A DNA stretch of 64,000 bases from Kiloniella spongiae (GTDB lineage Bacteria; Pseudomonadota; Alphaproteobacteria; Kiloniellales; Kiloniellaceae). This document shows, piece after piece, positions 1 to 64,000 of the stretch; within the stretch, counting starts at the first letter, position 1, and every line of letters begins with the position of its first letter. The stretch is taken from assembly GCF_001026905.1 (NCBI RefSeq), contig NZ_LAQL01000012.1, positions 1 to 64,000 of the forward strand, read 5' to 3'. The translations under genes were made by a program, and so were the position numbers. Below the pieces are notes generated by a model. It saw nothing but the letters and a program-made list of their open reading frames with translations, had not been told where the DNA came from and made no database searches.

Positions 1-372
1 GAAACCCATAACACCGATGCTGATGTTATGGGCAGCGGAGAGATAGAACTGGCCCATAAAGCAAACCGTATGGATGACCTGCGGCAGGAACAGGAATTTC
101 TCGGCAAAACCTTTGATCACAACACTTATGTCCTTGCCCCGGCCCAGTTAGCTGAAATCGGTCTGTCGGGTGACTTTCACGGTGGTCTGCATAACCCCGA
201 CCGGGTTTGGTCTTCATCACTAAAATATGCCAGAGGGCTTGCCCGCCTTTTGCGTGACGGTGGTATTGAGATCTTTGGCAACAGCCCTGTCACCAAGTGG
301 GAAAAACATGTTCGATGGTCACCATCTTCACACCTCACAGGGCATGGTAAAAGCCAACTACGTCATTATTAA
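1..372 (+). pseudogene. Truncated, frameshifted copy of a flavin (DAO-family) oxidase
   Basis: This stretch is a near copy at DNA level of positions 2995-3363, inside the intact flavin oxidase at 2623-3963. It covers roughly residues 125-247 of that 446-residue protein. An extra C near position 197 shifts the frame, which is restored about 20 bases later. A second single-base insertion near 310 shifts it again, so no functional product is possible. Similarity stops at about 370, beside the stop codon of the RTX gene on the other strand. The 5' part of the copy lies outside the window. I infer a partial duplication that later decayed, not an independent gene. Confidence 0.85.
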
Positions 373-2109
373 TTACGAATGAATTTCCAAATTTTCTGTT
401 TCGAGTAGTGACTGAATAGTCGCGATCTCTGATCTTCCGCTAAGAAGGTCGAGATTCCCGAGCTCGATAATAAAACCATCAGATCCAACTGCAGAACCAT
501 TCAGATCGATTGTTAAAAGTGTGTTTGATCCATCATAGGAAATATCAAGGAAGCGATCTAATGCAGTTGCCAGTTCCGCATTGTTACTGGCCCCTGCCAG
601 GCTTCCATCATCTATTAAATCTCTGAGCTCAAGTACATCGCCTTCGTTCTGGTTAAAATCGCGGATATAGTCATGACTACCAGTTGTCGTGCCATAAAAC
701 ACAAACGCATCGATACCATCACCTCCAGAAAGATAGTCGTTACCGTCACCGCCAGAGAGCCTGTCATTACCAGAACCGCCACGAAGAATGTCATTACCAG
801 CATTGCCTTCGAGCCTATCATTACCATCACGTCCATAGAGGAAATCGTTATCGGAACCACCTAGAAGATAGTCATTATCGTCACCGCCATATAACCTGTC
901 GGAACCGGAGCCTCCTAGGAGAATGTTGTTACCATCATTACCATAAATTTTATCGTTACCGGAACCACCTGAGAGAAAGTCGTTACCGTAATCACCAATA
1001 AGTTCGTCATCACCATCACCGCCATAGAGTTCGTCACGACCAGAACCACCATGAAGATAATCGTCATCGTCACCGCCATATAGCTTGTCGTTACCATAAC
1101 CACCAGTGAGTCTGTCTTTACCAGCACCACCTTCGAGCCTGTCGTCACCCAGATCGCCAGAGAGAATATCGTCTTCGGAACCGCCTAGAAGAACATCATT
1201 CCCAAAACCGCCGATGAGAACGTCGCGCCCCGAACCGCCATCAAGATAATCATTACCCAGACCGCCATCGAGAAAGTCATCACCGATATCCCCAAAGAGA
1301 TAGTCGTCACCTAAACCGCCTTCAAGCCTGTCGTTACCGGAACCACCCTCGAGCCAGTCGACACCGTCATCACCCCGGAGAAGATCCCTACCACCACCGC
1401 CATTGATAGTGTCGTTACCATAACCACCATGCAGGTGATCATTACCGCCACCACCATCGAGCCTGTCGTCACCATCACCGCCATAGAGTTCATCATCCCC
1501 GAAATCACCATATAGCCTGTCGTTACCGTGACCGCCATAAATTCTGTCGTTATCACGCCCACCATCGAGAATATCGATACCATCACCGCCATCAAGAAGA
1601 TCGTCACCACCTCCCCCTAAGAGTGTGTCATCACCGCCATCGCCACGGAGATGGTCGTCGCCGTTGCCGCCATTGACATGATCGTTATCTGCACCGCCAT
1701 CAAGATAGTCGTTATCCTCACCACCAATGAGAATGTCGTCACCATCTAGGCCATGAATAAAGTCGTCACCATCACCCCCTAAGAGCCAGTCGTTACCATC
1801 GCCACCATTGAGAATATCGTTACCTGTTCCGCCAATGAGAATGTCGTCACCACCACCACCACGCAGATGATCATTACCGCCGAAGCCGTTGATAGTGTCG
1901 TTACCATCACCGCCGACCAGGTAATCGTTACCGGAACTACCAGAAATCACGGACTTATACATATCGTTGTAATCGGGAAACTTGTATTGAGAATAATTAT
2001 TTTGCATGTAAAAATTACCCTTAAGTTCTTCTTCAAGCAGGTAATCTTTATAATTTGTTTTTATCAAGTTGGTTGGAACAAGGTTTTTTTCAATTTCATG
2101 GGCACTCAT
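373..2109 (-). CDS. RTX calcium-binding repeat protein with T1SS-type C-terminus
   Basis: A 578-residue protein made almost wholly of the RTX nonapeptide (GGxGxDxUx). By direct reading, residues 56-469 contain 46 consecutive units with no insertion or gap. RTX repeats of this kind fold into a parallel beta-roll that binds calcium outside the cell. The first 55 residues have no signal peptide. The last 109 residues (motifs [29 protein letters not shown]) resemble the C-terminal segment recognised by type I secretion systems, so secretion by an ABC/MFP/TolC exporter is likely. No such exporter is in the window. There is no enzymatic domain, so a structural, adhesive or surface-layer role is more plausible than a toxin. 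The gene sits between two copies of flavin oxidase sequence. Confidence 0.9.
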
Positions 2110-2622
2110 TTTCTATATTCTTTTCACATGGTTACTCAGAAATAGTAAAATCGACTGAATTCTAAAATGAATTCGAAACGGCGTTTTATCGCCACTACAT
2201 ATTCTTCGCTTACGACAAGAATTGTAGGATTTGTTATGAATTAAGTATGTATTTAACCATATTACAAACACAGTGAATGAGTGAAATAAACGTGAAAACT
2301 GCTTTCTACACTTAAATAAGTCTAAGCTTTGCTGCGAGATGAGAGGCAACTGAAACGATTACAAACACATCAAATGGTCATTCAGAAATAGACATATGTT
2401 TCCCATATCTGATACAAAGCAGCAAAAATCATAACCTGATTTATAATAGCTAATATTGTGGTTTGGGATGGATGATTACAGTTTGTTACATCTCGTAATT
2501 ATCAGCCGTAATTTTAAATGCATAACGATCATTTTGCCTTGACCAAGTGATCTTCCTGACATGGAATACACAAAAACAAAGTACTCATCCTTCGCCTTCT
2601 TTTAAAAAGTTCGTCGCTCGCC
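2110..2622. other. Intergenic region between the RTX gene and a divergent oxidase
   Basis: A 513-base AT-rich region that must hold the promoters of both divergent genes. Two imperfect 18-base copies of ATGGTTACTCAGAAATAG lie at 2128-2145 and 2374-2391. Two copies of ATTACAAACACA lie at 2261-2272 and 2359-2370. They may be regulatory direct repeats or chance. A 78-codon leftward frame here (2113-2349) has no recognisable features and is not called. Confidence 0.4.
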
Positions 2623-3963
2623 ATGAAATATCTTTATGATACGCACGCTTTCTCTGCTCAAAATCATGCTCCCAGCTATTGGCGGGATACGGCACCTGCG
2701 TTAGAGGATTTCCCCAGCCTGACTGAAGATACCAAGTGCGAAGTTGCGGTTATCGGCAGTGGGTACACAGGGATGATGGCCGCCTATCGTCTGGCGACAA
2801 AGTACCAGATTGATGTAAAGGTCTTTGATGCTGCCCAACCCGGTTGGGGTGCTTCGGGACGTAATGGTGGTTTTTGCTGTATGGGATCTACGAAACTCAG
2901 TTATCAACAGATGATCCGTCGTTACGGGCTGGATGCCACAAAAGATTTCTTTGAGGCTCAAAAGCAGTCTGTTGCTTTCGTGAAATCTTTTTTGGAAACC
3001 CATAACATCGATGCCGATGTAACGGGCAATGGTGAGATTGAGCTGGCCCATAAGGCCAACCGTATGGATGACCTGCGGCAGGAACAGGAATTCCTAAGCA
3101 AAACTTTTGATCACAATAGTTATCTTCTTGCCCCGGCCCAGTTAGCTGAAATCGGTCTGTCGGGTGACTTTCACGGCGGCCTGCATAACCCGACCGGATT
3201 TGGCCTTCATCCGCTCAAATATGCCAGAGGACTGGCCCGCCTTTTGCGCGACAACGGTATTGAGATCTTTGGTAACAGCCCTGTCACCAAATGGGAAAAA
3301 CATATCGATGGTCACCACCTTCATACCCCACAGGGCATTGTGAAAGCCAACCACGTCATCATGGCGACAAATGGCTATACCGCAGAAAACCTGTCCTCGA
3401 ATGCAGCCGGAAAATTGCTCCCGGCGCTGTCGTCCATTCTGATAACACGCCCATTAAGTGAACAGGAACAACAAGATCAGGGCTGGAGCAACACAACAAC
3501 GGTTTATGACAGCCGGATCTTGCTCCATTATTTTAGATTACTCCCTGATGGACGTTTCCTATTCGGTGGTCGCGGGGGTACAGATAGCTCCGCCAGTGGT
3601 GAAAAGCTGGCCGAAAAGCGCGTAAGAGAAGACTTTGAAGCACTCTTCCCTGCTTGGGCGCATATTGAGCACACTCACTTTTGGCAGGGTTTTATTTGCC
3701 TTTCCAATGATCTCGTTCCCTATATCGGCCCCATAAATAAAGATAAAACGGCATGGGCTTCACTTGCCTATCACGGCAATGGGGTCGCCATGTCCGGTTG
3801 GGCCGGAAAAGCGCTGGCTGACGAGATTGCCGGAGACAGAACGGATAGCAAGCTACCAAGTGTCTTTACAAAACGCTTCAATAAGTTTCCGTTGCCTGCG
3901 CTACGTTTGCAATATCTAAAAGCTGCCTATGCCTTCTACCAAATTAAAGACGAGTGGCTTTAA
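2623..3963 (+). CDS. FAD-dependent oxidoreductase (DAO family, PuuB/OrdL-like)
   Basis: A 446-residue soluble flavoenzyme. The Rossmann dinucleotide motif VIGSGYTG is at residues 43-50. The WGASGRNGGF block at 75-84 is typical of the gamma-glutamylputrescine oxidase/sarcosine oxidase-like branch of the DAO family. The C-terminal HGNGVAMSGWAGK segment matches the FAD-closing region. The family oxidises amines or N-substituted amino acids with oxygen or an acceptor. The substrate is unknown, and polyamine or betaine-type amines are candidates. A second member follows 61 bases downstream, so the two are probably co-transcribed. Part of this gene is duplicated at 1-372. No clear Shine-Dalgarno precedes the ATG. 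Confidence 0.88.
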   Translation: MKYLYDTHAFSAQNHAPSYWRDTAPALEDFPSLTEDTKCEVAVIGSGYTGMMAAYRLATKYQIDVKVFDAAQPGWGASGRNGGFCCMGSTKLSYQQMIRRYGLDATKDFFEAQKQSVAFVKSFLETHNIDADVTGNGEIELAHKANRMDDLRQEQEFLSKTFDHNSYLLAPAQLAEIGLSGDFHGGLHNPTGFGLHPLKYARGLARLLRDNGIEIFGNSPVTKWEKHIDGHHLHTPQGIVKANHVIMATNGYTAENLSSNAAGKLLPALSSILITRPLSEQEQQDQGWSNTTTVYDSRILLHYFRLLPDGRFLFGGRGGTDSSASGEKLAEKRVREDFEALFPAWAHIEHTHFWQGFICLSNDLVPYIGPINKDKTAWASLAYHGNGVAMSGWAGKALADEIAGDRTDSKLPSVFTKRFNKFPLPALRLQYLKAAYAFYQIKDEWL

Positions 3964-4024
3964 CCCCTATTTTTAATCTTCTGCGATTTACACCTCAGGC
4001 TTCAATCAACGAACAAGTAACAAC

Positions 4025-5305
4025 ATGACTTATCCTGATACCTATTACAGCCGAACGACAATTGAACATTCCCCCTACCCTTCCCTGACACAAAATCTGG
4101 AAACAGACGTTTGCATCGTCGGTGGTGGTCTGGCTGGATTAAGTTGTGCGTTGGAGCTTCTCAACAAAGGAAAGTCTGTAGTTATCCTGGAATCCAACCG
4201 AGTTGCATGGGGTGCATCTGGGCGCAATGGTGGCTTTGTTTCTTGCGGTTTTGCAGGCGGTCAGGACATTGTTAAAAAACGGCTGGGCATTGATAAGGCA
4301 CGCAACGTTTTTGCCTTGTCACTGGAAGGCGTCGATATGGTTCGAAAAAATATCGATGACCTAAAACTGGAAAATGTAAACCCAAGCCCCGGCATGTTAT
4401 CCGTCATACGCTATAACGATCCCGATGGTATGAAAAAACACTGCGATTATATGGCAGAGCAATACAACTATCCGCTGGACTATTTATCCCGCGATGACCT
4501 TCAGGAAAAATTCAAGACCGCCCGCTACTATCAGGGTAATTTTGACAAGGGCGCATTTCATTTTCACCCGCTGAATTATTGTCTGGGGATCGCACAGGCA
4601 ATCACAAATAAAGGTGGCCTCATCTTTGAAGAGACCGAAGCCACTGAAATGAAACTCGATGGTTCGATCAAAGAAATAAAAACAGCAAGCGGTACGATAA
4701 AAGCAAAAGACGTGGTTCTCTGTGGCGGTGGCTATTCCGGTAATGTATTTGACCGCCTCAGGCGTGCCTTGCTGCCCATCGCAACCTACGTTGTTGTCAC
4801 CGAAAAGTTGGGAACGCGCGTTCATGATCTGGTGAAGACCAGCGCTGCAATCCTCGATGATCGTCAGGCATCAGACTATTACCGCATCGTTGATGAAGAC
4901 CGTTTACTCTGGGGCGGCAGGATTACGACAAGAACAAGCCAACCCAAACGTTTGGCTCAACTGTTGAAACAGGACATTACAAACGTTTATCCGGAATTGT
5001 CGGGCGTAAAAATTGAAATGGCCTGGACGGGTTTGATGGCCTATGCCCGTCATAAAATGCCCTACATCGGTGAACTAAGACCCGGCGTTTGGTCCTGCAC
5101 CGCTTTTGGCGGGCACGGGATGAACACAGCGCCTATCGGGGGGCGTCTTGTTGCCGAGGGTATAACAAAAGCATCTGATCGACATAAACTTTTCAAAGCG
5201 TTTGAGCTGGAATGGAATGGCGGTATATTCGGGCCACTGGCAGCACAGGGTATTTATTGGGGAATGAGGCTATCAGACAAGTGGCGCGAAGCCATGTCTC
5301 GTTAA
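4025..5305 (+). CDS. FAD-dependent oxidoreductase (DAO family, PuuB/OrdL-like)
   Basis: A 426-residue flavoenzyme of the same family as the preceding gene, but clearly diverged rather than a recent duplicate. The nucleotide-binding motif IVGGGLAG is at residues 31-38, followed by an ESNRVAWGASGRNGGF block, and the C-terminal HGMNTAPIGG flavin-contact segment is present. Similar pairs act in amine or imino-acid oxidation. With the upstream oxidase and the convergent DeoR regulator it probably forms a small catabolic unit. No transporter or glutamine synthetase-like ligase lies beside it, so a full Puu pathway is not encoded here. Confidence 0.88.
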   Translation: MTYPDTYYSRTTIEHSPYPSLTQNLETDVCIVGGGLAGLSCALELLNKGKSVVILESNRVAWGASGRNGGFVSCGFAGGQDIVKKRLGIDKARNVFALSLEGVDMVRKNIDDLKLENVNPSPGMLSVIRYNDPDGMKKHCDYMAEQYNYPLDYLSRDDLQEKFKTARYYQGNFDKGAFHFHPLNYCLGIAQAITNKGGLIFEETEATEMKLDGSIKEIKTASGTIKAKDVVLCGGGYSGNVFDRLRRALLPIATYVVVTEKLGTRVHDLVKTSAAILDDRQASDYYRIVDEDRLLWGGRITTRTSQPKRLAQLLKQDITNVYPELSGVKIEMAWTGLMAYARHKMPYIGELRPGVWSCTAFGGHGMNTAPIGGRLVAEGITKASDRHKLFKAFELEWNGGIFGPLAAQGIYWGMRLSDKWREAMSR

Positions 5306-5351
5306 TCACTATATTCTGGGTCACTTTAATCATTACATTCTGGCAATTAGC

Positions 5352-6110
5352 CTAAGTAGCAATTAACGTCTCGACCTCGGCTTCTTTCAGTGCGTCCTGA
5401 AGCTCTTGCGGTGGCTCTCTGTCCGTTACCAAAAGATCCATGTCGCCCAGATCGGAAATATGAACAATGCCTTTGCGCTCGAACTTTGTGTGATCAACAG
5501 CAACGATCACACGCTCAGAGCGTTCCATTACAGCCTGGCAAAACTCTTTCTCACTAAGACGAAAGTCCATCAATCCGTTGGGGTTAACCGCCCCGATAGA
5601 AAAGACAGCGGTTTTCACCTGAAAGGTCTTGATAAATTCAATTGCTGTTGGCCCGACAGAAGCAGCATCATCCGTACGCAACAGGCCACCAGCCATATAA
5701 ACTTCGTTGCCTTCACCGCTTACCAGTGTGCGGGAAATTTCAGCCGAGTTTGTTAAAATCACCAGATCGCTGTGGTCGCACAACGCTCTCGCAACGTAGT
5801 TGGTCGTCGATCCGGGATGCAAGAATACCGTTTCACCATCTTCGATCATTCGGGAAACCGCCGTGGCAACCTTTACCTTGGCGTCCATATTTTCCTGCAT
5901 ACGCATATGGAACGGCGGTTCTTTGATATCATCCGGCATGGTGACCTTGCCATGGGTCTTAATCACGAGGCCTTTGGCAACCATCGGCTTGATATCACGC
6001 CTGATTGTTTCTTCCGAAACAGAAAGAGACGTCGCAATTTCAGATATGGCACAGGTGCCTTTCAAGCGAATTGCCCGTAGTATTTCTTGTTGGCGAGACG
6101 AAGCAGACAT
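5352..6110 (-). CDS. DeoR/GlpR-family transcriptional regulator
   Basis: A regulator with an N-terminal DeoR-type helix-turn-helix (RQQEILRAIR, then SVSEETIRRDIKPM). Its C-terminal sugar-phosphate sensing domain has the GxxTxxxxA effector pocket (HPGSTTNYVARAL) and the family's GAVNPNGLMDF segment. Such proteins usually repress carbohydrate genes until a phosphorylated sugar binds. I chose the ATG at 6110 because it places MSASSRQQEIL at the family's usual start. A TTG at 6152 and an ATG at 6134 are in-frame alternatives. The gene converges on the flavin oxidases, so its target is uncertain. It could act on those genes or on the distant ugp operon. Confidence 0.85.
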   Translation of the reverse strand: MSASSRQQEILRAIRLKGTCAISEIATSLSVSEETIRRDIKPMVAKGLVIKTHGKVTMPDDIKEPPFHMRMQENMDAKVKVATAVSRMIEDGETVFLHPGSTTNYVARALCDHSDLVILTNSAEISRTLVSGEGNEVYMAGGLLRTDDAASVGPTAIEFIKTFQVKTAVFSIGAVNPNGLMDFRLSEKEFCQAVMERSERVIVAVDHTKFERKGIVHISDLGDMDLLVTDREPPQELQDALKEAEVETLIAT

Positions 6111-6228
6111 AATAACCCCAAAAGATAAATTCATACCCTTTATGACGCTCAAACAACTTCATTTCAAGAAATAACCTGACATAACCACAAAAAACCCAAT
6201 TTTTTGCGCTTTCTGATGAAAATATTAC

Positions 6229-8712
6229 TTACTCCGGCTTCTTATCGATGTTTTTCTCTTCAGTAGATTTTTCTGTCTCTGGGTCTTCAGCCCTAACCTC
6301 ATCTTCTTTTTCGAACTCGTCTATTGATTTTACGCCACTTGGGATCTGCTTGATATAAACATCCTGTTGCGGGAAAGGTATCTCGATGCCCGCTTCTTGA
6401 AAGGCCTTGCGGATAGAAAACCTGAGATCACTGGCAATACTCATTTTATTTTCAATATCTTTCAGGAAACACCTGAGTTCAAAATCCAACGAGCTCGCGC
6501 CAAAATCCATGAAAAGTACGTAAGGTTCTGGACGAGGAAGAACCCCCGAGTGCTCTGTTGCAATCTTGGTTAAAATATCCCTGACCTTCTCTTCATCAAC
6601 ATCATACGAAACACCGATACGCAGTTCCAATCGACCAAGTTTGCTCTTATGAGTCCAGTTTTTCATTGTCCCCGAAATAAGGTCAGAGTTCGGGATAATA
6701 ACGGATGCACGATCAAAGGTTTCTATTTCAGTCGCCCGAACCTTGATCTTTTTGACATGCCCCTCTTCATTTCCAACAACAACCCAATCCCCTTGTTTGA
6801 TCGGCCGCTCAAATATCAAAATTAAACCTGATACAAAATTATTCACGATGGATTGCAAGCCAAAGCCAATACCGACTGAAAGCGCACCGGCAACAATGGC
6901 AATATTGGATAGATCAAGCCCCGCAGCAGAAACACCGATCAGAACGGCAAGCCCCAGCCCCGCATACCCAACAGATGCTTTAATGGCATCACGAACCCCA
7001 GCATCAAGTTTTGTTTTTGGCAGAAGACGCTCATCGAGTAGCTTTGCAAAAACTTTCGTGAGCGCGAGCATGCCGATAAACAGCATCCCTGCAACGGCGA
7101 TATCAATAAATGATATCCTGACTTCCCCAATTTCAAATCCGGTCAATCCCGCCTGAATAATGCCCAAAAGGCGCTGCCCGCTCATGCCCCAAATCAATAG
7201 AATTCCAATGACACCCAATACAACCAGGGCACAGCCAACGCACAACACAATCCAGAAACCAAGTCGATCGGCCCCGTCATCATCCAGTGATAGAATATTT
7301 CTAAGACTGCGCCCGATATCTGCCTTTCCCGACAATTCATAGTGCGCGACTTCATGCACGATCACATGTATCAACAGCAACAACAGAAAAAGTTCCAAAG
7401 TTGCAACAAGGTTGAAAACTGCGAAATGTGCCATGGGAATAAAGCCAATAAAGGCCGCAGCAATCATAATTGACATAAAGGCGACAATCACCTTCCGAAA
7501 TCGCGACCACAGCCGCGAAACGCGACTAATCTCTTCTGGTACTTCTCCCGCAAGTTTCCATAAACTTTTCCTGTGTAACAGGATCACGAGCACAGCCATC
7601 GCCGTTGCTGTAAAGAAACTCCCCAAAAGGTGCTGACTGGCAGAAGCGGGTACAATTTCATTTACGACACGGATTAACAGATCAATCGAAAAGATGAAGG
7701 CAATAATAATAGCAATAATACGGACCTGTTGAGCAGCAGGGATCGCCATAGCCAGAACACGCCAGGAAGAACGTACTGGAAACAGCGTTGCCTTGGTTAT
7801 TGCTTCTGCAATCGTAATAAAAAGCAAGCCGAGAATAATGGCTTCGACCATTTGCTCTATCTCAGGGTCCAGGATTTTACCCCACACCAAAGTACCCGTA
7901 ACCAACGTTAAGAGTGTGACAGGTATCAATGCCCGCCTTAACGCATTCAAAGACGCCGCTAATACTCTTTTGTGATAGTCAGGACGCACGATACTTTCTT
8001 GCACCCCATAGCGTCGCCTCATCACACGCAATAACAACGAAGAAACAAAAGCAGCAGCGAGAACAATAACCCACAAAGGGATTATTTCTTCCCACTCGAT
8101 TTTCTGCCCTGCTGTGTTCAGCGCCAATTCCAGTTGAAGAAAAAAGACTTCCCAGTCTGTTCCACTTAATTCAAAAGCTTCGCCCCATAATGAACGGGAA
8201 ATAGGCACAGGCCCCCTGCTAAACACTTCATTTACAAAACGCTGCCTTTCGATCTTGTTAAATCGCCCGACAAGTTCATCCACCCGGGGGGAAATCAATT
8301 CAGCCTGCTTGATCTGACTACTGACAACCGAAAGTTCGGTTTCAAGGGTTTGCCTGATCATAACAATTTGCTCGGTCTCGGGCGTTTGATTTTGCTCCGG
8401 GATAGGTCCAAGACCTTTTAATTGCTTTGTCAGTTGGCTTTGTATTGGCTGTAATTGTGAAATAAACTCTCTTGCTTCAATACGAACATGGTCAAGATCG
8501 TCACGAATATCCTCAAAATCACTTTGGGAAAGATTCCCCCGCTCCAGATCCTGTGTTTTTTCATAGAGCGCCAGCTCCCAGACAGAGAGCGCTTCATCAA
8601 ATTTCTTGCGTAACTCATCATTGGCAGTAACAGATGACGCAACATTAAGAGATAAAAAACAGATCGAGAAAAAAAACAATGCCTTTTGAAACATTGCGAT
8701 CAATATTTTCAT
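6229..8712 (-). CDS. Large MscS-family mechanosensitive ion channel
   Basis: About 827 residues from the ATG at 8712; a TTG three codons upstream is the longer alternative. It begins with a signal peptide and an approximately 150-residue periplasmic, coiled-coil rich region like those of MscK/DUF3772 proteins. Multiple transmembrane helices follow. The last 270 residues form the MscS module: a pore helix rich in Gly and Ala (IVAGALSVGIGFGLQS), the FERPIKQGDWVVV beta-domain motif and a cytoplasmic alpha/beta domain. The channel would open under membrane tension and release solutes on hypo-osmotic shock. The C-terminal tail is highly charged (Lys/Glu). It is monocistronic. Confidence 0.92.
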   Translation of the reverse strand: MKILIAMFQKALFFFSICFLSLNVASSVTANDELRKKFDEALSVWELALYEKTQDLERGNLSQSDFEDIRDDLDHVRIEAREFISQLQPIQSQLTKQLKGLGPIPEQNQTPETEQIVMIRQTLETELSVVSSQIKQAELISPRVDELVGRFNKIERQRFVNEVFSRGPVPISRSLWGEAFELSGTDWEVFFLQLELALNTAGQKIEWEEIIPLWVIVLAAAFVSSLLLRVMRRRYGVQESIVRPDYHKRVLAASLNALRRALIPVTLLTLVTGTLVWGKILDPEIEQMVEAIILGLLFITIAEAITKATLFPVRSSWRVLAMAIPAAQQVRIIAIIIAFIFSIDLLIRVVNEIVPASASQHLLGSFFTATAMAVLVILLHRKSLWKLAGEVPEEISRVSRLWSRFRKVIVAFMSIMIAAAFIGFIPMAHFAVFNLVATLELFLLLLLIHVIVHEVAHYELSGKADIGRSLRNILSLDDDGADRLGFWIVLCVGCALVVLGVIGILLIWGMSGQRLLGIIQAGLTGFEIGEVRISFIDIAVAGMLFIGMLALTKVFAKLLDERLLPKTKLDAGVRDAIKASVGYAGLGLAVLIGVSAAGLDLSNIAIVAGALSVGIGFGLQSIVNNFVSGLILIFERPIKQGDWVVVGNEEGHVKKIKVRATEIETFDRASVIIPNSDLISGTMKNWTHKSKLGRLELRIGVSYDVDEEKVRDILTKIATEHSGVLPRPEPYVLFMDFGASSLDFELRCFLKDIENKMSIASDLRFSIRKAFQEAGIEIPFPQQDVYIKQIPSGVKSIDEFEKEDEVRAEDPETEKSTEEKNIDKKPE

Positions 8713-9088
8713 GAAATTCAATTCTCAAATTCAAATCTTAAAATTAGACGAACAATTTCCTACAAGACTATATCATATCTTTAGTTAGGAAAGATAACTT
8801 ACTGCCATCTTGTAATATAGACAGAATCAACAACAATAAGTCCACTATCAATAGTAGCCTGATACCAATTATTCACCAAAAGATAGATGTAAAAAACAAG
8901 ATCAACCATAAGTAAACACCGATTCAACACATAAAACCCTTAGAAAACACTGGGATGGAGATTTTGTCTTTTATTTGACCAATTTTTGTAGTTATAGTTT
9001 CATATGAAGGCTATAAATGGTTCAAATGAACCCGAAACAACGGGTCTAATATATTCTTTCGATGCTTTACCTTCAGGGAGTTATCTCT
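8713..9088. other. AT-rich promoter region upstream of ugpB
   Basis: This 376-base non-coding stretch separates the divergent MscS gene and the ugp operon. It holds the inverted repeat described at 9030-9045 and an AT-rich block at 8760-8990. A good Shine-Dalgarno (AGGGAG) lies 8 bases before the ugpB ATG. I see no other gene in it. Confidence 0.5.
9030..9045. promoter_or_regulatory. Inverted repeat, candidate operator of the ugp operon
   Basis: ACCCG and CGGGT form perfect 5-base arms around AAACAA, about 45 bases before the ugpB start. The DeoR/GlpR-like gene at the end of the operon is the obvious candidate to bind here, but that is inference. Confidence 0.35.
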
Positions 9089-10393
9089 ATGTTAAAACGT
9101 ACTCTTACGGCCATTGGCGCATTTTCGTGCCTGGCAACAATCAGCGTGGCAAATGCTGCGACTGAAGTTCAATGGTGGCACGCTATGGGCGGTCGCCTAG
9201 GCGAAGTTGTTGATGAAATTGCTGTCAAATACAACGCAAGCCAAAGCGAATACAAACTCGTACCGACCTATAAAGGTGGTTACGAAGACACAATGACAGC
9301 TGGTATTGCGGCATTCCGTGCCAAGCAACAACCACATATTCTCCAGATTTTTGATGCCGGTGCTGCAACAATCATCAATGCCAAAGGTGCAACCATTGCT
9401 GTTGCCGACCTGATGGCTGAACACGGTGCAGGCTTCAACAAAGAAGATTACCTCGCTGGTGTGCGTAACTTCTATGCTGATTCCGACGGCAAGATGATCG
9501 GCATGCCGTTCAACTCTTCCACTCCTTTGCTGTATTATAACAAAGAAGCTTTCAAAAAAGCTGGCATTGCAACCCCGCCAAAAACTTGGGAAGAGTTTGA
9601 AGCAATCGCTCCCAAGTTAAAAGAAGCTGGCTACATTGCCCTTGCGCAAAGTCACAGCCCATGGATTTTCACTGAAAACTTCCACAGCCGTCACAATCTA
9701 CAAATGGCAACAGCAAACAACGGCTATGACAGTACTGATGTAAAAATCATGTACAACAACCCGGAACTGAAAATGCACTGGGGTAAAGTCAAAGAATGGC
9801 TCGACAAAGGCTGGTACGGTTATTATGGCCGTGCATGGGGTGACAACCAGGATGCATTCATCCAGAAAAAAACAGCTATGTGGCTCGGTTCATCAGGATC
9901 TTTTGGTGGTCTGACAAAGAGTGCTGAATTTGAGTTCGGCGGTTCTTTCCTGCCATATTGGAAATCAATCGTAGATGAGCCAAAAGGTACTTTCATCGGT
10001 GGCGCTGCCCTTTTTGCAATGTCAGGTCATGACGACGAAGAGTACAAAGGCGTTGCAGACTTCATGAAGTTCCTGACCAGCCCGGAAATGCAATATTTCT
10101 GGCACAAAGAAACTGGTTATGTTCCGATTACCAATGCAGCTTATGACCTTGCAAAAAATGATGGTTACTACGAAACAACGCCAGACGCTGAAATCGGTAT
10201 CCTTCAGCTAAACCAGCCTGGTGGTGACTGGACAAAAGGTTATCGCCTTGGTTATTACGTTCAGATCCGTGAAGTTCTCTACAAACACTTCGATGATATT
10301 TTCGCAGGAAAATTATCTGTTGACGATGCTTTCGCTAAAATCGAAGAAGAAAGCAACGATCTGCTAGAGCGCTTTAACGCGACCTATAACTAA
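9089..10393 (+). CDS. ugpB: sn-glycerol-3-phosphate-type ABC substrate-binding protein
   Basis: A 434-residue periplasmic binding protein of family 1. The signal peptide ends at Ala-Asn-Ala (residue 23). The mature start TEVQWWHAMGG is characteristic of UgpB, as is the following GGYEDTMTAGIAAFRAKQ segment. I chose the ATG at 9089 over an upstream one at 9062 because AGGGAG lies 8 bases before it and the signal peptide then starts correctly. It delivers glycerol-3-phosphate or glycerophosphodiesters to UgpAE. A strong hairpin follows the gene, which would favour excess binding protein over the permeases. Substrate assignment rests on family resemblance. Confidence 0.9.
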   Translation: MLKRTLTAIGAFSCLATISVANAATEVQWWHAMGGRLGEVVDEIAVKYNASQSEYKLVPTYKGGYEDTMTAGIAAFRAKQQPHILQIFDAGAATIINAKGATIAVADLMAEHGAGFNKEDYLAGVRNFYADSDGKMIGMPFNSSTPLLYYNKEAFKKAGIATPPKTWEEFEAIAPKLKEAGYIALAQSHSPWIFTENFHSRHNLQMATANNGYDSTDVKIMYNNPELKMHWGKVKEWLDKGWYGYYGRAWGDNQDAFIQKKTAMWLGSSGSFGGLTKSAEFEFGGSFLPYWKSIVDEPKGTFIGGAALFAMSGHDDEEYKGVADFMKFLTSPEMQYFWHKETGYVPITNAAYDLAKNDGYYETTPDAEIGILQLNQPGGDWTKGYRLGYYVQIREVLYKHFDDIFAGKLSVDDAFAKIEEESNDLLERFNATYN

Positions 10394-10402
10394 GACTTGG
10401 TT

Positions 10403-10433
10403 ATGGGCGGCGGTCTGAATGACCGTCGCCCAT
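10403..10433 (+). terminator. Stem-loop between ugpB and ugpA (attenuator)
   Basis: ATGGGCGGCGGTC (10403-10415) pairs with GACCGTCGCCCAT (10421-10433) around a 5-base loop, with one G-U-type mismatch. It is followed by a short T run. The position directly after the binding-protein gene suggests partial termination or mRNA stabilisation that sets ugpB above ugpAEC. Confidence 0.7.
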
Positions 10434-10480
10434 AGTTTTACGATGTTTATTATCGACGAATATGGAGCGCGCTTTCTGCT

Positions 10481-11359
10481 ATGAAACGAGTTCAATTTAG
10501 CCACAGCCCGATACCCTATCTGTTTATCGCTCCACAAATTATTATCATTTGTATATTTTTTCTGTGGCCAGCTGCTCAGGCCATCTATCAATCATTTTTA
10601 CTGGAAGATGCTTTTGGCCTCTCTTCACAGTTTGTCTGGTTTAAAAATTATAAAGATACAATCCTGACGGATGCCTGGCTTCAGTCCGCAGGCTTTACCC
10701 TTGTGTTTTCCTTTTTAGTCACATTCCTGTCCCTCGCCCTTGCCATGTTATTGGCAGTAAAGGCGAACGAGGTGATACAAGGAGCAAGAACCTATAAAAC
10801 TTTGCTAATGTGGGCCTATGCCATCGCGCCGCCAGTGGCTGGCTTGATGGGCAATCTGATGTTTAACCCCTTGATCGGTGATCTTTATTATTTCCTCAAT
10901 GCCATGGGCTGGGATTTCAACCATAAACTTGATTCATTCGATGCTGGTTTTGTTGTTATCCTCATCGCTGTCTGGAAGCAGGTTAGCGTCAACTTTATCT
11001 TCTTCCTGTCAGGTCTTCAGAGCATCCCGAAATCTGTCCTCGAAGCAGCAACAATCGACTGTAAAAGTAATTTACGCCGGTTTTGGACCATGACGTTCCC
11101 GCTTCTGGCACCAACAACCTTCTTCCTTGTTGTGATTAACATCACATACGCTTTCTTTGAAACCTTTGGCATTATTGACACCACGACAGGTGGCGCACCG
11201 GGCGGCTCAACAAGTACACTTGTGTACAAAGTTTTCACAGATGGCTTCCGAGGAAACGATCTCGGTGGCTCATCTGCTCAATCAGTTGTTTTGATGCTTA
11301 TGGTTCTGGCTTTGACGGTTATCCAGTTCCGTTTCATTGAACGTAAAGTTCATTACTAG
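10481..11359 (+). CDS. ugpA: Glycerol-3-phosphate-type ABC transporter permease
   Basis: A 292-residue inner-membrane permease with six predicted helices. The EAA loop starts near residue 188 (LEAATIDC), where the ATPase docks. The N-terminus (IPYLFIAPQ) and overall length fit UgpA. It is followed 11 bases later by the second permease. It forms the transmembrane channel with UgpE and is driven by UgpC. Confidence 0.9.
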   Translation: MKRVQFSHSPIPYLFIAPQIIIICIFFLWPAAQAIYQSFLLEDAFGLSSQFVWFKNYKDTILTDAWLQSAGFTLVFSFLVTFLSLALAMLLAVKANEVIQGARTYKTLLMWAYAIAPPVAGLMGNLMFNPLIGDLYYFLNAMGWDFNHKLDSFDAGFVVILIAVWKQVSVNFIFFLSGLQSIPKSVLEAATIDCKSNLRRFWTMTFPLLAPTTFFLVVINITYAFFETFGIIDTTTGGAPGGSTSTLVYKVFTDGFRGNDLGGSSAQSVVLMLMVLALTVIQFRFIERKVHY

Positions 11360-11370
11360 GAGGGATCAGA

Positions 11371-12225
11371 ATGTTGAAACTTAGTTGGCATGCGATCTCG
11401 GGACATTTGATCCTTATTCTCGGTGCAATTTTCATGACAGCGCCCGTTTGGGTTGCCTTTATGTCATCAACCCATTCCGCTGAAACATTATTCAGAGAAG
11501 GCCTTCAAGCATGGCCCGGCGGCCACTTTTTCGAAAATTACAATGAAGTTCTGTTTGTCGAAGGCGGCGTGATGAAACGTGTCACCGCCAGCATGATGCT
11601 CTGGAACAGTTTGCTATTGGGGATTGGTTTTGCCATTGGTAAGGTCGTGATATCAACCCTGGCCGCTTACGCCATTGTCTATTTCAGATTTAGACTGGCT
11701 ACACCGTTGTTCTGGATCATATTCATGACACTCCTCTTACCGCTCGAGGTCAGAATTATCCCGTCCTATGAAGTTGTTGCAGGTATGGGCTTGCTGGATA
11801 CCCACACAGGGTTGATCCTGCCGCTCATTGCCTCTGCAACCGGAACATTCTATTTCCGTCAATTTTATAAATCAGTCCCTGAAGAGCTTTTGGAAGCAGC
11901 GCGACTGGATGGTGCAAATGCATGGCAGTTCTTCATTGATATTCTGATCCCCATTTCCAAAACGATGATCGCTGCAATCCTGATCATCATGTTTGTAGTT
12001 GGGTGGAACCAGTATCTATGGCCCTTGATCATGACAACAAATGAAGACAATTACACCTTGGTCATCGGCATCAAGCAGATTTACCAGGTATTGTCAGAGG
12101 GCGGAGAACTCCCTCAATTCCAAAAAGCGTATGCCCTGACCATTCTGGCCACCCTGCCCCCTGTGATTGTGGTGCTGGTGTTCCAGAGCTGGTTTGTTAA
12201 AGGTTTGGTAGAAAGTGAAAAATAA
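11371..12225 (+). CDS. ugpE: Glycerol-3-phosphate-type ABC transporter permease
   Basis: A 284-residue permease with six helices and an EAA loop ([13 protein letters not shown]). The motif [14 protein letters not shown] and the C-terminal [12 protein letters not shown] ending are typical of the UgpE/MalG branch. A Shine-Dalgarno (AGGAGG) precedes the ATG. Its stop codon overlaps the start of ugpC (TAATG), which indicates translational coupling. Confidence 0.9.
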
Positions 12226-13301
12226 TGGCCGAAGTTAAGCTCACCAATGTTAATAAAGTGTACTCAAACGGCGCTCACGCTGTCAGAGGCGTTAACATGG
12301 AAATTGCCGACGGTGAATTTATCGTATTCGTCGGCCCAAGTGGTTGTGGTAAATCAACTCTGTTACGCATGGTCGCAGGACTTGAGACAGTTACCGAGGG
12401 CGATCTTTTTATTGATGAAAATCGGATCAATGATGTCTCCCCGGCGGAACGTAACGTGGCAATGGTTTTCCAGAACTACGCGCTTTATCCGCACATGACC
12501 GTTCGCGGCAACATGTCTTATGGCTTGAAAAACCGCGGAGATTCCAAAGAAGAAATCGAACAGAAAGTCATTGCTGCAGCAAAGACACTTCATATTGAAG
12601 ATTTTTTGGACAGGCAACCGAACCAGCTTTCTGGTGGTCAGAGACAACGTGTTGCCATGGGCCGTGCAATTGTCAGAAATCCAAAGGTGTTCCTCTTTGA
12701 CGAACCCTTAAGTAACCTTGATGCAAAGCTTCGTGTACAAATGCGCATTGAGATCAAAAAACTTCAACGCAAAATGGGTGTCACCAGTATTTACGTTACC
12801 CACGATCAAACAGAAGCCATGACATTGGCTGATCGTCTCGCGGTGATAAACAATGGTCAGATAGAGCAGATGGGGAAACCTATAGAGCTTTACAAAGATC
12901 CTAAAACACTTTTTGTCGCCAGCTTTATTGGATCGCCACAAGTAAACCTGCTTTTAGTTCAATACGACGGAAAGTTCCTGAAATCAGGTTCCTTAGAAAT
13001 TGGGGGATTTGAAGGTTTACCCATAGCTGAAGAACTTGTCCTTGGATTGCGGCCGGAACACCTCCGCATTGACGATCAGGGTAAATTAACAATGAAAATT
13101 GACCTTGTTGAACAACATGGTGCAGATAACCTTATTTACGGATCTCTTGAAGGGGCCAAAAATGAGGATGGTGATGATCTCGAACTATGTTTGCGTCTCA
13201 ATCAGGATCAAGAACCATCCATTGGTGACACAATCAAACTTAGCTACGATCACAGCAACGCACTTGTTTTCAATAAAGAAACAGGTAATCGTTTGATCTA
13301 G
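12225..13301 (+). CDS. ugpC: Glycerol-3-phosphate-type ABC transporter ATP-binding protein
   Basis: A 358-residue ABC ATPase of the MalK/UgpC class. Walker [10 protein letters not shown] is at residues 37-45, followed by the [14 protein letters not shown] signature and Walker B ([16 protein letters not shown]). The C-terminal TOBE regulatory domain is of the kind that in MalK-type ATPases can bind regulators. It energises UgpAE. The start overlaps the stop of ugpE. Confidence 0.92.
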
Positions 13302-13323
13302 CTTCCTTACTGACCGGAAAATA

Positions 13324-14118
13324 TTGGCCGAAAAAAGCGGACATCACTTAACTATGCGTCTGAGCGAGAGACAAAATCAAATACTGGAATGGACCAGTCG
13401 TGAAGATGCCCTGAGCATTGAAGACCTGTCCAACCATTTTCAGTTAAGTACCCAAACCATTCGCAAGGATATAAACGCCCTTTGTGAAACCGGATTGCTC
13501 AGACGTGTGCATGGTGGTGTCTGCTTACCTTCTGCGATTGAGAACCTGTCCTTCAACACAAGACAGGTCATGAACGCTAAAAACAAAGATGAAATAGCCC
13601 AAGCAGTTGCAGATCAGATACCGGATGGTTCAACTATTTTTCTCGGCATAGGGACAACAGTTGGGTCTGTTGCCAATGCTCTGCTGAAATATCAAAACTT
13701 ACGAGTTCTGACAAATAATCTCAAAGCTGCTGCTATTCTCTGCAATAACGAAAATATTGACACACATGTCTCGGGTGGACGCCTAAGACAAAGCGATCAC
13801 GATCTGGTCGGTGTTGAAACCATCCGTTTCTTTTCCTCGTTCAAAGCCGACTACGCCATTGTCGGTACAGGCGGGCTGGACCCCAGTTATGGCATGATGG
13901 ATTTCAAGCCTGATGAAGCCTACGTCACTCAGTCCATTTTGGAAAATAGCCGTAAAAAGATTCTTGTCGCGGATAATACAAAGTGGAATAGGCCTGCAAA
14001 CGTAAAAGTCGCTTCATTCAAAGACCTCGACCTTATGGTGACCGATCTTTTACCTGACGAGAATACTCGTGTGCAGCTTGAACGTTCCAAACTGAAAATA
14101 AAAGAATGTAGCGCCTAA
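13324..14118 (+). CDS. DeoR/GlpR-family repressor at the end of the ugp operon
   Basis: A 264-residue DeoR-family regulator. The helix-turn-helix is at about residues 30-60 (SIEDLSNHFQ, TQTIRKDINAL) and the sensing domain has the effector pocket LGIGTTVGSVANAL. GlpR homologues repress glycerol-3-phosphate genes and are released by that metabolite, so co-transcription with ugpBAEC makes feedback control likely. The start is probably the TTG at 13324, preceded by CCGGAAA. An ATG at 13354 would also leave a full domain. It follows ugpC by 22 bases. Confidence 0.85.
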   Translation: MAEKSGHHLTMRLSERQNQILEWTSREDALSIEDLSNHFQLSTQTIRKDINALCETGLLRRVHGGVCLPSAIENLSFNTRQVMNAKNKDEIAQAVADQIPDGSTIFLGIGTTVGSVANALLKYQNLRVLTNNLKAAAILCNNENIDTHVSGGRLRQSDHDLVGVETIRFFSSFKADYAIVGTGGLDPSYGMMDFKPDEAYVTQSILENSRKKILVADNTKWNRPANVKVASFKDLDLMVTDLLPDENTRVQLERSKLKIKECSA

Positions 14119-14123
14119 CCCCT

Positions 14124-14897
14124 CTACATCAGCGGAGTTGAATCTTTCCCAAGGTGCTTGATCCAAACTTCCTTTATCGCGCCGCTGTCAAGTAACTGAA
14201 GAAACTTAGCATTAAATGCCTCAATCATGCCCAGTCCGTGTGGGTGTTTTTTAGAAATAATAAGATGTTCGGTTGAAATGTTTAAGGGAATCTCAGATTC
14301 CGAAAGTACGTTCTGGGCCTCATCTTTCCACAATCGATCTGCTGCCGCCCAGGCAACCGAGGGACTCATGACAACAAAGTCAGCAGGCCCGGATGCTAAT
14401 CTTTCCAAACAACCATCAACACTTTCAGCACTGAAACGCTCGATCTGTCTTGTTTCTATCAAATCAACAAGCTCAATTTCCGTCTTATATCCCAAGGGTT
14501 CACAGTTGATTAGACCGATTAAATCTTCAGGTTTAGCAAAAGGCCTTGCTTGTCCACGTTTTTGAAAAATGCTTAGCTTAATTTTATGTACAGGGTGCGA
14601 AAAATAAAACTTCTCAGCACGTTCTTTGGTGTGTGCATAGGGGAAGGTCGCATCACTTTTTAAACGATCAACCCGCTTCAGAGCACGGTTCCACGGATAA
14701 AACCCAAGTGTTGACTGATAACCAATTTCTGAGAAAACAAGAGATACAATTTCTGTAATTACGCCACCATTGAGAGAATCAGGGCTTGCATAGGGAGCAT
14801 AATCAAGCCCCGTAACCAATTTCACTTCTTTAGATTGGGATGTTATAGCCCATACAAGACTATGAAATAACACAACAAAGAAGATAGATAACTTCAT
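14124..14897 (-). CDS. Orphan periplasmic solute-binding protein (SBP_bac_3 type)
   Basis: A 257-residue secreted protein with a signal peptide at residues 1-22. The fold resembles polar amino-acid binding proteins of ABC systems (TGLDYAPYAS near the start, SDATFPYAHTKERAEKFYFS in lobe 1). No permease or ATPase is adjacent and the specificity residues are not typical of a known amino acid. It may serve a transporter elsewhere, act as a sensor partner, or belong to the large group of orphan SBP_bac_3 proteins common in Proteobacteria. It converges on the preceding DeoR gene with only 5 bases between them. Confidence 0.78.
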   Translation of the reverse strand: MKLSIFFVVLFHSLVWAITSQSKEVKLVTGLDYAPYASPDSLNGGVITEIVSLVFSEIGYQSTLGFYPWNRALKRVDRLKSDATFPYAHTKERAEKFYFSHPVHKIKLSIFQKRGQARPFAKPEDLIGLINCEPLGYKTEIELVDLIETRQIERFSAESVDGCLERLASGPADFVVMSPSVAWAAADRLWKDEAQNVLSESEIPLNISTEHLIISKKHPHGLGMIEAFNAKFLQLLDSGAIKEVWIKHLGKDSTPLM

Positions 14898-15027
14898 CCG
14901 GCGCTCTATAAATCGTTATCCCTATTTATAGATTACTCCAAATAAGTAAAATTATACTAAATAATCTTTTCCATAAAAAAGCTCTACCAAACATGACAGA
15001 GCTTTCAGTAACTATTCAGCTAGAGAA

Positions 15028-15381
15028 TTAAGCTTCAACAAGCCCAACTCGACGCCCGTCCGGATCATTAAAGAGACCTATCGTTGGACCACCGGGAATA
15101 TCCATAGCTTCCAGAACAATGGTCCCCCCCTTTTCAACAGCTAGTTTTAGCGTTTCATCGACTGAAGGCACTTCAACGTAAAAAGTCAGGTGACCGCCTG
15201 TGTCAGCCATATCTTCGCCGATGCCACCGTTAATCCCCTTTTCGTCACTCTCTGTATCAACCATGCCGTAATTCATCGGGTTTTCAGCATCAATGTCCCA
15301 GCCGAAAAGGTCTCCGTAAAAGGCTTGCGCCTTTTCTGCGTCTTCAGAAATAATCTCAAAGTGTACAACGGGACATCCCAT
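15028..15381 (-). CDS. VOC-superfamily protein (glyoxalase/bleomycin-resistance-like)
   Basis: A 117-residue single-module vicinal-oxygen-chelate protein. The N-terminal VHFEIISEDAEKAQAFY strand-helix and the terminal PGGPTIGLFNDPDGRRVGLVE segment are typical. Members bind a divalent metal and act on small electrophiles or bind drugs. It is the last gene of a leftward group with an SRPBCC protein and an ArsR regulator, an arrangement often seen with AHSA1-type genes. The substrate is unknown. Confidence 0.85.
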   Translation of the reverse strand: MGCPVVHFEIISEDAEKAQAFYGDLFGWDIDAENPMNYGMVDTESDEKGINGGIGEDMADTGGHLTFYVEVPSVDETLKLAVEKGGTIVLEAMDIPGGPTIGLFNDPDGRRVGLVEA

Positions 15382-15443
15382 TTCTTTTTCCTTCTTATCT
15401 TTTTCAGTATATTTACCGCGTTACAAACGCCAAGTGGTTAGCT

Positions 15444-15932
15444 TTATTTTTTGGCAAGAACTTCATCAAGACAGCTATATGAACTCTCCCATCCCTGACG
15501 ATGCTGATCGCACTGTTCTGCATCAGCAAAGATCTTTTGGGAAAATTCCATCAAGGTTTTTTCACCCTCGTCATGAAGTAAGATTGTCACTTCTGTCTCA
15601 TGCCCGCGAATTCCGCCCTCTCCAATCCAGGCCCAGGTGAAGACCAGCTTGGAAGGATCCTCTATCTCAGTGTAAATACCGCCAACTTGTTTAGAAGAGC
15701 AATCTCCACCTGTATTCTCAAGCGTCGTTGTCCATTTCCCACCTACACGCAGGTCAATCTCACAGAGACTGCAATCACATCCTTTGGGTCCCCACCAAAT
15801 TTTAAAAATCTCAGGTTGGGTTAGCGCTTTAAAAACCATTGTTCTGGGCGCAGCAAAACGGCGCGTAATTTCCAATGATAAATCAGAAGTGGTTGTATCA
15901 GATAGATAATCTAAACCTTTATGTTCGGCCAT
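15444..15932 (-). CDS. SRPBCC (AHSA1-like) domain protein
   Basis: A 162-residue START-like protein. LEITRRFAAPRTMVFKALTQPE and the FKIWWGP motif are diagnostic of the AHSA1/activator of Hsp90-like SRPBCC group, with GGIYTEIEDPSKLVFTW and VTILLHDEGEKT following. These bind hydrophobic ligands in a deep cavity; the physiological role is unclear. The gene starts on the base after the ArsR stop codon, so the two are translationally linked. Confidence 0.88.
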   Translation of the reverse strand: MAEHKGLDYLSDTTTSDLSLEITRRFAAPRTMVFKALTQPEIFKIWWGPKGCDCSLCEIDLRVGGKWTTTLENTGGDCSSKQVGGIYTEIEDPSKLVFTWAWIGEGGIRGHETEVTILLHDEGEKTLMEFSQKIFADAEQCDQHRQGWESSYSCLDEVLAKK

Positions 15933-16277
15933 TTACTTCGCGTCCTCTTCAGCGTTATCTCCAGCCACCATTGCTTTCAAAGTGTCATCAAGCTGCGCGA
16001 AACTGCCTTCCCAAAAGTGACTATAATGTCCCAACCACTCAACAGCGCCTTTCAAAGGCTTTTCCTGCAAAATACAGCGGCGCAACTGACCATCCTTCTC
16101 TTTGCGGATAAGCCCGGAACCTTCGAGTATCTTGAGATGTTTTGTAATAGCAGGTGCAGACATCTCAAAAGGCATCGCCAGTTCACCGACAGTTGCCTCC
16201 CCCTTCGACAGCCGCAATAAAATGGCCCGCCGTGTGGGGTCTGATAACGCAAAAAATGTATCGCTTAGATTATCCAT
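15933..16277 (-). CDS. ArsR-family transcriptional regulator
   Basis: A 114-residue winged-helix regulator. FFALSDPTRRAILLRLSKGE starts the domain and the recognition helix is in MSAPAITKHLKILEGSGLI. No metal-binding Cys/His pair is seen in the usual alpha-3 position. It therefore probably belongs to the non-metal ArsR group that accompanies SRPBCC genes and regulates its own operon with the two genes downstream. Confidence 0.88.
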   Translation of the reverse strand: MDNLSDTFFALSDPTRRAILLRLSKGEATVGELAMPFEMSAPAITKHLKILEGSGLIRKEKDGQLRRCILQEKPLKGAVEWLGHYSHFWEGSFAQLDDTLKAMVAGDNAEEDAK

Positions 16278-16365
16278 AGCTTAACCAAAAAGAAAATTAA
16301 CCTAAAAGTTAATTAATGTATTTTCAAGTTTTCGTCAAACTATTCATACCCAACCACACCATCAG

Positions 16366-17742
16366 TTACATCTGAAATTTAGTCGCCTGGGGCATACTGT
16401 TTAGAAGCCCGACAACAGCGGTTAGGGACTGTTTTAAAAGGGCATTGTCTATGTTGGTCAGATTGATACGCACCCCGGATGGTGCTGAAACCGGATCGAC
16501 AGCGAAGATACTTGAAGGCGAAACCCGAACCCCACGTAATCCAAGCGTCTCAGCGAACTCTTCTGCCTTCCATGTGTCATTCAGAGGTATCCAGAGATGT
16601 GAGGTCGCATCATTATAGCGGTACGAAATATTTCCGAGACAGTCCTCGGCCTGTTTAAGTAAGTTGGCCGTTATGGCGTTCCGCTGTACTTCAAGTTCAC
16701 TAGCGGTTCCATCTTTAATCCAATGACACGCAACCTCGGCCATAAGGGGCGGCGCCATCCAACTGGTTGTTTGGCTCGCAGCCAGGAACTGAGATAACAA
16801 TCCTTGCGGCGGCATTAAGGTACCGACCCGTAATCCAGGAGAAATAGTTTTCGACAGACTGCTGATATAAACAGTACGTTCGGGGTTATAAGCTGCTATT
16901 GGCTTGAAATCTGACTTTGGGCTACGCGGATTAACATCGTCCTCAATAACAAAAAAACCATATTGATCTGCCATTTTTGCTATTTCAGCAATCCGTGCCT
17001 CAGACATCGTTGCCGTGGTCGGATTATGGGCAAATGGCATGCAATAAAGAGCTTTGACCGAATTTCTGAGACAAGCCTGTTCCACGGATTGTGGAAGCAA
17101 GCCACCTTCGTCCAGTGCAACGGGGACAAGATTAATACCAAAGAAACGTGCATAGTTCTTGATACCAGGATAAGAAAGTTCTTCCACCAACACCGTATCT
17201 CCGGGGGATGTTAGTGCCCCCAAAGCTGCAGTTAGTGCCTGTTGCGCCCCCCCTGTGATGATCAAACGTTCAGGGTTAGCTTTGAAGCCGCGCCCACCAA
17301 GCCATTCACATAAAACTTCGCGGTGACGAAGTAGTCCCTGACTTTGGCCGTATTCAAGCATGCCATCAAGATTGCTATCCTTGCCAATCTCGATCAACGA
17401 CCGCCGCAACTGTGCTTCCAGATTAATAAAGGGCGGCGTATTTCTGCTTAGATCAACAGCCCCAGTTTCATCCAGCGCATCCTGCTTAGATTGCTCATGA
17501 TCTCTGTGAGCGCGAACAAAACTTCCCCGGCCGGTTTGTTTAACAAGTAAGCCCCGTTGTTCCGCAAGATCATAAGCGCGTAGAACTGTTCCAACCGTAA
17601 CACTGAGTTCATCGGCAAGGTCACGCATTGGAGGGAGTTTCTCCCCTTCGGTAAGACGCCCTTGTTCAATATCAAGCGCCAAACAATCAGTTATGGCGCG
17701 ATAGACGGATAGTTTTGGATCAAGCTTTTGTGGAACCCACAT
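16366..17742 (-). CDS. MocR-type regulator (GntR wHTH fused to aminotransferase fold)
   Basis: A 458-residue fusion. The GntR-type winged helix is at residues 10-80 (GEKLPPMRDLADELSVTVGT). A fold-type I aminotransferase domain covers the remainder, with the PLP Schiff-base lysine at K298 in SSLSKTISPGLRVG and the cofactor Asp in VIEDDVNPR. MocR proteins use PLP as an effector rather than for catalysis. It is divergent from pdxJ across 103 bases that carry two strong palindromes, one overlapping its own start codon. I infer a PdxR-like role that senses PLP and controls pdxJ and itself. A functional aminotransferase of the YdcR type is the alternative. Confidence 0.85.
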   Translation of the reverse strand: MWVPQKLDPKLSVYRAITDCLALDIEQGRLTEGEKLPPMRDLADELSVTVGTVLRAYDLAEQRGLLVKQTGRGSFVRAHRDHEQSKQDALDETGAVDLSRNTPPFINLEAQLRRSLIEIGKDSNLDGMLEYGQSQGLLRHREVLCEWLGGRGFKANPERLIITGGAQQALTAALGALTSPGDTVLVEELSYPGIKNYARFFGINLVPVALDEGGLLPQSVEQACLRNSVKALYCMPFAHNPTTATMSEARIAEIAKMADQYGFFVIEDDVNPRSPKSDFKPIAAYNPERTVYISSLSKTISPGLRVGTLMPPQGLLSQFLAASQTTSWMAPPLMAEVACHWIKDGTASELEVQRNAITANLLKQAEDCLGNISYRYNDATSHLWIPLNDTWKAEEFAETLGLRGVRVSPSSIFAVDPVSAPSGVRINLTNIDNALLKQSLTAVVGLLNSMPQATKFQM

Positions 17743-17759
17743 TGTTACCCCAACAATGT
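17739..17759. promoter_or_regulatory. Palindrome over the MocR start codon (autoregulatory operator)
   Basis: ACATTGTT and AACAATGT form perfect 8-base arms around ACCCC. The start codon of the MocR gene (17740-17742 on the minus strand) lies inside the left arm. The shared core ATTGTTAC also occurs in the palindrome in front of pdxJ, so the same protein probably binds both. Confidence 0.65.
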
Positions 17760-17815
17760 TTTTATTGACTAGAACAATAATAAGAACATTATTCTATATA
17801 AAATCACAACAATTT

Positions 17816-17836
17816 ATATTGTTACCGTAACAATAT
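17816..17836. promoter_or_regulatory. 21-bp perfect palindrome before pdxJ
   Basis: ATATTGTTAC and GTAACAATAT are perfect 10-base arms around a single C. The palindrome ends 9 bases before the pdxJ ATG and abuts its Shine-Dalgarno GAGGA. An additional AACAAT at 17808-17813 extends the site. Binding here would block ribosome access or transcription elongation and thus repress pdxJ. Confidence 0.7.
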
Positions 17837-17845
17837 GAGGAAATT

Positions 17846-18586
17846 ATGACTGTTCTGAGCATCAATCTAAACAAAATCGCCCTGCTACGTAACCAACGTG
17901 ATATTGACTATCCAAGCGTCACAGGAATGGCGAAGATCGCCTTGGCCGCTGGTGCAGGCGGGATAACAGTCCATCCGAGGCCCGATCAAAGGCATACACG
18001 AAAGTCGGATGTATACGACCTTTCCAAAATGTTACGGGAAGAATATGCTGCCTCCATCGAATTCAACATCGAAGGTAATCCAACCGAAGAATTCATGGAG
18101 CTCGTCGCCGATACAAAACCTGAACAAGTAACATTGGTTCCTGACGATCCGGATCAGAATACATCTGATCATGGATGGGATATCCGCAACAACAAAGACA
18201 GGCTCAAAGAAATTGTTGATCGGCTTCACGCACAAAATGCACGCGTATCCGTTTTTATTGATCACGATCCCGATGTTGCCCTTGCTGCGGCAGAAATAGG
18301 AGCTGACCGGGTCGAGCTTTATACGGGTCCCTACTACGAATGCTTCTACAGAGATGACCGCGAACAGGTACTTTCCAAGTACAAAAATACGGCGATTGCT
18401 GCACGCGATGCTGGCCTTGGCGTCAATGCGGGGCACGATCTAAATCTGGATAACCTCGCTCATTTTTTACAGGCCATTCCCTGGACAGACGAAGTATCGA
18501 TTGGACATGCCCTCACCGCAGATGCCCTGATCTACGGAATGGAGGGTGCTATCAAGGCTTATCTTGCTGAAATAGCAAAGAAATAA
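17846..18586 (+). CDS. pdxJ: Pyridoxine 5'-phosphate synthase
   Basis: A 246-residue TIM-barrel enzyme of DXP-dependent vitamin B6 synthesis. It condenses 1-deoxyxylulose 5-phosphate with aminoacetone 3-phosphate to pyridoxine 5'-phosphate. The N-terminal NLNKIALLRNQRD loop, GITVHPRPDQRHTR (H43) and FNIEGNP are the substrate-binding motifs, and GVNAGHDLN (H197) is the late catalytic histidine. The VHPRPDQRH variant differs from the enterobacterial VHLREDRRH. It stands alone rather than with acpS/recO, and is divergent from a MocR regulator. Whether a second pdxJ exists elsewhere cannot be seen. Confidence 0.93.
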   Translation: MTVLSINLNKIALLRNQRDIDYPSVTGMAKIALAAGAGGITVHPRPDQRHTRKSDVYDLSKMLREEYAASIEFNIEGNPTEEFMELVADTKPEQVTLVPDDPDQNTSDHGWDIRNNKDRLKEIVDRLHAQNARVSVFIDHDPDVALAAAEIGADRVELYTGPYYECFYRDDREQVLSKYKNTAIAARDAGLGVNAGHDLNLDNLAHFLQAIPWTDEVSIGHALTADALIYGMEGAIKAYLAEIAKK

Positions 18587-18604
18587 AGACTGGATAGAAT
18601 AACT

Positions 18605-18640
18605 TGAGGGTATGGGCTAGACTAACCTCCGATACCCTCA
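18605..18640 (+). terminator. Probable pdxJ terminator
   Basis: TGAGGGTAT (18605-18613) and ATACCCTCA (18632-18640) form a perfect 9-base stem with an 18-base loop, followed by a modest CTTTTCT tract 19 bases after the pdxJ stop. Confidence 0.5.
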
Positions 18641-18709
18641 GCACTTTTCTATATGGAATTGTTGGATTATTACAACTTACAAAGAACAAGTATTTCAGGT
18701 CTGAAAAGA

Positions 18710-19129
18710 ATGACTTCCAGTCCCCTGCCAGATATCGTCGTTCCGGCGTATGACAAATATCCTGCCGCCATACGTGAAAAGCTTCTCAACCTCAGAGAAA
18801 TGATACTGGATACAGCAGCCAGTATTCCGGCAGTTGGTCCTATAGAGGAAGCCCTAAAATGGGGACAACCAAGCTTTCTGACCGCAAAATCTAAAAGCGG
18901 TACAACAATTCGCATTGATCAAGTCAGAGAAAATCAAGGACAATACGCTCTCTATGTTCATTGCCAGACCAATCTTCTTGATCAGTTTCGCGAACTCTAT
19001 CCAACCGAGTTTACATACAGCGGTAACAGGGCAATCCTATTCAACGAAAAAGATAACCTCGCAACACACGCGCTACAGCATTGTATTTCTCTGGCGCTGA
19101 CCTATCATCTGAAAAAGAAACAGCTTTAG
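18710..19129 (+). CDS. DUF1801 domain protein
   Basis: About 139 residues. The core VPAYDKYPAAIREKLLNLREMI and EEALKWGQPSF motifs are typical of DUF1801/YdhG-like proteins, small cytoplasmic proteins of unknown function with an iron-chaperone-like fold. I prefer the ATG at 18710, which has an AGG nearby, to the one at 18653, which lacks any ribosome-binding site and adds atypical sequence. Its end overlaps the convergent CsoR-type gene by 4 bases. Confidence 0.8.
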   Translation: MTSSPLPDIVVPAYDKYPAAIREKLLNLREMILDTAASIPAVGPIEEALKWGQPSFLTAKSKSGTTIRIDQVRENQGQYALYVHCQTNLLDQFRELYPTEFTYSGNRAILFNEKDNLATHALQHCISLALTYHLKKKQL

Positions 19130-19392
19130 AGATACTTCGTGATCTCTTTCAACTCATCCAGAGTTTGGACTGATTGGCTATCTTGATCTCCCTGCCCCAA
19201 ACAATGATCAATATGGTCATGGATTAAGAGCCTCTTGGCTTTGATTACGGCTTTCTCGACAGCATATAACTGCTGCGCAACTTCAACACAAGATCGTTCA
19301 TCTTCCAGCATTTCCATAATCTTATGCATATGACCATGCGCCCGCTTGAGGCGATTGATTACCTGTTTATGCGATGCGTGCTGTGTTGACAT
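19126..19392 (-). CDS. CsoR/RcnR/FrmR-family metal- or aldehyde-sensing repressor
   Basis: An 88-residue all-helical regulator (DUF156). The ligand positions read C35, H60 and C64 (RSCVEVAQQL and HDHIDHC). This Cys-His-Cys set is that of copper-sensing CsoR. FrmR-type formaldehyde sensors have a different residue at the last position, and RcnR has His. The protein would repress an exporter or detoxification gene until the ligand binds. No such target lies next to it, so the ligand is inferred from motif only. Confidence 0.85.
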   Translation of the reverse strand: MSTQHASHKQVINRLKRAHGHMHKIMEMLEDERSCVEVAQQLYAVEKAVIKAKRLLIHDHIDHCLGQGDQDSQSVQTLDELKEITKYL

Positions 19393-19452
19393 TTTTCTGC
19401 CGTCTCATTTGAATTGTTATTCTGCATAACAAGAATTTACCATTACATAAAG

Positions 19453-19485
19453 AAAAAGCCGGAAACGAAATCGCTCCGGCTTTTT
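19453..19485 (-). terminator. Strong intrinsic terminator of the MoxR operon
   Basis: AAAAAGCCGGA (19453-19463) pairs perfectly with TCCGGCTTTTT (19475-19485). T runs lie on both sides, so it can act in both directions. It lies just after the last gene of the leftward operon that begins near 27.6 kb. Confidence 0.9.
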
Positions 19486-19509
19486 CATTTAATCTAACTG
19501 ATTAATATC

Positions 19510-20280
19510 TTAATCGAAGACAGAGGCAATTTCATTTGAAGAAACGCCTTCTTTGCTATTGCGTAGGTTGTTGTATGTCACAGCACTAACAATCAGGAAG
19601 AAGGTTGTTGTAATAACCTGCACCACGGTCGAGATAACAATCGCAAACACATTCAAGCTCGTACTAACAAAGAAAATCGTGATAAAGTTACTAATAAATC
19701 CAAGAACAATGGCAATGACCATGATGATCAGGAAAAGCCCCAGGATAGACCAGCGGTTGCCTTTGGTAAGATCTGCGCTTCGCCCAAGGCTTGCAAAGAC
19801 ACCCGGACGTTCGACGACCACAACAGGTATCACAACAAAAAAGCATATAGCCGCAAAGATCCCAGGAACAATCAGCAATACAGTACCAATAAGAATAGCA
19901 ATGTAAGCTATAAGGCCGGATAAAATCACTGGAACCAGAACACTTAGGCTTTTTGAAAGACACTCGCCAATACTAATATTGCGTCCTGTGATATCCAGAA
20001 AAACCCCGTAAACAACGGCAGCTGCAGAGGCAAACGACAGGATTGTTGAAACTATCATAATCCATACGAACTGGTTACCAAAATCATTAAACACAGTTTC
20101 CGGGTTTTCAACACTGGCTGTGAATAGACCGGAAGAAACAGACCAGATCAGCATCGGTAATTGAAAAATCAACACCAAAAGGTTTAATGGAATAAAACGT
20201 TTCAGGAAAACACTAAACGTAGTGCCTAACGTGTTGCCAACATTAAATTGGCCAACAACATTCTCATTCAAATTACTCAT
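19510..20280 (-). CDS. Multi-helix membrane protein of unknown function, paralogue of the next gene
   Basis: A 256-residue integral membrane protein with about six helices. The FLIVSAVTY and LLIVPGIFAAICFFVVIPVV segments and a conserved cytoplasmic ERPGVFASLGRSADLTKGNRW loop recall the glycerophosphodiester phosphodiesterase-associated membrane domain, but I cannot assign a function. It is the last gene of the MoxR operon. The preceding gene is a paralogue with the same loop (EQPGIIGSLKRSSELSRGSRW), which suggests an ancient tandem duplication. The sequence here is intact. Confidence 0.8.
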   Translation of the reverse strand: MSNLNENVVGQFNVGNTLGTTFSVFLKRFIPLNLLVLIFQLPMLIWSVSSGLFTASVENPETVFNDFGNQFVWIMIVSTILSFASAAAVVYGVFLDITGRNISIGECLSKSLSVLVPVILSGLIAYIAILIGTVLLIVPGIFAAICFFVVIPVVVVERPGVFASLGRSADLTKGNRWSILGLFLIIMVIAIVLGFISNFITIFFVSTSLNVFAIVISTVVQVITTTFFLIVSAVTYNNLRNSKEGVSSNEIASVFD

Positions 20281-20377
20281 ATTACCCCCTCAGATAATAA
20301 TATATCTTTTAAAATTAGAACTCGAAAAACATTATCCCAGCATATAATTAACTTCAATCAATTCTTATTCTTTGAAA

Positions 20378-21163
20378 TCATTCAAAAATAGAAGCCACCT
20401 GCTCTTTTGTTGGACCTTCCTGTAGCTGACGCAATTCAACATAGGTAAATGCAGACACAACAAAAAAATATGCAAAGACGACAGAATCTATTAGTTGCTC
20501 AACGATAAACAGAAGAGGTGTAGAAATCAGTCCATCGAAAAAAGAAGTTACATATTCGGTAAGAATAGGAAAACAAGCTGTCACCAGCACAGAAATGAAG
20601 AATAGTCCCGCAAGAGGCCAGCGACTGCCCCGTGATAATTCACTACTGCGCTTTAAGCTACCAATAATACCCGGTTGCTCGACAACGATCACAGGAATAA
20701 CAACAGCCAATAAAACCGCTACATACACCCCAGGAACAATCAAAAGCACAAGCCCCAGATAAAACAAAAATATCGTAATTGTCCCAACCACCAAAATCGG
20801 CATGAGATTGGACAGACTATTTAGTCCACACTCCCAAACAGATATTTTCTTTCCCGAGATGTATAAAAAAACACCATAAACAACAGCTGCTTCAGCTAAA
20901 AATGATGGTAATAAATACGAGAACAAAGACCCTAAATACTCATACCAATCTCTATCTATAGTAAGATTGACAGCATCTAATTGATAATCACCTGCGGATA
21001 AAGTCCATAAAATAAACGGGGCTTTAAAGAAAAAAGCCAAAGCTATAAACGATCAAAGCTTATCAGAGAAAAAAACGACAAAACTGTCCTTTAAAATTTT
21101 ACCCAGATTTAAAGAACCATTTCTCCAGTTATTTTCTGGAGTAACATCATTATCATTTATCAT
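20378..21163 (-). pseudogene. Membrane-protein paralogue interrupted by an in-frame TGA
   Basis: Reading leftward from the ATG at 21163, 36 codons run to a TGA at 21055-21053. The same frame then continues without further stops to 20378, 262 codons in all. Aligned with the paralogue at 19510-20280, sequence on both sides of the TGA matches (FVVFFSDKL before, ALAFFFKAPFILW after), so this is a single gene. The stop falls in the first transmembrane helix. A nonsense mutation is most likely, for example from TGG. Restart at the TTG at 21040 could still give a 220-residue protein lacking the N-terminus. The ATG overlaps the stop of the RDD gene, so it belongs to the operon. A sequencing error cannot be excluded. 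Confidence 0.8.
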
Positions 21164-22196
21164 GTTTATTTTCCCGGCGGACACCAAAGAGCATCTTGGC
21201 TTCAAGCCTCTTACGCAGCGCGGCGTAATAGGCTTTAAGAAATGCCTTATCACTTTGTGTGTTCGTTCCTTTGTGGTTTTTCCAATAGAATGAAGACGTT
21301 TCAGTCTTCGGTGGTTCAACCCATTTAATTTTTGCTTTTATTCGTTCGGTGACTTCTTTGATTGTTTTTGGGGCAACCTCTGGTTTTCTCAGCAGTTCTT
21401 CCAAAGTTTGCAGCTCATATATGCCATAGGCATCAACCTGCTCATCCGAGAATCTGTACAGATCCACTTGTCCTGTACTCCTTGAGATTTTTTGGGTTGC
21501 AACTCCGAGAGTATCTTTATCTTGAACGATATCACCCAGCAGATTTGTTTTTGGTATCTTTACAACCCAAGTTCCGGCAATCATGTCCCCTGCTCTCAAG
21601 CGGTCTTTATTAAAAAAGGGCAGAAAAAGAAAAACGCCGAGCCAGATCCAAATCAAGAGACTGATAATCCCTTCATATCCGGAGGAAACGGGGGAAAAAA
21701 GCATCGAAATCGGCAAAAAGAGTTCCAGTTCGCGCATCAAGTTGCGAGCAAAAACGGCATCTGGTTTCAATTGTCCGCCCTTGCGATCAACAACCCGGAT
21801 GCCCAAGGCACGCTTGCCCGGAGTTCGTCCCTGCCATTTTATTTCAAAGAAACTGAAGTAAAAATTATACCAAAGAAACAAAAGAACAGTGACTATGGAA
21901 TAAAGAACATAGATGAACTCTTCATTTTCCAGAAAATTTTCCCAAAGCTTAGAAAAAACAAATCCAAGAATAATTAATATCGGCACCCCATAAACAATCA
22001 TTAGATCCAGCAAAACCGCCGCCAAGCGATCTCCACGGGAAGCCAATTGAAAGTTGACGGGAACACCTTCGGGGGTAATCACACGCCGCCAATGGCTTTT
22101 CTCTTGTTGGGCTTTAGTCTTGATCTTCTTTTTCTTTGATCCAGGCACCTTTGAGGAAGGTGTTCGGGAAGAAGGAGGCGTCACTGTCTGTTGCAT
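21153..22196 (-). CDS. RDD-family membrane protein
   Basis: A 347-residue protein. After a basic, low-complexity N-terminus (KVPGSKKKKIKTKAQQEK) comes the RDD domain with its Arg-Asp-Asp-type motif at GDRLAAVLLDLMI. The GRTPGKRALGIRVVDRKGGQL signature follows, and then a charged cytoplasmic C-terminal half of about 150 residues that I do not recognise. RDD proteins are small membrane proteins of unclear function, often with SpoIIM and DUF58 genes. It overlaps the SpoIIM gene upstream by 16 bases and the paralogue downstream by 11. Confidence 0.85.
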   Translation of the reverse strand: MQQTVTPPSSRTPSSKVPGSKKKKIKTKAQQEKSHWRRVITPEGVPVNFQLASRGDRLAAVLLDLMIVYGVPILIILGFVFSKLWENFLENEEFIYVLYSIVTVLLFLWYNFYFSFFEIKWQGRTPGKRALGIRVVDRKGGQLKPDAVFARNLMRELELFLPISMLFSPVSSGYEGIISLLIWIWLGVFLFLPFFNKDRLRAGDMIAGTWVVKIPKTNLLGDIVQDKDTLGVATQKISRSTGQVDLYRFSDEQVDAYGIYELQTLEELLRKPEVAPKTIKEVTERIKAKIKWVEPPKTETSSFYWKNHKGTNTQSDKAFLKAYYAALRKRLEAKMLFGVRRENKHDK

Positions 22197-23188
22197 ATTT
22201 TACGCCCCCAATAGCCAAAATACACCCCCCAGAATGTCAGCATAGAACTACCAATAAGAAAGCGTGTGGACGTATCTGTTATCCATTGACGTCCAAAGCC
22301 TTCGAGTATTGCTGCAATCAAAAGCATGAGGACGGCCCCAATAACAATCTTAGCGGCTTGACGTCCCTCGTGCGCAAGATTTGAAAGCCTGGATTTGTTC
22401 CCCGGTATTATCATTCCCTTGGCAAGACCAAGTCCACCTGCCCCACAAAGAATAATTGCCAGTAGTTCGGTCGTTCCATGAATAGACAACCAGCCAGCAA
22501 CATCCACCCCCAAACCACGGCTGCTATAAAGGGCAACAAATGATCCCAAGGTTAGGCCATTGTAAAAAATCAGAACAATTGTTGGCACCCCAAGGGCAAA
22601 CCCGAGTGCAAAAGAGAACATGCCCACAGATGAATTGTGCGAGAACAAAGACGACGCAAAAACATTTAATTCATGTGCTTCAATGTCAGCACCGTCATAT
22701 AAACCTTTGCGTAAATCTTCTGTTGCGCTGGCAGGCGTACGCCCACTGGACATACCATCGCTTACAATCGTGTAATACCACTCTTCATTCGTGATAGTCA
22801 GATAATAGGCAATAAGTGCGGCAACAAGCATTATAATAGTCGTCAAGAGAACACGCCAACGTGCACTCCAAACAGCCGCGGGTAATTCTTCAAACAGAAA
22901 CTTAAAAACAGTTCCCCCAAAACTGGCATGTACTCCATAGATACAAAAGTAAGCCCTTGTTGACAGAAGTTCGAGATATTCAAGTAAATTTCGATCTAAC
23001 GAAACACCTCGTGCAACGGATAGAGAGGAAAGTGTAAAGCGATAGAGATTTGGAAGACGCATCAATTGTTCCGCATCCAACGATTTGACGCCTTTCTTTT
23101 CTATTTTTTCCACCAGATCTTGAAGCTCTTTCCACGACGCTTCACGTTCTTTACGAAACTGTGAACTTTTCAGTGTTGCATCTGACAT
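22181..23188 (-). CDS. SpoIIM-family (stage II sporulation protein M-like) membrane protein
   Basis: A 335-residue membrane protein with an N-terminal cytoplasmic helical part (residues 1-100) and five to six helices containing the NSSVGMFSFALGFALGVPT and HGTTELLAIILCGAGGLGLAKG motifs of the SpoIIM/DUF95 family. In non-sporulating bacteria these genes accompany MoxR/DUF58 and RDD genes, as here, and their function is unknown. The gene lies 19 bases after the DUF58 gene. Confidence 0.88.
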   Translation of the reverse strand: MSDATLKSSQFRKEREASWKELQDLVEKIEKKGVKSLDAEQLMRLPNLYRFTLSSLSVARGVSLDRNLLEYLELLSTRAYFCIYGVHASFGGTVFKFLFEELPAAVWSARWRVLLTTIIMLVAALIAYYLTITNEEWYYTIVSDGMSSGRTPASATEDLRKGLYDGADIEAHELNVFASSLFSHNSSVGMFSFALGFALGVPTIVLIFYNGLTLGSFVALYSSRGLGVDVAGWLSIHGTTELLAIILCGAGGLGLAKGMIIPGNKSRLSNLAHEGRQAAKIVIGAVLMLLIAAILEGFGRQWITDTSTRFLIGSSMLTFWGVYFGYWGRKICNRQ

Positions 23189-23206
23189 TATGTACGCCTC
23201 TTCATA

Positions 23207-24523
23207 TCAGATTAGCTCCTGATGTTTTATGGCCAGATAGCGTTCAACAAGATCAGCACTCAATGATGCCGCCTGGGCCTGAATACAATGCACCCCAAGA
23301 CGACGTAACCTCTCAAAAACAACTCGCCTATCCCTGAGAAAGTCGTCTGCAACAACCGACTTGGCAATATCATTCACGGAATGTGGTTTTCTTTCAGCTA
23401 CCTCAGAAAGTTCACGATCTTCCAAAGTAACAAAAATAATTAGATGGCGCTTGGCCATGCGCGTAATATTTTCAATCATCAACTCTGCTGTAACTGTATC
23501 AACAAAGTCGGTGTAGAGAACAATTAATGATCTGCGTTGCAATTTGCCCGAAAGGTGAGAAAGCCCCAGCGTAAAGTTGGTTTCATTATGCTGGTAATCC
23601 AGTTCTGCACAATTTGACTGTAGATGACTAAAGGCCTGATGTCCGCCCAAAGGTTTTGCAAGCCTTCTGACTTTAGCATCAAAACCATACAAGCCAACCT
23701 TATCGCCCCCCCTTAGAGCCATAAATCCCAACAGTAAGCCGGCATTGATCATGTGATCCAGCTGCGGCAGCCCATCTATGGGTCTTGTCATCAAATGCCC
23801 TGTGTCAAAAGCAAGAATGACATTGTGATTTCGTTCGACCTGAAATTCCTTACATACCAATTTGCGATGTCTTGCTGAATGCTTCCAATCAATCGAACGC
23901 AAATCATACCCCGGCTGATATTCACGCAAGGCATCAAACTCGGTTCCGTCGCCACGTTGTTGCTGTACCTTAGTTCCATGAAACGCATCACGACTATCAA
24001 TCTGTAATGCAGCAGTCTTTACAGCATGTACGTTGGGTACAATCGACACTTCATGATCTAGATCCCATTTGGTTTGTCGAACAACTAACCCCCAAGGACT
24101 ATACCACTTGAGCCATAGGTTGGTTATCTTAGCTTTGCCTCGCCGCTTTACAACCAGAGGAAACGCCAGTTCACCAACCTCTCTTTGATCCAGACGATCA
24201 ATAATCACAGGTGCAGCTTTATTAAGATACTCACTCTCTACATCCAACAAAGCTGTCACACCATATGCCCGAAGCCGACTGGAAATCGTAAGAGAGAAAT
24301 AGGCATAATCTTCGTGCCCGGCATAGAGTAACTGCGGAATATTTTGCGACAGAGCTATTCGGCTTGCCCCCAATGAATTCAGAGCATCAAACCCAATAAG
24401 CAAAAGAGCCAGGAACAAATAAACCACACCAAACAGCCACAGCCCCTCATCCCAAATAATCAGGATAAGGCTGAGGGGTATTCCCAGCGAGATAAGAAGG
24501 GCACTACGAAGCGTTGGTCTCAT
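23207..24523 (-). CDS. DUF58 domain protein
   Basis: A 438-residue protein with two N-terminal transmembrane helices. The DUF58 core (RGDGTEFDALREYQPGYD, then RSIDWKHSARHRKLV) is followed by a von Willebrand A-like part with the metal-site aspartate in VILAFDTGHLM. DUF58 proteins pair with MoxR ATPases and are thought to act in assembly or maturation of other proteins or metal centres. The start codon overlaps the MoxR stop codon, which indicates coupled translation. Confidence 0.9.
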   Translation of the reverse strand: MRPTLRSALLISLGIPLSLILIIWDEGLWLFGVVYLFLALLLIGFDALNSLGASRIALSQNIPQLLYAGHEDYAYFSLTISSRLRAYGVTALLDVESEYLNKAAPVIIDRLDQREVGELAFPLVVKRRGKAKITNLWLKWYSPWGLVVRQTKWDLDHEVSIVPNVHAVKTAALQIDSRDAFHGTKVQQQRGDGTEFDALREYQPGYDLRSIDWKHSARHRKLVCKEFQVERNHNVILAFDTGHLMTRPIDGLPQLDHMINAGLLLGFMALRGGDKVGLYGFDAKVRRLAKPLGGHQAFSHLQSNCAELDYQHNETNFTLGLSHLSGKLQRRSLIVLYTDFVDTVTAELMIENITRMAKRHLIIFVTLEDRELSEVAERKPHSVNDIAKSVVADDFLRDRRVVFERLRRLGVHCIQAQAASLSADLVERYLAIKHQELI

Positions 24524-25479
24524 TATCTCGGGGCAGCTGTCTGTTCCAGAATTTCACGAATAACATTGTTTGTCCGTGTTCCTTCAATTTCTGCGCTAGG
24601 CGCAAGAACAACACGGTGATGTAATCCGGGAATAGCGACAAATTTCACGTCATCCGGGATCACATAGTCTCGTCCCTGTAAAGCCGCATATGCTCTGGAA
24701 GCTGCGGCCAGCATCGTTGCAGATCTAGGAGACCCTCCGAACTGAAGTGCCGGGTGCTCTCGGGTGGCACGAACAACAGAAACAATATAATTGGTTATGT
24801 CCGGGCTTAATCTAACTTTGGCAACGAGTGCCCTCATCTCTTCCAGCTTATCCAGATCAGCGATTCCCTTCATGCCAAATTCATCCAGCTTTGGCATCGA
24901 TGTCTGATGGCCATGCATTGCAACAATTGACCGTTCCTCGGCTTCACTTGGGTACTCCAAGACATGTTTGAACATGAAACGGTCCAATTGAGCTTCCGGC
25001 AAGGGGTAGGTTCCCTGTTGCTCAATAGGGTTTTGTGTCGCAATCACCAGAAATCCAGCCCCTAGATCATGGCTGGTACCATCAATTGTTACGGATCGCT
25101 CACTCATCGCTTCAAGCAAAGCAGATTGCGTCTTGGGCGGTGTTCTGTTGATTTCATCCGCCAAAAGCAAGTCTGTAAAGATCGGTCCTTTGGTAAGAGA
25201 AAACTCGTTCGTCTGAAAATTGAACAAGTTTGTCCCCAGGACATCACCCGGCATAAGGTCCGGTGTAAACTGGATACGTCCAAATTTTAAATTCAAAGCT
25301 TTTGAGAATGAACGAACCAACAGCGTTTTACCTGTTCCGGGAACTCCTTCCAGCAAGATATGCCCTTTGCACAACAGGCTGACCAAGATCAGATCCAATG
25401 CGCCTTCTTGCCCGACAATTGTCCTACGTACTTCTGCTTTTAAACCGTCACTAATGGTCCGGATGTCATCCAGTTCCAT
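24523..25479 (-). CDS. MoxR-family AAA+ ATPase
   Basis: About 318 residues. Walker A GVPGTGKT, Walker B LLADEINR, sensor 1 ([22 protein letters not shown]) and the arginine-finger region all match MoxR. The start is the ATG at 25479, preceded by AGGAGA at 6 bases; a longer frame from 25521 has no such signal. MoxR ATPases work with VWA and DUF58 partners as chaperones. The gene overlaps the DUF4350 gene by 14 bases. Confidence 0.93.
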
Positions 25480-26722
25480 GCAGCATCTCCTGTTTCCATC
25501 TATGGATATTCTGTGCTGCACGAATGGCAGCTAAAACGTTAAATGTGTTTGCTTTGTATAAATCTTCGGCCGTTCTGATCACTTCACTACTGCTGATACC
25601 AATACCACGGGCATGGCCAACACGATCAAGCCATCGAAGCAGTTCGTATGGTTCGATATTCTTTGGGGCGTGCAAATTCAGAGCAACTGATTGCAACGAT
25701 CTGTCCACATACTGCTTGAGCATCAAAGCGCCGTGTCCGCCAAAAGCAAGAAGCTCAGCCGTGTTTCCAATCAAGAATTCTTTACCCGTCTGGTACTCCT
25801 GATCACTCCGTTCAGGTGATCCAAATCGCGTAAAGCTGCTCCACGCCAGAAAAAGAACAGATACGGCAACCAGCAATGAGACAACAGCAAAAGGAAACTC
25901 AAACATCTTTTGCCACAAACTTGGCTCGGATGCATAGCCATGAGACGTTTCATCAATGATAACGCCACCGGTTTTACCATGAGTAAGCTCGTTAATAACA
26001 CTAACAATAAAGGCAGCGTTTCCTGCGTTATCCAGTCCGTGGTTTGACAGGATATCCGGGTCACTCAAAACCCAGGTACGATCTATATCATAGAAAAAAT
26101 CGGACTGGATTACTTCGGCTAAGAGAATACCCTGATCGTTATAAACCAAGGGACGTAACACATCCGTGTTTTCAGCAATCAACTGTGGCGCAAGAACGGA
26201 TAGCTGCTGATCCAGAGAAAATAATTCAGAATCCCAAGTAAAATTTTCTGCCGTCAGCGTTGTATCATTTCGAATAAGTTCCAGATCATTTCCGACGTAT
26301 TCCAGAATATTCAGAACCTGACCTGACTGCTTTAGTTTCATTTCCTTGACCCAGCGACTATTTTGCGGGTCTGGGCGGACATCCCATTTAGGTAAAACAA
26401 TCAATGATCCCACACCACTGAAACCTGTCAGGGTATTGGATAATCCAGAAGCCGTTTGCGGCTCAATCACCAGTTTGACATCGGAAAAATTAAACCCACC
26501 ACGAATTTCACGGCTAATACGTGTTCGGAAATTCATTTTCTGCAACAGCTTGGTAAAAGCTTTGTGGCCAACAGCTGATTCAGAATAGGAATTCGCCCCA
26601 TAGGAGTTTAGCTTTACAAGTTTATCCTGATAGATAGAAGCAACAAAAGCGCCCAAAAACGAAAGCATTCCAATCACAAGCAACCACAACAGGGTGCGTT
26701 TTGAAAAGACCCGATCGTCCAT
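25466..26722 (-). CDS. DUF4350 domain protein
   Basis: A 418-residue membrane-anchored protein with a helix near residues 12-30 and another near 275-295. Between them is a soluble periplasmic domain with [20 protein letters not shown] and [12 protein letters not shown], the motifs of DUF4350. The cytoplasmic tail has [15 protein letters not shown]. Genes of this type sit with MoxR, DUF58 and DUF4129 genes in many bacteria. The function is unknown. The start base coincides with the last base of the upstream gene. Confidence 0.85.
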
Positions 26723-27633
26723 TATGCGTCCCCCTGCTGGGCAGCGGCTTGACTACCTGACGCCATGCTTCTAGGCGTCATAAAGATCTGGAATGCTTCA
26801 CGGCACGATGAAAACTCTTCAGGCCCAGCTGAACGCCCGCCAAATTCGGTCAATTCTTCGGCGTTTACAATAACAATCATCTTTTTCTTGATATCAACTG
26901 GTAGCCAATCTGCTTGCAAGATCTCTCTATTCGTCAAGGCATCTGGCAAGGTTGTGTGATAACTCTCTTTTACATGTTTCAGGCAACACAAAAGAATGGC
27001 CCGAATTGCTGCTTCGAAATGCCCCTGACGCGCCAATTGATCCGCATGTTCCAATGTTACCTTGCTCAGTTCATCTGAAATGCGCGTTACTCTGGCATAA
27101 GAGCTCGCCTCTTCTTCGACGACAGTTTTATTTTGAGGGCGCCGTTTTAAATCACTGAAATAGCGATAGGCGGCTTTGGCCAGCAAAACCACAACAACAG
27201 CTAAGAAACCGAAAAGAATAATCTGGCCTAGAAACTCCAATGCCGAGAGATCAAAGGGTTCAGAATTTTCCTTCTTTTTCTCTGGTACTTTCTTTTCGGC
27301 TTTCTCGGATTTCACATCAAAAGGAGGTTCACTTTGGTAACGATCACCCGAATAGATATCTTCAATTGCCTCTTCGACTGCCCCATCAATTGATTGAGCA
27401 ACAACACTAGATGGAACAAGGAGGACCACCCCTAAGTTCAACAAAAGGAACAAAGAGCCTATTAGAATATATTTTTGTATATTCAGACATCGACAGCGCG
27501 ATATCGTATTTCTAATTCTTAAAAACAAAAGATAAGGATCCCCACACAGCCTTATCAAGTCGATGACACTTTGGCAGACGTCAATCCATAAAAAAACGTG
27601 AATAAGTTTAAAATAGTAACCAGAACGCACCAA
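26722..27633 (-). CDS. DUF4129 domain membrane protein
   Basis: The 303-residue frame starts at a weak TTG, and the true start may be further in. It contains a signal-like helix (IGSLFLLLNLGVVLLVPSS), a Lys/Glu-rich linker, a transmembrane helix, and a C-terminal DUF4129 domain (ARQGHFEAAIRAILLCCLKH and FGGRSAGPEEFSSC). It is the first gene of the leftward MoxR operon. The domain is usually cytoplasmic and accompanies MoxR/DUF58 genes. The function is unknown. Confidence 0.75.
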   Translation of the reverse strand: MVRSGYYFKLIHVFLWIDVCQSVIDLIRLCGDPYLLFLRIRNTISRCRCLNIQKYILIGSLFLLLNLGVVLLVPSSVVAQSIDGAVEEAIEDIYSGDRYQSEPPFDVKSEKAEKKVPEKKKENSEPFDLSALEFLGQIILFGFLAVVVVLLAKAAYRYFSDLKRRPQNKTVVEEEASSYARVTRISDELSKVTLEHADQLARQGHFEAAIRAILLCCLKHVKESYHTTLPDALTNREILQADWLPVDIKKKMIVIVNAEELTEFGGRSAGPEEFSSCREAFQIFMTPRSMASGSQAAAQQGDA

Positions 27634-27736
27634 AACCTTGACGAGAATTCAACGCAGAATGACACAGCCACAAGAATAGTGTCTATAGTTTTTTTCGACC
27701 TCACAGAACAATAAACTAATTGTTGTTAGGGCTACT

Positions 27737-27762
27737 ATTGTTACTGGGTATTGTTACTGGGC
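27737..27762. repeat. 13-bp tandem duplication
   Basis: ATTGTTACTGGG followed by T (27737-27749) or C (27750-27762), side by side. The second copy contains the stop codon of the TetR gene on the minus strand, so the duplication has built the present gene end. Confidence 0.8.
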
Positions 27763-28305
27763 AACATAGTCAATAATCTGGTCAAAGGTCTGCAGACCAT
27801 CCATTGTACGGGCTACAATAAGTCCCCCTTCAAGCAACGCCAATAGCTTCAGAGCCTCGCTTTGCGCGCTTTCTTCAGAATATACGCTTGCCTTATCGGA
27901 TAGAAAGACACGGGTAAGCCAGGACATATTTTGATCAAAAAATGCCTTGGATTTCACCATCACGTTATCTGGGAGTGATGAAATCTCGGCCCCTAACATG
28001 CCGCAGAGACACATTTGTTCACCCGCAGCATAAGAAGACCGAAAAGCTTCTTTGTAGCGCAGCACCTGTTCCATTGCAGAATAAGCATCAGGTTCCCCCA
28101 AGCTTTCGATAAAGCGTTCGGTATATCGTTGTGTGACGGCGACACCCAAATCAGCTTTGGAGGGAAAGTGATAGTGAATACTAGCTGTCTTGATGCCAAT
28201 TTCAGCAGAGATATCGCGAAAGCTAAAGGCGTTATAACCACGTGTACGAATGTAGTCTTCTGCAATGTCCATAATTGCCGATGCTGTTTTTGATCTTTCG
28301 GTCAT
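27754..28305 (-). CDS. TetR-family transcriptional regulator
   Basis: About 183 residues from the ATG at 28305, which has GAGAG in front; the longer frame to 28398 lacks a signal. The N-terminal helix-turn-helix reads AFSFRDISAEIGIKTASIHYHFPSK, typical of TetR and close to AcrR/NemR-type regulators. The C-terminal ligand domain contains CLCGMLGAEI, whose cysteines recall NemR-like sensors of electrophiles. It is divergent from a cupin gene, with a 16-base palindrome between them, so control of the cupin gene and itself is likely. Confidence 0.88.
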   Translation of the reverse strand: MTERSKTASAIMDIAEDYIRTRGYNAFSFRDISAEIGIKTASIHYHFPSKADLGVAVTQRYTERFIESLGEPDAYSAMEQVLRYKEAFRSSYAAGEQMCLCGMLGAEISSLPDNVMVKSKAFFDQNMSWLTRVFLSDKASVYSEESAQSEALKLLALLEGGLIVARTMDGLQTFDQIIDYVAQ

Positions 28306-28405
28306 TTGTCTCTCTACTCTTAGCGAACCATTCGGCTTACCTATTAATTGATAGATAGCCTCTTGACGTTTCTTTTTAAAGGCATAAATGATAAACAAGA
28401 AAAAT

Positions 28406-28421
28406 TACCTACTCATAGGTA
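28406..28421. promoter_or_regulatory. Candidate TetR operator in front of the cupin gene
   Basis: TACCTA and TAGGTA are perfect 6-base arms around CTCA. A half-site TTACCTA also occurs at 28338-28344. It lies 16 bases before the cupin ATG and 100 bases from the TetR start. Confidence 0.55.
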
Positions 28422-28437
28422 CATAACGGAGAGCTTT

Positions 28438-29100
28438 ATGCGCATCAATGCTGATTTCACTAAGTCTGTTGAATTACATCCCTCAGATACAAGTCCGTCG
28501 CCCTCTCCGGCACCGGGGGTTAACAGAACGATGCTTGATCGCATTGGCGATGAAGTCGCGCGCGCAACAACGATTGTACAGTTTGATCGCGACAAGTATT
28601 TCCCCGAACATACCCATGATGGCGGCGAAGAATTCTTTGTGCTTGAGGGAACCTTCTCGGACCAATACGGCGACTTTCCCGCCGGGACCTATGTGCGCAA
28701 TCCAATCGGCACCAGCCACTCGCCGCATACTGTTGAGGGCTGCACCATCTTTGTGAAGCTCTGGCAGTTTGATAAAAACGATACGGAACAAAAGTCAGTT
28801 GATACGACCAGCAAAGATCACTGGGTAAAGGGAGATCACAAAGGGCAAAGGGTTTTGAACCTGCATGAGTTCGAGAGCGAAAAAGTCACCCTGCAAAAAT
28901 GGGATACAGGCTCCAACGCAACACTAACCACCCCGGAAAAAGGCATGGAAGTTCTGGTTGTTACCGGTGAGCTACAGTCCAATGGCCGTGCCTTCCCCGA
29001 CCGATCATGGTTGCGTTACCCAACAGGAACAGAGGTCAAATATGATTTCACAAAAGACACAACGTTGCTTGTCAAAACTGGACATCTTGAGGAAGTCTAA
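28438..29100 (+). CDS. Double-cupin protein (ChrR-like)
   Basis: About 220 residues from the ATG at 28438, with GGAGAG 5 bases before it. The first cupin has the metal-binding set in PEHTHDGGEEFFVLEG (H58, H60, E64/E65) and a later His in GTSHSPH. A second cupin half follows (GMEVLVVTGELQSNGRAFPD). ChrR-type anti-sigma cupins bind zinc, but the N-terminal zinc-binding anti-sigma part is absent here. An enzyme or small-molecule sensor role is therefore more likely. It is divergent from the TetR gene that probably represses it. Confidence 0.82.
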   Translation: MRINADFTKSVELHPSDTSPSPSPAPGVNRTMLDRIGDEVARATTIVQFDRDKYFPEHTHDGGEEFFVLEGTFSDQYGDFPAGTYVRNPIGTSHSPHTVEGCTIFVKLWQFDKNDTEQKSVDTTSKDHWVKGDHKGQRVLNLHEFESEKVTLQKWDTGSNATLTTPEKGMEVLVVTGELQSNGRAFPDRSWLRYPTGTEVKYDFTKDTTLLVKTGHLEEV

Positions 29101-29518
29101 TCACCAGTCTTAACTCTTAGCTGCCCGAACTCTTCTTCACCATTTTCTAGTTGCTCATTTTCGGGTGGCATTTTTGGGCTGTATCTTGTGATGTTATCTT
29201 CTGGCTAGATCTTTTGGCTAGATCTTCTGGCTAGATCTTTTATTTGGCGAGCTATTTGGCCAAGCTTTTCATCTCGCAAATAAAAAATGCCCCTTTCTCT
29301 TTCCACCCCGATAGCAAGGGCTGAGTTTGAGACCTTGTCGTCGTTCGTTAGCAATACGATCATGGAATCCACCGTTAACAGGAAATGCCCAACCAGCAGG
29401 TAATGTTTACATAAGACATCAGAAATTCACCTCTCCCTATTGAAGTAAAACCGGAAAGCGATCAGAGTAAGCCTCTAAACACTCTGATACCAATTACCAA
29501 CCGTTTCTCAGGTACCCC
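29101..29518. other. Intergenic region with a 13-bp tandem repeat
   Basis: This 418-base gap holds no convincing gene. It contains the triplicated 13-mer at 29202-29240 and the promoter of the PLP lyase. Confidence 0.5.
29202..29240. repeat. 13-bp tandem repeat, three copies
   Basis: The unit TGGCTAGATCTT ends in T, C and T in the successive copies. The unit contains the dyad AGATCT. A partial fourth copy precedes it. Confidence 0.85.
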
Positions 29519-30517
29519 ATGCTTACCGAATTCAATTCATCTGTGCCACTGGCCTTCACCCCGACGCCCCTGCACCTTCTCAGCAAGCTATCGAAGCATC
29601 TCGGCGGGCCAGAGATCTTTATCAAACGGGATGACTGCACAGGTCTTGCCGGGGGTGGTAATAAAACCCGCAAGCTGGAGTTTCTGATTGCGGATGCGCT
29701 GGACAAGGAAGCAACCTGTGTGATTACAGCGGGCGGCCTGCAATCCAACCATGTTAGACAGACCGCCGCAGCGGCAGCACGTTACGGGCTAAAGTGCCAT
29801 CTGGTCCTGGTGCGAAATGTTGACTGGCAAGATCCGGCTTACCAGACATCGGGAAACCTCGTCCTTGATAAGTTGCTCGGGGCCGAAATTACCATTCATC
29901 CCGGCGGTTCTGATCGGGATCAGATTATGGATGATCTGGCTTCTGATCTCACAAAAGCTGGCGAAAGGCCCTATGTCATCCCCGTTGGCGGCTCCAATGC
30001 GGTTGGCGCCCTAGGCTATGCCAGCGCCCTGATGGAAATTCAGGAACAATGCCGCGAACTAAGCATCTCCCCCAAAGCGCTCTATCACGCGACATCCAGC
30101 GGCGGGACGCAGGCTGGCCTCATTGCCGGGATGATCACGCTGAAACGCCCTTTCCCTATTCTCGGCGTGGAAGTTGACGGTGATCCTGCCCCTGTCACCG
30201 ATGCCATCAAGTCTATTGTACCGGAAACACTGGAACGCCTTGGGCGTTTTGAAAGCTGGGACCCAGAACAGGACTTGCAAGTGATTACAGGCTATGGCGG
30301 CAGCAACTATGGCATTCCATCTGACGCAGGAAACGAAGCGATCGAGTTACTTGCGCGAAACGAAGGAATATTGCTGGACCCCGTCTATTCTGGCAAAGCC
30401 TTTGCTGGCCTTGTTGATCATATAAGACAGGGGCGATTTACAGAAAACGATACCGTGATCTTCCTGCATACAGGCGGAGCACAGGCACTTGGCGCTTACC
30501 CTTCTTTATTTAGATGA
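29519..30517 (+). CDS. PLP-dependent D-cysteine desulfhydrase / cysteate sulfo-lyase family
   Basis: A 332-residue fold-type II PLP enzyme. The cofactor lysine is K49 in GGGNKTRKLE, followed by GGLQSNHVRQTAAAAARYG and ATSSGGTQAGL (phosphate-binding loop). Homologues include DcyD (D-cysteine to pyruvate, sulfide and ammonia), ACC deaminase and CuyA (L-cysteate to pyruvate, sulfite and ammonia). The sequence alone does not decide among these. No sulfite exporter is adjacent, which argues weakly against CuyA. An SGNH hydrolase follows 36 bases later. Confidence 0.82.
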   Translation: MLTEFNSSVPLAFTPTPLHLLSKLSKHLGGPEIFIKRDDCTGLAGGGNKTRKLEFLIADALDKEATCVITAGGLQSNHVRQTAAAAARYGLKCHLVLVRNVDWQDPAYQTSGNLVLDKLLGAEITIHPGGSDRDQIMDDLASDLTKAGERPYVIPVGGSNAVGALGYASALMEIQEQCRELSISPKALYHATSSGGTQAGLIAGMITLKRPFPILGVEVDGDPAPVTDAIKSIVPETLERLGRFESWDPEQDLQVITGYGGSNYGIPSDAGNEAIELLARNEGILLDPVYSGKAFAGLVDHIRQGRFTENDTVIFLHTGGAQALGAYPSLFR

Positions 30518-30553
30518 TCCCAAACAAAACTATAAAGACCGAAAGATAGAAAA

Positions 30554-31189
30554 ATGAAACGAGTTTGTTTTCTTGGCGCATCCGTTATGGAGGGAATGGG
30601 CGATGAAGCGCAGCTGGGGATGCCCGGACGCCTTGCGCTTTTAGAGGCAGAAACCAAACAAAGCTTTATCCACTATAATCTGGGCGTCAGGGGGCAGACG
30701 CTCAAGGAAATATCGGGCCGCGCGGCATCGGAATGTCGGGCCAGATTTAAAGATGCAAAGGACTTTATTGTTTTCGCTACGGGGTCTAACGATTTCGCCC
30801 TCATTGAAAGCGGTTTTCCCAGAACTCCAAGGCGCAGAGCCATGAACAACTTCAAAGCCCTGATGACAGAGCTTGCAGAAATCGCACCCTTGCTTGTTTT
30901 TGGCCCAACACCTGTTGATGAAGGCAAGCTGCCCTTTTTCTCGACAGTATCGAATATGCATTTTGATTTTAAAAACGAGGAACTGGCCAGTGGCTCAGCA
31001 GAATACAGTACCATCTGTCAGGACTTGGACATTCCCTATATCAATATGCACGAGGCCTTGAGCTCGAGTAATGGCTTCATGACAGGGCTTGCGGAAAATG
31101 ACGGACTGCATTCAACCGGAAAAGGCTATCAGGCCATGGCAGAAATCGTGCGATCTTCCCTCCATTGGCAGAGCCTGATTCAGGCCTAG
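30554..31189 (+). CDS. SGNH/GDSL hydrolase
   Basis: A 211-residue cytoplasmic esterase or lipase-like protein with the four family blocks: FLGAS (nucleophile S10), GVRGQT (oxyanion Gly), TGSNDF (Asn) and DGLHSTGKGY (Asp and His of the triad). The substrate is unknown; acyl or carbohydrate esters are usual for this group. It is probably in one transcript with the PLP lyase upstream. Confidence 0.85.
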   Translation: MKRVCFLGASVMEGMGDEAQLGMPGRLALLEAETKQSFIHYNLGVRGQTLKEISGRAASECRARFKDAKDFIVFATGSNDFALIESGFPRTPRRRAMNNFKALMTELAEIAPLLVFGPTPVDEGKLPFFSTVSNMHFDFKNEELASGSAEYSTICQDLDIPYINMHEALSSSNGFMTGLAENDGLHSTGKGYQAMAEIVRSSLHWQSLIQA

Positions 31190-31200
31190 ACCTATAGACA

Positions 31201-31662
31201 TTAGGTGATAGGGAGTTCCAGCCCACGTTTGACGTTTTCCATTACGACGGTGGTGGTAAATTCCTGTATCGCCGGGTTATCGAAAAACACGCGTTTGGTG
31301 AACTTGTCGTAGGTTGTCATGTTTTCCGCTGTGACGATCAGCAGGAAATCAAAAGATCCGGTCACGTTATAGCATTGTTGGATTTCAGGCTCGCCGAGGA
31401 ACTGTGTTGTTAAGGCCTTTAAGATCTTGGCGTCACAACGTTCAATAACCAGTTGGACAATCAAGGTCAGATTGTGCGCCGAAACATCGGGGTTAATTAC
31501 TGCGACTTCCCGCTCAATAGCCCCCATATCCCGTAGTCGTTTAATACGGCGTTGACATGCAGTCGCGGACAGACCAACTTGTTCCGCAATGCTATCTGAT
31601 TTGAGGCGGGAATTTTCCTGTAATAATCGCAGGATAGCTTTGTCAAAATTATCTATTTTCAT
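31201..31662 (-). CDS. Lrp/AsnC-family regulator
   Basis: A 153-residue regulator with an N-terminal helix-turn-helix (DKAILRLLQENSRLKSD, ATACQRRIKRLR) and a C-terminal RAM ligand domain (CYNVTGSFDFLLIVTAEN). Single-copy neighbours of transporters often bind amino acids. The EamA exporter and the PLP lyase flanking it are possible targets. It is divergent from the EamA gene. Confidence 0.9.
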   Translation of the reverse strand: MKIDNFDKAILRLLQENSRLKSDSIAEQVGLSATACQRRIKRLRDMGAIEREVAVINPDVSAHNLTLIVQLVIERCDAKILKALTTQFLGEPEIQQCYNVTGSFDFLLIVTAENMTTYDKFTKRVFFDNPAIQEFTTTVVMENVKRGLELPIT

Positions 31663-31876
31663 CTTGGTCTTTAAACTGATCTGTAGGGCGACACTAGTCT
31701 GTTGCCGTTTCCGGCTAGGGGTTAAACTGGATAGAGGTCGAAAAAACGCTTCGATTTCTATTTGTTGCAGTTTTTTGATCCGGAAACCACTTATTTTGCA
31801 GCAAAACGATGCAAAAAATCGGCTACGATCCAGACAATAAAGACATAACGTATTTTTTGAGTATCGGGTAACGGGT

Positions 31877-32782
31877 ATGGATCAGGTTTTAAAATCAGAG
31901 CAAAGCACACTGACAATGGGTATTATCTATGGCTTGATGGCTGCCCTGTTGTGGGGAGCATGGCCTGTGGTGTCCAGTCTCGGTCTTCAAAACCAAACCC
32001 TGACGCCTTATGATATTACGGCCCTGCGCTTTGGTGTGGCAGGCACGATCCTTTTACCCCTGATCCTCAAACGTGGTTTCAAAGGCATCGGCCTGCCCGG
32101 TGGGCTTCTTTTTGCCTTCGGAGCTGGTGCACCCTATATGCTGCTCACCGTGACAGGACTTAACTTTGCCCCTGCAAGTCACATGGGGATCATCGCGCCA
32201 AGCTGCATGATGACCCTGTCCACTATCGGCGGCTGGTTTATCCTTGGCGATCGCCCCGACAGAAACCGACTGCTCGGTCTGGGCGTTATTATCCTCGGCG
32301 TTGCCCTGCTTGGCTGGTCCGGCCTTGCCATGGCGGGGGATAATCAGTGGATGGGACATCTGTTGTTTGTTGCCGGGGGTGGCTGTTGGGCGTGTTATAC
32401 GGTTGGCACAAAGTATTTCAAGGCTGATCCGCTGCACGCGACGGCCTTGGTCGCAGTGCTGTCCATGGTCATTTACCTGCCGCTCTATTTTATCTTTGGC
32501 GACCCACAGATCTTTGTCGCGCCGATCAAAGAAACCCTGTTTCAGGCTGCTTTTCAAGGCATCGGCTCTGCTGTTCTTGCCCTGCTGTTCTACACCAAAG
32601 CCGTTGCCTTGCTAGGCGCAGCAAAGGGTGCAGTCTTCGCCGCACTGGTTCCCGGTATTGCCGTTATCCTCGCCCTGCCAGTGCTAGGTGAAATCCCGAC
32701 GACCATCGAGATCATCGGTGTCAGCATCGTGACCATCGGTATGATTGGTGCCCTGGGCCTGATCAAGGTCCGAAAAAGATAG
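31877..32782 (+). CDS. EamA/DMT-family transporter
   Basis: A 301-residue membrane protein with ten helices and two EamA repeats (GIIYGLMAALLWGAWPVVSS; LFVAGGGCWACYTVGTKYF). These act as exporters of amino acids or other metabolites by proton or substrate exchange. It is divergent from the Lrp-type regulator, which suggests amino-acid controlled export. A palindromic repeat element lies 59 bases after its stop. Confidence 0.9.
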   Translation: MDQVLKSEQSTLTMGIIYGLMAALLWGAWPVVSSLGLQNQTLTPYDITALRFGVAGTILLPLILKRGFKGIGLPGGLLFAFGAGAPYMLLTVTGLNFAPASHMGIIAPSCMMTLSTIGGWFILGDRPDRNRLLGLGVIILGVALLGWSGLAMAGDNQWMGHLLFVAGGGCWACYTVGTKYFKADPLHATALVAVLSMVIYLPLYFIFGDPQIFVAPIKETLFQAAFQGIGSAVLALLFYTKAVALLGAAKGAVFAALVPGIAVILALPVLGEIPTTIEIIGVSIVTIGMIGALGLIKVRKR

Positions 32783-32840
32783 GTACCTTATCAAGGCCCG
32801 AAAAGGATAAGAATCTAACAGCAAAAAGTACCCCTGGTCG

Positions 32841-32930
32841 TTTTAATTTGCTGCTATTCAAGGCATGAAGAGTGAAGTGTAGGAGACCTATATAAGCGAT
32901 GAAACAACGCCGAAGAGTAGCGAATTAAAA
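32841..32930. repeat. Palindromic repeat element, copy A
   Basis: The conserved core is 32859-32909, starting CAAGGCATGAAGAG and ending GATGAAACAACG, with GTGTAGG...CCTATAT in the centre. The outer arms 32841-32859 and 32912-32930 are complementary in about 16 of 19 positions (TTTTAATT and AATTAAAA at the ends). The same core occurs at 42127-42176 (inverted) and 43402-43452. Confidence 0.85.
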
Positions 32931-33066
32931 TGATCAGAAGCTTTGATCTATTTGCGTCAGGAAAATTCGTCGCTTTTAGGGAAGCAGTATTCCGAGTAAA
33001 TTGCTACGAGATTATCTCTTTTATCACTGGTTCTTTTTTTCACGGGCAGTTACGGATTATTCGGGA

Positions 33067-35070
33067 ATGTTGTTAGGTATTGATACGGGTGGCACCTATA
33101 CGGATGCGGTTCTTTTCACAGAAGAAGACGGTGTGCTGCGGACCGCGAAGTCCCTGACAACCAAACACGACCTGTCCATAGGTATCTGTGATGCGGTCAA
33201 CCGGATTATGGATCGCGAGGGCGACCAGATCCGCATGGTGTCCCTGTCCACCACCCTTGCCACCAACGCCATTGTCGAAGCCCACGACAGCCCGGTCTGT
33301 CTGATTATGATCGGCTATGACAAGGGATCGCTTGAGCGATCAAACCTCGGCACCGCCATTGGCAAGAACCCCTATGTCTTTATTGACGGCGGGCATACGC
33401 CCCTTGGCGATGAGCAATCCGCGCTGGATCTTGACGCAGTGAAACGGGCCATCGACGAACACGCTCCCAATGTGTCCGCATTTGCCGTTGCGGGTTATTT
33501 CTCTGTGCGCAATGCATCCCACGAAGAAGCCGTCCGCAACCTGATACTGGAAAAAACCGACCGCCCGGTCACCTGTGCCCATGAACTGTCATCGGGGCTG
33601 GATGCCCCGCGCCGCGCCCTCACCGCGTTTTTGAATGCCCAACTGATCCCGCAATTGCACCAGTTGATCCACTCTGTCGATATCATGTTACAGGAAAAGG
33701 GCATCAAGGCCCCCGTGATGGTGGTCAAGGGCGACGGGTCGCTGATCTCTGCGCAAACCGCCCTTGAACGCCCGGTTGAAACCATTCTCTCCGGCCCTGC
33801 GGCCTCTGTGGTCGGGGCCAAGTATCTGTCGGGCGCCAGCGATGTCTTTGTCGTCGATATGGGCGGTACCACTACCGATATTGCAATCCTGATGGACGGT
33901 GAACCCAAGCTCAGCGAAGAAGGCGCCAACGTCGGTGGCTGGCGCACCATGGTCAAGGCCGTCGCGGTCAGCACTTATGGACTGGGCGGCGACAGTGAAG
34001 TCGCCCTCAACCGGACACAAAGGTGTTTATCTATCGGTCCACGAAGGGCTTATCCCATCAGCCTTCTCGCCCAACAACACCCAAGCGTTCTGGAAGAGTT
34101 ACAGCAACAACTCCGCAATGAACGTATTGGTGAATACGACGGACGCTTTGCATTAAAGCTGCGCGAACTCAATACTGCCCTCACCAGCCTGTCACGGCTG
34201 GAGCTGGAAATATGGGAAAGTCTCGCCGACGGTCCCGTTGCCCTGAACACATTGCTGGAACGCCCGGCCATGGCTGGCCCCTTGCAACGCCTGATTGATC
34301 GCGGTCTTGTGATTAATGCTGGTCTGACCCCCAGTGACAGCAGCCATATCCTGAACAAACAGAACAACTGGACCCGCGACGGCGCCCTGCTCTGCGCGCA
34401 ACTGTTTTTAAGACAGTCCCAACGTGATAATTACCTGTTGGGCGTCACACCCGACGACCTTGCAGAAATGATTTACCAGCAAACCATTGTTCAGGCAGGC
34501 AAAACCATTCTCGACACCGCCTTTATCGAAGAAAAAATCCCGCAAATGACCAATACCCAAAGTCTGGGACTGGCCCTGCTGGACAATGCGCTCCACAATA
34601 AAAGTGGCTCCACCACCAACACGCCCCTTCTGGACTTTACCGTCAAACTGGGCAGAGGCATTGTGGCAACGGGCGCCCCGTCAGCTATCTATTACCCGGA
34701 AATCACGGCACGCCTGAACACAGAGCTAAACCTGCCGGAAAACGCCGATGTGTCAAACGCAGTCGGTGCCGTCTGTGGCGGTGTTGTCCAGAAATACACC
34801 GTCCTGATTTCCTCCCCCGAAAAGGGTCGCTTCCGCACCCATATGGGCACCGAGCAAAAGAACTTCACCGTCGCCCAAGACGCCATCGATTACGCCAAAT
34901 CCCACGCAGAAGAAAAAGCCTATCAAATGGCATCGGAAAGCGGCGCCACAGATATCATCGTAGAAGTTGACCAGTTCGATAAAATCATCACCGACGCCGG
35001 CGGCGACCAACTCTTCATCGAAAGCGCTATTATAGCCACCGCCAAGGGGCGGCCCGTTTTGGCTGTTTGA
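33067..35070 (+). CDS. Hydantoinase/5-oxoprolinase family protein
   Basis: About 667 residues from the ATG at 33067, which places MLLGIDTGGTYTDAVLF at the usual N-terminus; a TTG at 33001 would add an atypical leader. It carries the Hydant_A_N domain (STTLATNAIVE) and the ATP-binding Hydantoinase_A domain (ILSGPAASVVGAKY, VVDMGGTTTDIAIL). Such proteins hydrolyse cyclic amides such as hydantoins or 5-oxoproline with ATP, usually with a B subunit. No B subunit is adjacent. The substrate is therefore unknown, and the gene may work alone or with a distant partner. Confidence 0.88.
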   Translation: MLLGIDTGGTYTDAVLFTEEDGVLRTAKSLTTKHDLSIGICDAVNRIMDREGDQIRMVSLSTTLATNAIVEAHDSPVCLIMIGYDKGSLERSNLGTAIGKNPYVFIDGGHTPLGDEQSALDLDAVKRAIDEHAPNVSAFAVAGYFSVRNASHEEAVRNLILEKTDRPVTCAHELSSGLDAPRRALTAFLNAQLIPQLHQLIHSVDIMLQEKGIKAPVMVVKGDGSLISAQTALERPVETILSGPAASVVGAKYLSGASDVFVVDMGGTTTDIAILMDGEPKLSEEGANVGGWRTMVKAVAVSTYGLGGDSEVALNRTQRCLSIGPRRAYPISLLAQQHPSVLEELQQQLRNERIGEYDGRFALKLRELNTALTSLSRLELEIWESLADGPVALNTLLERPAMAGPLQRLIDRGLVINAGLTPSDSSHILNKQNNWTRDGALLCAQLFLRQSQRDNYLLGVTPDDLAEMIYQQTIVQAGKTILDTAFIEEKIPQMTNTQSLGLALLDNALHNKSGSTTNTPLLDFTVKLGRGIVATGAPSAIYYPEITARLNTELNLPENADVSNAVGAVCGGVVQKYTVLISSPEKGRFRTHMGTEQKNFTVAQDAIDYAKSHAEEKAYQMASESGATDIIVEVDQFDKIITDAGGDQLFIESAIIATAKGRPVLAV

Positions 35071-35103
35071 GGAGATAAAGTCTTTAACATAGTATAACTT
35101 AGA

Positions 35104-35316
35104 CTATCGCAATTGATACACCATTCTCTTTATCTCATGCAGTTGTATATTGGGACACTCCTCTTGAAGAGCTTTATCTCTTGCTATCGCTGTTATCTTT
35201 TTCGAAGTTTCGATTTTTTTAAGAGCTAGCCTTTCTTCTTCAAGAGCTTTTTCGCTAGCCTTTTTTATGGAGTTGGCCGAACAAATGAATTTGCACCAGC
35301 AAGTATACCTGACCAT
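35104..35316 (-). CDS. Short Lys/Glu-rich frame overlapping the avidin gene end
   Basis: A 70-codon frame whose first 16 codons read the 3' end of the avidin gene out of frame. The remaining 54 residues (ASEKALEEERLALKKIETSK and onward) look like a genuine amphipathic helix rich in Lys and Glu. It may be a small overlapping gene, a former C-terminal extension of the avidin protein lost to a frameshift, or chance. There is no clear ribosome-binding site. I do not recognise it. Confidence 0.3.
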   Translation of the reverse strand: MVRYTCWCKFICSANSIKKASEKALEEERLALKKIETSKKITAIARDKALQEECPNIQLHEIKRMVYQLR

Positions 35317-35642
35317 AATTCTTTTGGCTCATTCTGCTCAGCAATATTCTTAGCTAAATGCCAAAGCGTCTTTATTTCAAATTCACCCGGACGAATAACT
35401 GTATGTTGTCCTGCCCATGCCGTAAGCGAACCGTACTTACCAAAGTTAACCGTAAAAGTTATTAAATCGCCGGAGGCAAATCCAGTTAAGTCAAATTCTT
35501 CTGTTGGAGTTGGCTCTCCAACGTTGGTTCGGTAAATACCTGAAACATCATTTCCCTGAACTGATAGCTCCATTTGAGATCCTAAACCATTTTCCCATAT
35601 GCCTTGAAAATCTTCGCTAGGAGGGGGTGCGAGTTCTACCAT
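35265..35642 (-). CDS. Avidin-family (biotin-binding) protein without signal peptide
   Basis: A 125-residue avidin/streptavidin-type beta-barrel. Key positions read, with streptavidin numbers in brackets: N18 (N23), S22 (S27), Y37 (Y43), T39 (S45), F67 (W79), S72 (S88), T74 (T90), W76 (W92), W94 (W108), L96 (L110), W110 (W120) and N118 (D128; Asn as in avidin). Nearly all biotin contacts are kept, so binding is likely. The short 3-4 loop (GKYGSLTAWAGQ) is avidin-like. The ATG at 35642 has GAGG upstream. No N-terminal signal peptide is found even from longer starts (35657, 35660), which is unusual for this normally secreted family. It is divergent from the ATPase gene. Confidence 0.85.
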   Translation of the reverse strand: MVELAPPPSEDFQGIWENGLGSQMELSVQGNDVSGIYRTNVGEPTPTEEFDLTGFASGDLITFTVNFGKYGSLTAWAGQHTVIRPGEFEIKTLWHLAKNIAEQNEPKELWSGILAGANSFVRPTP

Positions 35643-35991
35643 GTTATTTAACCTCATCAATTACCAATGATTGCAACAGCATTATTATCAACTGATTTAA
35701 GCTGTTTTGCAATTGAACAGTTATTAATATTTTATAAACGAAAATCATCAGAGAAACATTGCCGATAGAGGTAACTAACCTTTTATCAAAAACCCCACCT
35801 CCACCACTACCGAGAGTTGCTCATATCTGTATGGCAAGAGGTAAAGTATAATGATTTCCCACGCCTCAAAAGCAACACCAAAGGTTGTATGTCTGGTTGT
35901 TTTATATAGTTTTTATATTTATATAGAAATCGTCCCAAAACAAACAATCAGATTCTTGTACAAAACTAAAAGCATAATATTGGATTTTTAT
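35643..35991. other. AT-rich divergent promoter region of the accessory island
   Basis: About 349 bases between the avidin and ATPase starts. CTGTT and AACAG arms lie at 35702-35720. Very AT-rich runs at 35900-35985 probably hold the ATPase promoter. A frame from 35851 in phase with the ATPase exists, but it codes a hydrophobic low-complexity leader and lacks a ribosome-binding site. Confidence 0.45.
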
Positions 35992-38121
35992 ATGGATATA
36001 GAAAGATTTTCTAAGATATCAGAATCTCTTAGACAATACCGCCGAGCTGAACTCAAAGATTTTGAAACAGATATCGGGTCAAAACCAGTCGATATGCTGT
36101 ATGTGGATCCTCTTCCCGGAGGAGCCGTATTACAAACAGTTTTGTCCAGCAATACTACATTTTTGCTCGGAAGAAAAGGAACAGGAAAAAGTACAGTATT
36201 TGCAAAAGCTCAATCTGTTCTCAGAGAAAGAAAAAATGTAATTTCTATCTATATTGATGTGAAATCGATTTATGATGTATTAGGGGCAACAAATATTCCT
36301 GATGCAGAGCCAGATACTGCAGGAATTTCAAGCCTAACCTATAAAGCCCACATGCTTAGAAAAGTAATGCTGGGTAAGATAATTTCAGAATTACTCAAGG
36401 GAATATCAGATAGTTGCGAAAGTTTAACCTTACTTGAAAAGTGGAGAGGGGCTAAAAAACAGTACGATGAATTACGTAACTCTTTGATGGACATTGGCGA
36501 TAGAGTAAAAAACTCAAAGTTAGAAAAACACGAAATTCCAGTATTACAAAAAATTACAAGCCAACTTCGATTAAAAAAACAACAAGAAGCCTCAACAGCG
36601 ACATCATCTAATGGAAAGGCTAATGCAAAAATAAAAAGTTTTGACTATGAAATTAGCGGTGAATTAACAGGTTCTCTATCTGACTTTGATAGAACTTTAG
36701 ATGATAGTGACATCTATAATGAATACTCTGATGTCATATTAAAATCCTTTCCATTTGATGATATTATTACTGAAATACAGACTTTAATTTCAGAATCAGG
36801 ACTGCTCCGTTTAGTAGCATTTTTTGATGATTTTTCTGAATTAAGCATTGTTGATCAACGATTGTTTGTTGACGTCGTCTTATCACCACTTAACAATTCG
36901 AGTAATGAAATCGTGAAACTTAAAATTGCTGGTTATCCTGGACGTATTTATCACGGGAAAATTGATCCAAGCAAAGCGGATACAGTATTTTTAGATTTCT
37001 CAGATCTATATGAAGCAAATGAAGTTCAAGAGATGGAAAGATCAGCTTCTGATTACGCCTATAGATTGCTGGAAACACGATTTAAAGTATTTGGTATAAA
37101 ATTAGAAGATTACTTTGATGTGACATCCACAACATTAATAGAAGACTATATGAGTATGATGTTTCGTGCATCATTTAATGTTCCAAGGATTATGGGACAT
37201 ATACTACACATCTGTTATTTAGATAAAATATCAAGAAATGAGAAGATAACGCTCGCATCAATCAGATTAGCCGCGAAAAAATATTATGAAAATACCATAT
37301 CCAGATACTTTGATCGATTAAATAGATATGCCCTCGAACCTTTTGAAAACAAGCTAGACAGAAATAATCAACAACAATTACTTAATTGTATCGTCAATGA
37401 ATGCCGGGGAGTAAGAAAGCGAATAATAGATAAAGAAGTCGGGGGGAGATATTTTGATAACTTAGGAGGAAACCCCCAGACAAGTCACTTTATTGTCAGT
37501 CCAGATTTAGAAGAGATATTTTCATCATTAGAATCAAACTTCTTTCTCTCACGATACAAAAATACTAGAGACAAGGCTGGGAAGAATGTTGTTGTATATG
37601 CTCTTTTCATGGGTTTATGTGAAAGCGAACGAATGAACTGGGGGTACCCAGAAGGACGTGAATACAGAAACTATTTTGTACAAAGATGTTTCGAATACAC
37701 CAGAGCAATTCATCACTTCTTATCGCAGAATCAAACCATTAAATGTGAGAAATGCGGATTTTGTCATTCAATGGAAAATAGAAAAAGTATTGAACTGTTT
37801 AAATGGAGGTGTCCAGAGTGCATGGAAGGTTTATGCTCAATTGTTAATTTATCTGATGATTTTAGAGAAGAAGTAGAAAAACTAGATAAAGATATCATGC
37901 TTGAACCAATTGAACTTGAGATTGTAACAACTTTGAACGACGAAGAACGCAAAATGCGTGCCGGAGAAATATCAAGTTTAATTGATACCACCCATCAAAT
38001 GGTTGGTAAAAGGACAAGTAAACTTCAAGAAATGGGATTAGTAGCAAAAGAACGTGATGAAACGGATGGGAAAATGCGTAATTCACTAACAGATCGCTGC
38101 CAAGAGACTTATTTTGACTGA
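35992..38121 (+). CDS. P-loop ATPase with zinc ribbon and winged helix, unknown system
   Basis: A 709-residue protein from the ATG at 35992 (GGA 7 bases before it). Walker A GRKGTGKS is at residues 60-67 and Walker B (LRLVAFFDDF) at 272-281, with a Lys/Gln-rich probable coiled coil near 150-215 inserted between them. The middle is helical. A zinc ribbon has Cys pairs at 585/588 and 607/610, and a C-terminal winged helix lies at about 640-700 (MRAGEISSLIDTTHQMVGKR). The layout recalls Sll1717-like or STAND-like P-loop ATPases seen in accessory and defence loci. I do not recognise the exact family. The gene is far more AT-rich than its neighbours, which implies transfer. A small partner gene follows 52 bases later. 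Confidence 0.8.
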   Translation: MDIERFSKISESLRQYRRAELKDFETDIGSKPVDMLYVDPLPGGAVLQTVLSSNTTFLLGRKGTGKSTVFAKAQSVLRERKNVISIYIDVKSIYDVLGATNIPDAEPDTAGISSLTYKAHMLRKVMLGKIISELLKGISDSCESLTLLEKWRGAKKQYDELRNSLMDIGDRVKNSKLEKHEIPVLQKITSQLRLKKQQEASTATSSNGKANAKIKSFDYEISGELTGSLSDFDRTLDDSDIYNEYSDVILKSFPFDDIITEIQTLISESGLLRLVAFFDDFSELSIVDQRLFVDVVLSPLNNSSNEIVKLKIAGYPGRIYHGKIDPSKADTVFLDFSDLYEANEVQEMERSASDYAYRLLETRFKVFGIKLEDYFDVTSTTLIEDYMSMMFRASFNVPRIMGHILHICYLDKISRNEKITLASIRLAAKKYYENTISRYFDRLNRYALEPFENKLDRNNQQQLLNCIVNECRGVRKRIIDKEVGGRYFDNLGGNPQTSHFIVSPDLEEIFSSLESNFFLSRYKNTRDKAGKNVVVYALFMGLCESERMNWGYPEGREYRNYFVQRCFEYTRAIHHFLSQNQTIKCEKCGFCHSMENRKSIELFKWRCPECMEGLCSIVNLSDDFREEVEKLDKDIMLEPIELEIVTTLNDEERKMRAGEISSLIDTTHQMVGKRTSKLQEMGLVAKERDETDGKMRNSLTDRCQETYFD

Positions 38122-38173
38122 TTTAATCACTTAACATCAACCACGACAAGATTACCGTTACAGGAGTCTAATA

Positions 38174-38743
38174 ATGGGTTTTTACGTAAGTACATTAAGA
38201 AACATTCCCTCTGGTAAATTTAACCATTATATTTACGTCGTAGATTGTTCTGGAGACTCAATTCATACATCATGGATTAATGAAAATTTCAATCGTGTTA
38301 GTCAAGGTTTGGGTAATCGGGCTGGTATTATCCACGGACCATCGGATCTTTCTCTTGAAGTATTAAATTTTCTAAACAATCAACTCGAAGATGATTTTTT
38401 TGAGATTGAACATCTGTTACACTCGGCAACTTGCTTAATAATCACTGATAATGTTCTTGCACAAAGCCAGAACGATGTTTTTATTATTCCTTTGACTTCA
38501 GATAGATCAGAAGATGATCAAATACACGAATACATGAATCACATAATTGATACTATAATAGAGGCCATTTCATCGGGAAAATTCCGAAAATATCTAAATA
38601 CAAATGCAGCAGTTAAGTTTAAAATTAGAGGAAAAGGTAAAATATTAATAAACTCGATAAATTCTATATTAGAATTAAAACCAAATATTGCAGGCATTGG
38701 CATAAATATTAATGTTCTTATAGAGAAAATATTTAAACTATAA
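38174..38743 (+). CDS. Unknown 189-residue partner of the P-loop ATPase
   Basis: It starts at an ATG with AGGAG 8 bases before it and lies 52 bases after the ATPase, so it is almost certainly in the same transcript. It is equally AT-rich. No signal peptide or membrane helix is evident. The N-terminal half has alternating hydrophobic strands (HYIYVVDCSGD, CLIITDNVL, VFIIPLT), which suggests an alpha/beta domain. The C-terminal part is helical with basic residues. I recognise no motif. A sensor or effector paired with the ATPase is plausible but unproven. Confidence 0.7.
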   Translation: MGFYVSTLRNIPSGKFNHYIYVVDCSGDSIHTSWINENFNRVSQGLGNRAGIIHGPSDLSLEVLNFLNNQLEDDFFEIEHLLHSATCLIITDNVLAQSQNDVFIIPLTSDRSEDDQIHEYMNHIIDTIIEAISSGKFRKYLNTNAAVKFKIRGKGKILINSINSILELKPNIAGIGININVLIEKIFKL

Positions 38744-38856
38744 CCAATACAATTTTTAGGACATTCTTAAACCTTAGGTAAAAAACGGAGCCTTATCACC
38801 CGTGATCAGTGTCGGCTCGACAGATTTCGATCCCCCCATAAAGAGCCCTTTTCCCA

Positions 38857-39396
38857 TCACCCCAAAATCACACCGCTTGTCACGCTACTGATCATCGCCC
38901 CGGTATTAATCGGGTGATAGATGGGCATGGGCGGGCGGGTGGCATTTTCGACGCTTCTATGTATCCATTGTCGGTCTTCCATGCGGCGCAGGGACTGGGA
39001 CAGGGCGCGGTCTGTGATGGTGGATAGACTGCGCTTTATTTCGCTGAACTGACTTGGTTTTTGCAGGGTTGCCAGCACGGGCAAGGTCCAGGATCTGCGT
39101 ATCAAGTCCTGTTCTTTTTCTTCCGAAACGTCCAGAATTTTATGCGCCATTTCGGCTGCGACTTCGCCCAGTGGGGTCAGGCGGAATTCAGGGCGCAGGG
39201 GGTGGCCGTGGCCGGGGTTGCGTTCCAACAGGCCGATATCAATCAGATGTTCCATACTTTGCGCGAAGGCGGTTCGACTTGCGCCCGTTGCGCTCAGCAA
39301 GAGGGCTTGCCGCCCCGGCACGCCAGTGTGGAGCTTGGCAAGGATGGGCAGCGCCCATGCTCGTGATGTGATGTTGACAAATATATTTATGTCCAT
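38857..39396 (-). CDS. Regulator with two tandem HxlR-like winged helices
   Basis: A 179-residue protein in which a winged-helix module appears twice: SRAWALPILAKLHTG with LTPLG at about residues 11-77, and RRSWTLPVLATLQKP with IYHPINTG at about 99-167. HxlR proteins normally have one such module and dimerise. A tandem copy suggests a single-chain pseudo-dimer. It is divergent from a VOC gene 70 bases away and probably regulates it. The GC content returns here to that of the main chromosome. Confidence 0.75.
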   Translation of the reverse strand: MDINIFVNITSRAWALPILAKLHTGVPGRQALLLSATGASRTAFAQSMEHLIDIGLLERNPGHGHPLRPEFRLTPLGEVAAEMAHKILDVSEEKEQDLIRRSWTLPVLATLQKPSQFSEIKRSLSTITDRALSQSLRRMEDRQWIHRSVENATRPPMPIYHPINTGAMISSVTSGVILG

Positions 39397-39465
39397 AAAG
39401 TATAGTTACTATAATTTAAGAATACAAGAAAGCCCCTAAAGGAAAAAACCAGTAAAGGAAAATCT

Positions 39466-39843
39466 ATGTCACTCGTAAAGTTGAATGAAATGATCACAAT
39501 TGCAATGTCGGTCACTGACCGCCACAAAAGTGCGGACTGGTACCAGAAAATACTGGGGTTTGAAGTTATGTACCACGCCGATGAAGCGGGCTGGTCAGAG
39601 ATTAAAACCAACACGCAAAACGTAACAATTGGCCTTGGCGAACACACAAAACCGGCCCCCGGCAACTGTGTTCCCGTGTTCGGCATCGCAGATCTGGATA
39701 ACGCACGGGGCAAGATGGAAGATGCCGGTGTCCGGTTTGACGGCCCCACAGATGTGGTCGAAGGTATGGTGAAAACGGCAACCTTCTATGACCCCGACAA
39801 CAATGCCCTGATGCTTGCCGAAGATTTATCAGGGGCTGCGTAA
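39466..39843 (+). CDS. VOC-superfamily protein
   Basis: A 125-residue vicinal-oxygen-chelate protein (AMSVTDRHKSADWYQKILGF at the start; TFYDPDNNALMLAEDL at the end) of the glyoxalase/bleomycin-resistance group. The substrate is unknown. It is divergent from the tandem HxlR-like regulator, a common pairing for electrophile response genes. Confidence 0.85.
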   Translation: MSLVKLNEMITIAMSVTDRHKSADWYQKILGFEVMYHADEAGWSEIKTNTQNVTIGLGEHTKPAPGNCVPVFGIADLDNARGKMEDAGVRFDGPTDVVEGMVKTATFYDPDNNALMLAEDLSGAA

Positions 39844-39862
39844 TGATACAGCCTCAGGGTTT

Positions 39863-39897
39863 GTTCTCTGGGGGGCGTTCTCTGGGGGGCGTTCTCT
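39863..39897. repeat. 14-bp tandem repeat, 2.5 copies
   Basis: GTTCTCTGGGGGGC occurs twice (39863-39876, 39877-39890) followed by GTTCTCT, in the 297-base gap after the VOC gene. I see no gene in that gap. Confidence 0.8.
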
Positions 39898-40140
39898 AGA
39901 GGTGTTCTTGGGGCTTCGCTCTCAGGGGCATTACACGATGAATAACCTGCTTATGAAGGCACGGTTGAAAGATATTTCTGGTTCATAGCCAATGCGAACG
40001 ACACCCTCTTCCACAGGTAATTTTTACATTGGCAATTTTCGCCCGAAGAAGCTCGCACGCATGAGACATTATCTTTAAATCTGCACTTTGAAGTCTGCGC
40101 CTTAAAGTCTTCGTCTTAAAATCTGCGAGGTTTCACGAGA

Positions 40141-40749
40141 TCAGGAATAGGTCATCCGGAAGGTAAGGCAGATACGCTCGCCCGTTGGTTTGTTGGTCTT
40201 GGGGATCTGGTGCAACCAGTAGTGCTGGGTCTCGCCCTTCATCAATAACAGATTGCCCGCCTGCAGATTGATATCGAACGGCAGGGTCTCGCCTGATTTT
40301 GGCTTGAATTGAAAAATCCGATCACCACCGAAACTGAGGGAAGCAATGGCCGGATTTGTGCCCAACTCTGCCTCGTCATCCGCATGCCAGGCGACGCTGT
40401 CTCGCTCGTGACGGTAGAGGTTACAGAGCACGCTGTTATAGGTAAATCCGGTTAAGTCTTCAACCCGATGCTTGAGACGTTCCAGCAAGGGCGTCATCGG
40501 CCTTGCTGGCATGTGCAGGCGTGAATAGGTGTAGTCCGACTCTCCGTACCATTGCTGTAAACGGGGGATCGGCACGGTCCGGCCATGAAGAGAGATCTCG
40601 GCTTGCTGCCAATCGAGATCGGTTTTCAGTAACTCGAAAATCTCTACACTTTCATCAGCCGAATAGGCCTTGGGGAAGCAAGAAATATCGGCTTGTGGGG
40701 CAGGATAGTGAATTACCTTTGTATCCGGTGTATCCGGTGTATCCGGCAA
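40141..40749 (-). CDS. AlkB-like 2-oxoglutarate/Fe(II) dioxygenase
   Basis: About 202 residues, of the ALKBH2/3-like bacterial type. The iron ligands are in WHADDEAELG (His and Asp) and the later QHYWLHQIP His, followed by the 2-oxoglutarate arginines (ERICLTFR). It repairs 1-methyladenine and 3-methylcytosine by oxidative demethylation. The start is probably the TTG at 40749 because GGGGGAGG lies 5 bases before it; the longer frame to 40764 places that signal inside the gene. The first residues are a threefold Asp-Thr-Pro repeat made by a 9-base tandem repeat. Confidence 0.88.
   Translation of the reverse strand: MPDTPDTPDTKVIHYPAPQADISCFPKAYSADESVEIFELLKTDLDWQQAEISLHGRTVPIPRLQQWYGESDYTYSRLHMPARPMTPLLERLKHRVEDLTGFTYNSVLCNLYRHERDSVAWHADDEAELGTNPAIASLSFGGDRIFQFKPKSGETLPFDINLQAGNLLLMKGETQHYWLHQIPKTNKPTGERICLTFRMTYS
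40721..40747. repeat. 9-bp tandem repeat, three copies, in frame
   Basis: GTATCCGGT, GTATCCGGT and GTATCCGGC in a row. On the minus strand they encode Asp-Thr-Pro three times at the extreme N-terminus of the AlkB-like protein. Confidence 0.85.
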
Positions 40750-40777
40750 TCTAACCTCCCCCAATTACCATACAAAC

Positions 40778-41371
40778 CTATGATTCTTCTGTATCTGCCT
40801 CTACAGTTTCTGGCTCTACAGTTTCTGCATCCACAGTCTCGGCACTTACAGCCTTGGTCCCTACTTTCTCGGTTCCTACAGTTTCTGTACCCACAGTCTC
40901 TGCCCAGGCGAGACGATTGGCTTCGCTATCTTCTTTGTCGCCAAGGAAATCCTGATAACTTTCCGGGTCAAAGGTGACGGGAACCAAAGTGATCTCTTCT
41001 CTATGAAGCTCTATCCGAGCGCGGGTGATAACCGTGCTGTATACCTTGTGATAGCGAAAGATCTTGTAGAATTCCGGCTTCCATTCTTTGAACAGTTTAT
41101 TGCCGAGATACCGTATAACAGGAACACTTTCGGGCTTCCCCTTTGCTTCGACAATGTCATCGACGGTCGCGAGAAGGTCTTCGACATAATCTTCGATGGT
41201 TTCTTCGAGTTTGAGTAGCTCAGTCGCCTTCTCATCAGGGATTTCAGACTTTCCCTGTACCCAGCTAAAAAGGTCTCTTGCCGGGACTCTGAGAACGCCA
41301 GCGGCCTCGCGATGGGTCATGCCCATTCCAAAGATAATATCATCCATTTGATCTGGTGTAAGTTTTGACAA
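40778..41371 (-). CDS. HTH protein with a pentapeptide-repeat acidic tail
   Basis: A 197-residue protein starting at a TTG with AGGA 9 bases before it. The N-terminus has a helix-turn-helix (MTHREAAGVLRVPARDLFSWV), and a mixed helical region follows. The last 45 residues are a degenerate five-residue repeat of the form ETVGT/ETVDA, from repeated 15-base units at about 40780-40905. I do not recognise the family. A 12-base inverted repeat lies 26 bases upstream and may be its operator. A DNA-binding regulator is likely. Confidence 0.65.
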   Translation of the reverse strand: MSKLTPDQMDDIIFGMGMTHREAAGVLRVPARDLFSWVQGKSEIPDEKATELLKLEETIEDYVEDLLATVDDIVEAKGKPESVPVIRYLGNKLFKEWKPEFYKIFRYHKVYSTVITRARIELHREEITLVPVTFDPESYQDFLGDKEDSEANRLAWAETVGTETVGTEKVGTKAVSAETVDAETVEPETVEADTEES

Positions 41372-41396
41372 TTTGTAACGTCCTGTTTTGTATAGC

Positions 41397-41430
41397 TATT
41401 GCTATAACAACCTGAGCAGTTATAGCAATA
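41397..41430. promoter_or_regulatory. Perfect 12-bp inverted repeat upstream of the HTH gene
   Basis: TATTGCTATAAC and GTTATAGCAATA are separated by 10 bases. The repeat could form a hairpin or be a dimeric operator. It lies 26 bases before the start of the HTH protein gene. Confidence 0.65.
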
Positions 41431-41556
41431 AAGTTAGTCGGCCCCACCCGTGTTGAAACTAGGGAATGGTATAAGGCCTAATGATTCTGACGCCTATGTA
41501 ACATGATCTGGCAGATTATGAACATATTATTTCAAAAGAGTTTTGGCAAATTTCGG

Positions 41557-41580
41557 GCTGACATTTAAGCTGACATTTAA
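41557..41580. repeat. 12-bp tandem duplication
   Basis: GCTGACATTTAA occurs twice in a row in the 290-base gap between the HTH gene and the PilZ gene. No gene is seen there. Confidence 0.8.
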
Positions 41581-41661
41581 ATCGACTTGAAAATGCTTCT
41601 TATCGTTCGGTTTATGACACTTAGAAATCTTAATGCACCACGGGTTATATCCGCAATAATT

Positions 41662-42078
41662 CTACCTCAACCGCCCCAGAACGATCTTCTCCAGCGTATT
41701 AAAGTCTTTGTTGCCGATGTTGACAAAACGGGCGCCGAGTTTGCCGTGGTCGGCATCAGCGCGGCGGATTTCGATGTCGATCAAAAAGGGATCGGCTTTT
41801 TTCAGTAGAATTTCGAGGCTGACAATATCGCCGACTTTCAGACCCAGTGCTTCTATATCAAGCTTTTCGCCGTCTTCAACGATAACGTCCATATCGCCGT
41901 ATTCTTCAAGATCAGTCTCTTCCCCCTTGATGCCGACGCCGCCGGGACTGATATCGTTAATCGTCACACGGACACCGTTGAGGATAGCGTCTAATCCACT
42001 TAGCTTTGCAGCAAGGCTAACGGCGCGGCGATGATCGCGTCTTCTTTCTTTGTTATAAACCGCTACTACCTTCGCCAT
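41662..42078 (-). CDS. PilZ-domain protein
   Basis: A 138-residue protein. The c-di-GMP binding motif appears as RRRDHRRAVSLAAKL near residues 11-25 (RxxxR) and NDISPGGVGIKG (DxSxxG) further on. It would respond to cyclic di-GMP and influence motility or surface attachment. No diguanylate cyclase is adjacent. It is divergent from the FemAB-like gene, with a palindromic repeat element between them. Confidence 0.85.
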   Translation of the reverse strand: MAKVVAVYNKERRRDHRRAVSLAAKLSGLDAILNGVRVTINDISPGGVGIKGEETDLEEYGDMDVIVEDGEKLDIEALGLKVGDIVSLEILLKKADPFLIDIEIRRADADHGKLGARFVNIGNKDFNTLEKIVLGRLR

Positions 42079-42126
42079 AAAACCTTGAATCCCTTTTGAT
42101 AGTTATCCAATCTAACTCTTCCTTAT

Positions 42127-42176
42127 CGTTGTTTCATCGTTTGTGTAGGTCACCTACACGTCTCTCTTTACGCCTT
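42127..42176. repeat. Palindromic repeat element, copy C (inverted)
   Basis: On the minus strand the core reads AAGGCGTAAAGAGAGACGTG and onward to CGATGAAACAACG, differing from copy B at only about 4 of 51 positions. The centre GTGTAGGT-C-ACCTACAC (plus strand, 42143-42159) is a perfect 17-base palindrome. It lies between the divergent PilZ and FemAB-like genes. Confidence 0.85.
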
Positions 42177-42336
42177 AGGTAAAAGCCAAGTTTAATAACT
42201 ATGGTTGTCGAACTTGTATAATAATAGCACGAATATATCGGGAAATCATTTACAAAGCCATAGATAAAGCATTATGGATAATAGATGATTCGCCTAAAAA
42301 CAATCTTTCAAAACAACCGCGCTCAACAACACATCC

Positions 42337-43317
42337 ATGCCTGATAAAGCCCTGACGAAAGCACCCAATACCAACACGCTTGACATAAAGTGGAACGATG
42401 TTTCCGTACGCCAGTGGCGGAACCTTGTGCGTAAAGCCGGGCAATCAAACCTTTTACAAAGCTGGCCCTATGCACAGGCGGTTCTGGTGACCGAACGTCT
42501 GGTAGGCAAGTTTGCCACCATCTATTGGCAAGGGCGTATTGTCGGTATCTGTCAAGTACTCGAACAACGGTTACTCGGTGTTTTTCACAAAGTAAGACTC
42601 TATCGCGGGCCGCTGTGGCTGGAACCCGACATCCCGCAAGAGGTTCACGAATTCTTCTGGTCCGAAATACAAAAACGTTATCCATCGCGTCCCTGGCGGT
42701 TTCGATACTTCTTACCGGAAATGCCGGATACAGAAGAAAACCGCGCCTTGCTGAGCAAATTTGGTCTGAACCGTATTCAGACAGACGGTTATTCATCAAT
42801 CTGGCTGGACCTGACACAGCGCGAAGAAGTCTTACGCGCGAACCTGAAACAGAACTGGCGCAATACACTGAACCAGTCAGAGAAAAAAGGCCTGTCACTG
42901 GAACTGGACACAGAGGGCAAGCACCTGAACTGGCTGTTGAAACTCAGTGAAATGGATAAGATCCTCAAAGAATTCAAAGGGCCAAGCCCCGCCTTGGTCG
43001 CGCATCTGAAACGCTTTACAAAAGACCGCGGTGAATTTCTGTTGCTGCGCGCACTTCATGATGGTGAAGCTGTCGGCGCCATTCTGTTGTTCCTGCACGA
43101 AGGCAGCGCAACCTATCTGGTCGGCTGGAACTCACAAGAAGGGCGCGATGCCCGCGCGCACAATTACCTGTTGTGGAATGCCCTGCTGGAACTGAAAAAG
43201 CGCGACATCAAATGGTTGGACCTCGGCGGGATCAACCCCAATGATGCCAAGGGCGTGACCTTCTTCAAAAAAGGCCTCGGCGGCACCCCCTTTACCCTCG
43301 TCGGCAGCTACAACTAG
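42337..43317 (+). CDS. FemAB-like GNAT-fold acyltransferase
   Basis: A 326-residue protein with two GNAT-like halves of the FemAB/BioF2-like group (NLLQSWPYAQAV near the start; LKQNWRNTLNQSEKKGL; LWNALLELKKRDIKWLDLGG). FemAB enzymes add amino acids from tRNA to peptidoglycan. In Gram-negative bacteria, relatives act in lipid or exopolysaccharide modification. The substrate is unknown. A 14-base palindrome with a T run directly follows the stop. Confidence 0.82.
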   Translation: MPDKALTKAPNTNTLDIKWNDVSVRQWRNLVRKAGQSNLLQSWPYAQAVLVTERLVGKFATIYWQGRIVGICQVLEQRLLGVFHKVRLYRGPLWLEPDIPQEVHEFFWSEIQKRYPSRPWRFRYFLPEMPDTEENRALLSKFGLNRIQTDGYSSIWLDLTQREEVLRANLKQNWRNTLNQSEKKGLSLELDTEGKHLNWLLKLSEMDKILKEFKGPSPALVAHLKRFTKDRGEFLLLRALHDGEAVGAILLFLHEGSATYLVGWNSQEGRDARAHNYLLWNALLELKKRDIKWLDLGGINPNDAKGVTFFKKGLGGTPFTLVGSYN

Positions 43318-43340
43318 GTGGCTATAGCCACTTCTTTTTG
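43318..43340 (+). terminator. Probable terminator of the FemAB-like gene
   Basis: GTGGCTATAGCCAC (43318-43331) is a perfect palindrome just after the TAG stop, followed by TTCTTTTT. Confidence 0.6.
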
Positions 43341-43383
43341 TGGCTATTTTACTTTCTCATGGCTATTTACTTTTCAATAGTTG

Positions 43384-43482
43384 CTATAGTTGATTTCTGT
43401 TCAAGGCGTGAAGAGAGACGTGTAGGCGACCTACACGAACGATGAAACAACGCAAAACAGAAGTTAAGTAGAGTAACTATAG
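43384..43482. repeat. Palindromic repeat element, copy B
   Basis: The core is 43402-43452 with GTGTAGG and CCTACAC arms. Outer arms CTATAGTT/AACTATAG and TTCTGTT (43395-43401)/AACAGAA (43456-43462) extend the hairpin. It lies between convergent genes, and its right arm forms the last codons of the YeeE/YedE gene. A role as a bidirectional terminator is possible. Confidence 0.85.
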
Positions 43483-44699
43483 GCCCTACGTATTCTGACG
43501 CCGATCATATTCCCGGCGAGAGCCGCGAAGAGCCACACCCAGCCGTGTATGCTGCCCGATGCGACGCCGCTGAAAAAGGCACCGATATTACAGCCATAGG
43601 CCAAACGCGCACCATAGCCCAACATCAAGCCGCCAATCAGGGCCGTAACGATGCCTTTGGTCGTGACGTTCTGTGACTTGCCAAACTTTCCGGCCAGAAC
43701 CGCCGCGCTCATGGCCCCGGCGACAATACCTATATTGGTGGCCGAGGCATCGCTTTTGAACAGTGACCGATCCAGCGCCGCCATCCGCCCGGACCAATAA
43801 GGAATGTCAGACAGATCCGCGCCAAGGAAAGACACCAGCTTGCCACCCCACAGCGTAATACCAGATGTAATCCCCCACGGGTGCCCCAACAGGGCCAACA
43901 TCGCAAAGTTCAGCAAAGCCAGTGCCACGGCACCGAGCACAAGCGGCCATGGTCCTTCGGTAACCCGTGTGAGCAAGGGAGTTTTAGGAGAGGTCTCGGC
44001 TTCTTTCACCAAAAAGCTTTTGTTTTCAACCCTGCGGACAAAGAGATAGAGCAAGGCAAAGACAATCAAATGCAGGATCAGGGCTTGTTCCCACCCCCAG
44101 AGGCTCACCATGGAAACGGCTTTCCACTTGGGCAGGTCGTGCCAGAACGGCAAGTGTACCGTCGCAATGACCGAACCCAACATAAAGGTGATCAAAGTCA
44201 CGACCATACGGATGCTGCCGCCGCCAACGGTAAAGAGCGTTCCACTGGCACAGCCCCCCGCGATTTGCATGCCGATGCCAAAGACAAAGGCCCCGACCAC
44301 AACACCTGTTCCCGCTGGCGCAACAAAGCCCGATGCCCTGTGGCCCAAAATAGTGCCGCTATCCAGCACCGGAAAGAACAGCGTGACAACAACCGCCAGC
44401 ATGACAATCTGTGCCTTGAGTCCTGCCCCCCAGCCCTCGGTCAGAAAACGTCGCCATGCCGAAGTAAAGCCAAATGCCGCATGATACAGACTGATCCCAA
44501 GGGCAACACCCAACCCCGTGGCGATTGTAGGCCGCTGCCCCATATAAAAATACAGCACAACAAGCGCCAGCAGAGAGATTGCCAGGGGCAAATACTTATG
44601 TGGAGAGAGTATGTAACTTGTTTGCGCTTGCATTAAATGGGTCCGCTTGATGGATTGGTGATCAGACTTCTTAACTGATTTTGAGCTTATCATACTCAT
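43464..44699 (-). CDS. YeeE/YedE-family (thiosulfate/sulfur) transporter
   Basis: A 411-residue membrane protein with two homologous halves and about ten helices. The family cysteine motifs GGCASGTLF and GARLAYGCNIGAFF are both present; in TsuA such cysteines relay thiosulfate. The start at 44699 has AAGGG 7 bases before it. It probably imports thiosulfate or other sulfur species for assimilation. The last six codons lie within a palindromic repeat element. Confidence 0.9.
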   Translation of the reverse strand: MSMISSKSVKKSDHQSIKRTHLMQAQTSYILSPHKYLPLAISLLALVVLYFYMGQRPTIATGLGVALGISLYHAAFGFTSAWRRFLTEGWGAGLKAQIVMLAVVVTLFFPVLDSGTILGHRASGFVAPAGTGVVVGAFVFGIGMQIAGGCASGTLFTVGGGSIRMVVTLITFMLGSVIATVHLPFWHDLPKWKAVSMVSLWGWEQALILHLIVFALLYLFVRRVENKSFLVKEAETSPKTPLLTRVTEGPWPLVLGAVALALLNFAMLALLGHPWGITSGITLWGGKLVSFLGADLSDIPYWSGRMAALDRSLFKSDASATNIGIVAGAMSAAVLAGKFGKSQNVTTKGIVTALIGGLMLGYGARLAYGCNIGAFFSGVASGSIHGWVWLFAALAGNMIGVRIRRAYSYST

Positions 44700-44852
44700 C
44701 CAATAACCCTTTTCCTTTCACAATTTTGTCAGAAGGCTGTGTCCGCCCTGTGAACTGCATTCCAGCGTAGAGACAAAAAGCAGAGCTATTCTGCTGCTTT
44801 GGGCCAGCGCGTGGCTTATCACGGTGATCACAACCACCTAAAACACTAAGGT

Positions 44853-46328
44853 TTGACATCTTTTGTGCACTGGAAATTACCCCCCAATGCATGCCATATG
44901 GAGTTCAAGAATTTATTGAATCTGCTATGGAGGCACCCCGTGTTGTTTGATTGTCGTGGACACGCAGTAACAGCTTTGAATCAAAACGCCGTTGATCACT
45001 TTGACAATACAGTCTCCCTCTTTCTCGCCCATTCAAAGAAAACACCCGATGCGCTCGGCCTGACCCTCGCCGCCGACCCACAAATGGTTCTGGCGCTGAT
45101 TGCCAAGGGCTTCTTCTACAAGATGCTGGCCAAGGTCGAAACAGACCCCGTCGCACTGGAATCCCTGTTCAAAGCAAAGCTGTCGGTCAGAGAGCGTGGC
45201 GCCAACCACCGCGAAAGCGAGCTGTTAACTGCCCTCGAAGAATGGTGTTATGGCAACCTCGACAAAGCAATCGTCAGACTGGATGCCTTACTGGACGATT
45301 ATCCGCTTGATGCCCTGAGTGTAAAGATTACCCACGCCTGTCAGTTTATTCGTGGCCAAAACCACGGCATGCGGGCTTCGACCACCAAAATCATGAGTTC
45401 ATGGAACGAAGGTGTGCGTGACTACGGCTTTATTCTGGGCTGTCACAGCTTTGGTCTGGAAGAAACCGGATCTTATGCGGAAGCAGAGAAAACCGGCAAA
45501 CGCGGCGTAGAGATTGCTCCGAACGATGCATGGGGCACGCACGCCGTCGGCCACGTTTTGGAAATGTCCAATCGCCCGTCCGAGGGGATTAACTGGCTGA
45601 AGCAGTATCAAAACGAGTGGGAGAACTGTAATAACTTCTCGTACCATATGCATTGGCACAAGGCGCTGTTCCATCTTGAGCTGGGGCAAAAAGACGAAGT
45701 TCTTCGCCTGTATGATTCCTACATCCGCAAAGATCAAACTGATGATTTCCGCGATATCAGTAACGGCGTGTCCCTGCTCTATCGTCTGGAACTAGAGGGC
45801 GTCAACGTTGGCAACCGCTGGGAAGAAATGGCCAAGCTGTCCGCCAACCACGTCAACGATCACAGTCTGGCCTTTGCCGATGCGCACTACTTGCTGGCCA
45901 TCCTGAGCAGCGGGAATACCAAAGCCGCCGACGCTTTTATTGAAACCATGCGTGAAAAAGCGCAGGGCGAAGGCACGACACAGGAAATCTTCCGCAACTT
46001 CGGCATGCCACTGGCAAAAGCTATTCATGCCTGCAAAACCGGAAACGACGCGCAGTGTGTTGACCATCTGTTGCCTGTTTTTGATGACCTGCAACAAATC
46101 GGCGGCAGCCACGCCCAACGCGATGTCTTCCACAGGCTGCTGATCGATGCCTCTATACGGGCACAGCGCTATACCACCGCCAAAGATCTTCTCAATACCC
46201 GCCTAAAACAACGTCCAGAAAACCCTTGGGCCTTGAAGAGACTGGCAAAAATTCCTGAAGCTGCAGAACCAGAAAAAGCACCAGAGAAAGTTGGACATAA
46301 AGAACTGGTTTCCAGTTCAGCGCTCTAA
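44853..46328 (+). CDS. TTC38-like tetratricopeptide-repeat protein
   Basis: A 491-residue frame. The start is uncertain: a TTG at 44853, or ATGs at 44887 (out of phase) and 44898 (in phase). The body is helical with TPR-like repeats. It contains WGTHAVGHVLEMSNRPSEG and YHMHWHKALFHLELGQ, which match the tetratricopeptide repeat protein 38 family found in animals and many bacteria. The function is unknown; the conserved His/Trp positions suggest more than a scaffold role. A terminator follows. Confidence 0.82.
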   Translation: MTSFVHWKLPPNACHMEFKNLLNLLWRHPVLFDCRGHAVTALNQNAVDHFDNTVSLFLAHSKKTPDALGLTLAADPQMVLALIAKGFFYKMLAKVETDPVALESLFKAKLSVRERGANHRESELLTALEEWCYGNLDKAIVRLDALLDDYPLDALSVKITHACQFIRGQNHGMRASTTKIMSSWNEGVRDYGFILGCHSFGLEETGSYAEAEKTGKRGVEIAPNDAWGTHAVGHVLEMSNRPSEGINWLKQYQNEWENCNNFSYHMHWHKALFHLELGQKDEVLRLYDSYIRKDQTDDFRDISNGVSLLYRLELEGVNVGNRWEEMAKLSANHVNDHSLAFADAHYLLAILSSGNTKAADAFIETMREKAQGEGTTQEIFRNFGMPLAKAIHACKTGNDAQCVDHLLPVFDDLQQIGGSHAQRDVFHRLLIDASIRAQRYTTAKDLLNTRLKQRPENPWALKRLAKIPEAAEPEKAPEKVGHKELVSSSAL

Positions 46329-46365
46329 CACTAAAATTCCTGATCAGATAATCTGTCTAAAAAGG

Positions 46366-46388
46366 CCCGGTTTGAAACCGGGTTTTTT
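46366..46388 (+). terminator. Intrinsic terminator after the TTC38-like gene
   Basis: CCCGGTT and AACCGGG form a 7-base stem with a 3-base loop, followed by six T. Confidence 0.9.
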
Positions 46389-46481
46389 ATTTCTCTCTCA
46401 TCACAGTGTCTGCCAAAAGCATCTGTTTATCTCATTCCTTTGCCGGTAAAGTGGTCGACTACCAAAAGAGGGAGACGGAAA

Positions 46482-46865
46482 GTGCACGAATTTGACAGTA
46501 TAAACTGGATAGCTGTTCTGGTCGGAACTGTAGTATCGTTTTTAGTTGGATGGGCATGGTACAGCCCGCTGCTATTCGGGAAGAAATGGGCCGAAGGGTC
46601 CGGTGTAGAGCTTGCCAGCGCAGATAAAATGCCTGTCTTTGCCATGATCGCACAGTTACTGGCGCTTTTAGTGCTCTCCATCGTTATCGGCATCACGGCA
46701 GCGAGCAATGCACTCTTTACAGCAATCCTGGCCATACTGGCGGTCGCGTTGTTTATTGCCTCCACTGGAAGCTTCGTCCGCAAATCAACCTATGCCATCA
46801 TCGTTGATTTCTTTTATATCATTCTGGCTGGGGTCGTTATGATTGCCGTACAGGGTTTGCTATAG
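46482..46865 (+). CDS. DUF1761 small membrane protein
   Basis: About 127 residues from the GTG at 46482 with GGGAGACGG just before it; a TTG at 46440 would put that signal inside the gene. It has four helices. The first contains the family motif WIAVLVGTVVSFLVGWAWYS followed by LFGKKWAEG, typical of DUF1761. The function is unknown. Confidence 0.85.
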   Translation: MHEFDSINWIAVLVGTVVSFLVGWAWYSPLLFGKKWAEGSGVELASADKMPVFAMIAQLLALLVLSIVIGITAASNALFTAILAILAVALFIASTGSFVRKSTYAIIVDFFYIILAGVVMIAVQGLL

Positions 46866-46967
46866 GACTGGGGTTATTATGGGCAAGCTTATGTAGCGTA
46901 AGATTTGTTCACACCCGAAAACAATCGCGCTTGTCCAAAAAAAGCCCTTCCACAGACAAGCGATAAT

Positions 46968-47951
46968 TTAGGGACAAAAAACAGAGTTTCGGGCCACCAT
47001 CGCCACAGAGATTACATTTTCGTTTTTGGCATTATTTTTTGTATCTGTTTGCGCAGTATCTTCTGCTGCAAACTTATCATCAATGAAGACCAGTGCTTGC
47101 CCGATCTCATCCCGCCAGAGCTTCCATGTGTGATTGCCGTTGGTAATGCGCAGTTCTGACGGAAGCTTCCTGCTTTTCAGTTCCTTATAAAGCGCAAAGG
47201 TACCTTCGTAGAGGCCAAACCAGTCATCATCCCCTACCGTCAGGTATGTATGGGGGAAGTTCTCAGGCTTAACACTTTCCAACGCGGTAAAAACATTTTC
47301 GCGGTTGAAAATTTCAACTGAAAAAGGATCACCAAAAGCCCCGGCAAAAAGCTTTATCTGAACAGGTTTAAAGATGTTTGCACTTTCAACGTTTGGGAAA
47401 ATCGCCGGACTTAACGCAGCAACCGCGATGAAGTTTTCTGGCGCTTCAAAAGCAAATTTTAATGCGCCGTAACCGCCCATAGACAGTCCGGCAATGGCAC
47501 GTTTTCCTTTACTAACCTTATTGGCAAGAAGCTCTTCCATAATCCCCGGAAGTTCCTGCCCAAGGCCGGATTGAAAGGCCCCGTGCTGCTCTGAATTGAG
47601 ATACCAAGACTTGCCCGCCGAAGGCATGACCACTATCATGGGATCAATTACTCTATCAGCAATAAGAAGATCCAAAGTCTGTGCAACACGGCCCGCTTTT
47701 AACCAATCTCTATGGGATCCACCATAGCCATGTAAAAGGTAAAGAACGGGGTATAACCTGTTATCAAAACAGTACTTTTCGGGTAAATAAATCGAGTAAT
47801 TCGCAGGGATACTAAAACTCGGGAGTGACACTTTCTGATCAGTGATCACGAGACCTTGCGCAAAAGCTGTTAAGGGCCATACCAACCCCAGACAAATAGC
47901 TCCTACAGTTGTTCCTATAAAAGCCAAAAACAGTTTAAATGCTTTACGCAA
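46968..47951 (-). CDS. Secreted alpha/beta-hydrolase (esterase D / PF00756 type)
   Basis: A 327-residue protein with a signal peptide (residues 1-32). LYLLHGYGGSHRDW begins the hydrolase core, GLSMGGYG holds the nucleophile serine, and GNHTWKLW carries the catalytic His. The family includes S-formylglutathione hydrolases, mycolyltransferases and feruloyl esterases. With a signal peptide it acts in the periplasm. It is the second gene after opgC, 24 bases away. A role in trimming or transferring acyl groups on periplasmic glucans is a context-based guess. Confidence 0.85.
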   Translation of the reverse strand: MRKAFKLFLAFIGTTVGAICLGLVWPLTAFAQGLVITDQKVSLPSFSIPANYSIYLPEKYCFDNRLYPVLYLLHGYGGSHRDWLKAGRVAQTLDLLIADRVIDPMIVVMPSAGKSWYLNSEQHGAFQSGLGQELPGIMEELLANKVSKGKRAIAGLSMGGYGALKFAFEAPENFIAVAALSPAIFPNVESANIFKPVQIKLFAGAFGDPFSVEIFNRENVFTALESVKPENFPHTYLTVGDDDWFGLYEGTFALYKELKSRKLPSELRITNGNHTWKLWRDEIGQALVFIDDKFAAEDTAQTDTKNNAKNENVISVAMVARNSVFCP

Positions 47952-47975
47952 GCGTCCCCCTGATAAAAATCTCTC

Positions 47976-49214
47976 TTACTCTGCGGGCTGTGTCGCCCGT
48001 GTGCCCAAATCTGTTTTAGGTTCTGTCACTGGTTCCATCTCTGGCAAGGCAGCTTTATTAGGCACCTGACGCCACGGTGAAGACTTGACCCACCCCATAA
48101 GATACGCAAAGCCTATCAAAATAGCCATGCCGGTAATATTAACAATTGTTAGCCCCAAGGCATCGCGACCAATCTGATCCAGAACAATACCCCCAATCCA
48201 GGACAAGGTCATGCCCAAGAGGAAAACTGGTAGAGCCTGCTGTCCGCATTTGATCAACGGCTTGAAATAGCCGTGTCTCAGGATTTGTTCCCGACCTTTC
48301 AGCAGGGTCACACAAATATAGGCAAGGGCCAGAAAATGTAGCCAGCGCAGCAGACCGAAGTTGGTTTTCTTAAAGCCAAGAATAAGCTCGGCGCGAATAT
48401 CTTTAAGCTCTGGTATCGCGCGCATGATCGGCCAGTTACTAATCGGGATCAGCACAAGCACAAAGATGATACAGGCTATAAGCAGCCACTTGTTCGGCGG
48501 TGGCGCCTTAATCCAGCCCGCAGATATGGCAAAGCCGGTGAAAAACAATAACTGCCAAGCAAACGGATTGAAAAACCACGGACGATCAGAAAAGGGTTCG
48601 GCGGGAAATTCCAACTGCCACTGCCAGCTTGCTGCGTACAGAGCTATCGAAAAAGCAGGGACCAGATAAGGATGTATGCGGGCAAGGAGTATAACCACAG
48701 GTACAAGCGCCAGAACCCCAATATACATAGGCATGATATCAAAAAAATTCGGCACATAAGTCAGCGTAAACAAAGCGCCGAGTGCTTCAGATGTGTTGTT
48801 GAAAAAGTATGGAAGATTAAGCTTGGTAATGTAATTGAAATCAACAAAGTATGCGGTTGCGACAGCACAGACTGTCGCCAGAACAAAAAATAACCCTAAA
48901 TGTGCCATATAAAGCTGAACACAGCGAATGACGATGCGCATCGTTCCCATGAAAAAGCCTGAGCGCCGAAAGGTGCCACCAAAGGCAATTGCTGCAGCAA
49001 AACCGGAGCAGAAAACAAACATTTCAGCCGCATCGCTGGGGCCAAAGCGTGCCGGAATAAACTTTGCCCAATAGTTACCCGGCACATGCGCAACAAAGAT
49101 AATCAGCATGGCAACACCACGGAAAAAGTCCAGCCGTGGATCACGGACTTTTTTTACAGCGGTCGCTGCTGGAGTCAACTTATTCTCTGTTGGTCGTTCG
49201 TTCGTTTTATACAT
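47976..49214 (-). CDS. opgC: OpgC-family membrane acyltransferase
   Basis: A 412-residue protein with about ten helices. RDPRLDFFRGVAMLIIFVAH and RFGPSDAAEMFVFCSGFA are the signature of OpgC. OpgC adds succinyl groups to osmoregulated periplasmic glucans. It is divergent from opgG and opgH, which make the glucan, across 306 bases, which supports the assignment. Confidence 0.88.
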   Translation of the reverse strand: MYKTNERPTENKLTPAATAVKKVRDPRLDFFRGVAMLIIFVAHVPGNYWAKFIPARFGPSDAAEMFVFCSGFAAAIAFGGTFRRSGFFMGTMRIVIRCVQLYMAHLGLFFVLATVCAVATAYFVDFNYITKLNLPYFFNNTSEALGALFTLTYVPNFFDIMPMYIGVLALVPVVILLARIHPYLVPAFSIALYAASWQWQLEFPAEPFSDRPWFFNPFAWQLLFFTGFAISAGWIKAPPPNKWLLIACIIFVLVLIPISNWPIMRAIPELKDIRAELILGFKKTNFGLLRWLHFLALAYICVTLLKGREQILRHGYFKPLIKCGQQALPVFLLGMTLSWIGGIVLDQIGRDALGLTIVNITGMAILIGFAYLMGWVKSSPWRQVPNKAALPEMEPVTEPKTDLGTRATQPAE

Positions 49215-49520
49215 TCACTCTTAGTCCAGCACTCTTTAATTCGGCAATCTTTAATTCGGCCGATTCTCAATTCGTAAAAGAGGTCTCTATAATGAAAATG
49301 ATACCTTATCAACTCCCCGTACAGTAAAGCTTGTTCTCGAACTTGTGATGAGGATTGTATACCCCTTCGCTTTGGGAAAGTTTAAAAAAAACCAATCTAT
49401 TATGGAGAGACACGAAACATAATAAGGTAATAAAAATGCAATGACACAGAAATACCCCTTGAAAAAGCATTACATTTCAGCGACTTCCTCTGTACCAATT
49501 TGAACTTGAACCATTGCACA
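49215..49520. other. Divergent promoter region opgC / opgG
   Basis: 306 bases. A tandem TCTTTAATTCGGC repeat is at 49233-49260. No other gene is seen. Confidence 0.5.
49233..49260. repeat. 15-bp-period tandem duplication
   Basis: TCTTTAATTCGGC at 49233-49245 and again at 49248-49260, upstream of opgC. Confidence 0.8.
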
Positions 49521-51086
49521 ATGAACCGTAGAAAATTTCTTCTCTCCACCGCGGCACTCTCGACCACCGGATTAATGTCAGGTGTCTTAGTCGACTCTTT
49601 TGCTAATGATACTGATAATAAAGGCATCACCCGTTATGGCGATGTCATACAAAAAGCACAGACCCTGTCGCAAACTGCTTACAACAAACCCGAAAGCACG
49701 ATAAGTGATTTCTGGAAAAGTATGTCAGTCGAAGAATTTTCCAAAATCTATTACAACCCCAATAAACCACTTTGGAATGACGGCGGCCCCTATCAACTAC
49801 AGTTTTTCCACCCCGGCGGCCCGTGGTTCCACGATACAGTTGATATAAACTTACAAGAAAACGGCAGCGAAAAAGGTCAAACCATTCAACCCGGCATGTT
49901 CTGGTACGAAGGAAAACAACCTGCCCTATCAGATATGAAAGATCTGCACTTTGCCGGTTTTCGCGTTCATCACCAACTGAACAGCGAATACTATGATGAA
50001 CTGATATCTTTCCTTGGATCCAACTACTTCCGTGTATTGGGCCAAGGACAGCAGTACGGTCTTTCGATAAGAGGACTGGCTATTGATACCGCCGAACCGA
50101 CTGGTGAAGAATTCCCGCTGTTCAAAGAATTCTGGTTAGAGAAACCAGAAAAAGACTCTGACGAAAACAACCTTGTCATCATGGCCCTTATGGACAGTCC
50201 AAGCGTGGCCGGAGCCTATCGCTTCACAATACAACCGGGAAAAGACACAGTTGTTGATATCGAAGTTTCCCTTTTCGCACGCAAAGATATCAACAAGCTT
50301 GGCCTTGCGCCGTTAACAAGCATGTTTCTGTTTGGTGAAAACACCAAGGGATTGGACGATTACAGACCAGAAGTACACGATTCCGACGGCCTGATGGTTT
50401 GCACATCCACAGATGAGTGGATCTGGCGACCGCTTGCGCGCCGCAAGAACCTGACAATTTCAGCCTTTATAGGTGAAAATACGAATGGTTTCGGCCTTTC
50501 CCAGCGTGATAAAAACTTCAATCACTATGGGGATCTGGAATCGCGATACCAAAAACGTCCGAGTATCTGGATAGAGCCCCAAGAGAATTGGGGAAGTGGT
50601 CATGTAGAACTTGTCGAAATTCCTTCGAATTTGGAGACAACAGATAACATTGTGGCCTATTGGGTATCTGATAAACAAATGAAGACTGGTAGCGAATTGC
50701 AATACAGCTACCGATTGACAAGTTATCTGGAATCAGAGCAATGGCCGCCAGCAGGAAAGTCGATGAGTACGCGCGAAGGCCCCGCCAACAGAGCAGGCTT
50801 TTCCTATGGTCATAGTGCACAAGCTCGCTTTTTTGTCGTGGAGTTTGAAAGCACTGAACTTAGCGAGCTTCCCGCAGATAGCCCTATTGAGGCCATATTC
50901 AATTGTCAGGCTGGTAAAATATACGACGTTAAAACGTTTAAAAATACAGAAAACAAGCTGTGGCGTGTCGAGTTCAACATGGAACCGGAAAACGACCAAC
51001 CTTGTGATTTACGCGGTTATCTGAGAATGGGCGATCGCGCCCTGACAGAAACCTGGACTTACCTCTACACAACAAGATATGCCTAA
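49521..51086 (+). CDS. opgG: Periplasmic glucan biosynthesis protein (OpgG/OpgD family)
   Basis: About 521 residues from the ATG at 49521. The N-terminus carries a twin-arginine signal (NRRKFLLSTAAL). Tat export is known for OpgD but not for OpgG of E. coli, so the protein may be nearer OpgD. The mature part (RYGDVIQKAQTLSQTAY, FWYEGKQPALSD, YFRVLGQGQQYGLSIRGLAI) is diagnostic of the MdoG family. It acts on the nascent beta-glucan in the periplasm. OpgH follows 15 bases later. Confidence 0.9.
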   Translation: MNRRKFLLSTAALSTTGLMSGVLVDSFANDTDNKGITRYGDVIQKAQTLSQTAYNKPESTISDFWKSMSVEEFSKIYYNPNKPLWNDGGPYQLQFFHPGGPWFHDTVDINLQENGSEKGQTIQPGMFWYEGKQPALSDMKDLHFAGFRVHHQLNSEYYDELISFLGSNYFRVLGQGQQYGLSIRGLAIDTAEPTGEEFPLFKEFWLEKPEKDSDENNLVIMALMDSPSVAGAYRFTIQPGKDTVVDIEVSLFARKDINKLGLAPLTSMFLFGENTKGLDDYRPEVHDSDGLMVCTSTDEWIWRPLARRKNLTISAFIGENTNGFGLSQRDKNFNHYGDLESRYQKRPSIWIEPQENWGSGHVELVEIPSNLETTDNIVAYWVSDKQMKTGSELQYSYRLTSYLESEQWPPAGKSMSTREGPANRAGFSYGHSAQARFFVVEFESTELSELPADSPIEAIFNCQAGKIYDVKTFKNTENKLWRVEFNMEPENDQPCDLRGYLRMGDRALTETWTYLYTTRYA

Positions 51087-51101
51087 GGCTGGATAAACTG
51101 A

Positions 51102-52946
51102 ATGAGCCATACAACCAACAAACCTTGCAAGATTGACGTCGCGAAAACAAAGCGTAGACGCAGATCTTTGCTTCTCTTGTTGCTCAGCTTAACCGTCGGT
51201 GCACTTAGCACAAATCTAACGCTCAACCTTTTTGAAAACGGCTTGAGTCTGCTCGAAGGCATCTATGTACTTCTCTCAACAATTGCCTTTCTCTGGATCA
51301 GTCAGTCATTCTGGACGTCTATTATCGGCTTTGTCATTCGTGCTTTCCATCACAAAAATGCAGCAAAAACTGTTGCGCCCATCGCACGCGATCTGGATCC
51401 CACAGCCGCGCCAGAAGGCAAAATCGCTATCGTCATGCCCGCCTATAACGAAGATCCTGAGCTGGTTTTTCTGGGGATGGAACAAACGCTTAGGTCCGTA
51501 CAGGCAACAGGACACGGTAATTCGTTTGAGTTCTTCCTTTTAAGCGATACAACAGATCTATCCATTGCTACCCAAGAAGAATCATTGGCGCAGGAATTAC
51601 TGCATCGCTATGTCCTGCAAGGAAAATTCCACTATCGCCGCCGTGAAAAGAACACCCACCGTAAAGTCGGCAATATAAAAGATTTTTGTGATCGTTGGGG
51701 AGATTCTTTCGACTATATGGTTGTGTTGGATGCGGACAGTATCATGTCAGGCGAAACAATCCTGAATATGACCAGAATGATGGATAACAATCCCAAAGCT
51801 GGTTTGATACAAGCACTTCCCCGCGCCATGGGACAAAAAACCCTCTTTGGCCGTCTGACCCAGTTCAATATCAGATTGACAGGGGAGTTGTTCACAACAG
51901 GCCTGAGCTACTGGACAATGAATGACGGCAACTATTGGGGCCATAATGCCATTCTTCGACTGTCGCCTTTCATGGAGCACTGTGACCTTCCCATACTATC
52001 AGGCCAAGGACCTCTATCGGGCGAAATTCTGAGCCATGATTTTGTCGAAGCAGCCTTTTTGCGTCGCGCAGGACAAGACGTCTGGATCTATCCAGAAGGC
52101 AAAGGCAGCTATGAGCAGGTGCCAACCAATATTCTGGATCATATCATTAGGGATCAGCGCTGGTGCCAGGGCAATTTTCAGCACATGCGCCTGATATCGG
52201 AAAAGGGACTTAAAAAAGTTAGCCGAATTCACATGCTTATGGGCGCGATGAGTTATGGTTCCTCTTATCTCTGGATGATGCTATTGTTGATGAGTGCTTT
52301 TTTGGTGACAGAACGCACAATGCCAATCAGTCCGGTTATTCCCCTACCCTACGAATGGTCAATGCTGACGCCCTACACAGCTTCACCTCTGACTTTGTTT
52401 ATCATCGTCATGAGCATGCTGTTTATGCCAAAGGTTTTGGCTCTTCTGCTCGCTTACCGAGAAGCATCGGCATACGGCGGAGTCATTAAACTCACGCTCA
52501 GCAGTATTTTGGAAATGATTTTCTCTGCTATTTCCGCGCCTGTTATTATGATTTTCCACGTTCGTATTATCTCGGCACTGCTGATTGGTAAAACAGTACA
52601 GTGGAATGCACAGAGCCGTAGTGGGCGTAATATTCCATGGAAAGAAGCTTTTAAACAACACAGAGTACATTTGCTCGCCGCTGTTGTGCTTGGTTTTGTT
52701 TATCTAAATCAAGCGCCCGAACTCTTGTTATGGTTAGCGCCGATTTTAACAGGCCTGATTTTTGGTGCCCCCTTGGCCGTTGCTTTTGGACAGGAAAAGA
52801 TTGGTTTGTTTCTACAACGCCATGGCATCCTTCTCATTCCAGAAGAAACCAGCCCTCCCGAAGAATTACCGCTGATATTTACTCGGAATATACAGGAAAG
52901 TGTTCCGCTTGGTTCAACAGAACTTACCGCGAAAGCTGCTGAATAA
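51102..52946 (+). CDS. opgH: Glucans biosynthesis glucosyltransferase
   Basis: A 614-residue inner-membrane GT2 enzyme. A short N-terminal cytoplasmic part with helices precedes the catalytic domain (IVMPAYNEDPELVF; VVLDADSIMSG for UDP-glucose and metal; HDFVEAAFLRRAG; RDQRWCQGNFQHM for the acceptor). It polymerises beta-1,2-glucose from UDP-glucose across the membrane. It is shorter than E. coli OpgH (about 850 residues) because the long N- and C-terminal extensions are reduced. It is translated with opgG. Confidence 0.92.
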   Translation: MSHTTNKPCKIDVAKTKRRRRSLLLLLLSLTVGALSTNLTLNLFENGLSLLEGIYVLLSTIAFLWISQSFWTSIIGFVIRAFHHKNAAKTVAPIARDLDPTAAPEGKIAIVMPAYNEDPELVFLGMEQTLRSVQATGHGNSFEFFLLSDTTDLSIATQEESLAQELLHRYVLQGKFHYRRREKNTHRKVGNIKDFCDRWGDSFDYMVVLDADSIMSGETILNMTRMMDNNPKAGLIQALPRAMGQKTLFGRLTQFNIRLTGELFTTGLSYWTMNDGNYWGHNAILRLSPFMEHCDLPILSGQGPLSGEILSHDFVEAAFLRRAGQDVWIYPEGKGSYEQVPTNILDHIIRDQRWCQGNFQHMRLISEKGLKKVSRIHMLMGAMSYGSSYLWMMLLLMSAFLVTERTMPISPVIPLPYEWSMLTPYTASPLTLFIIVMSMLFMPKVLALLLAYREASAYGGVIKLTLSSILEMIFSAISAPVIMIFHVRIISALLIGKTVQWNAQSRSGRNIPWKEAFKQHRVHLLAAVVLGFVYLNQAPELLLWLAPILTGLIFGAPLAVAFGQEKIGLFLQRHGILLIPEETSPPEELPLIFTRNIQESVPLGSTELTAKAAE

Positions 52947-52961
52947 AAGCTTCGTATTTAT

Positions 52962-54449
52962 CTAGTTAACGTCAATTGATCGAGGAATATCAACGGTCGC
53001 ATTCAGGCCCTGAACGGGTAAATTGATTAAATCAAAATGCCCGTTATGGGCTTGAATAACGCTGTTGACGATACTCAACCCAAGGCCACTGCCCCCAGTT
53101 TCCCTATTTCTAGATTTTTCTAGGCGATAAAAGGGTTTGAGAACATTTTCCATCTCTTCCTCTGGAATGCCCGGCCCTTTATCCATGACTTCAATCAAAA
53201 CGCGACCAGGTTCTATAGTTAAGCTGACCTTTGCCTGAAATCCGTATTTAACTGCATTTGCAACGAGGTTGGTAATGGCGCGTTGTAAAGCTTTGGGTCG
53301 CCCCTTCATATTCCCCTTGAGCATACCATCCAAAGGTACTGACTTTGCCTGAGAACTAAAGACTGTGCCTGTTGTTCTCAGGGTTGGATATTGTATGGGC
53401 ATAAATGTAACAGGCATGCCAACATCGGAAAAATCATCACAAATACTTTGAACGAGCGACACAATTTCAAAGTATTCTTCATCTTCCCTTTCCAAGCCAC
53501 CCTTGAGGAAATCAATCGCATCTCGTGTCATGCCAAGCATTAAATCCAGATCAGCAAGAATCTTGTTACGTAAGCTTTCATCTTCGATATACTCTGCCCG
53601 CAACCTCAAACGTGTGGCTGGTGTACGTAAATCATGAGAGATTGCTGTTAGCATACGCGTTCTCTCATCCAGAACTTCTGCTTTCTCTTTCTGTTCGGCA
53701 GAAAGGCTGTGAGCGATACCTTTCGCCTCTTCTGACCAAAGAACTGTAGCACGCACGTCATCCAGATCATCGCTGCTTTCACTTAATATTTTGAAAGGTC
53801 GAAGTAAGGCCCGGGTTCCAATTGCGTAAAACACACCAGAAAAAGCCATCCCTGCCAGGAAAATCAATAACCACTGGATTTCTGTAATGCGAGCTTTCCA
53901 ATATTTACGACTTGAAACAACTAACCTCTCTCCATTTGAAAAAATAATGAAAAGTTTCGCCCGGCTATCGTGTCGTGCAATTGCAGATACGAGGAAAGTC
54001 AGCTTTGCGGTTAGGTCTTCAGGAGGATAGTCCGACTTGAGGATCCTTTGGCGTGGATTACGATCAAGAAGCTCCAGATAAATGCGTGGATTAGGTCCAT
54101 ACTGTGAGTTGGTATTAAGAAGGGAATAGTCTTCTAAAGACTTTGCCTCATTCAGTTCATCTTGCTTAATCAAAGCAAACTGAACAGCATCCGATCGATT
54201 AAAGTTCTCTACGGAGAGAAGCCTCCGTTCCAACGGCATGCGTGAAATGTCTTCGTAAACCCGTGCTATAACAGGTCCAATCCAGGTCGTTTCTGCTATT
54301 TCAGCTCTACGATTGATAATAGCTCCGACCCCGATTGATGCAAAACTTGCCGCGAGGAAACCACATAAAAAGCCAAAAAGAAGAATTCTGGGGCGTATTT
54401 TGGTCGGGAGATATTTTTCAAATAAACGTATAAACATATCAGCGATCAT
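52962..54449 (-). CDS. Sensor histidine kinase, GtrS-like position
   Basis: A 495-residue membrane kinase with helices near residues 22-44 and 192-212. Between them is a periplasmic sensing domain of about 145 residues with no familiar motif. A HAMP region, HisKA with phospho-acceptor H272 (AISHDLRTP) and HATPase (NLVANAVKYG, DKGPGIPE, GGSGLGLSIV) follow. It overlaps the response regulator by 4 bases. The pair is divergent from a GtsA-like sugar ABC operon, as gtrS/gltR is in Pseudomonas, so control of sugar uptake is likely. The gene order is also consistent with an EnvZ-type osmosensor. Confidence 0.85.
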   Translation of the reverse strand: MIADMFIRLFEKYLPTKIRPRILLFGFLCGFLAASFASIGVGAIINRRAEIAETTWIGPVIARVYEDISRMPLERRLLSVENFNRSDAVQFALIKQDELNEAKSLEDYSLLNTNSQYGPNPRIYLELLDRNPRQRILKSDYPPEDLTAKLTFLVSAIARHDSRAKLFIIFSNGERLVVSSRKYWKARITEIQWLLIFLAGMAFSGVFYAIGTRALLRPFKILSESSDDLDDVRATVLWSEEAKGIAHSLSAEQKEKAEVLDERTRMLTAISHDLRTPATRLRLRAEYIEDESLRNKILADLDLMLGMTRDAIDFLKGGLEREDEEYFEIVSLVQSICDDFSDVGMPVTFMPIQYPTLRTTGTVFSSQAKSVPLDGMLKGNMKGRPKALQRAITNLVANAVKYGFQAKVSLTIEPGRVLIEVMDKGPGIPEEEMENVLKPFYRLEKSRNRETGGSGLGLSIVNSVIQAHNGHFDLINLPVQGLNATVDIPRSIDVN

Positions 54450-55207
54450 GACCTGCTTTGAACAGGTGAAATCGTGTTAACCGAAACTTTTTCGGCAAAA
54501 ATATATCCTTGGCCACGGACGGTTTTAATCAGCTTTGGCCGATCAGCATCATTTTCAAGTTTTTTACGTAAACGACTGACCTGAATATCAATACTGCGAT
54601 CAAAGGCAATCGCCTCGACCCCTCTCGTCGCATTAATCAAATCATCGCGGGTTAAAACCTTTTGTGGCTGTTCTAAAAAGGCAATAAGAAGCGCAAACTC
54701 ACCAGAAGAAAGATGAACCACAAACTTGTCCGGTGAGCGTATCTCTCGCTTACCTTCGTGCAAATGCCAACCAGAAAACTTAAACACCCGATTTGCAGCA
54801 ATCGCGACATCGTCAATAGTATCATCTGATCCTGCGCCGGAAACTCGACGGAAAATAGCTTTCATTCGAGCCAAAAGTTCTCGGGGATTAAAAGGCTTTT
54901 CCAGATAATCATCCGCCCCAACTTCCAGACCGACGATACGATCTGCATCCCCCGTGACAGCCGTAAGCATAATAATGGGGACGTCAGATTTTTCGCGAAC
55001 GGAACGACAAAGACTAAGACCATCTTCACCGGGAAGCATGATATCGAGAATAATCAGATCAATAGACCATTTATTCAACTCGCGGCGCATTTCGTCACCC
55101 GATCCGGCTTCAGAGACTCTAAAACCACGTTGCGTGAGAAACCCCATCAAAAGATCTCTTATCTCTTCATCATCATCCACAATCAGCAGATGTTTAGCCT
55201 TTTCCAT
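54446..55207 (-). CDS. OmpR-family response regulator, GltR-like position
   Basis: A 253-residue regulator. The receiver domain has phospho-acceptor D55 in LIILDIMLPGEDG, acidic residues at 11-13 and the ADDYLEKPF lysine. The winged-helix DNA-binding domain ends RLRKKLENDADRPKLIKTVRGQGYIF. It is first in the operon with the kinase. Direct TTGTAAC repeats with 10-base spacing in the intergenic region are candidate sites for it. Confidence 0.9.
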   Translation of the reverse strand: MEKAKHLLIVDDDEEIRDLLMGFLTQRGFRVSEAGSGDEMRRELNKWSIDLIILDIMLPGEDGLSLCRSVREKSDVPIIMLTAVTGDADRIVGLEVGADDYLEKPFNPRELLARMKAIFRRVSGAGSDDTIDDVAIAANRVFKFSGWHLHEGKREIRSPDKFVVHLSSGEFALLIAFLEQPQKVLTRDDLINATRGVEAIAFDRSIDIQVSRLRKKLENDADRPKLIKTVRGQGYIFAEKVSVNTISPVQSRS

Positions 55208-55271
55208 TCACTCACCTGTCATATTTCGCAACTGCAGCAACTCATTAAAAAGAAAATACTTTACCACTCAA

Positions 55272-55288
55272 TTGTAACGGTTTGTAAC
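55272..55288. promoter_or_regulatory. TTGTAAC direct repeats, candidate response-regulator site
   Basis: TTGTAAC occurs at 55272-55278 and 55282-55288, one helical turn apart as OmpR-type proteins prefer. The inverted GTTAC occurs at 55313 and 55334. They sit between the divergent regulator and the gtsA-like gene. Confidence 0.45.
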
Positions 55289-55484
55289 CAAGCACGTGAT
55301 TTGCAATCTTCTGTTACCTTAAAGTAGTCGCAAGTTACACGCGTTAGGGTTTTACTGAGGCTATCGGAGCCTGAATATTCTGAACAGCTAACTATAATCT
55401 ATGGAATGCTCGTTGGCTCTTTGTCAACATTACATTGGATCAGGCTTACAATTGGATCCACTTCACACGGGGAGGAAACTGGGA

Positions 55485-56747
55485 ATGAAATCGTTTACTC
55501 AAAAACTAGTCGTTACAACTGCTTTAGTAAGCTCTATTGCTTTAGGTGCAATTTCTGCACAGGCAGAACCAACAGCAGAAGTCCTGCACTACTGGACATC
55601 AGGCAGTGAAGCCAAAGCTGTTAAAGCACTGAAAGAAGACTTTGAAGCAAATGGTGGTAAATGGCTCGATGCACCTGTTGCTGGTGGTGGCGGAGATGCA
55701 CAGGCAGCTGTACTTCGTTCACGCGTTCTATCAGGCAACCCGCCTGCTGCTGTACAAATCAAAGGCTTGAGTATTCAGGAATGGGCCGAAGCCGGTGCAT
55801 TGGGCGATTTGACCAAGCTTGGTGAAGAAGAAGGCTGGGATGACGTTCTCCCACCATTGTTACAAAAAATTGTTAAACATGACGGCAAATATGTTGCTGT
55901 TCCTGTGAACATCCACCGTGTTGACTGGATTTGGGCAAACCCGGAATCTTTGGCAAAAGTCGATGGTGAGCCACCTCGCACCTGGGAAGAATTCAACGCA
56001 CTCGCAGACAAACTTCAGGCCGCAGGCATTACCCCGTTGGCTCATGGTGGTCAGCCATGGCAGGACGGTACAGTATTTGAAACAGTTGTATTGGGAATGG
56101 GCGGCGCTGAATTTTACAACAAAGCCTTCATAGAAAAAGACATAGCGACAATCAAATCCGATACCATGAAAAAAGTCTTTGATCAGATGCGCAAAATGCG
56201 CGGCTACGTTGATGCCGATTTTTCAGGACGTGACTGGAACCTTGCAACGAGTATGGTGATGCGCGGCGAAGCAGCAATGCAGATCATGGGTGACTGGGCA
56301 AAAGGCGAATTTATTGCGGCCGGGAAAGTCCCTGGCAAAGATTTCCTTTGCGTTCCCACACCATCCAACGGCGGTTACATTCTCAATTCTGACAGCTTTG
56401 CCATGTTCAATGTTAGCAGTGAAGATGACAAAGCCGGACAAGCCTTACTTGCACGTCTGATCCTGGGCGAAAAGTTCCAGGAAACCTTTAACCTATACAA
56501 AGGGTCAATTCCGGCAAGAATGGGCGTACCTACTGATAAGTTTGACGAATGTGCTGTGAAATCGATGGTTGATCTACAATCAGCATCCGAAAGCGGAGCA
56601 TTGGTTGGATCAATGGCTCACGAAATCGCGGCTTCTGGCGCAATTCGCGGAGCTATTCTAGATGTCGTTACAGAACACTTCAATTCTGACATGACGTCAG
56701 ATGTTGCGGTTGAACGTCTAGCCGAAGCAATCGAACTGGCTGAGTAA
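55485..56747 (+). CDS. Sugar ABC substrate-binding protein, GtsA-like
   Basis: About 420 residues from the ATG at 55485 (GGAGG upstream) with a signal peptide ending at Ala-Gln-Ala. The mature start EVLHYWTSGSEAKAVKAL and the segments VAGGGGDAQAAVLRSR and SGNPPAAVQIKG resemble GtsA of the Pseudomonas glucose importer. It would bind glucose or a related aldose. Its upstream partner is the two-component system. A long stem-loop follows the gene, which favours excess binding protein. Confidence 0.87.
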   Translation: MKSFTQKLVVTTALVSSIALGAISAQAEPTAEVLHYWTSGSEAKAVKALKEDFEANGGKWLDAPVAGGGGDAQAAVLRSRVLSGNPPAAVQIKGLSIQEWAEAGALGDLTKLGEEEGWDDVLPPLLQKIVKHDGKYVAVPVNIHRVDWIWANPESLAKVDGEPPRTWEEFNALADKLQAAGITPLAHGGQPWQDGTVFETVVLGMGGAEFYNKAFIEKDIATIKSDTMKKVFDQMRKMRGYVDADFSGRDWNLATSMVMRGEAAMQIMGDWAKGEFIAAGKVPGKDFLCVPTPSNGGYILNSDSFAMFNVSSEDDKAGQALLARLILGEKFQETFNLYKGSIPARMGVPTDKFDECAVKSMVDLQSASESGALVGSMAHEIAASGAIRGAILDVVTEHFNSDMTSDVAVERLAEAIELAE

Positions 56748-56754
56748 CCTCCCT

Positions 56755-56822
56755 AAAAATGACGGTGTTCCCCTGTGATATCCATTGGTGGGAATATTCA
56801 TTGGAGACACCGTCATTTTTTA
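56755..56822 (+). terminator. Long stem-loop after the GtsA-like gene (attenuator)
   Basis: A 14-base perfect stem joins 56755-56768 (AAAAATGACGGTGT) to 56807-56820 (ACACCGTCATTTTT), with a 38-base loop and terminal T run. Between the binding-protein and permease genes it probably acts as a partial terminator. Confidence 0.8.
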
Positions 56823-56972
56823 AGCTAAGCATGTTCAATGCATGCGCGATTCAAAACTTTCCCCTCTGCGTGTATTACGACTGGAAAAGTTTTATCTGTT
56901 TGACTTAGAGCATTTATTAGTTTCAAGCGATTTCACTTATCAGATTTTGCTTGCCGGAATGCTCCCGAACAA

Positions 56973-57893
56973 ATGATGAGCCTCATGACTCAAAAAACCA
57001 TACCAGCCAAGCAACCACTTTCTGATTGGTTTCGCCGGAATGTCGCCAAATTGGTTGTGGCACCGACTTTTGGCCTGATCATATTCTTTGTTTATGGCTT
57101 CATTGCCTGGACCGGCTATGTTTCTTTCACAAAGTCCAAGATGCTGCCGACCTATTCGTTCGAAGGATTTTACCAGTACATCCGCCTCTGGAAAATGACT
57201 CCTTGGAATGTTGCGATGGAAAACCTGCTTGTCTTTGGCAGCCTGTTTATCCTTATTGCAATTGTTCTCGGTTGCTTATTAGCCATCGCACTGGATCAAA
57301 AAGTCCGCGCCGAAGGCGTACTGCGTACCGTCTATCTCTATCCCATGGCGATTTCCTTTATCATCACAGGTACAGCCTGGAAGTGGATACTCAACCCAGG
57401 CCTTGGCATTCAAAGCCTTATGCAATCATGGGGATGGGAGAGTTTCGCCTTTGATTGGCTGATCAACAGTGAAATGGCTGTTTATACCCTTGTCATTGCA
57501 GCCGTCTGGCAATCATCCGGCTTTGTTATGGCGCTCTTCCTTGCTGCTTTACGCGGGGTTGATAGCGAAATAATCAAAGCAGCCTATCTGGATGGTGCAT
57601 CCCTATCGCGTATTTATCTCGTCATTATATTACCGACATTACGTCCTGTATTCCTGAGTTGCTTTTTTATTCTTACGCACATGGCGGTGAAAAGCTTTGA
57701 CCTTGTTGTCGCTCTAACAGGCGGAGGGCCCGGCTACAGCACGATTATGCCCGCGAATTTCATGTACGAAATGACATTTCGCCGTAATCAGATTGGCCTT
57801 GGTGCCGCTTCCGCGATGATGATGCTGGCAACGGTGATGGCCATTGTTATCCCTTATCTCTATTCCGAATTAAGGGAGAAGAAAAATGGCTGA
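56973..57893 (+). CDS. Sugar ABC transporter permease, GtsB-like
   Basis: A 306-residue permease with six helices and the EAA loop IIKAAYLDGASLSR. The N-terminal start could be any of the ATGs at 56973, 56976 or 56985. The C-terminus overlaps the next permease by 8 bases. It belongs to the same transporter as the GtsA-like protein. Confidence 0.88.
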   Translation: MMSLMTQKTIPAKQPLSDWFRRNVAKLVVAPTFGLIIFFVYGFIAWTGYVSFTKSKMLPTYSFEGFYQYIRLWKMTPWNVAMENLLVFGSLFILIAIVLGCLLAIALDQKVRAEGVLRTVYLYPMAISFIITGTAWKWILNPGLGIQSLMQSWGWESFAFDWLINSEMAVYTLVIAAVWQSSGFVMALFLAALRGVDSEIIKAAYLDGASLSRIYLVIILPTLRPVFLSCFFILTHMAVKSFDLVVALTGGGPGYSTIMPANFMYEMTFRRNQIGLGAASAMMMLATVMAIVIPYLYSELREKKNG

Positions 57894-58773
57894 TCTTTCT
57901 GCACTCCCCGGTGGGAAAAGCCCATGGCAATCCGCTGCAAGATTTGGCCTCTACACGCTTTTGCTGATTTTTGCAGCCTATTATATTCTGCCACTGATCG
58001 TTGTTCTTTCTACCTCGTTAAAAGATCTCGACGAAATCCGTAATGGTACTTTGCTATCCCTACCATCAGAGATAAATTTTGATGCATGGGGCTATGCCTG
58101 GAACGAAGCCTGTATCGGCGTTAGCTGTACCGGCCTCAAACCTTACTTCTGGAATTCAGTGGCAATGACCATTCCGGCTGTCCTGATCTCTACACTTCTT
58201 GGGGCTTTGACAGGATATTCCCTCACTAAGTTTAAGTTCAAAGGGGCAAACCTGATCTTTGCAATGATCCTGTTTGGTTGTTTCATCCCCTTTCAAGTTG
58301 TGTTGCTTCCAATGGCACAATCACTGGGTTATCTCAGAATTGCGAATACAGTTCCCGGTTTGGTTCTGGTTCATATTGTCTATGGCCTCCCCTTTACAGT
58401 GCTTTTTTTCAGAAATTACTACGTCAATATTCCTGACGACCTGATCAAGGCTGCAACAATCGACGGCGCAGGTTTCTTTATGATTTTCTGGCGTATTATG
58501 TTGCCTTTGTCCCCGCCGATTATCGTCGTCACCATTATCTGGCAGTTCACTCAAATCTGGAATGACTTCCTGTTCGGGGCGTCTTTCACCACTGGTGGAG
58601 GACAACCGGTAACTGTCGCACTCAACAACCTTGTAAACACAACAACTGGCGTCAAACGTTACAATGTGGATATGGCCGCTGCCCTGATTACAGCAGCCCC
58701 AACACTCGTCGTATACGTATTGGCAGGTCGTTACTTCGTACGCGGTCTAACCGCTGGCTCAGTTAAAGGGTAA
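57886..58773 (+). CDS. Sugar ABC transporter permease, GtsC-like
   Basis: A 295-residue permease of the MalG type with the EAA loop LIKAATIDGAGFFM and the usual terminal YFVRGLTAGSVKG. It overlaps the preceding gene by 8 bases and is followed by the ATPase after 14 bases. Confidence 0.9.
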   Translation: MADLSALPGGKSPWQSAARFGLYTLLLIFAAYYILPLIVVLSTSLKDLDEIRNGTLLSLPSEINFDAWGYAWNEACIGVSCTGLKPYFWNSVAMTIPAVLISTLLGALTGYSLTKFKFKGANLIFAMILFGCFIPFQVVLLPMAQSLGYLRIANTVPGLVLVHIVYGLPFTVLFFRNYYVNIPDDLIKAATIDGAGFFMIFWRIMLPLSPPIIVVTIIWQFTQIWNDFLFGASFTTGGGQPVTVALNNLVNTTTGVKRYNVDMAAALITAAPTLVVYVLAGRYFVRGLTAGSVKG

Positions 58774-58787
58774 GGAGAAAAATACTC

Positions 58788-59912
58788 ATGGCATCCCTAT
58801 CCATTCAAAATGTCAAAAAATCATATGGTGCTATCGAAGTTCTCAAGGGCATTGACCTTGATCTCGAAGATGGTGAATTTCTGGTCCTTCTGGGCCCATC
58901 CGGTTGCGGAAAATCAACACTGCTGAATATGATCGCAGGTTTGGATACCATTACTGATGGTGAAATCCTTATTGATCAAAATGTGGTCAATGATGTGCAT
59001 CCAAAAGACCGTGATATCGCAATGGTTTTCCAAAGCTACGCGCTTTATCCCAACATGTCCGTTGCCCGAAACATCGGCTTTGGTCTTGAAATGCGCAAAG
59101 TCACCAAGGAAGATCGCGAAAAGCGTGTGGATGAAGCAGCCCGCATGCTACAGATTGACCACTTAAGTGATCGTAAACCAGCACAGCTTTCCGGCGGGCA
59201 GCGCCAGCGTGTTGCCATGGGGCGTGCGCTTGTACGTGATCCTGAAATTTTCTTGTTCGATGAACCTCTATCAAACCTCGACGCCAAGCTTCGGGTTGAG
59301 ATGCGGACAGAGATCAAAAAACTGCACCAGCGTCTTGGCACAACCATGGTTTATGTAACCCACGACCAGATTGAAGCCATGACACTTGCTAGTCGCATCG
59401 CCATTCTGCGTGAGGGTGAAGTACAACAGTTTGCAAGCCCGCAGGAAGTTTATGAAAAACCTGCAAACATGTACGTAGCCGGTTTTGTCGGCTCTCCGCC
59501 AATGAATTTTGTGCCTGCCGCAGTGGTAAGTGAAGGTGGCAAACTGGGTGTTTCTATAGAACGCACGGCCAATGGAAACAGAAGTTCCGTTTTCTTAGCT
59601 TTACCAAATGATCGACAGGATATCGGTGATTGGGTTGGGCGTAATGTTATTCTCGGGATCAGACCGGAAACGCTTACTCATCGTTCAGATGCAGAAATAT
59701 CTTTGAATAAAGGCCTACAGGCATTTGACTGTCAGGTGGAAGTATTGGAACCTACGGGTGCAGATACGCTAACCTATATAGAACTCGGCGGACGTGAAGT
59801 TATCGCACGTGTTAACCCCTACAATACCACAGAACCAGGAGAAACAATGGCGTTCATGGTCGATATGGGTAAAGCCAGTCTCTTTGATCCCAAGACCGAA
59901 CTTCGCATCTAA
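58788..59912 (+). CDS. Sugar ABC transporter ATP-binding protein (UgpC/MsmK type)
   Basis: A 374-residue MalK-class ATPase with Walker [10 protein letters not shown] at residues 36-44, the [15 protein letters not shown] signature, Walker B and a TOBE domain. It completes the GtsABCD-like importer. It is a second such ATPase in the window besides ugpC. Confidence 0.93.
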   Translation: MASLSIQNVKKSYGAIEVLKGIDLDLEDGEFLVLLGPSGCGKSTLLNMIAGLDTITDGEILIDQNVVNDVHPKDRDIAMVFQSYALYPNMSVARNIGFGLEMRKVTKEDREKRVDEAARMLQIDHLSDRKPAQLSGGQRQRVAMGRALVRDPEIFLFDEPLSNLDAKLRVEMRTEIKKLHQRLGTTMVYVTHDQIEAMTLASRIAILREGEVQQFASPQEVYEKPANMYVAGFVGSPPMNFVPAAVVSEGGKLGVSIERTANGNRSSVFLALPNDRQDIGDWVGRNVILGIRPETLTHRSDAEISLNKGLQAFDCQVEVLEPTGADTLTYIELGGREVIARVNPYNTTEPGETMAFMVDMGKASLFDPKTELRI

Positions 59913-59931
59913 AGCACAGCAAAGATAAGAC

Positions 59932-60822
59932 ATGACGGTAAACGTGACAGCCAAAAAGACTTTGATCGAAAAAATATGGAAGGGACATGCCCTGTTGGGT
60001 GAGTCTCCCCTTTGGGACTATCGGACCAGCTTCCTTTATTGGGTTGATATTGAAAACAGCAGACTCTATCGGCAAAAAACGGATGGATCAGGCTATTCGT
60101 CAATAGATCTTCCTGCTCCTGCAGGGTCCATAGCCCTTTGGCATGATGGTGGGTTAATTGCGGCTTTAGGCCAGGGACTTTTTCATGTCAATCCTGATAA
60201 TGGAACTGTTTCATCCATTGCGACAGAGCTCGCTGATGACAGCTGTTTGATGAATGACGGTAAGGCCGACAGGTCTGGGAACTTTGTCTTCGGGGCAAAG
60301 CATCTTAAAGAATGTGATCCTGTTGCGGGATGTTGGCGATATCAATCTGGTCAAATAACACGGTTGGAACAAAAGTTTATTGTCTTTAATGGCCCAGCGT
60401 TTAGTCCCTCAGGTGACAGAATTTTTTTCGCAGACTCACCCTCGCAGAAAATCATGACAGCAAGTTATAACCCAACTGAAGGAATAACTACGGAACCAGA
60501 GGTCTTTGTTCAACTATTCGGCAATGATGGATACCCTGATGGAATGACCGTTGATAGCGAAGGTTACCTTTGGAATGCTCAATGGGATGGATGGGCAATT
60601 ACACGTTACAAACCGGACGGGACAGTTGATCAAAAAATTGATATGCCCGTTCAACGTCCCACTTCACTTTGCTTTGGTGGAGAAGATCTAAAAACGCTTT
60701 TTGTGACCTCTGCATCCACACGCCTATCCCCGAAAGAACTTGCAGAAAACCCAGATGCTGGTGCTCTATTCCAACTGAATTTGGACGTTGCAGGGTTACT
60801 CGAAGAAACTATCACAAAATAA
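59932..60822 (+). CDS. SMP-30/gluconolactonase family lactonase
   Basis: A 296-residue beta-propeller protein. LLGESPLWDYRTSFLYWVDI is the classic start with the metal-binding Glu. Later NDGKADRSGNFVFG and FADSPSQKI carry the metal-site Asn and Asp, and GNDGYPDGMTVDSEGYLW the second metal-site Asp. The enzyme opens aldonolactones to aldonates. It follows the importer ATPase by 19 bases and precedes the dehydrogenase and dehydratase, which fits step two of a non-phosphorylative aldose oxidation pathway. Confidence 0.88.
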   Translation: MTVNVTAKKTLIEKIWKGHALLGESPLWDYRTSFLYWVDIENSRLYRQKTDGSGYSSIDLPAPAGSIALWHDGGLIAALGQGLFHVNPDNGTVSSIATELADDSCLMNDGKADRSGNFVFGAKHLKECDPVAGCWRYQSGQITRLEQKFIVFNGPAFSPSGDRIFFADSPSQKIMTASYNPTEGITTEPEVFVQLFGNDGYPDGMTVDSEGYLWNAQWDGWAITRYKPDGTVDQKIDMPVQRPTSLCFGGEDLKTLFVTSASTRLSPKELAENPDAGALFQLNLDVAGLLEETITK

Positions 60823-60838
60823 ATTAAAGTTATCAATC

Positions 60839-61639
60839 ATGTTGTTGAAAAATAAAAACATCCTCATAACTGGATCCAGTAGCGGGATTGGACGCATCAT
60901 CGCGGAAGAAGCTCTAAAAGAAGGGGCCAATGTTTTCCTGCATGGACGACGTGACCATCTGGTCGAACAAGCTATCTCGGAACTGAGCAACGATTTTGAG
61001 GCCAATCGTGTTGCAGGGTTAGCCGGTGATATCGCTGACCCGACATTTCCCGAGCAACTGGTTTCAGCAGCCGTCAGCAAATTCGGTAATCTGGATGGTC
61101 TGGTCAATAACGCAGGCATTTCACCCCGCCATAATATTGATACAGCTTCAGCCGAAGATTTTGATCAGGTTATGTCAATCAATCTACGTGCACCGATGTT
61201 GGCCATTCAAGCTGCGATGCAGAGTTTTCGGGATAACGGGTCGGCAAGCGTCGTTAATATCGGATCGATCAATGCGCACTGTGGCCAGCCTGATCTCTTG
61301 ATATATGCAACTTCAAAAGGTGGTCTTCAGACGCTAACCAGAAACCTTGGCGATGCCTTGGGGCCGGAAAAAATTCGCATTAATCAAATCAATGTTGGAT
61401 GGACCCTTACCGAAAATGAACACCAGTTACAACTGGCGGAAGGCAACCCCGAGAATTGGCTGGATAATGTTTCACCTCTCTCAGCGCCCTCTGGCACAAT
61501 CCTGCGTCCTGAACAGGTTGCCAATCATGTGGTATTCTGGCTGTCAGACAAGTCTGCGCCCGTCAGCGGGACCGTCTTTGAAGTCGAGCAATACCCCGTT
61601 ATCGGGCGAAACCGCGTCACAAGCGGGCAAGCAGATTAA
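60839..61639 (+). CDS. SDR-family dehydrogenase (probable aldose dehydrogenase)
   Basis: About 266 residues from the ATG at 60839. The cofactor motif TGSSSGIG is at residues 11-18, NNAG at 90-93, and the catalytic S143, Y156 and K160 are present. NAD(P) is the cofactor. Between lactonase and dehydratase genes it likely oxidises a sugar to its lactone. The frame upstream to 60788 overlaps the lactonase and is not used. The exact sugar cannot be told. Confidence 0.87.
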   Translation: MLLKNKNILITGSSSGIGRIIAEEALKEGANVFLHGRRDHLVEQAISELSNDFEANRVAGLAGDIADPTFPEQLVSAAVSKFGNLDGLVNNAGISPRHNIDTASAEDFDQVMSINLRAPMLAIQAAMQSFRDNGSASVVNIGSINAHCGQPDLLIYATSKGGLQTLTRNLGDALGPEKIRINQINVGWTLTENEHQLQLAEGNPENWLDNVSPLSAPSGTILRPEQVANHVVFWLSDKSAPVSGTVFEVEQYPVIGRNRVTSGQAD

Positions 61640-61692
61640 ATTATCAGTGCAAACAAAGTGCACATAAAGCATTCCGGTTTAATAAAGAGAAT

Positions 61693-63486
61693 ATGATGAC
61701 ACACCAACGGATCACCCCGGCAGAACTCAGAAGTAAAAAGTGGTTTGATGACGTTGATGATCCCGGAATGTCCGCGCTCTATCTAGAGCGATATCTTAAT
61801 TTTGGCCTTACCCGCGAAGAACTCCAGTCCGGGAAACCAATTATCGGTATTGCACAGACGGGGTCAGACCTTACACCCTGTAATCGCCATCACACAGATT
61901 TGGCCGTTCGTGTTAAAGAGGGTATCCGTGATGCCGGGGGTATTCCCCTTGAATTTCCGGTACATCCCATTCAAGAAACCGGCAAACGTCCTACGGCAGC
62001 GCTTGATCGAAACCTTGCCTATCTTGGTTTGGTCGAAGTTCTCTACGGCTATCCACTTGATGGTGTTGTTCTGACAACTGGCTGTGACAAAACAACCCCG
62101 GCCTGTTTGATGGCCGCTGCGACAGTTAATATTCCTGCCATTGTTCTCTCTGGCGGCCCTATGCTGGATGGCTATCACAAAGGCCGGACCGTTGGCTCTG
62201 GCAGCATCATCTGGGAAGCACGAGAACAACTAGCCGCTGGTGAAATTGATTACGATGGTTTCATGGATTTGGCAGCAGCTTCTGCCCCTTCTGTGGGACA
62301 CTGCAACACCATGGGTACAGCCCTGTCCATGAACTGTCTGGCCGAAGCACTGGGCATGTCCCTGCCCGGCTGCGCTTCGATCCCAGCACCCTATCGGGAA
62401 CGTGGCCAAATTTCCTATCATACAGGTAAGCGTATCGTTGATATGGTCTGGGAAGACCTGAAACCATCTAAGGTCATGACCAGAGAAGCTCTTGAAAATG
62501 CCATCGTCCTGGCCTCGTCGTTGGGGGCTTCGACCAATTGCCCACCGCACCTGATTGCCATTGCCCGCCATATGGGTGTTGAATTGACAATGGATGACTG
62601 GCAGCGCATTGGCTATAGCGTTCCCATGATTGTTGATTGTCAACCGACCGGACGGCATCTGGGTGAACGCTTTCATAAAGCAGGTGGTGTGCCCGCCGTT
62701 CTTGCCGAATTGATCAAAGCTGATCTAATCCATGAAGACTGCCTGACAGTAAATAACCAAACCCTTGGCGCTAATTGCCGAGAAGCCTTTACCCACGACC
62801 GAGACGTTATCAAGCCAACAGATGATCCATTGTTACAATCTGCAGGTCTTATGGTGTTATCCGGGAACCTTTTTGATAATGCCGTTCTCAAAACATCTGC
62901 CATCGACGAAACCTTTCGAAAAAGATATCTGGAAGATCCGGATCACCCCAATGTCTTCACTGGTAAGGCAATCGTCTTTGAAGGGTCTGAAGATTACCAC
63001 CAAAGACGCAACGATCCTGATCTCGGCGTTACCGAGGATTCAATCCTCTTTATTAGAAACTGTGGCCCAGTCGGCTATCCCGGTTCAGCAGAAGTTGTGA
63101 ACATGTTACCACCTGACAGCTTGGTCAAACAGGGTATCACATCCCTCCCTTGCGTTGGCGATGGCCGTCAAAGTGGAACTTCTGGCAGTCCCTCAATCCT
63201 CAACGCATCTCCCGAAGCTGCCGTCGGCGGCGGGTTGGCGCTTCTAAAAAGTGGAGATGGCGTTCGTGTGGACCTGAATAAACGGCAAGTGGACATGATC
63301 ATCAGCGACCAAGAACTAGAGAGAAGAAAAGCAAATCTGGTTCTGCCAGAACTGGATAATCAAACACCCTGGCAAGAAATATATCGATCCATGGTTGGTC
63401 AATTATCAACAGGTGCCTGTCTGGAGCCAGCAACACTCCACCTAAGGGTTGTTGATGAAAAGGGATTACCAAGGCACTCACATTAA
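61693..63486 (+). CDS. IlvD/Edd-family sugar-acid dehydratase
   Basis: A 597-residue iron-sulfur dehydratase. The cluster cysteines are C63 (SDLTPCNRHH), C131 (TGCDKTTPA) and C204 (GHCNTMGTA). CGPVGYPGSAE and GDGRQSGTSGSP are the substrate-loop motifs. The length and C-terminus match the aldonate (arabinonate/xylonate/galactonate/gluconate) group rather than IlvD itself. It converts an aldonate into a 2-keto-3-deoxy aldonate. With the following KDG-type kinase, a six-carbon substrate is more likely than a pentose. Confidence 0.88.
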   Translation: MMTHQRITPAELRSKKWFDDVDDPGMSALYLERYLNFGLTREELQSGKPIIGIAQTGSDLTPCNRHHTDLAVRVKEGIRDAGGIPLEFPVHPIQETGKRPTAALDRNLAYLGLVEVLYGYPLDGVVLTTGCDKTTPACLMAAATVNIPAIVLSGGPMLDGYHKGRTVGSGSIIWEAREQLAAGEIDYDGFMDLAAASAPSVGHCNTMGTALSMNCLAEALGMSLPGCASIPAPYRERGQISYHTGKRIVDMVWEDLKPSKVMTREALENAIVLASSLGASTNCPPHLIAIARHMGVELTMDDWQRIGYSVPMIVDCQPTGRHLGERFHKAGGVPAVLAELIKADLIHEDCLTVNNQTLGANCREAFTHDRDVIKPTDDPLLQSAGLMVLSGNLFDNAVLKTSAIDETFRKRYLEDPDHPNVFTGKAIVFEGSEDYHQRRNDPDLGVTEDSILFIRNCGPVGYPGSAEVVNMLPPDSLVKQGITSLPCVGDGRQSGTSGSPSILNASPEAAVGGGLALLKSGDGVRVDLNKRQVDMIISDQELERRKANLVLPELDNQTPWQEIYRSMVGQLSTGACLEPATLHLRVVDEKGLPRHSH

Positions 63487-63631
63487 TCCGCTATAACAGA
63501 CATAAGATTATTTTTTTGGACACATCACTAGCCATCTGACAGGATCTGTCTTATAAAATGATCAAACAATCTCATCTGGCCCATCTGGAAAGCCTATCTC
63601 AATCAGGCTTATCTTAATCAGGAAACGAAAA

Positions 63632-64000
63632 GTGACGTCAATTGGTATCATCGGCGAGTGTATGATCGAACTGTCTAGAGTTGATGTCTCCGGGGAAAAT
63701 ATCTCCGGGGAAAATATCTCCGGGGAAAATATCTCTGGGGAAAATATCTCTGGAAATCAGGACGAGCTCTATCAAAAGCGATATGGCGGAGATACCTACA
63801 ATACAGCCTATTACCTTGCTCAATGTGCAAAGTCCGCAATTGATGTCAGCTATGTCACCGCATTAGGTGATGATACCATCAGTGAAGACATGATCTCGAC
63901 CTTCTCTACTGCTGGTGTCAATACAGATTTGATAGAGAAAATCCCCGGTGCCGTGCCCGGACTATATGCCATACAGACAGACGAACACGGGGAACGCAGT
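63632..64000 (+). CDS. 2-keto-3-deoxygluconate-type kinase (PfkB family), 5' part
   Basis: It starts at a GTG at 63632 with AGGAAA 6 bases before it and runs past the window end; 123 codons are visible. GIIGECMIELS begins the PfkB fold and RYGGDTYNTAYYLAQ is the family glycine motif. The PGLYAIQTDEHGERS segment is typical of KdgK. It would phosphorylate 2-keto-3-deoxygluconate or galactonate. Between the first strand and the GGDT motif lies an unusual insertion, Ser-Gly-Glu-Asn-Ile four times, coded by a 15-base tandem repeat. Confidence 0.88.
   Translation, partial: MTSIGIIGECMIELSRVDVSGENISGENISGENISGENISGNQDELYQKRYGGDTYNTAYYLAQCAKSAIDVSYVTALGDDTISEDMISTFSTAGVNTDLIEKIPGAVPGLYAIQTDEHGERS
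63689..63748. repeat. 15-bp tandem repeat, four copies, in frame
   Basis: The unit TCCGGGGAAAATATC occurs three times, and then once with one change (TCTGGGGAAAATATC). It encodes Ser-Gly-Glu-Asn-Ile repeats in the KDG kinase. Confidence 0.92.

Follow-up and report, generated by a model that had tools for sequence, protein, structure and literature searches.

A rare, mobile ORC/Cdc6-like ATPase with zinc-ribbon and winged-helix modules at a cargo site of Kiloniella spongiae, a candidate stand-alone anti-phage protein

In a 64-kb stretch of the Kiloniella spongiae genome (hereinafter the window, meaning the whole of the DNA that was analyzed) we identify a stand-alone, patchily distributed, rare and horizontally exchanged gene for a 709-residue AAA+ ATPase, whose product probably acts on invading DNA and thereby shields its carrier. 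Judged against the curated thresholds of the nearest profiles, the protein represents a sister family of Sll1717 and DS-41, distinguished by a C-terminal half of its own and belonging to neither. Its relatives occur on mobile elements and at sites where bacteria and phages harbor anti-phage genes, which is a ground for the functional proposal developed below.

The gene (35992..38121, plus strand) codes for an AAA+ core followed by a probable winged helix-turn-helix (wHTH), a four-cysteine zinc ribbon and a MarR-like wHTH. Its frame is open back to another ATG at 35851; the start at 35992 is favored by alignment with the homologs L002 and L003. The core, approximately residues 20-465, displays the hallmarks of the ORC/Cdc6 clade of AAA+ proteins, with the roles of the motifs assigned by analogy, in every member of a ten-sequence alignment: a Walker A motif, GRKGTGKST (residues 60-68; 36169..36195, plus strand), that is identical in all ten; a Walker B strand with DDFSE (residues 274-283; 36811..36840, plus strand), whose DD and SE are invariant around a phenylalanine in nine members and a tyrosine (DDYSE) in one; and an equally invariant Pro398-Arg399 (37183..37188, plus strand), which we take, again by analogy, to be a sensor-2-like motif. 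Directly after the core, the AlphaFold2 model shows a helix and a strand-helix-strand-strand unit (approximately residues 457-545; 37360..37626, plus strand) that we read as a probable first winged helix, an assignment of our own made from the model and not from a separate fold match; this element was absent from the preliminary description of the locus. It is followed by the zinc ribbon formed by Cys585, Cys588, Cys607 and Cys610 (37744..37821, plus strand), all invariant across the ten members, with the spacing CX4C in place of CX2C in L008.

The C-terminal MarR/ArsR-like winged helix (approximately residues 636-709; 37897..38118, plus strand) was detected by HTH_27 of Pfam (E=1.9e-4), which at 22.1 bits narrowly misses its cut-off of 22.2, by the family profile against PDB sequences (best E=9.1e-5), and in the structural model and its fold matches. 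An AlphaFold2 model restricted to residues 431-709 was of better quality (mean pLDDT 81) than the full-length one (pLDDT 61), and resolves the helix, the strand-helix-strand-strand unit, the zinc ribbon and the second winged helix in succession. Compared against the PDB it gave a best E of 1.1e-3, and its best 50 matches are winged-helix proteins, mostly MarR-family regulators. The preliminary description had read the gene as a P-loop ATPase of 709 residues with Walker motifs and cysteine pairs, fused at its C-terminus to a winged helix and hence to DNA-binding modules; the conservation of the motifs across ten members, together with the model, profile and fold matches, bears out each part of that reading.

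We then placed the core among known families. Each of the nine sequences of a second alignment (the window protein, L002, L003, L004, L005, L007, L008, L009 and L010, to which the ten-member alignment adds L013) matches both Sll1717 (NF047389; best E=2.9e-14) and DS41_1_antiphage (NF053860; best 1.6e-12) at E<=0.01. Among the rows listed with bit scores, the curated cut-offs are not reached in either case: for NF047389, set at 75 bits, the window protein scores 32.4 bits and the best homolog 53, with seven rows falling at 30-53 bits; for NF053860, set at 370 bits, the window protein scores 16.7 bits (E=0.003) and five homologs 23-40, the overall range being 17-40 bits, while L002, L004 and L005 were judged by E-values, none better than 1.6e-12. 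L013 matches Sll1717 over profile positions 5-433 of 454, and gives no match to NF053860 at E<=0.001. The core thus scores as a distant relative of DS-41, by name a validated anti-phage ATPase: in the excerpted text of the DefensePredictor study (PMC13092281), DS-41 is one of several systems that plaque assays validated, and NF053860 is linked to the DS-41 of that study by name only. Furthermore, the ORC-CDC6-like model PF24389 is matched by five of the ten members (best 4.6e-8), the window ATPase itself yielding no Pfam match to it at E<=10. In PADLOC the window protein matches CARF/Csa3 models via its HTH, with a best E of 1.9e-4, and mad8 (0.018). When the full-length model was searched with Foldseek, RdrA ranked first (E=2.9e-5), followed by ORC and Cdc6, with TnsC at 2.2e-3; the ten matches at E<=0.001 are all chains of RdrA, ORC or Cdc6/Orc1 complexes, those to ORC and Cdc6 having E-values of 5e-5 to 1e-3 and low TM-scores. 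Because the full-length model is poor, this ranking is supportive only, the ten best matches having TM-scores by query of 0.15-0.19 and an rmsd above 20.

Nine full-length homologs, approximately 29-58% identical to the window ATPase, were recovered from a plasmid, phage contigs, islands and chromosomes. They comprise L002 (58%), from a contig of a metagenome-assembled genome; L003 (45%), from a 6-kb MOBP plasmid of Enterobacter hormaechei; L004/L042 (35%) and L005/L043 (31%), from two genomes of the same class as the window's own; and five from contigs of a viral collection, L007 and L009 (34% each), L008 (32%), L010 (30%) and L013 (29% by tblastn). As this collection supplied five of the nine, the phage setting of these members is partly a matter of ascertainment. 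Carriers are rare throughout: searches with the single protein found the gene in one of 58 relatives and one of 398 genomes of the phylum (in both cases the window's own genome) and in three of 289 of the class (the same genome and the two above), and searches with the nine-member profile found it in one of 75 genomes in the family of G334 and one of 10 in that of G095 (G334 and G095, the two other carriers of the class, being the genomes found), some of these samples overlapping. The family is nonetheless undersampled, in that genome contigs were searched with the single window protein, which returned one locus (L002). Single-protein scans with L008 and L013 each found only the query. DNA similarity to the plasmid gene of L003 revealed no family member in E. 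coli genomes, and the filamentous vibriophage KSF-1 carries a fragment matching residues 4-124 at 33%, with nothing further of the gene reported. Another class of the phylum, that of G700, gave matches in two of 321 genomes, only around the P-loop (E ~1e-5); these, a TIR-like/Sll1717 fusion in G812 and a 525-residue ATPase in G1002, are superfamily relatives and were excluded from the family counts. The preliminary description had named a solitary ATPase with a housekeeping role as the finding that would count against its interpretation; the gene does occur alone, but its rarity argues against housekeeping.

The genomic addresses of the homologs include mobile elements and sites of anti-phage genes, in an uncontrolled tally. 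L008 immediately adjoins genes for a P2-type phage portal and a gpP-like terminase, on a 5-kb contig that lacks the gpA side; in P2-like phages, the region from gpA to the portal gene gpQ is a hotspot for old, tin and other anti-phage systems according to the excerpted text of PMC9122126. L009 is flanked by type III restriction-modification (mod/res-type) genes on one side and a trypsin/NB-ARC gene on the other, and L013 adjoins an Mrr_cat endonuclease gene on a phage contig that also codes for DnaB. The contigs of L007 and L010 carry tape-measure and terminase genes and an S24-type phage repressor, respectively. The plasmid of L003 is mobilizable, with mobilization genes and CcdAB; L002 has an integrase and a prim-pol 4-5 kb away, along with an addiction-module antidote; and L042 has a tyrosine integrase and a resolvase 5-7 kb upstream. 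For L005/L043 the only neighbor scanned is a sensor kinase, and nothing mobile or defense-like was recognized there. In eight of the nine homolog loci the GC content of the ATPase gene is 13-25 points below that of the rest of the locus, L002 showing no contrast.

The window's own copy occupies a variable cargo segment (35062..38847) delimited by blastn breakpoints against the loci of three sister species (L039, L040 and L041), each with different contents: homology ends at 35061 in all three and restarts on the right at 38853, 38863 and 38848, respectively. The left boundary gene (33001-35070) is one we take to be hydantoinase-like, and the right boundary is an HxlR regulator (38857-39396, minus strand). 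Between them lie the ATPase gene, a 189-codon open reading frame (ORF) considered below, and an avidin-family gene (35265..35660, minus strand; PF01382, E=1.7e-18), which the preliminary description had not recorded as part of the same AT-rich segment. Among nine genomes of the genus, the window's own included, both flanking genes were found on one contig in three sister species (G004, G001 and G007) and matched on different contigs in G002, G003, G006 and G008, with no match to them in G005. The G004 cargo comprises an Imm32-like gene, a DUF2971/PDC-S31 gene (PADLOC 3.2e-14), a gene for an unknown 441-residue protein and an Abi_C/AbiJ-type gene (Pfam Abi_C 3.1e-21; PADLOC AbiJ 1.6e-21, covering the C-terminal portion of its model); that of G001 consists of three genes without defense models, one with an SH3 domain; and the site is nearly empty in G007, with 673 bases between the matches and a single 123-codon ORF, presumably for a VOC-type protein.

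The composition of the site is consistent with this history of exchange. The GC content is 0.346 for the ATPase gene and 0.304 for the 189-codon ORF, whereas the two boundary genes stand at 0.554 and 0.565 and the window as a whole at 0.460, and the 2752-base intervals of lowest GC all overlap this gene pair (minimum 0.337), the next outside the segment being at 0.398. The earlier suggestion that these two genes, far richer in A and T than those on either side, had been acquired is strengthened by these values together with the different cargo found at the site in sister species. Transposition signatures were sought at the borders, where repeats do not link the two sides at high identity; no tRNA was found within the 64-kb window; and promoter-like matches are at chance level and a terminator search found none. 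The idea of a defense-type setting holds in part: it draws support from the sister species and the homologs, but none of the ten further neighbors in the window (29519-44699) is a known defense gene, the PADLOC matches among them being limited to an Lrp-like HTH and a 2OG-oxygenase-like protein, both to parts of CARF fusion models. The site is an exchange site that has taken up an abortive-infection-type gene in one relative, and is not part of a visible defense island; as such it offers a place to seek further defense genes.

Because of its rarity, mobility, low GC content, single-gene organization, addresses near anti-phage genes and kinship to DS-41, we consider it likely that the ATPase functions in defense or superinfection exclusion, whatever the mechanism. 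Based on the domain architecture and on analogy, we propose that the ORC/Cdc6- and RdrA-like core would bind ATP and oligomerize, that the two winged helices and the zinc ribbon would recruit the ATPase to DNA or to a phage complex bound to it, and that its ATP-dependent assembly would block replication or expression of the invader without cutting, as is suspected for BrxC-type ATPases. On balance we favor, with modest confidence, this specific form of the proposal, namely a stand-alone, mobile ATPase for anti-phage defense or superinfection exclusion, which would assemble on DNA to block the invader's replication or expression with no nuclease action. More speculatively, the protein might be a minimal BrxC, effecting phage exclusion as one protein: an initiator-type AAA+ ATPase that uses ATP, its two winged helices and its zinc ribbon to load on invading DNA and jams the start of replication with neither nuclease nor partner. 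Among the points against a defense role are that the window ATPase matches DS-41 weakly, at 16.7 bits, and that no catalytic effector was matched.

The main rival, which we regard as unlikely, is that the protein serves mobile elements in replication, partition or regulation, in the manner of an ORC-like initiator helper or a transcription factor. An ORC/Cdc6-like core joined to winged helices would suit such a role, as would the match of the superfamily relative in G1002 to the orc1/cdc6 model TIGR02928 (3.5e-5) and the presence of AspA, a plasmid-partition protein, among the weaker winged-helix matches; the best evidence for it comes from the L003 plasmid, in which the start of the ATPase gene and the stop of a Replicase/PriCT rep gene share 4 bases. 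However, that plasmid has its own rep, and in the window the ATPase is alone in chromosomal cargo with no replicon seen. Moreover, the L008 gene adjoins portal and terminase genes and not a replication module, the gpA-gpQ region of P2 is treated as an anti-phage hotspot in the excerpted text of PMC9122126, and it is an abortive-infection-type gene that the sister species G004 carries at the same site as the window ATPase.

ATPases of the STAND/ORC type are common as the sensor parts of abortive-infection systems, and a variant of the defense reading would make the window protein such a sensor, with its effector hidden in the insert at approximately residues 100-260 or in the unassigned 495-580 region. 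The latter contains an SHF tripeptide (residues 498-500) that is invariant in 10/10 members, as are Tyr561, Phe562, Arg565 and Phe567 in the same alignment. Against this, Pfam, NCBIfam, PADLOC and PHROGs gave no match of the protein to any nuclease, TIR, HEPN or membrane family, and the model of residues 431-709 matches winged helices only, with no nuclease, among its best 50; the insert, for its part, is variable with little conserved, though it was modeled poorly as well. We rate this abortive form, with its hidden effector, as improbable.

The remaining question is whether the ATPase acts with the 189-residue product of the ORF downstream (38174..38743, plus strand). The preliminary description had correctly noted this ORF as lying 52 bases beyond the ATPase gene and coding for a product with no recognizable domain; a probable ribosome-binding site, AGGAG (38162..38166, plus strand), ends seven bases ahead of its ATG. 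Family searches returned only PemK_toxin from Pfam (E=0.11), nothing from NCBIfam and PADLOC at E<=1, and best values of 0.08 from PHROGs and 0.53 from the PDB, and no convincing homolog emerged from plasmid, phage and viral-contig collections. The ORF is absent from 57 of 58 relatives, the remaining one being the window's own genome, and from 364 of 367 genomes of the class, the other three being that genome and two with partial matches (E=0.005 and 0.007) that are parts of larger frames and were judged to be due to chance. By tblastn it was sought at the nine full-length homolog loci, with downstream DNA available at all nine and upstream DNA short at L007, L008 and L010, which start at or near the gene, and in the KSF-1 record; the best E was 3.0, and it was found at 0/9 loci. 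A two-gene unit, as first described on the expectation that the pair would recur beside other homologs, would fit the 52-base gap, shared strand, good ribosome-binding site and similarly low GC content, but is very improbable given that the supposed partner is missing beside all nine full-length homologs in this sample, an outcome that the preliminary description itself had named as refuting, and has no homolog in the collections searched. The best explanation is that the ORF is an orphan that shares the cargo site with the ATPase gene as an independent passenger, a neighbor with no sign of being its regular partner.

Comparison with known systems brings out what sets the ATPase family apart. 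Its core is common to Sll1717 and DS-41, but the 454-position model of the former (NF047389) covers that core only, the wHTH, zinc ribbon and second wHTH being extra in the window family, and the 448-position model of the latter (NF053860) likewise stops short of the C-terminal modules. Literature searches returned no paper on Sll1717 (or on six accessions and family names) and, among the matches listed, no title on this ATPase family. ORC1/Cdc6 initiators are among the low-TM fold matches of the poor full-length model, and PF24389 is matched by half of the ten members; they differ in that the window family carries a zinc ribbon between its winged helices and is an accessory gene. RdrA of RADAR, the best Foldseek match, is an 851-residue chain matched at low TM, and is said by its authors, in the excerpted text of PMC9994260, to differ from the defined AAA+ clades; here the gene is single, and no match to the RdrB deaminase was found among 12 window neighbors and the 189-codon ORF, the neighbors of the homologs having been scanned in part. 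By analogy, the nearest described counterpart would be BrxC: the BrxC/DUF499 ATPases of BREX and BREX-related systems share the order ORC-Cdc6 AAA+, wHTH, a further domain and wHTH, but are 1200-1300 residues long and work with other brx genes, whereas the window ATPase has about 710 residues, stands alone and has a zinc ribbon (PMC12839542, excerpted text). PADLOC found no BREX model among the 12 window neighbors, and no brx gene was seen among the homolog neighbors scanned by Pfam; going by the neighbors scanned, the ATPase would belong to neither BREX nor RADAR. BREX is reported, in the excerpted text of PMC13326643, to inhibit phage DNA replication. Most likely, by analogy, the window ATPase works like an ORC-type defense ATPase; if so, it would be a compact single-gene addition to that group, and a protein of 710 residues, found on a 6-kb plasmid or beside a P2-type portal gene, would be a tractable system in which to study interference with phage DNA that needs no nuclease.

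Two sister species carry other genes at the site occupied in the window by the cargo segment with the 709-residue P-loop ATPase. In G004 the equivalent interval (L039 850-4096) codes for an Imm32-like protein, a DUF2971/PDC-S31 protein, a 441-aa protein without a family and an Abi_C/AbiJ-type protein; the 441-aa protein displays Cys pairs close to its start. The corresponding interval of G001 (L040 931-3677) contains three genes, none with a defence model, one of which codes for an SH3 domain and tandem repeats of about 27 residues each; based on their position, we propose these as candidate unknown defence genes. The variable segment of the window also houses, adjoining the ATPase, an avidin-family gene (35265-35660, minus strand; PF01382, E=1.7e-18), whose product is of the biotin-binding type.

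The match in the filamentous phage KSF-1 (L006 6529-6936) is limited to the N-terminal part of the ATPase (residues 4-124) and spans two ORFs annotated as hypothetical. On the metagenomic contig with a full-length homologue (L002), two near-identical minus-strand ORF pieces (9094-9396 and 12155-12508), which resemble the end of hisF, bracket a stretch close to an integrase and possibly mark an integrated element.

Among superfamily relatives, a 773-aa protein of G812 (L044 4838-7159, minus strand) contains a complete Sll1717 ATPase (1.4e-88) and, close to the N-terminus, weakly matches a TIR-effector model of PADLOC (E=3e-4). In G1002, a minus-strand row of genes for 172-aa, 525-aa and 308-aa proteins (L045 3427-6564), the 525-aa product being Sll1717-like with a weak orc1/cdc6 match, is a possible multi-gene relative.
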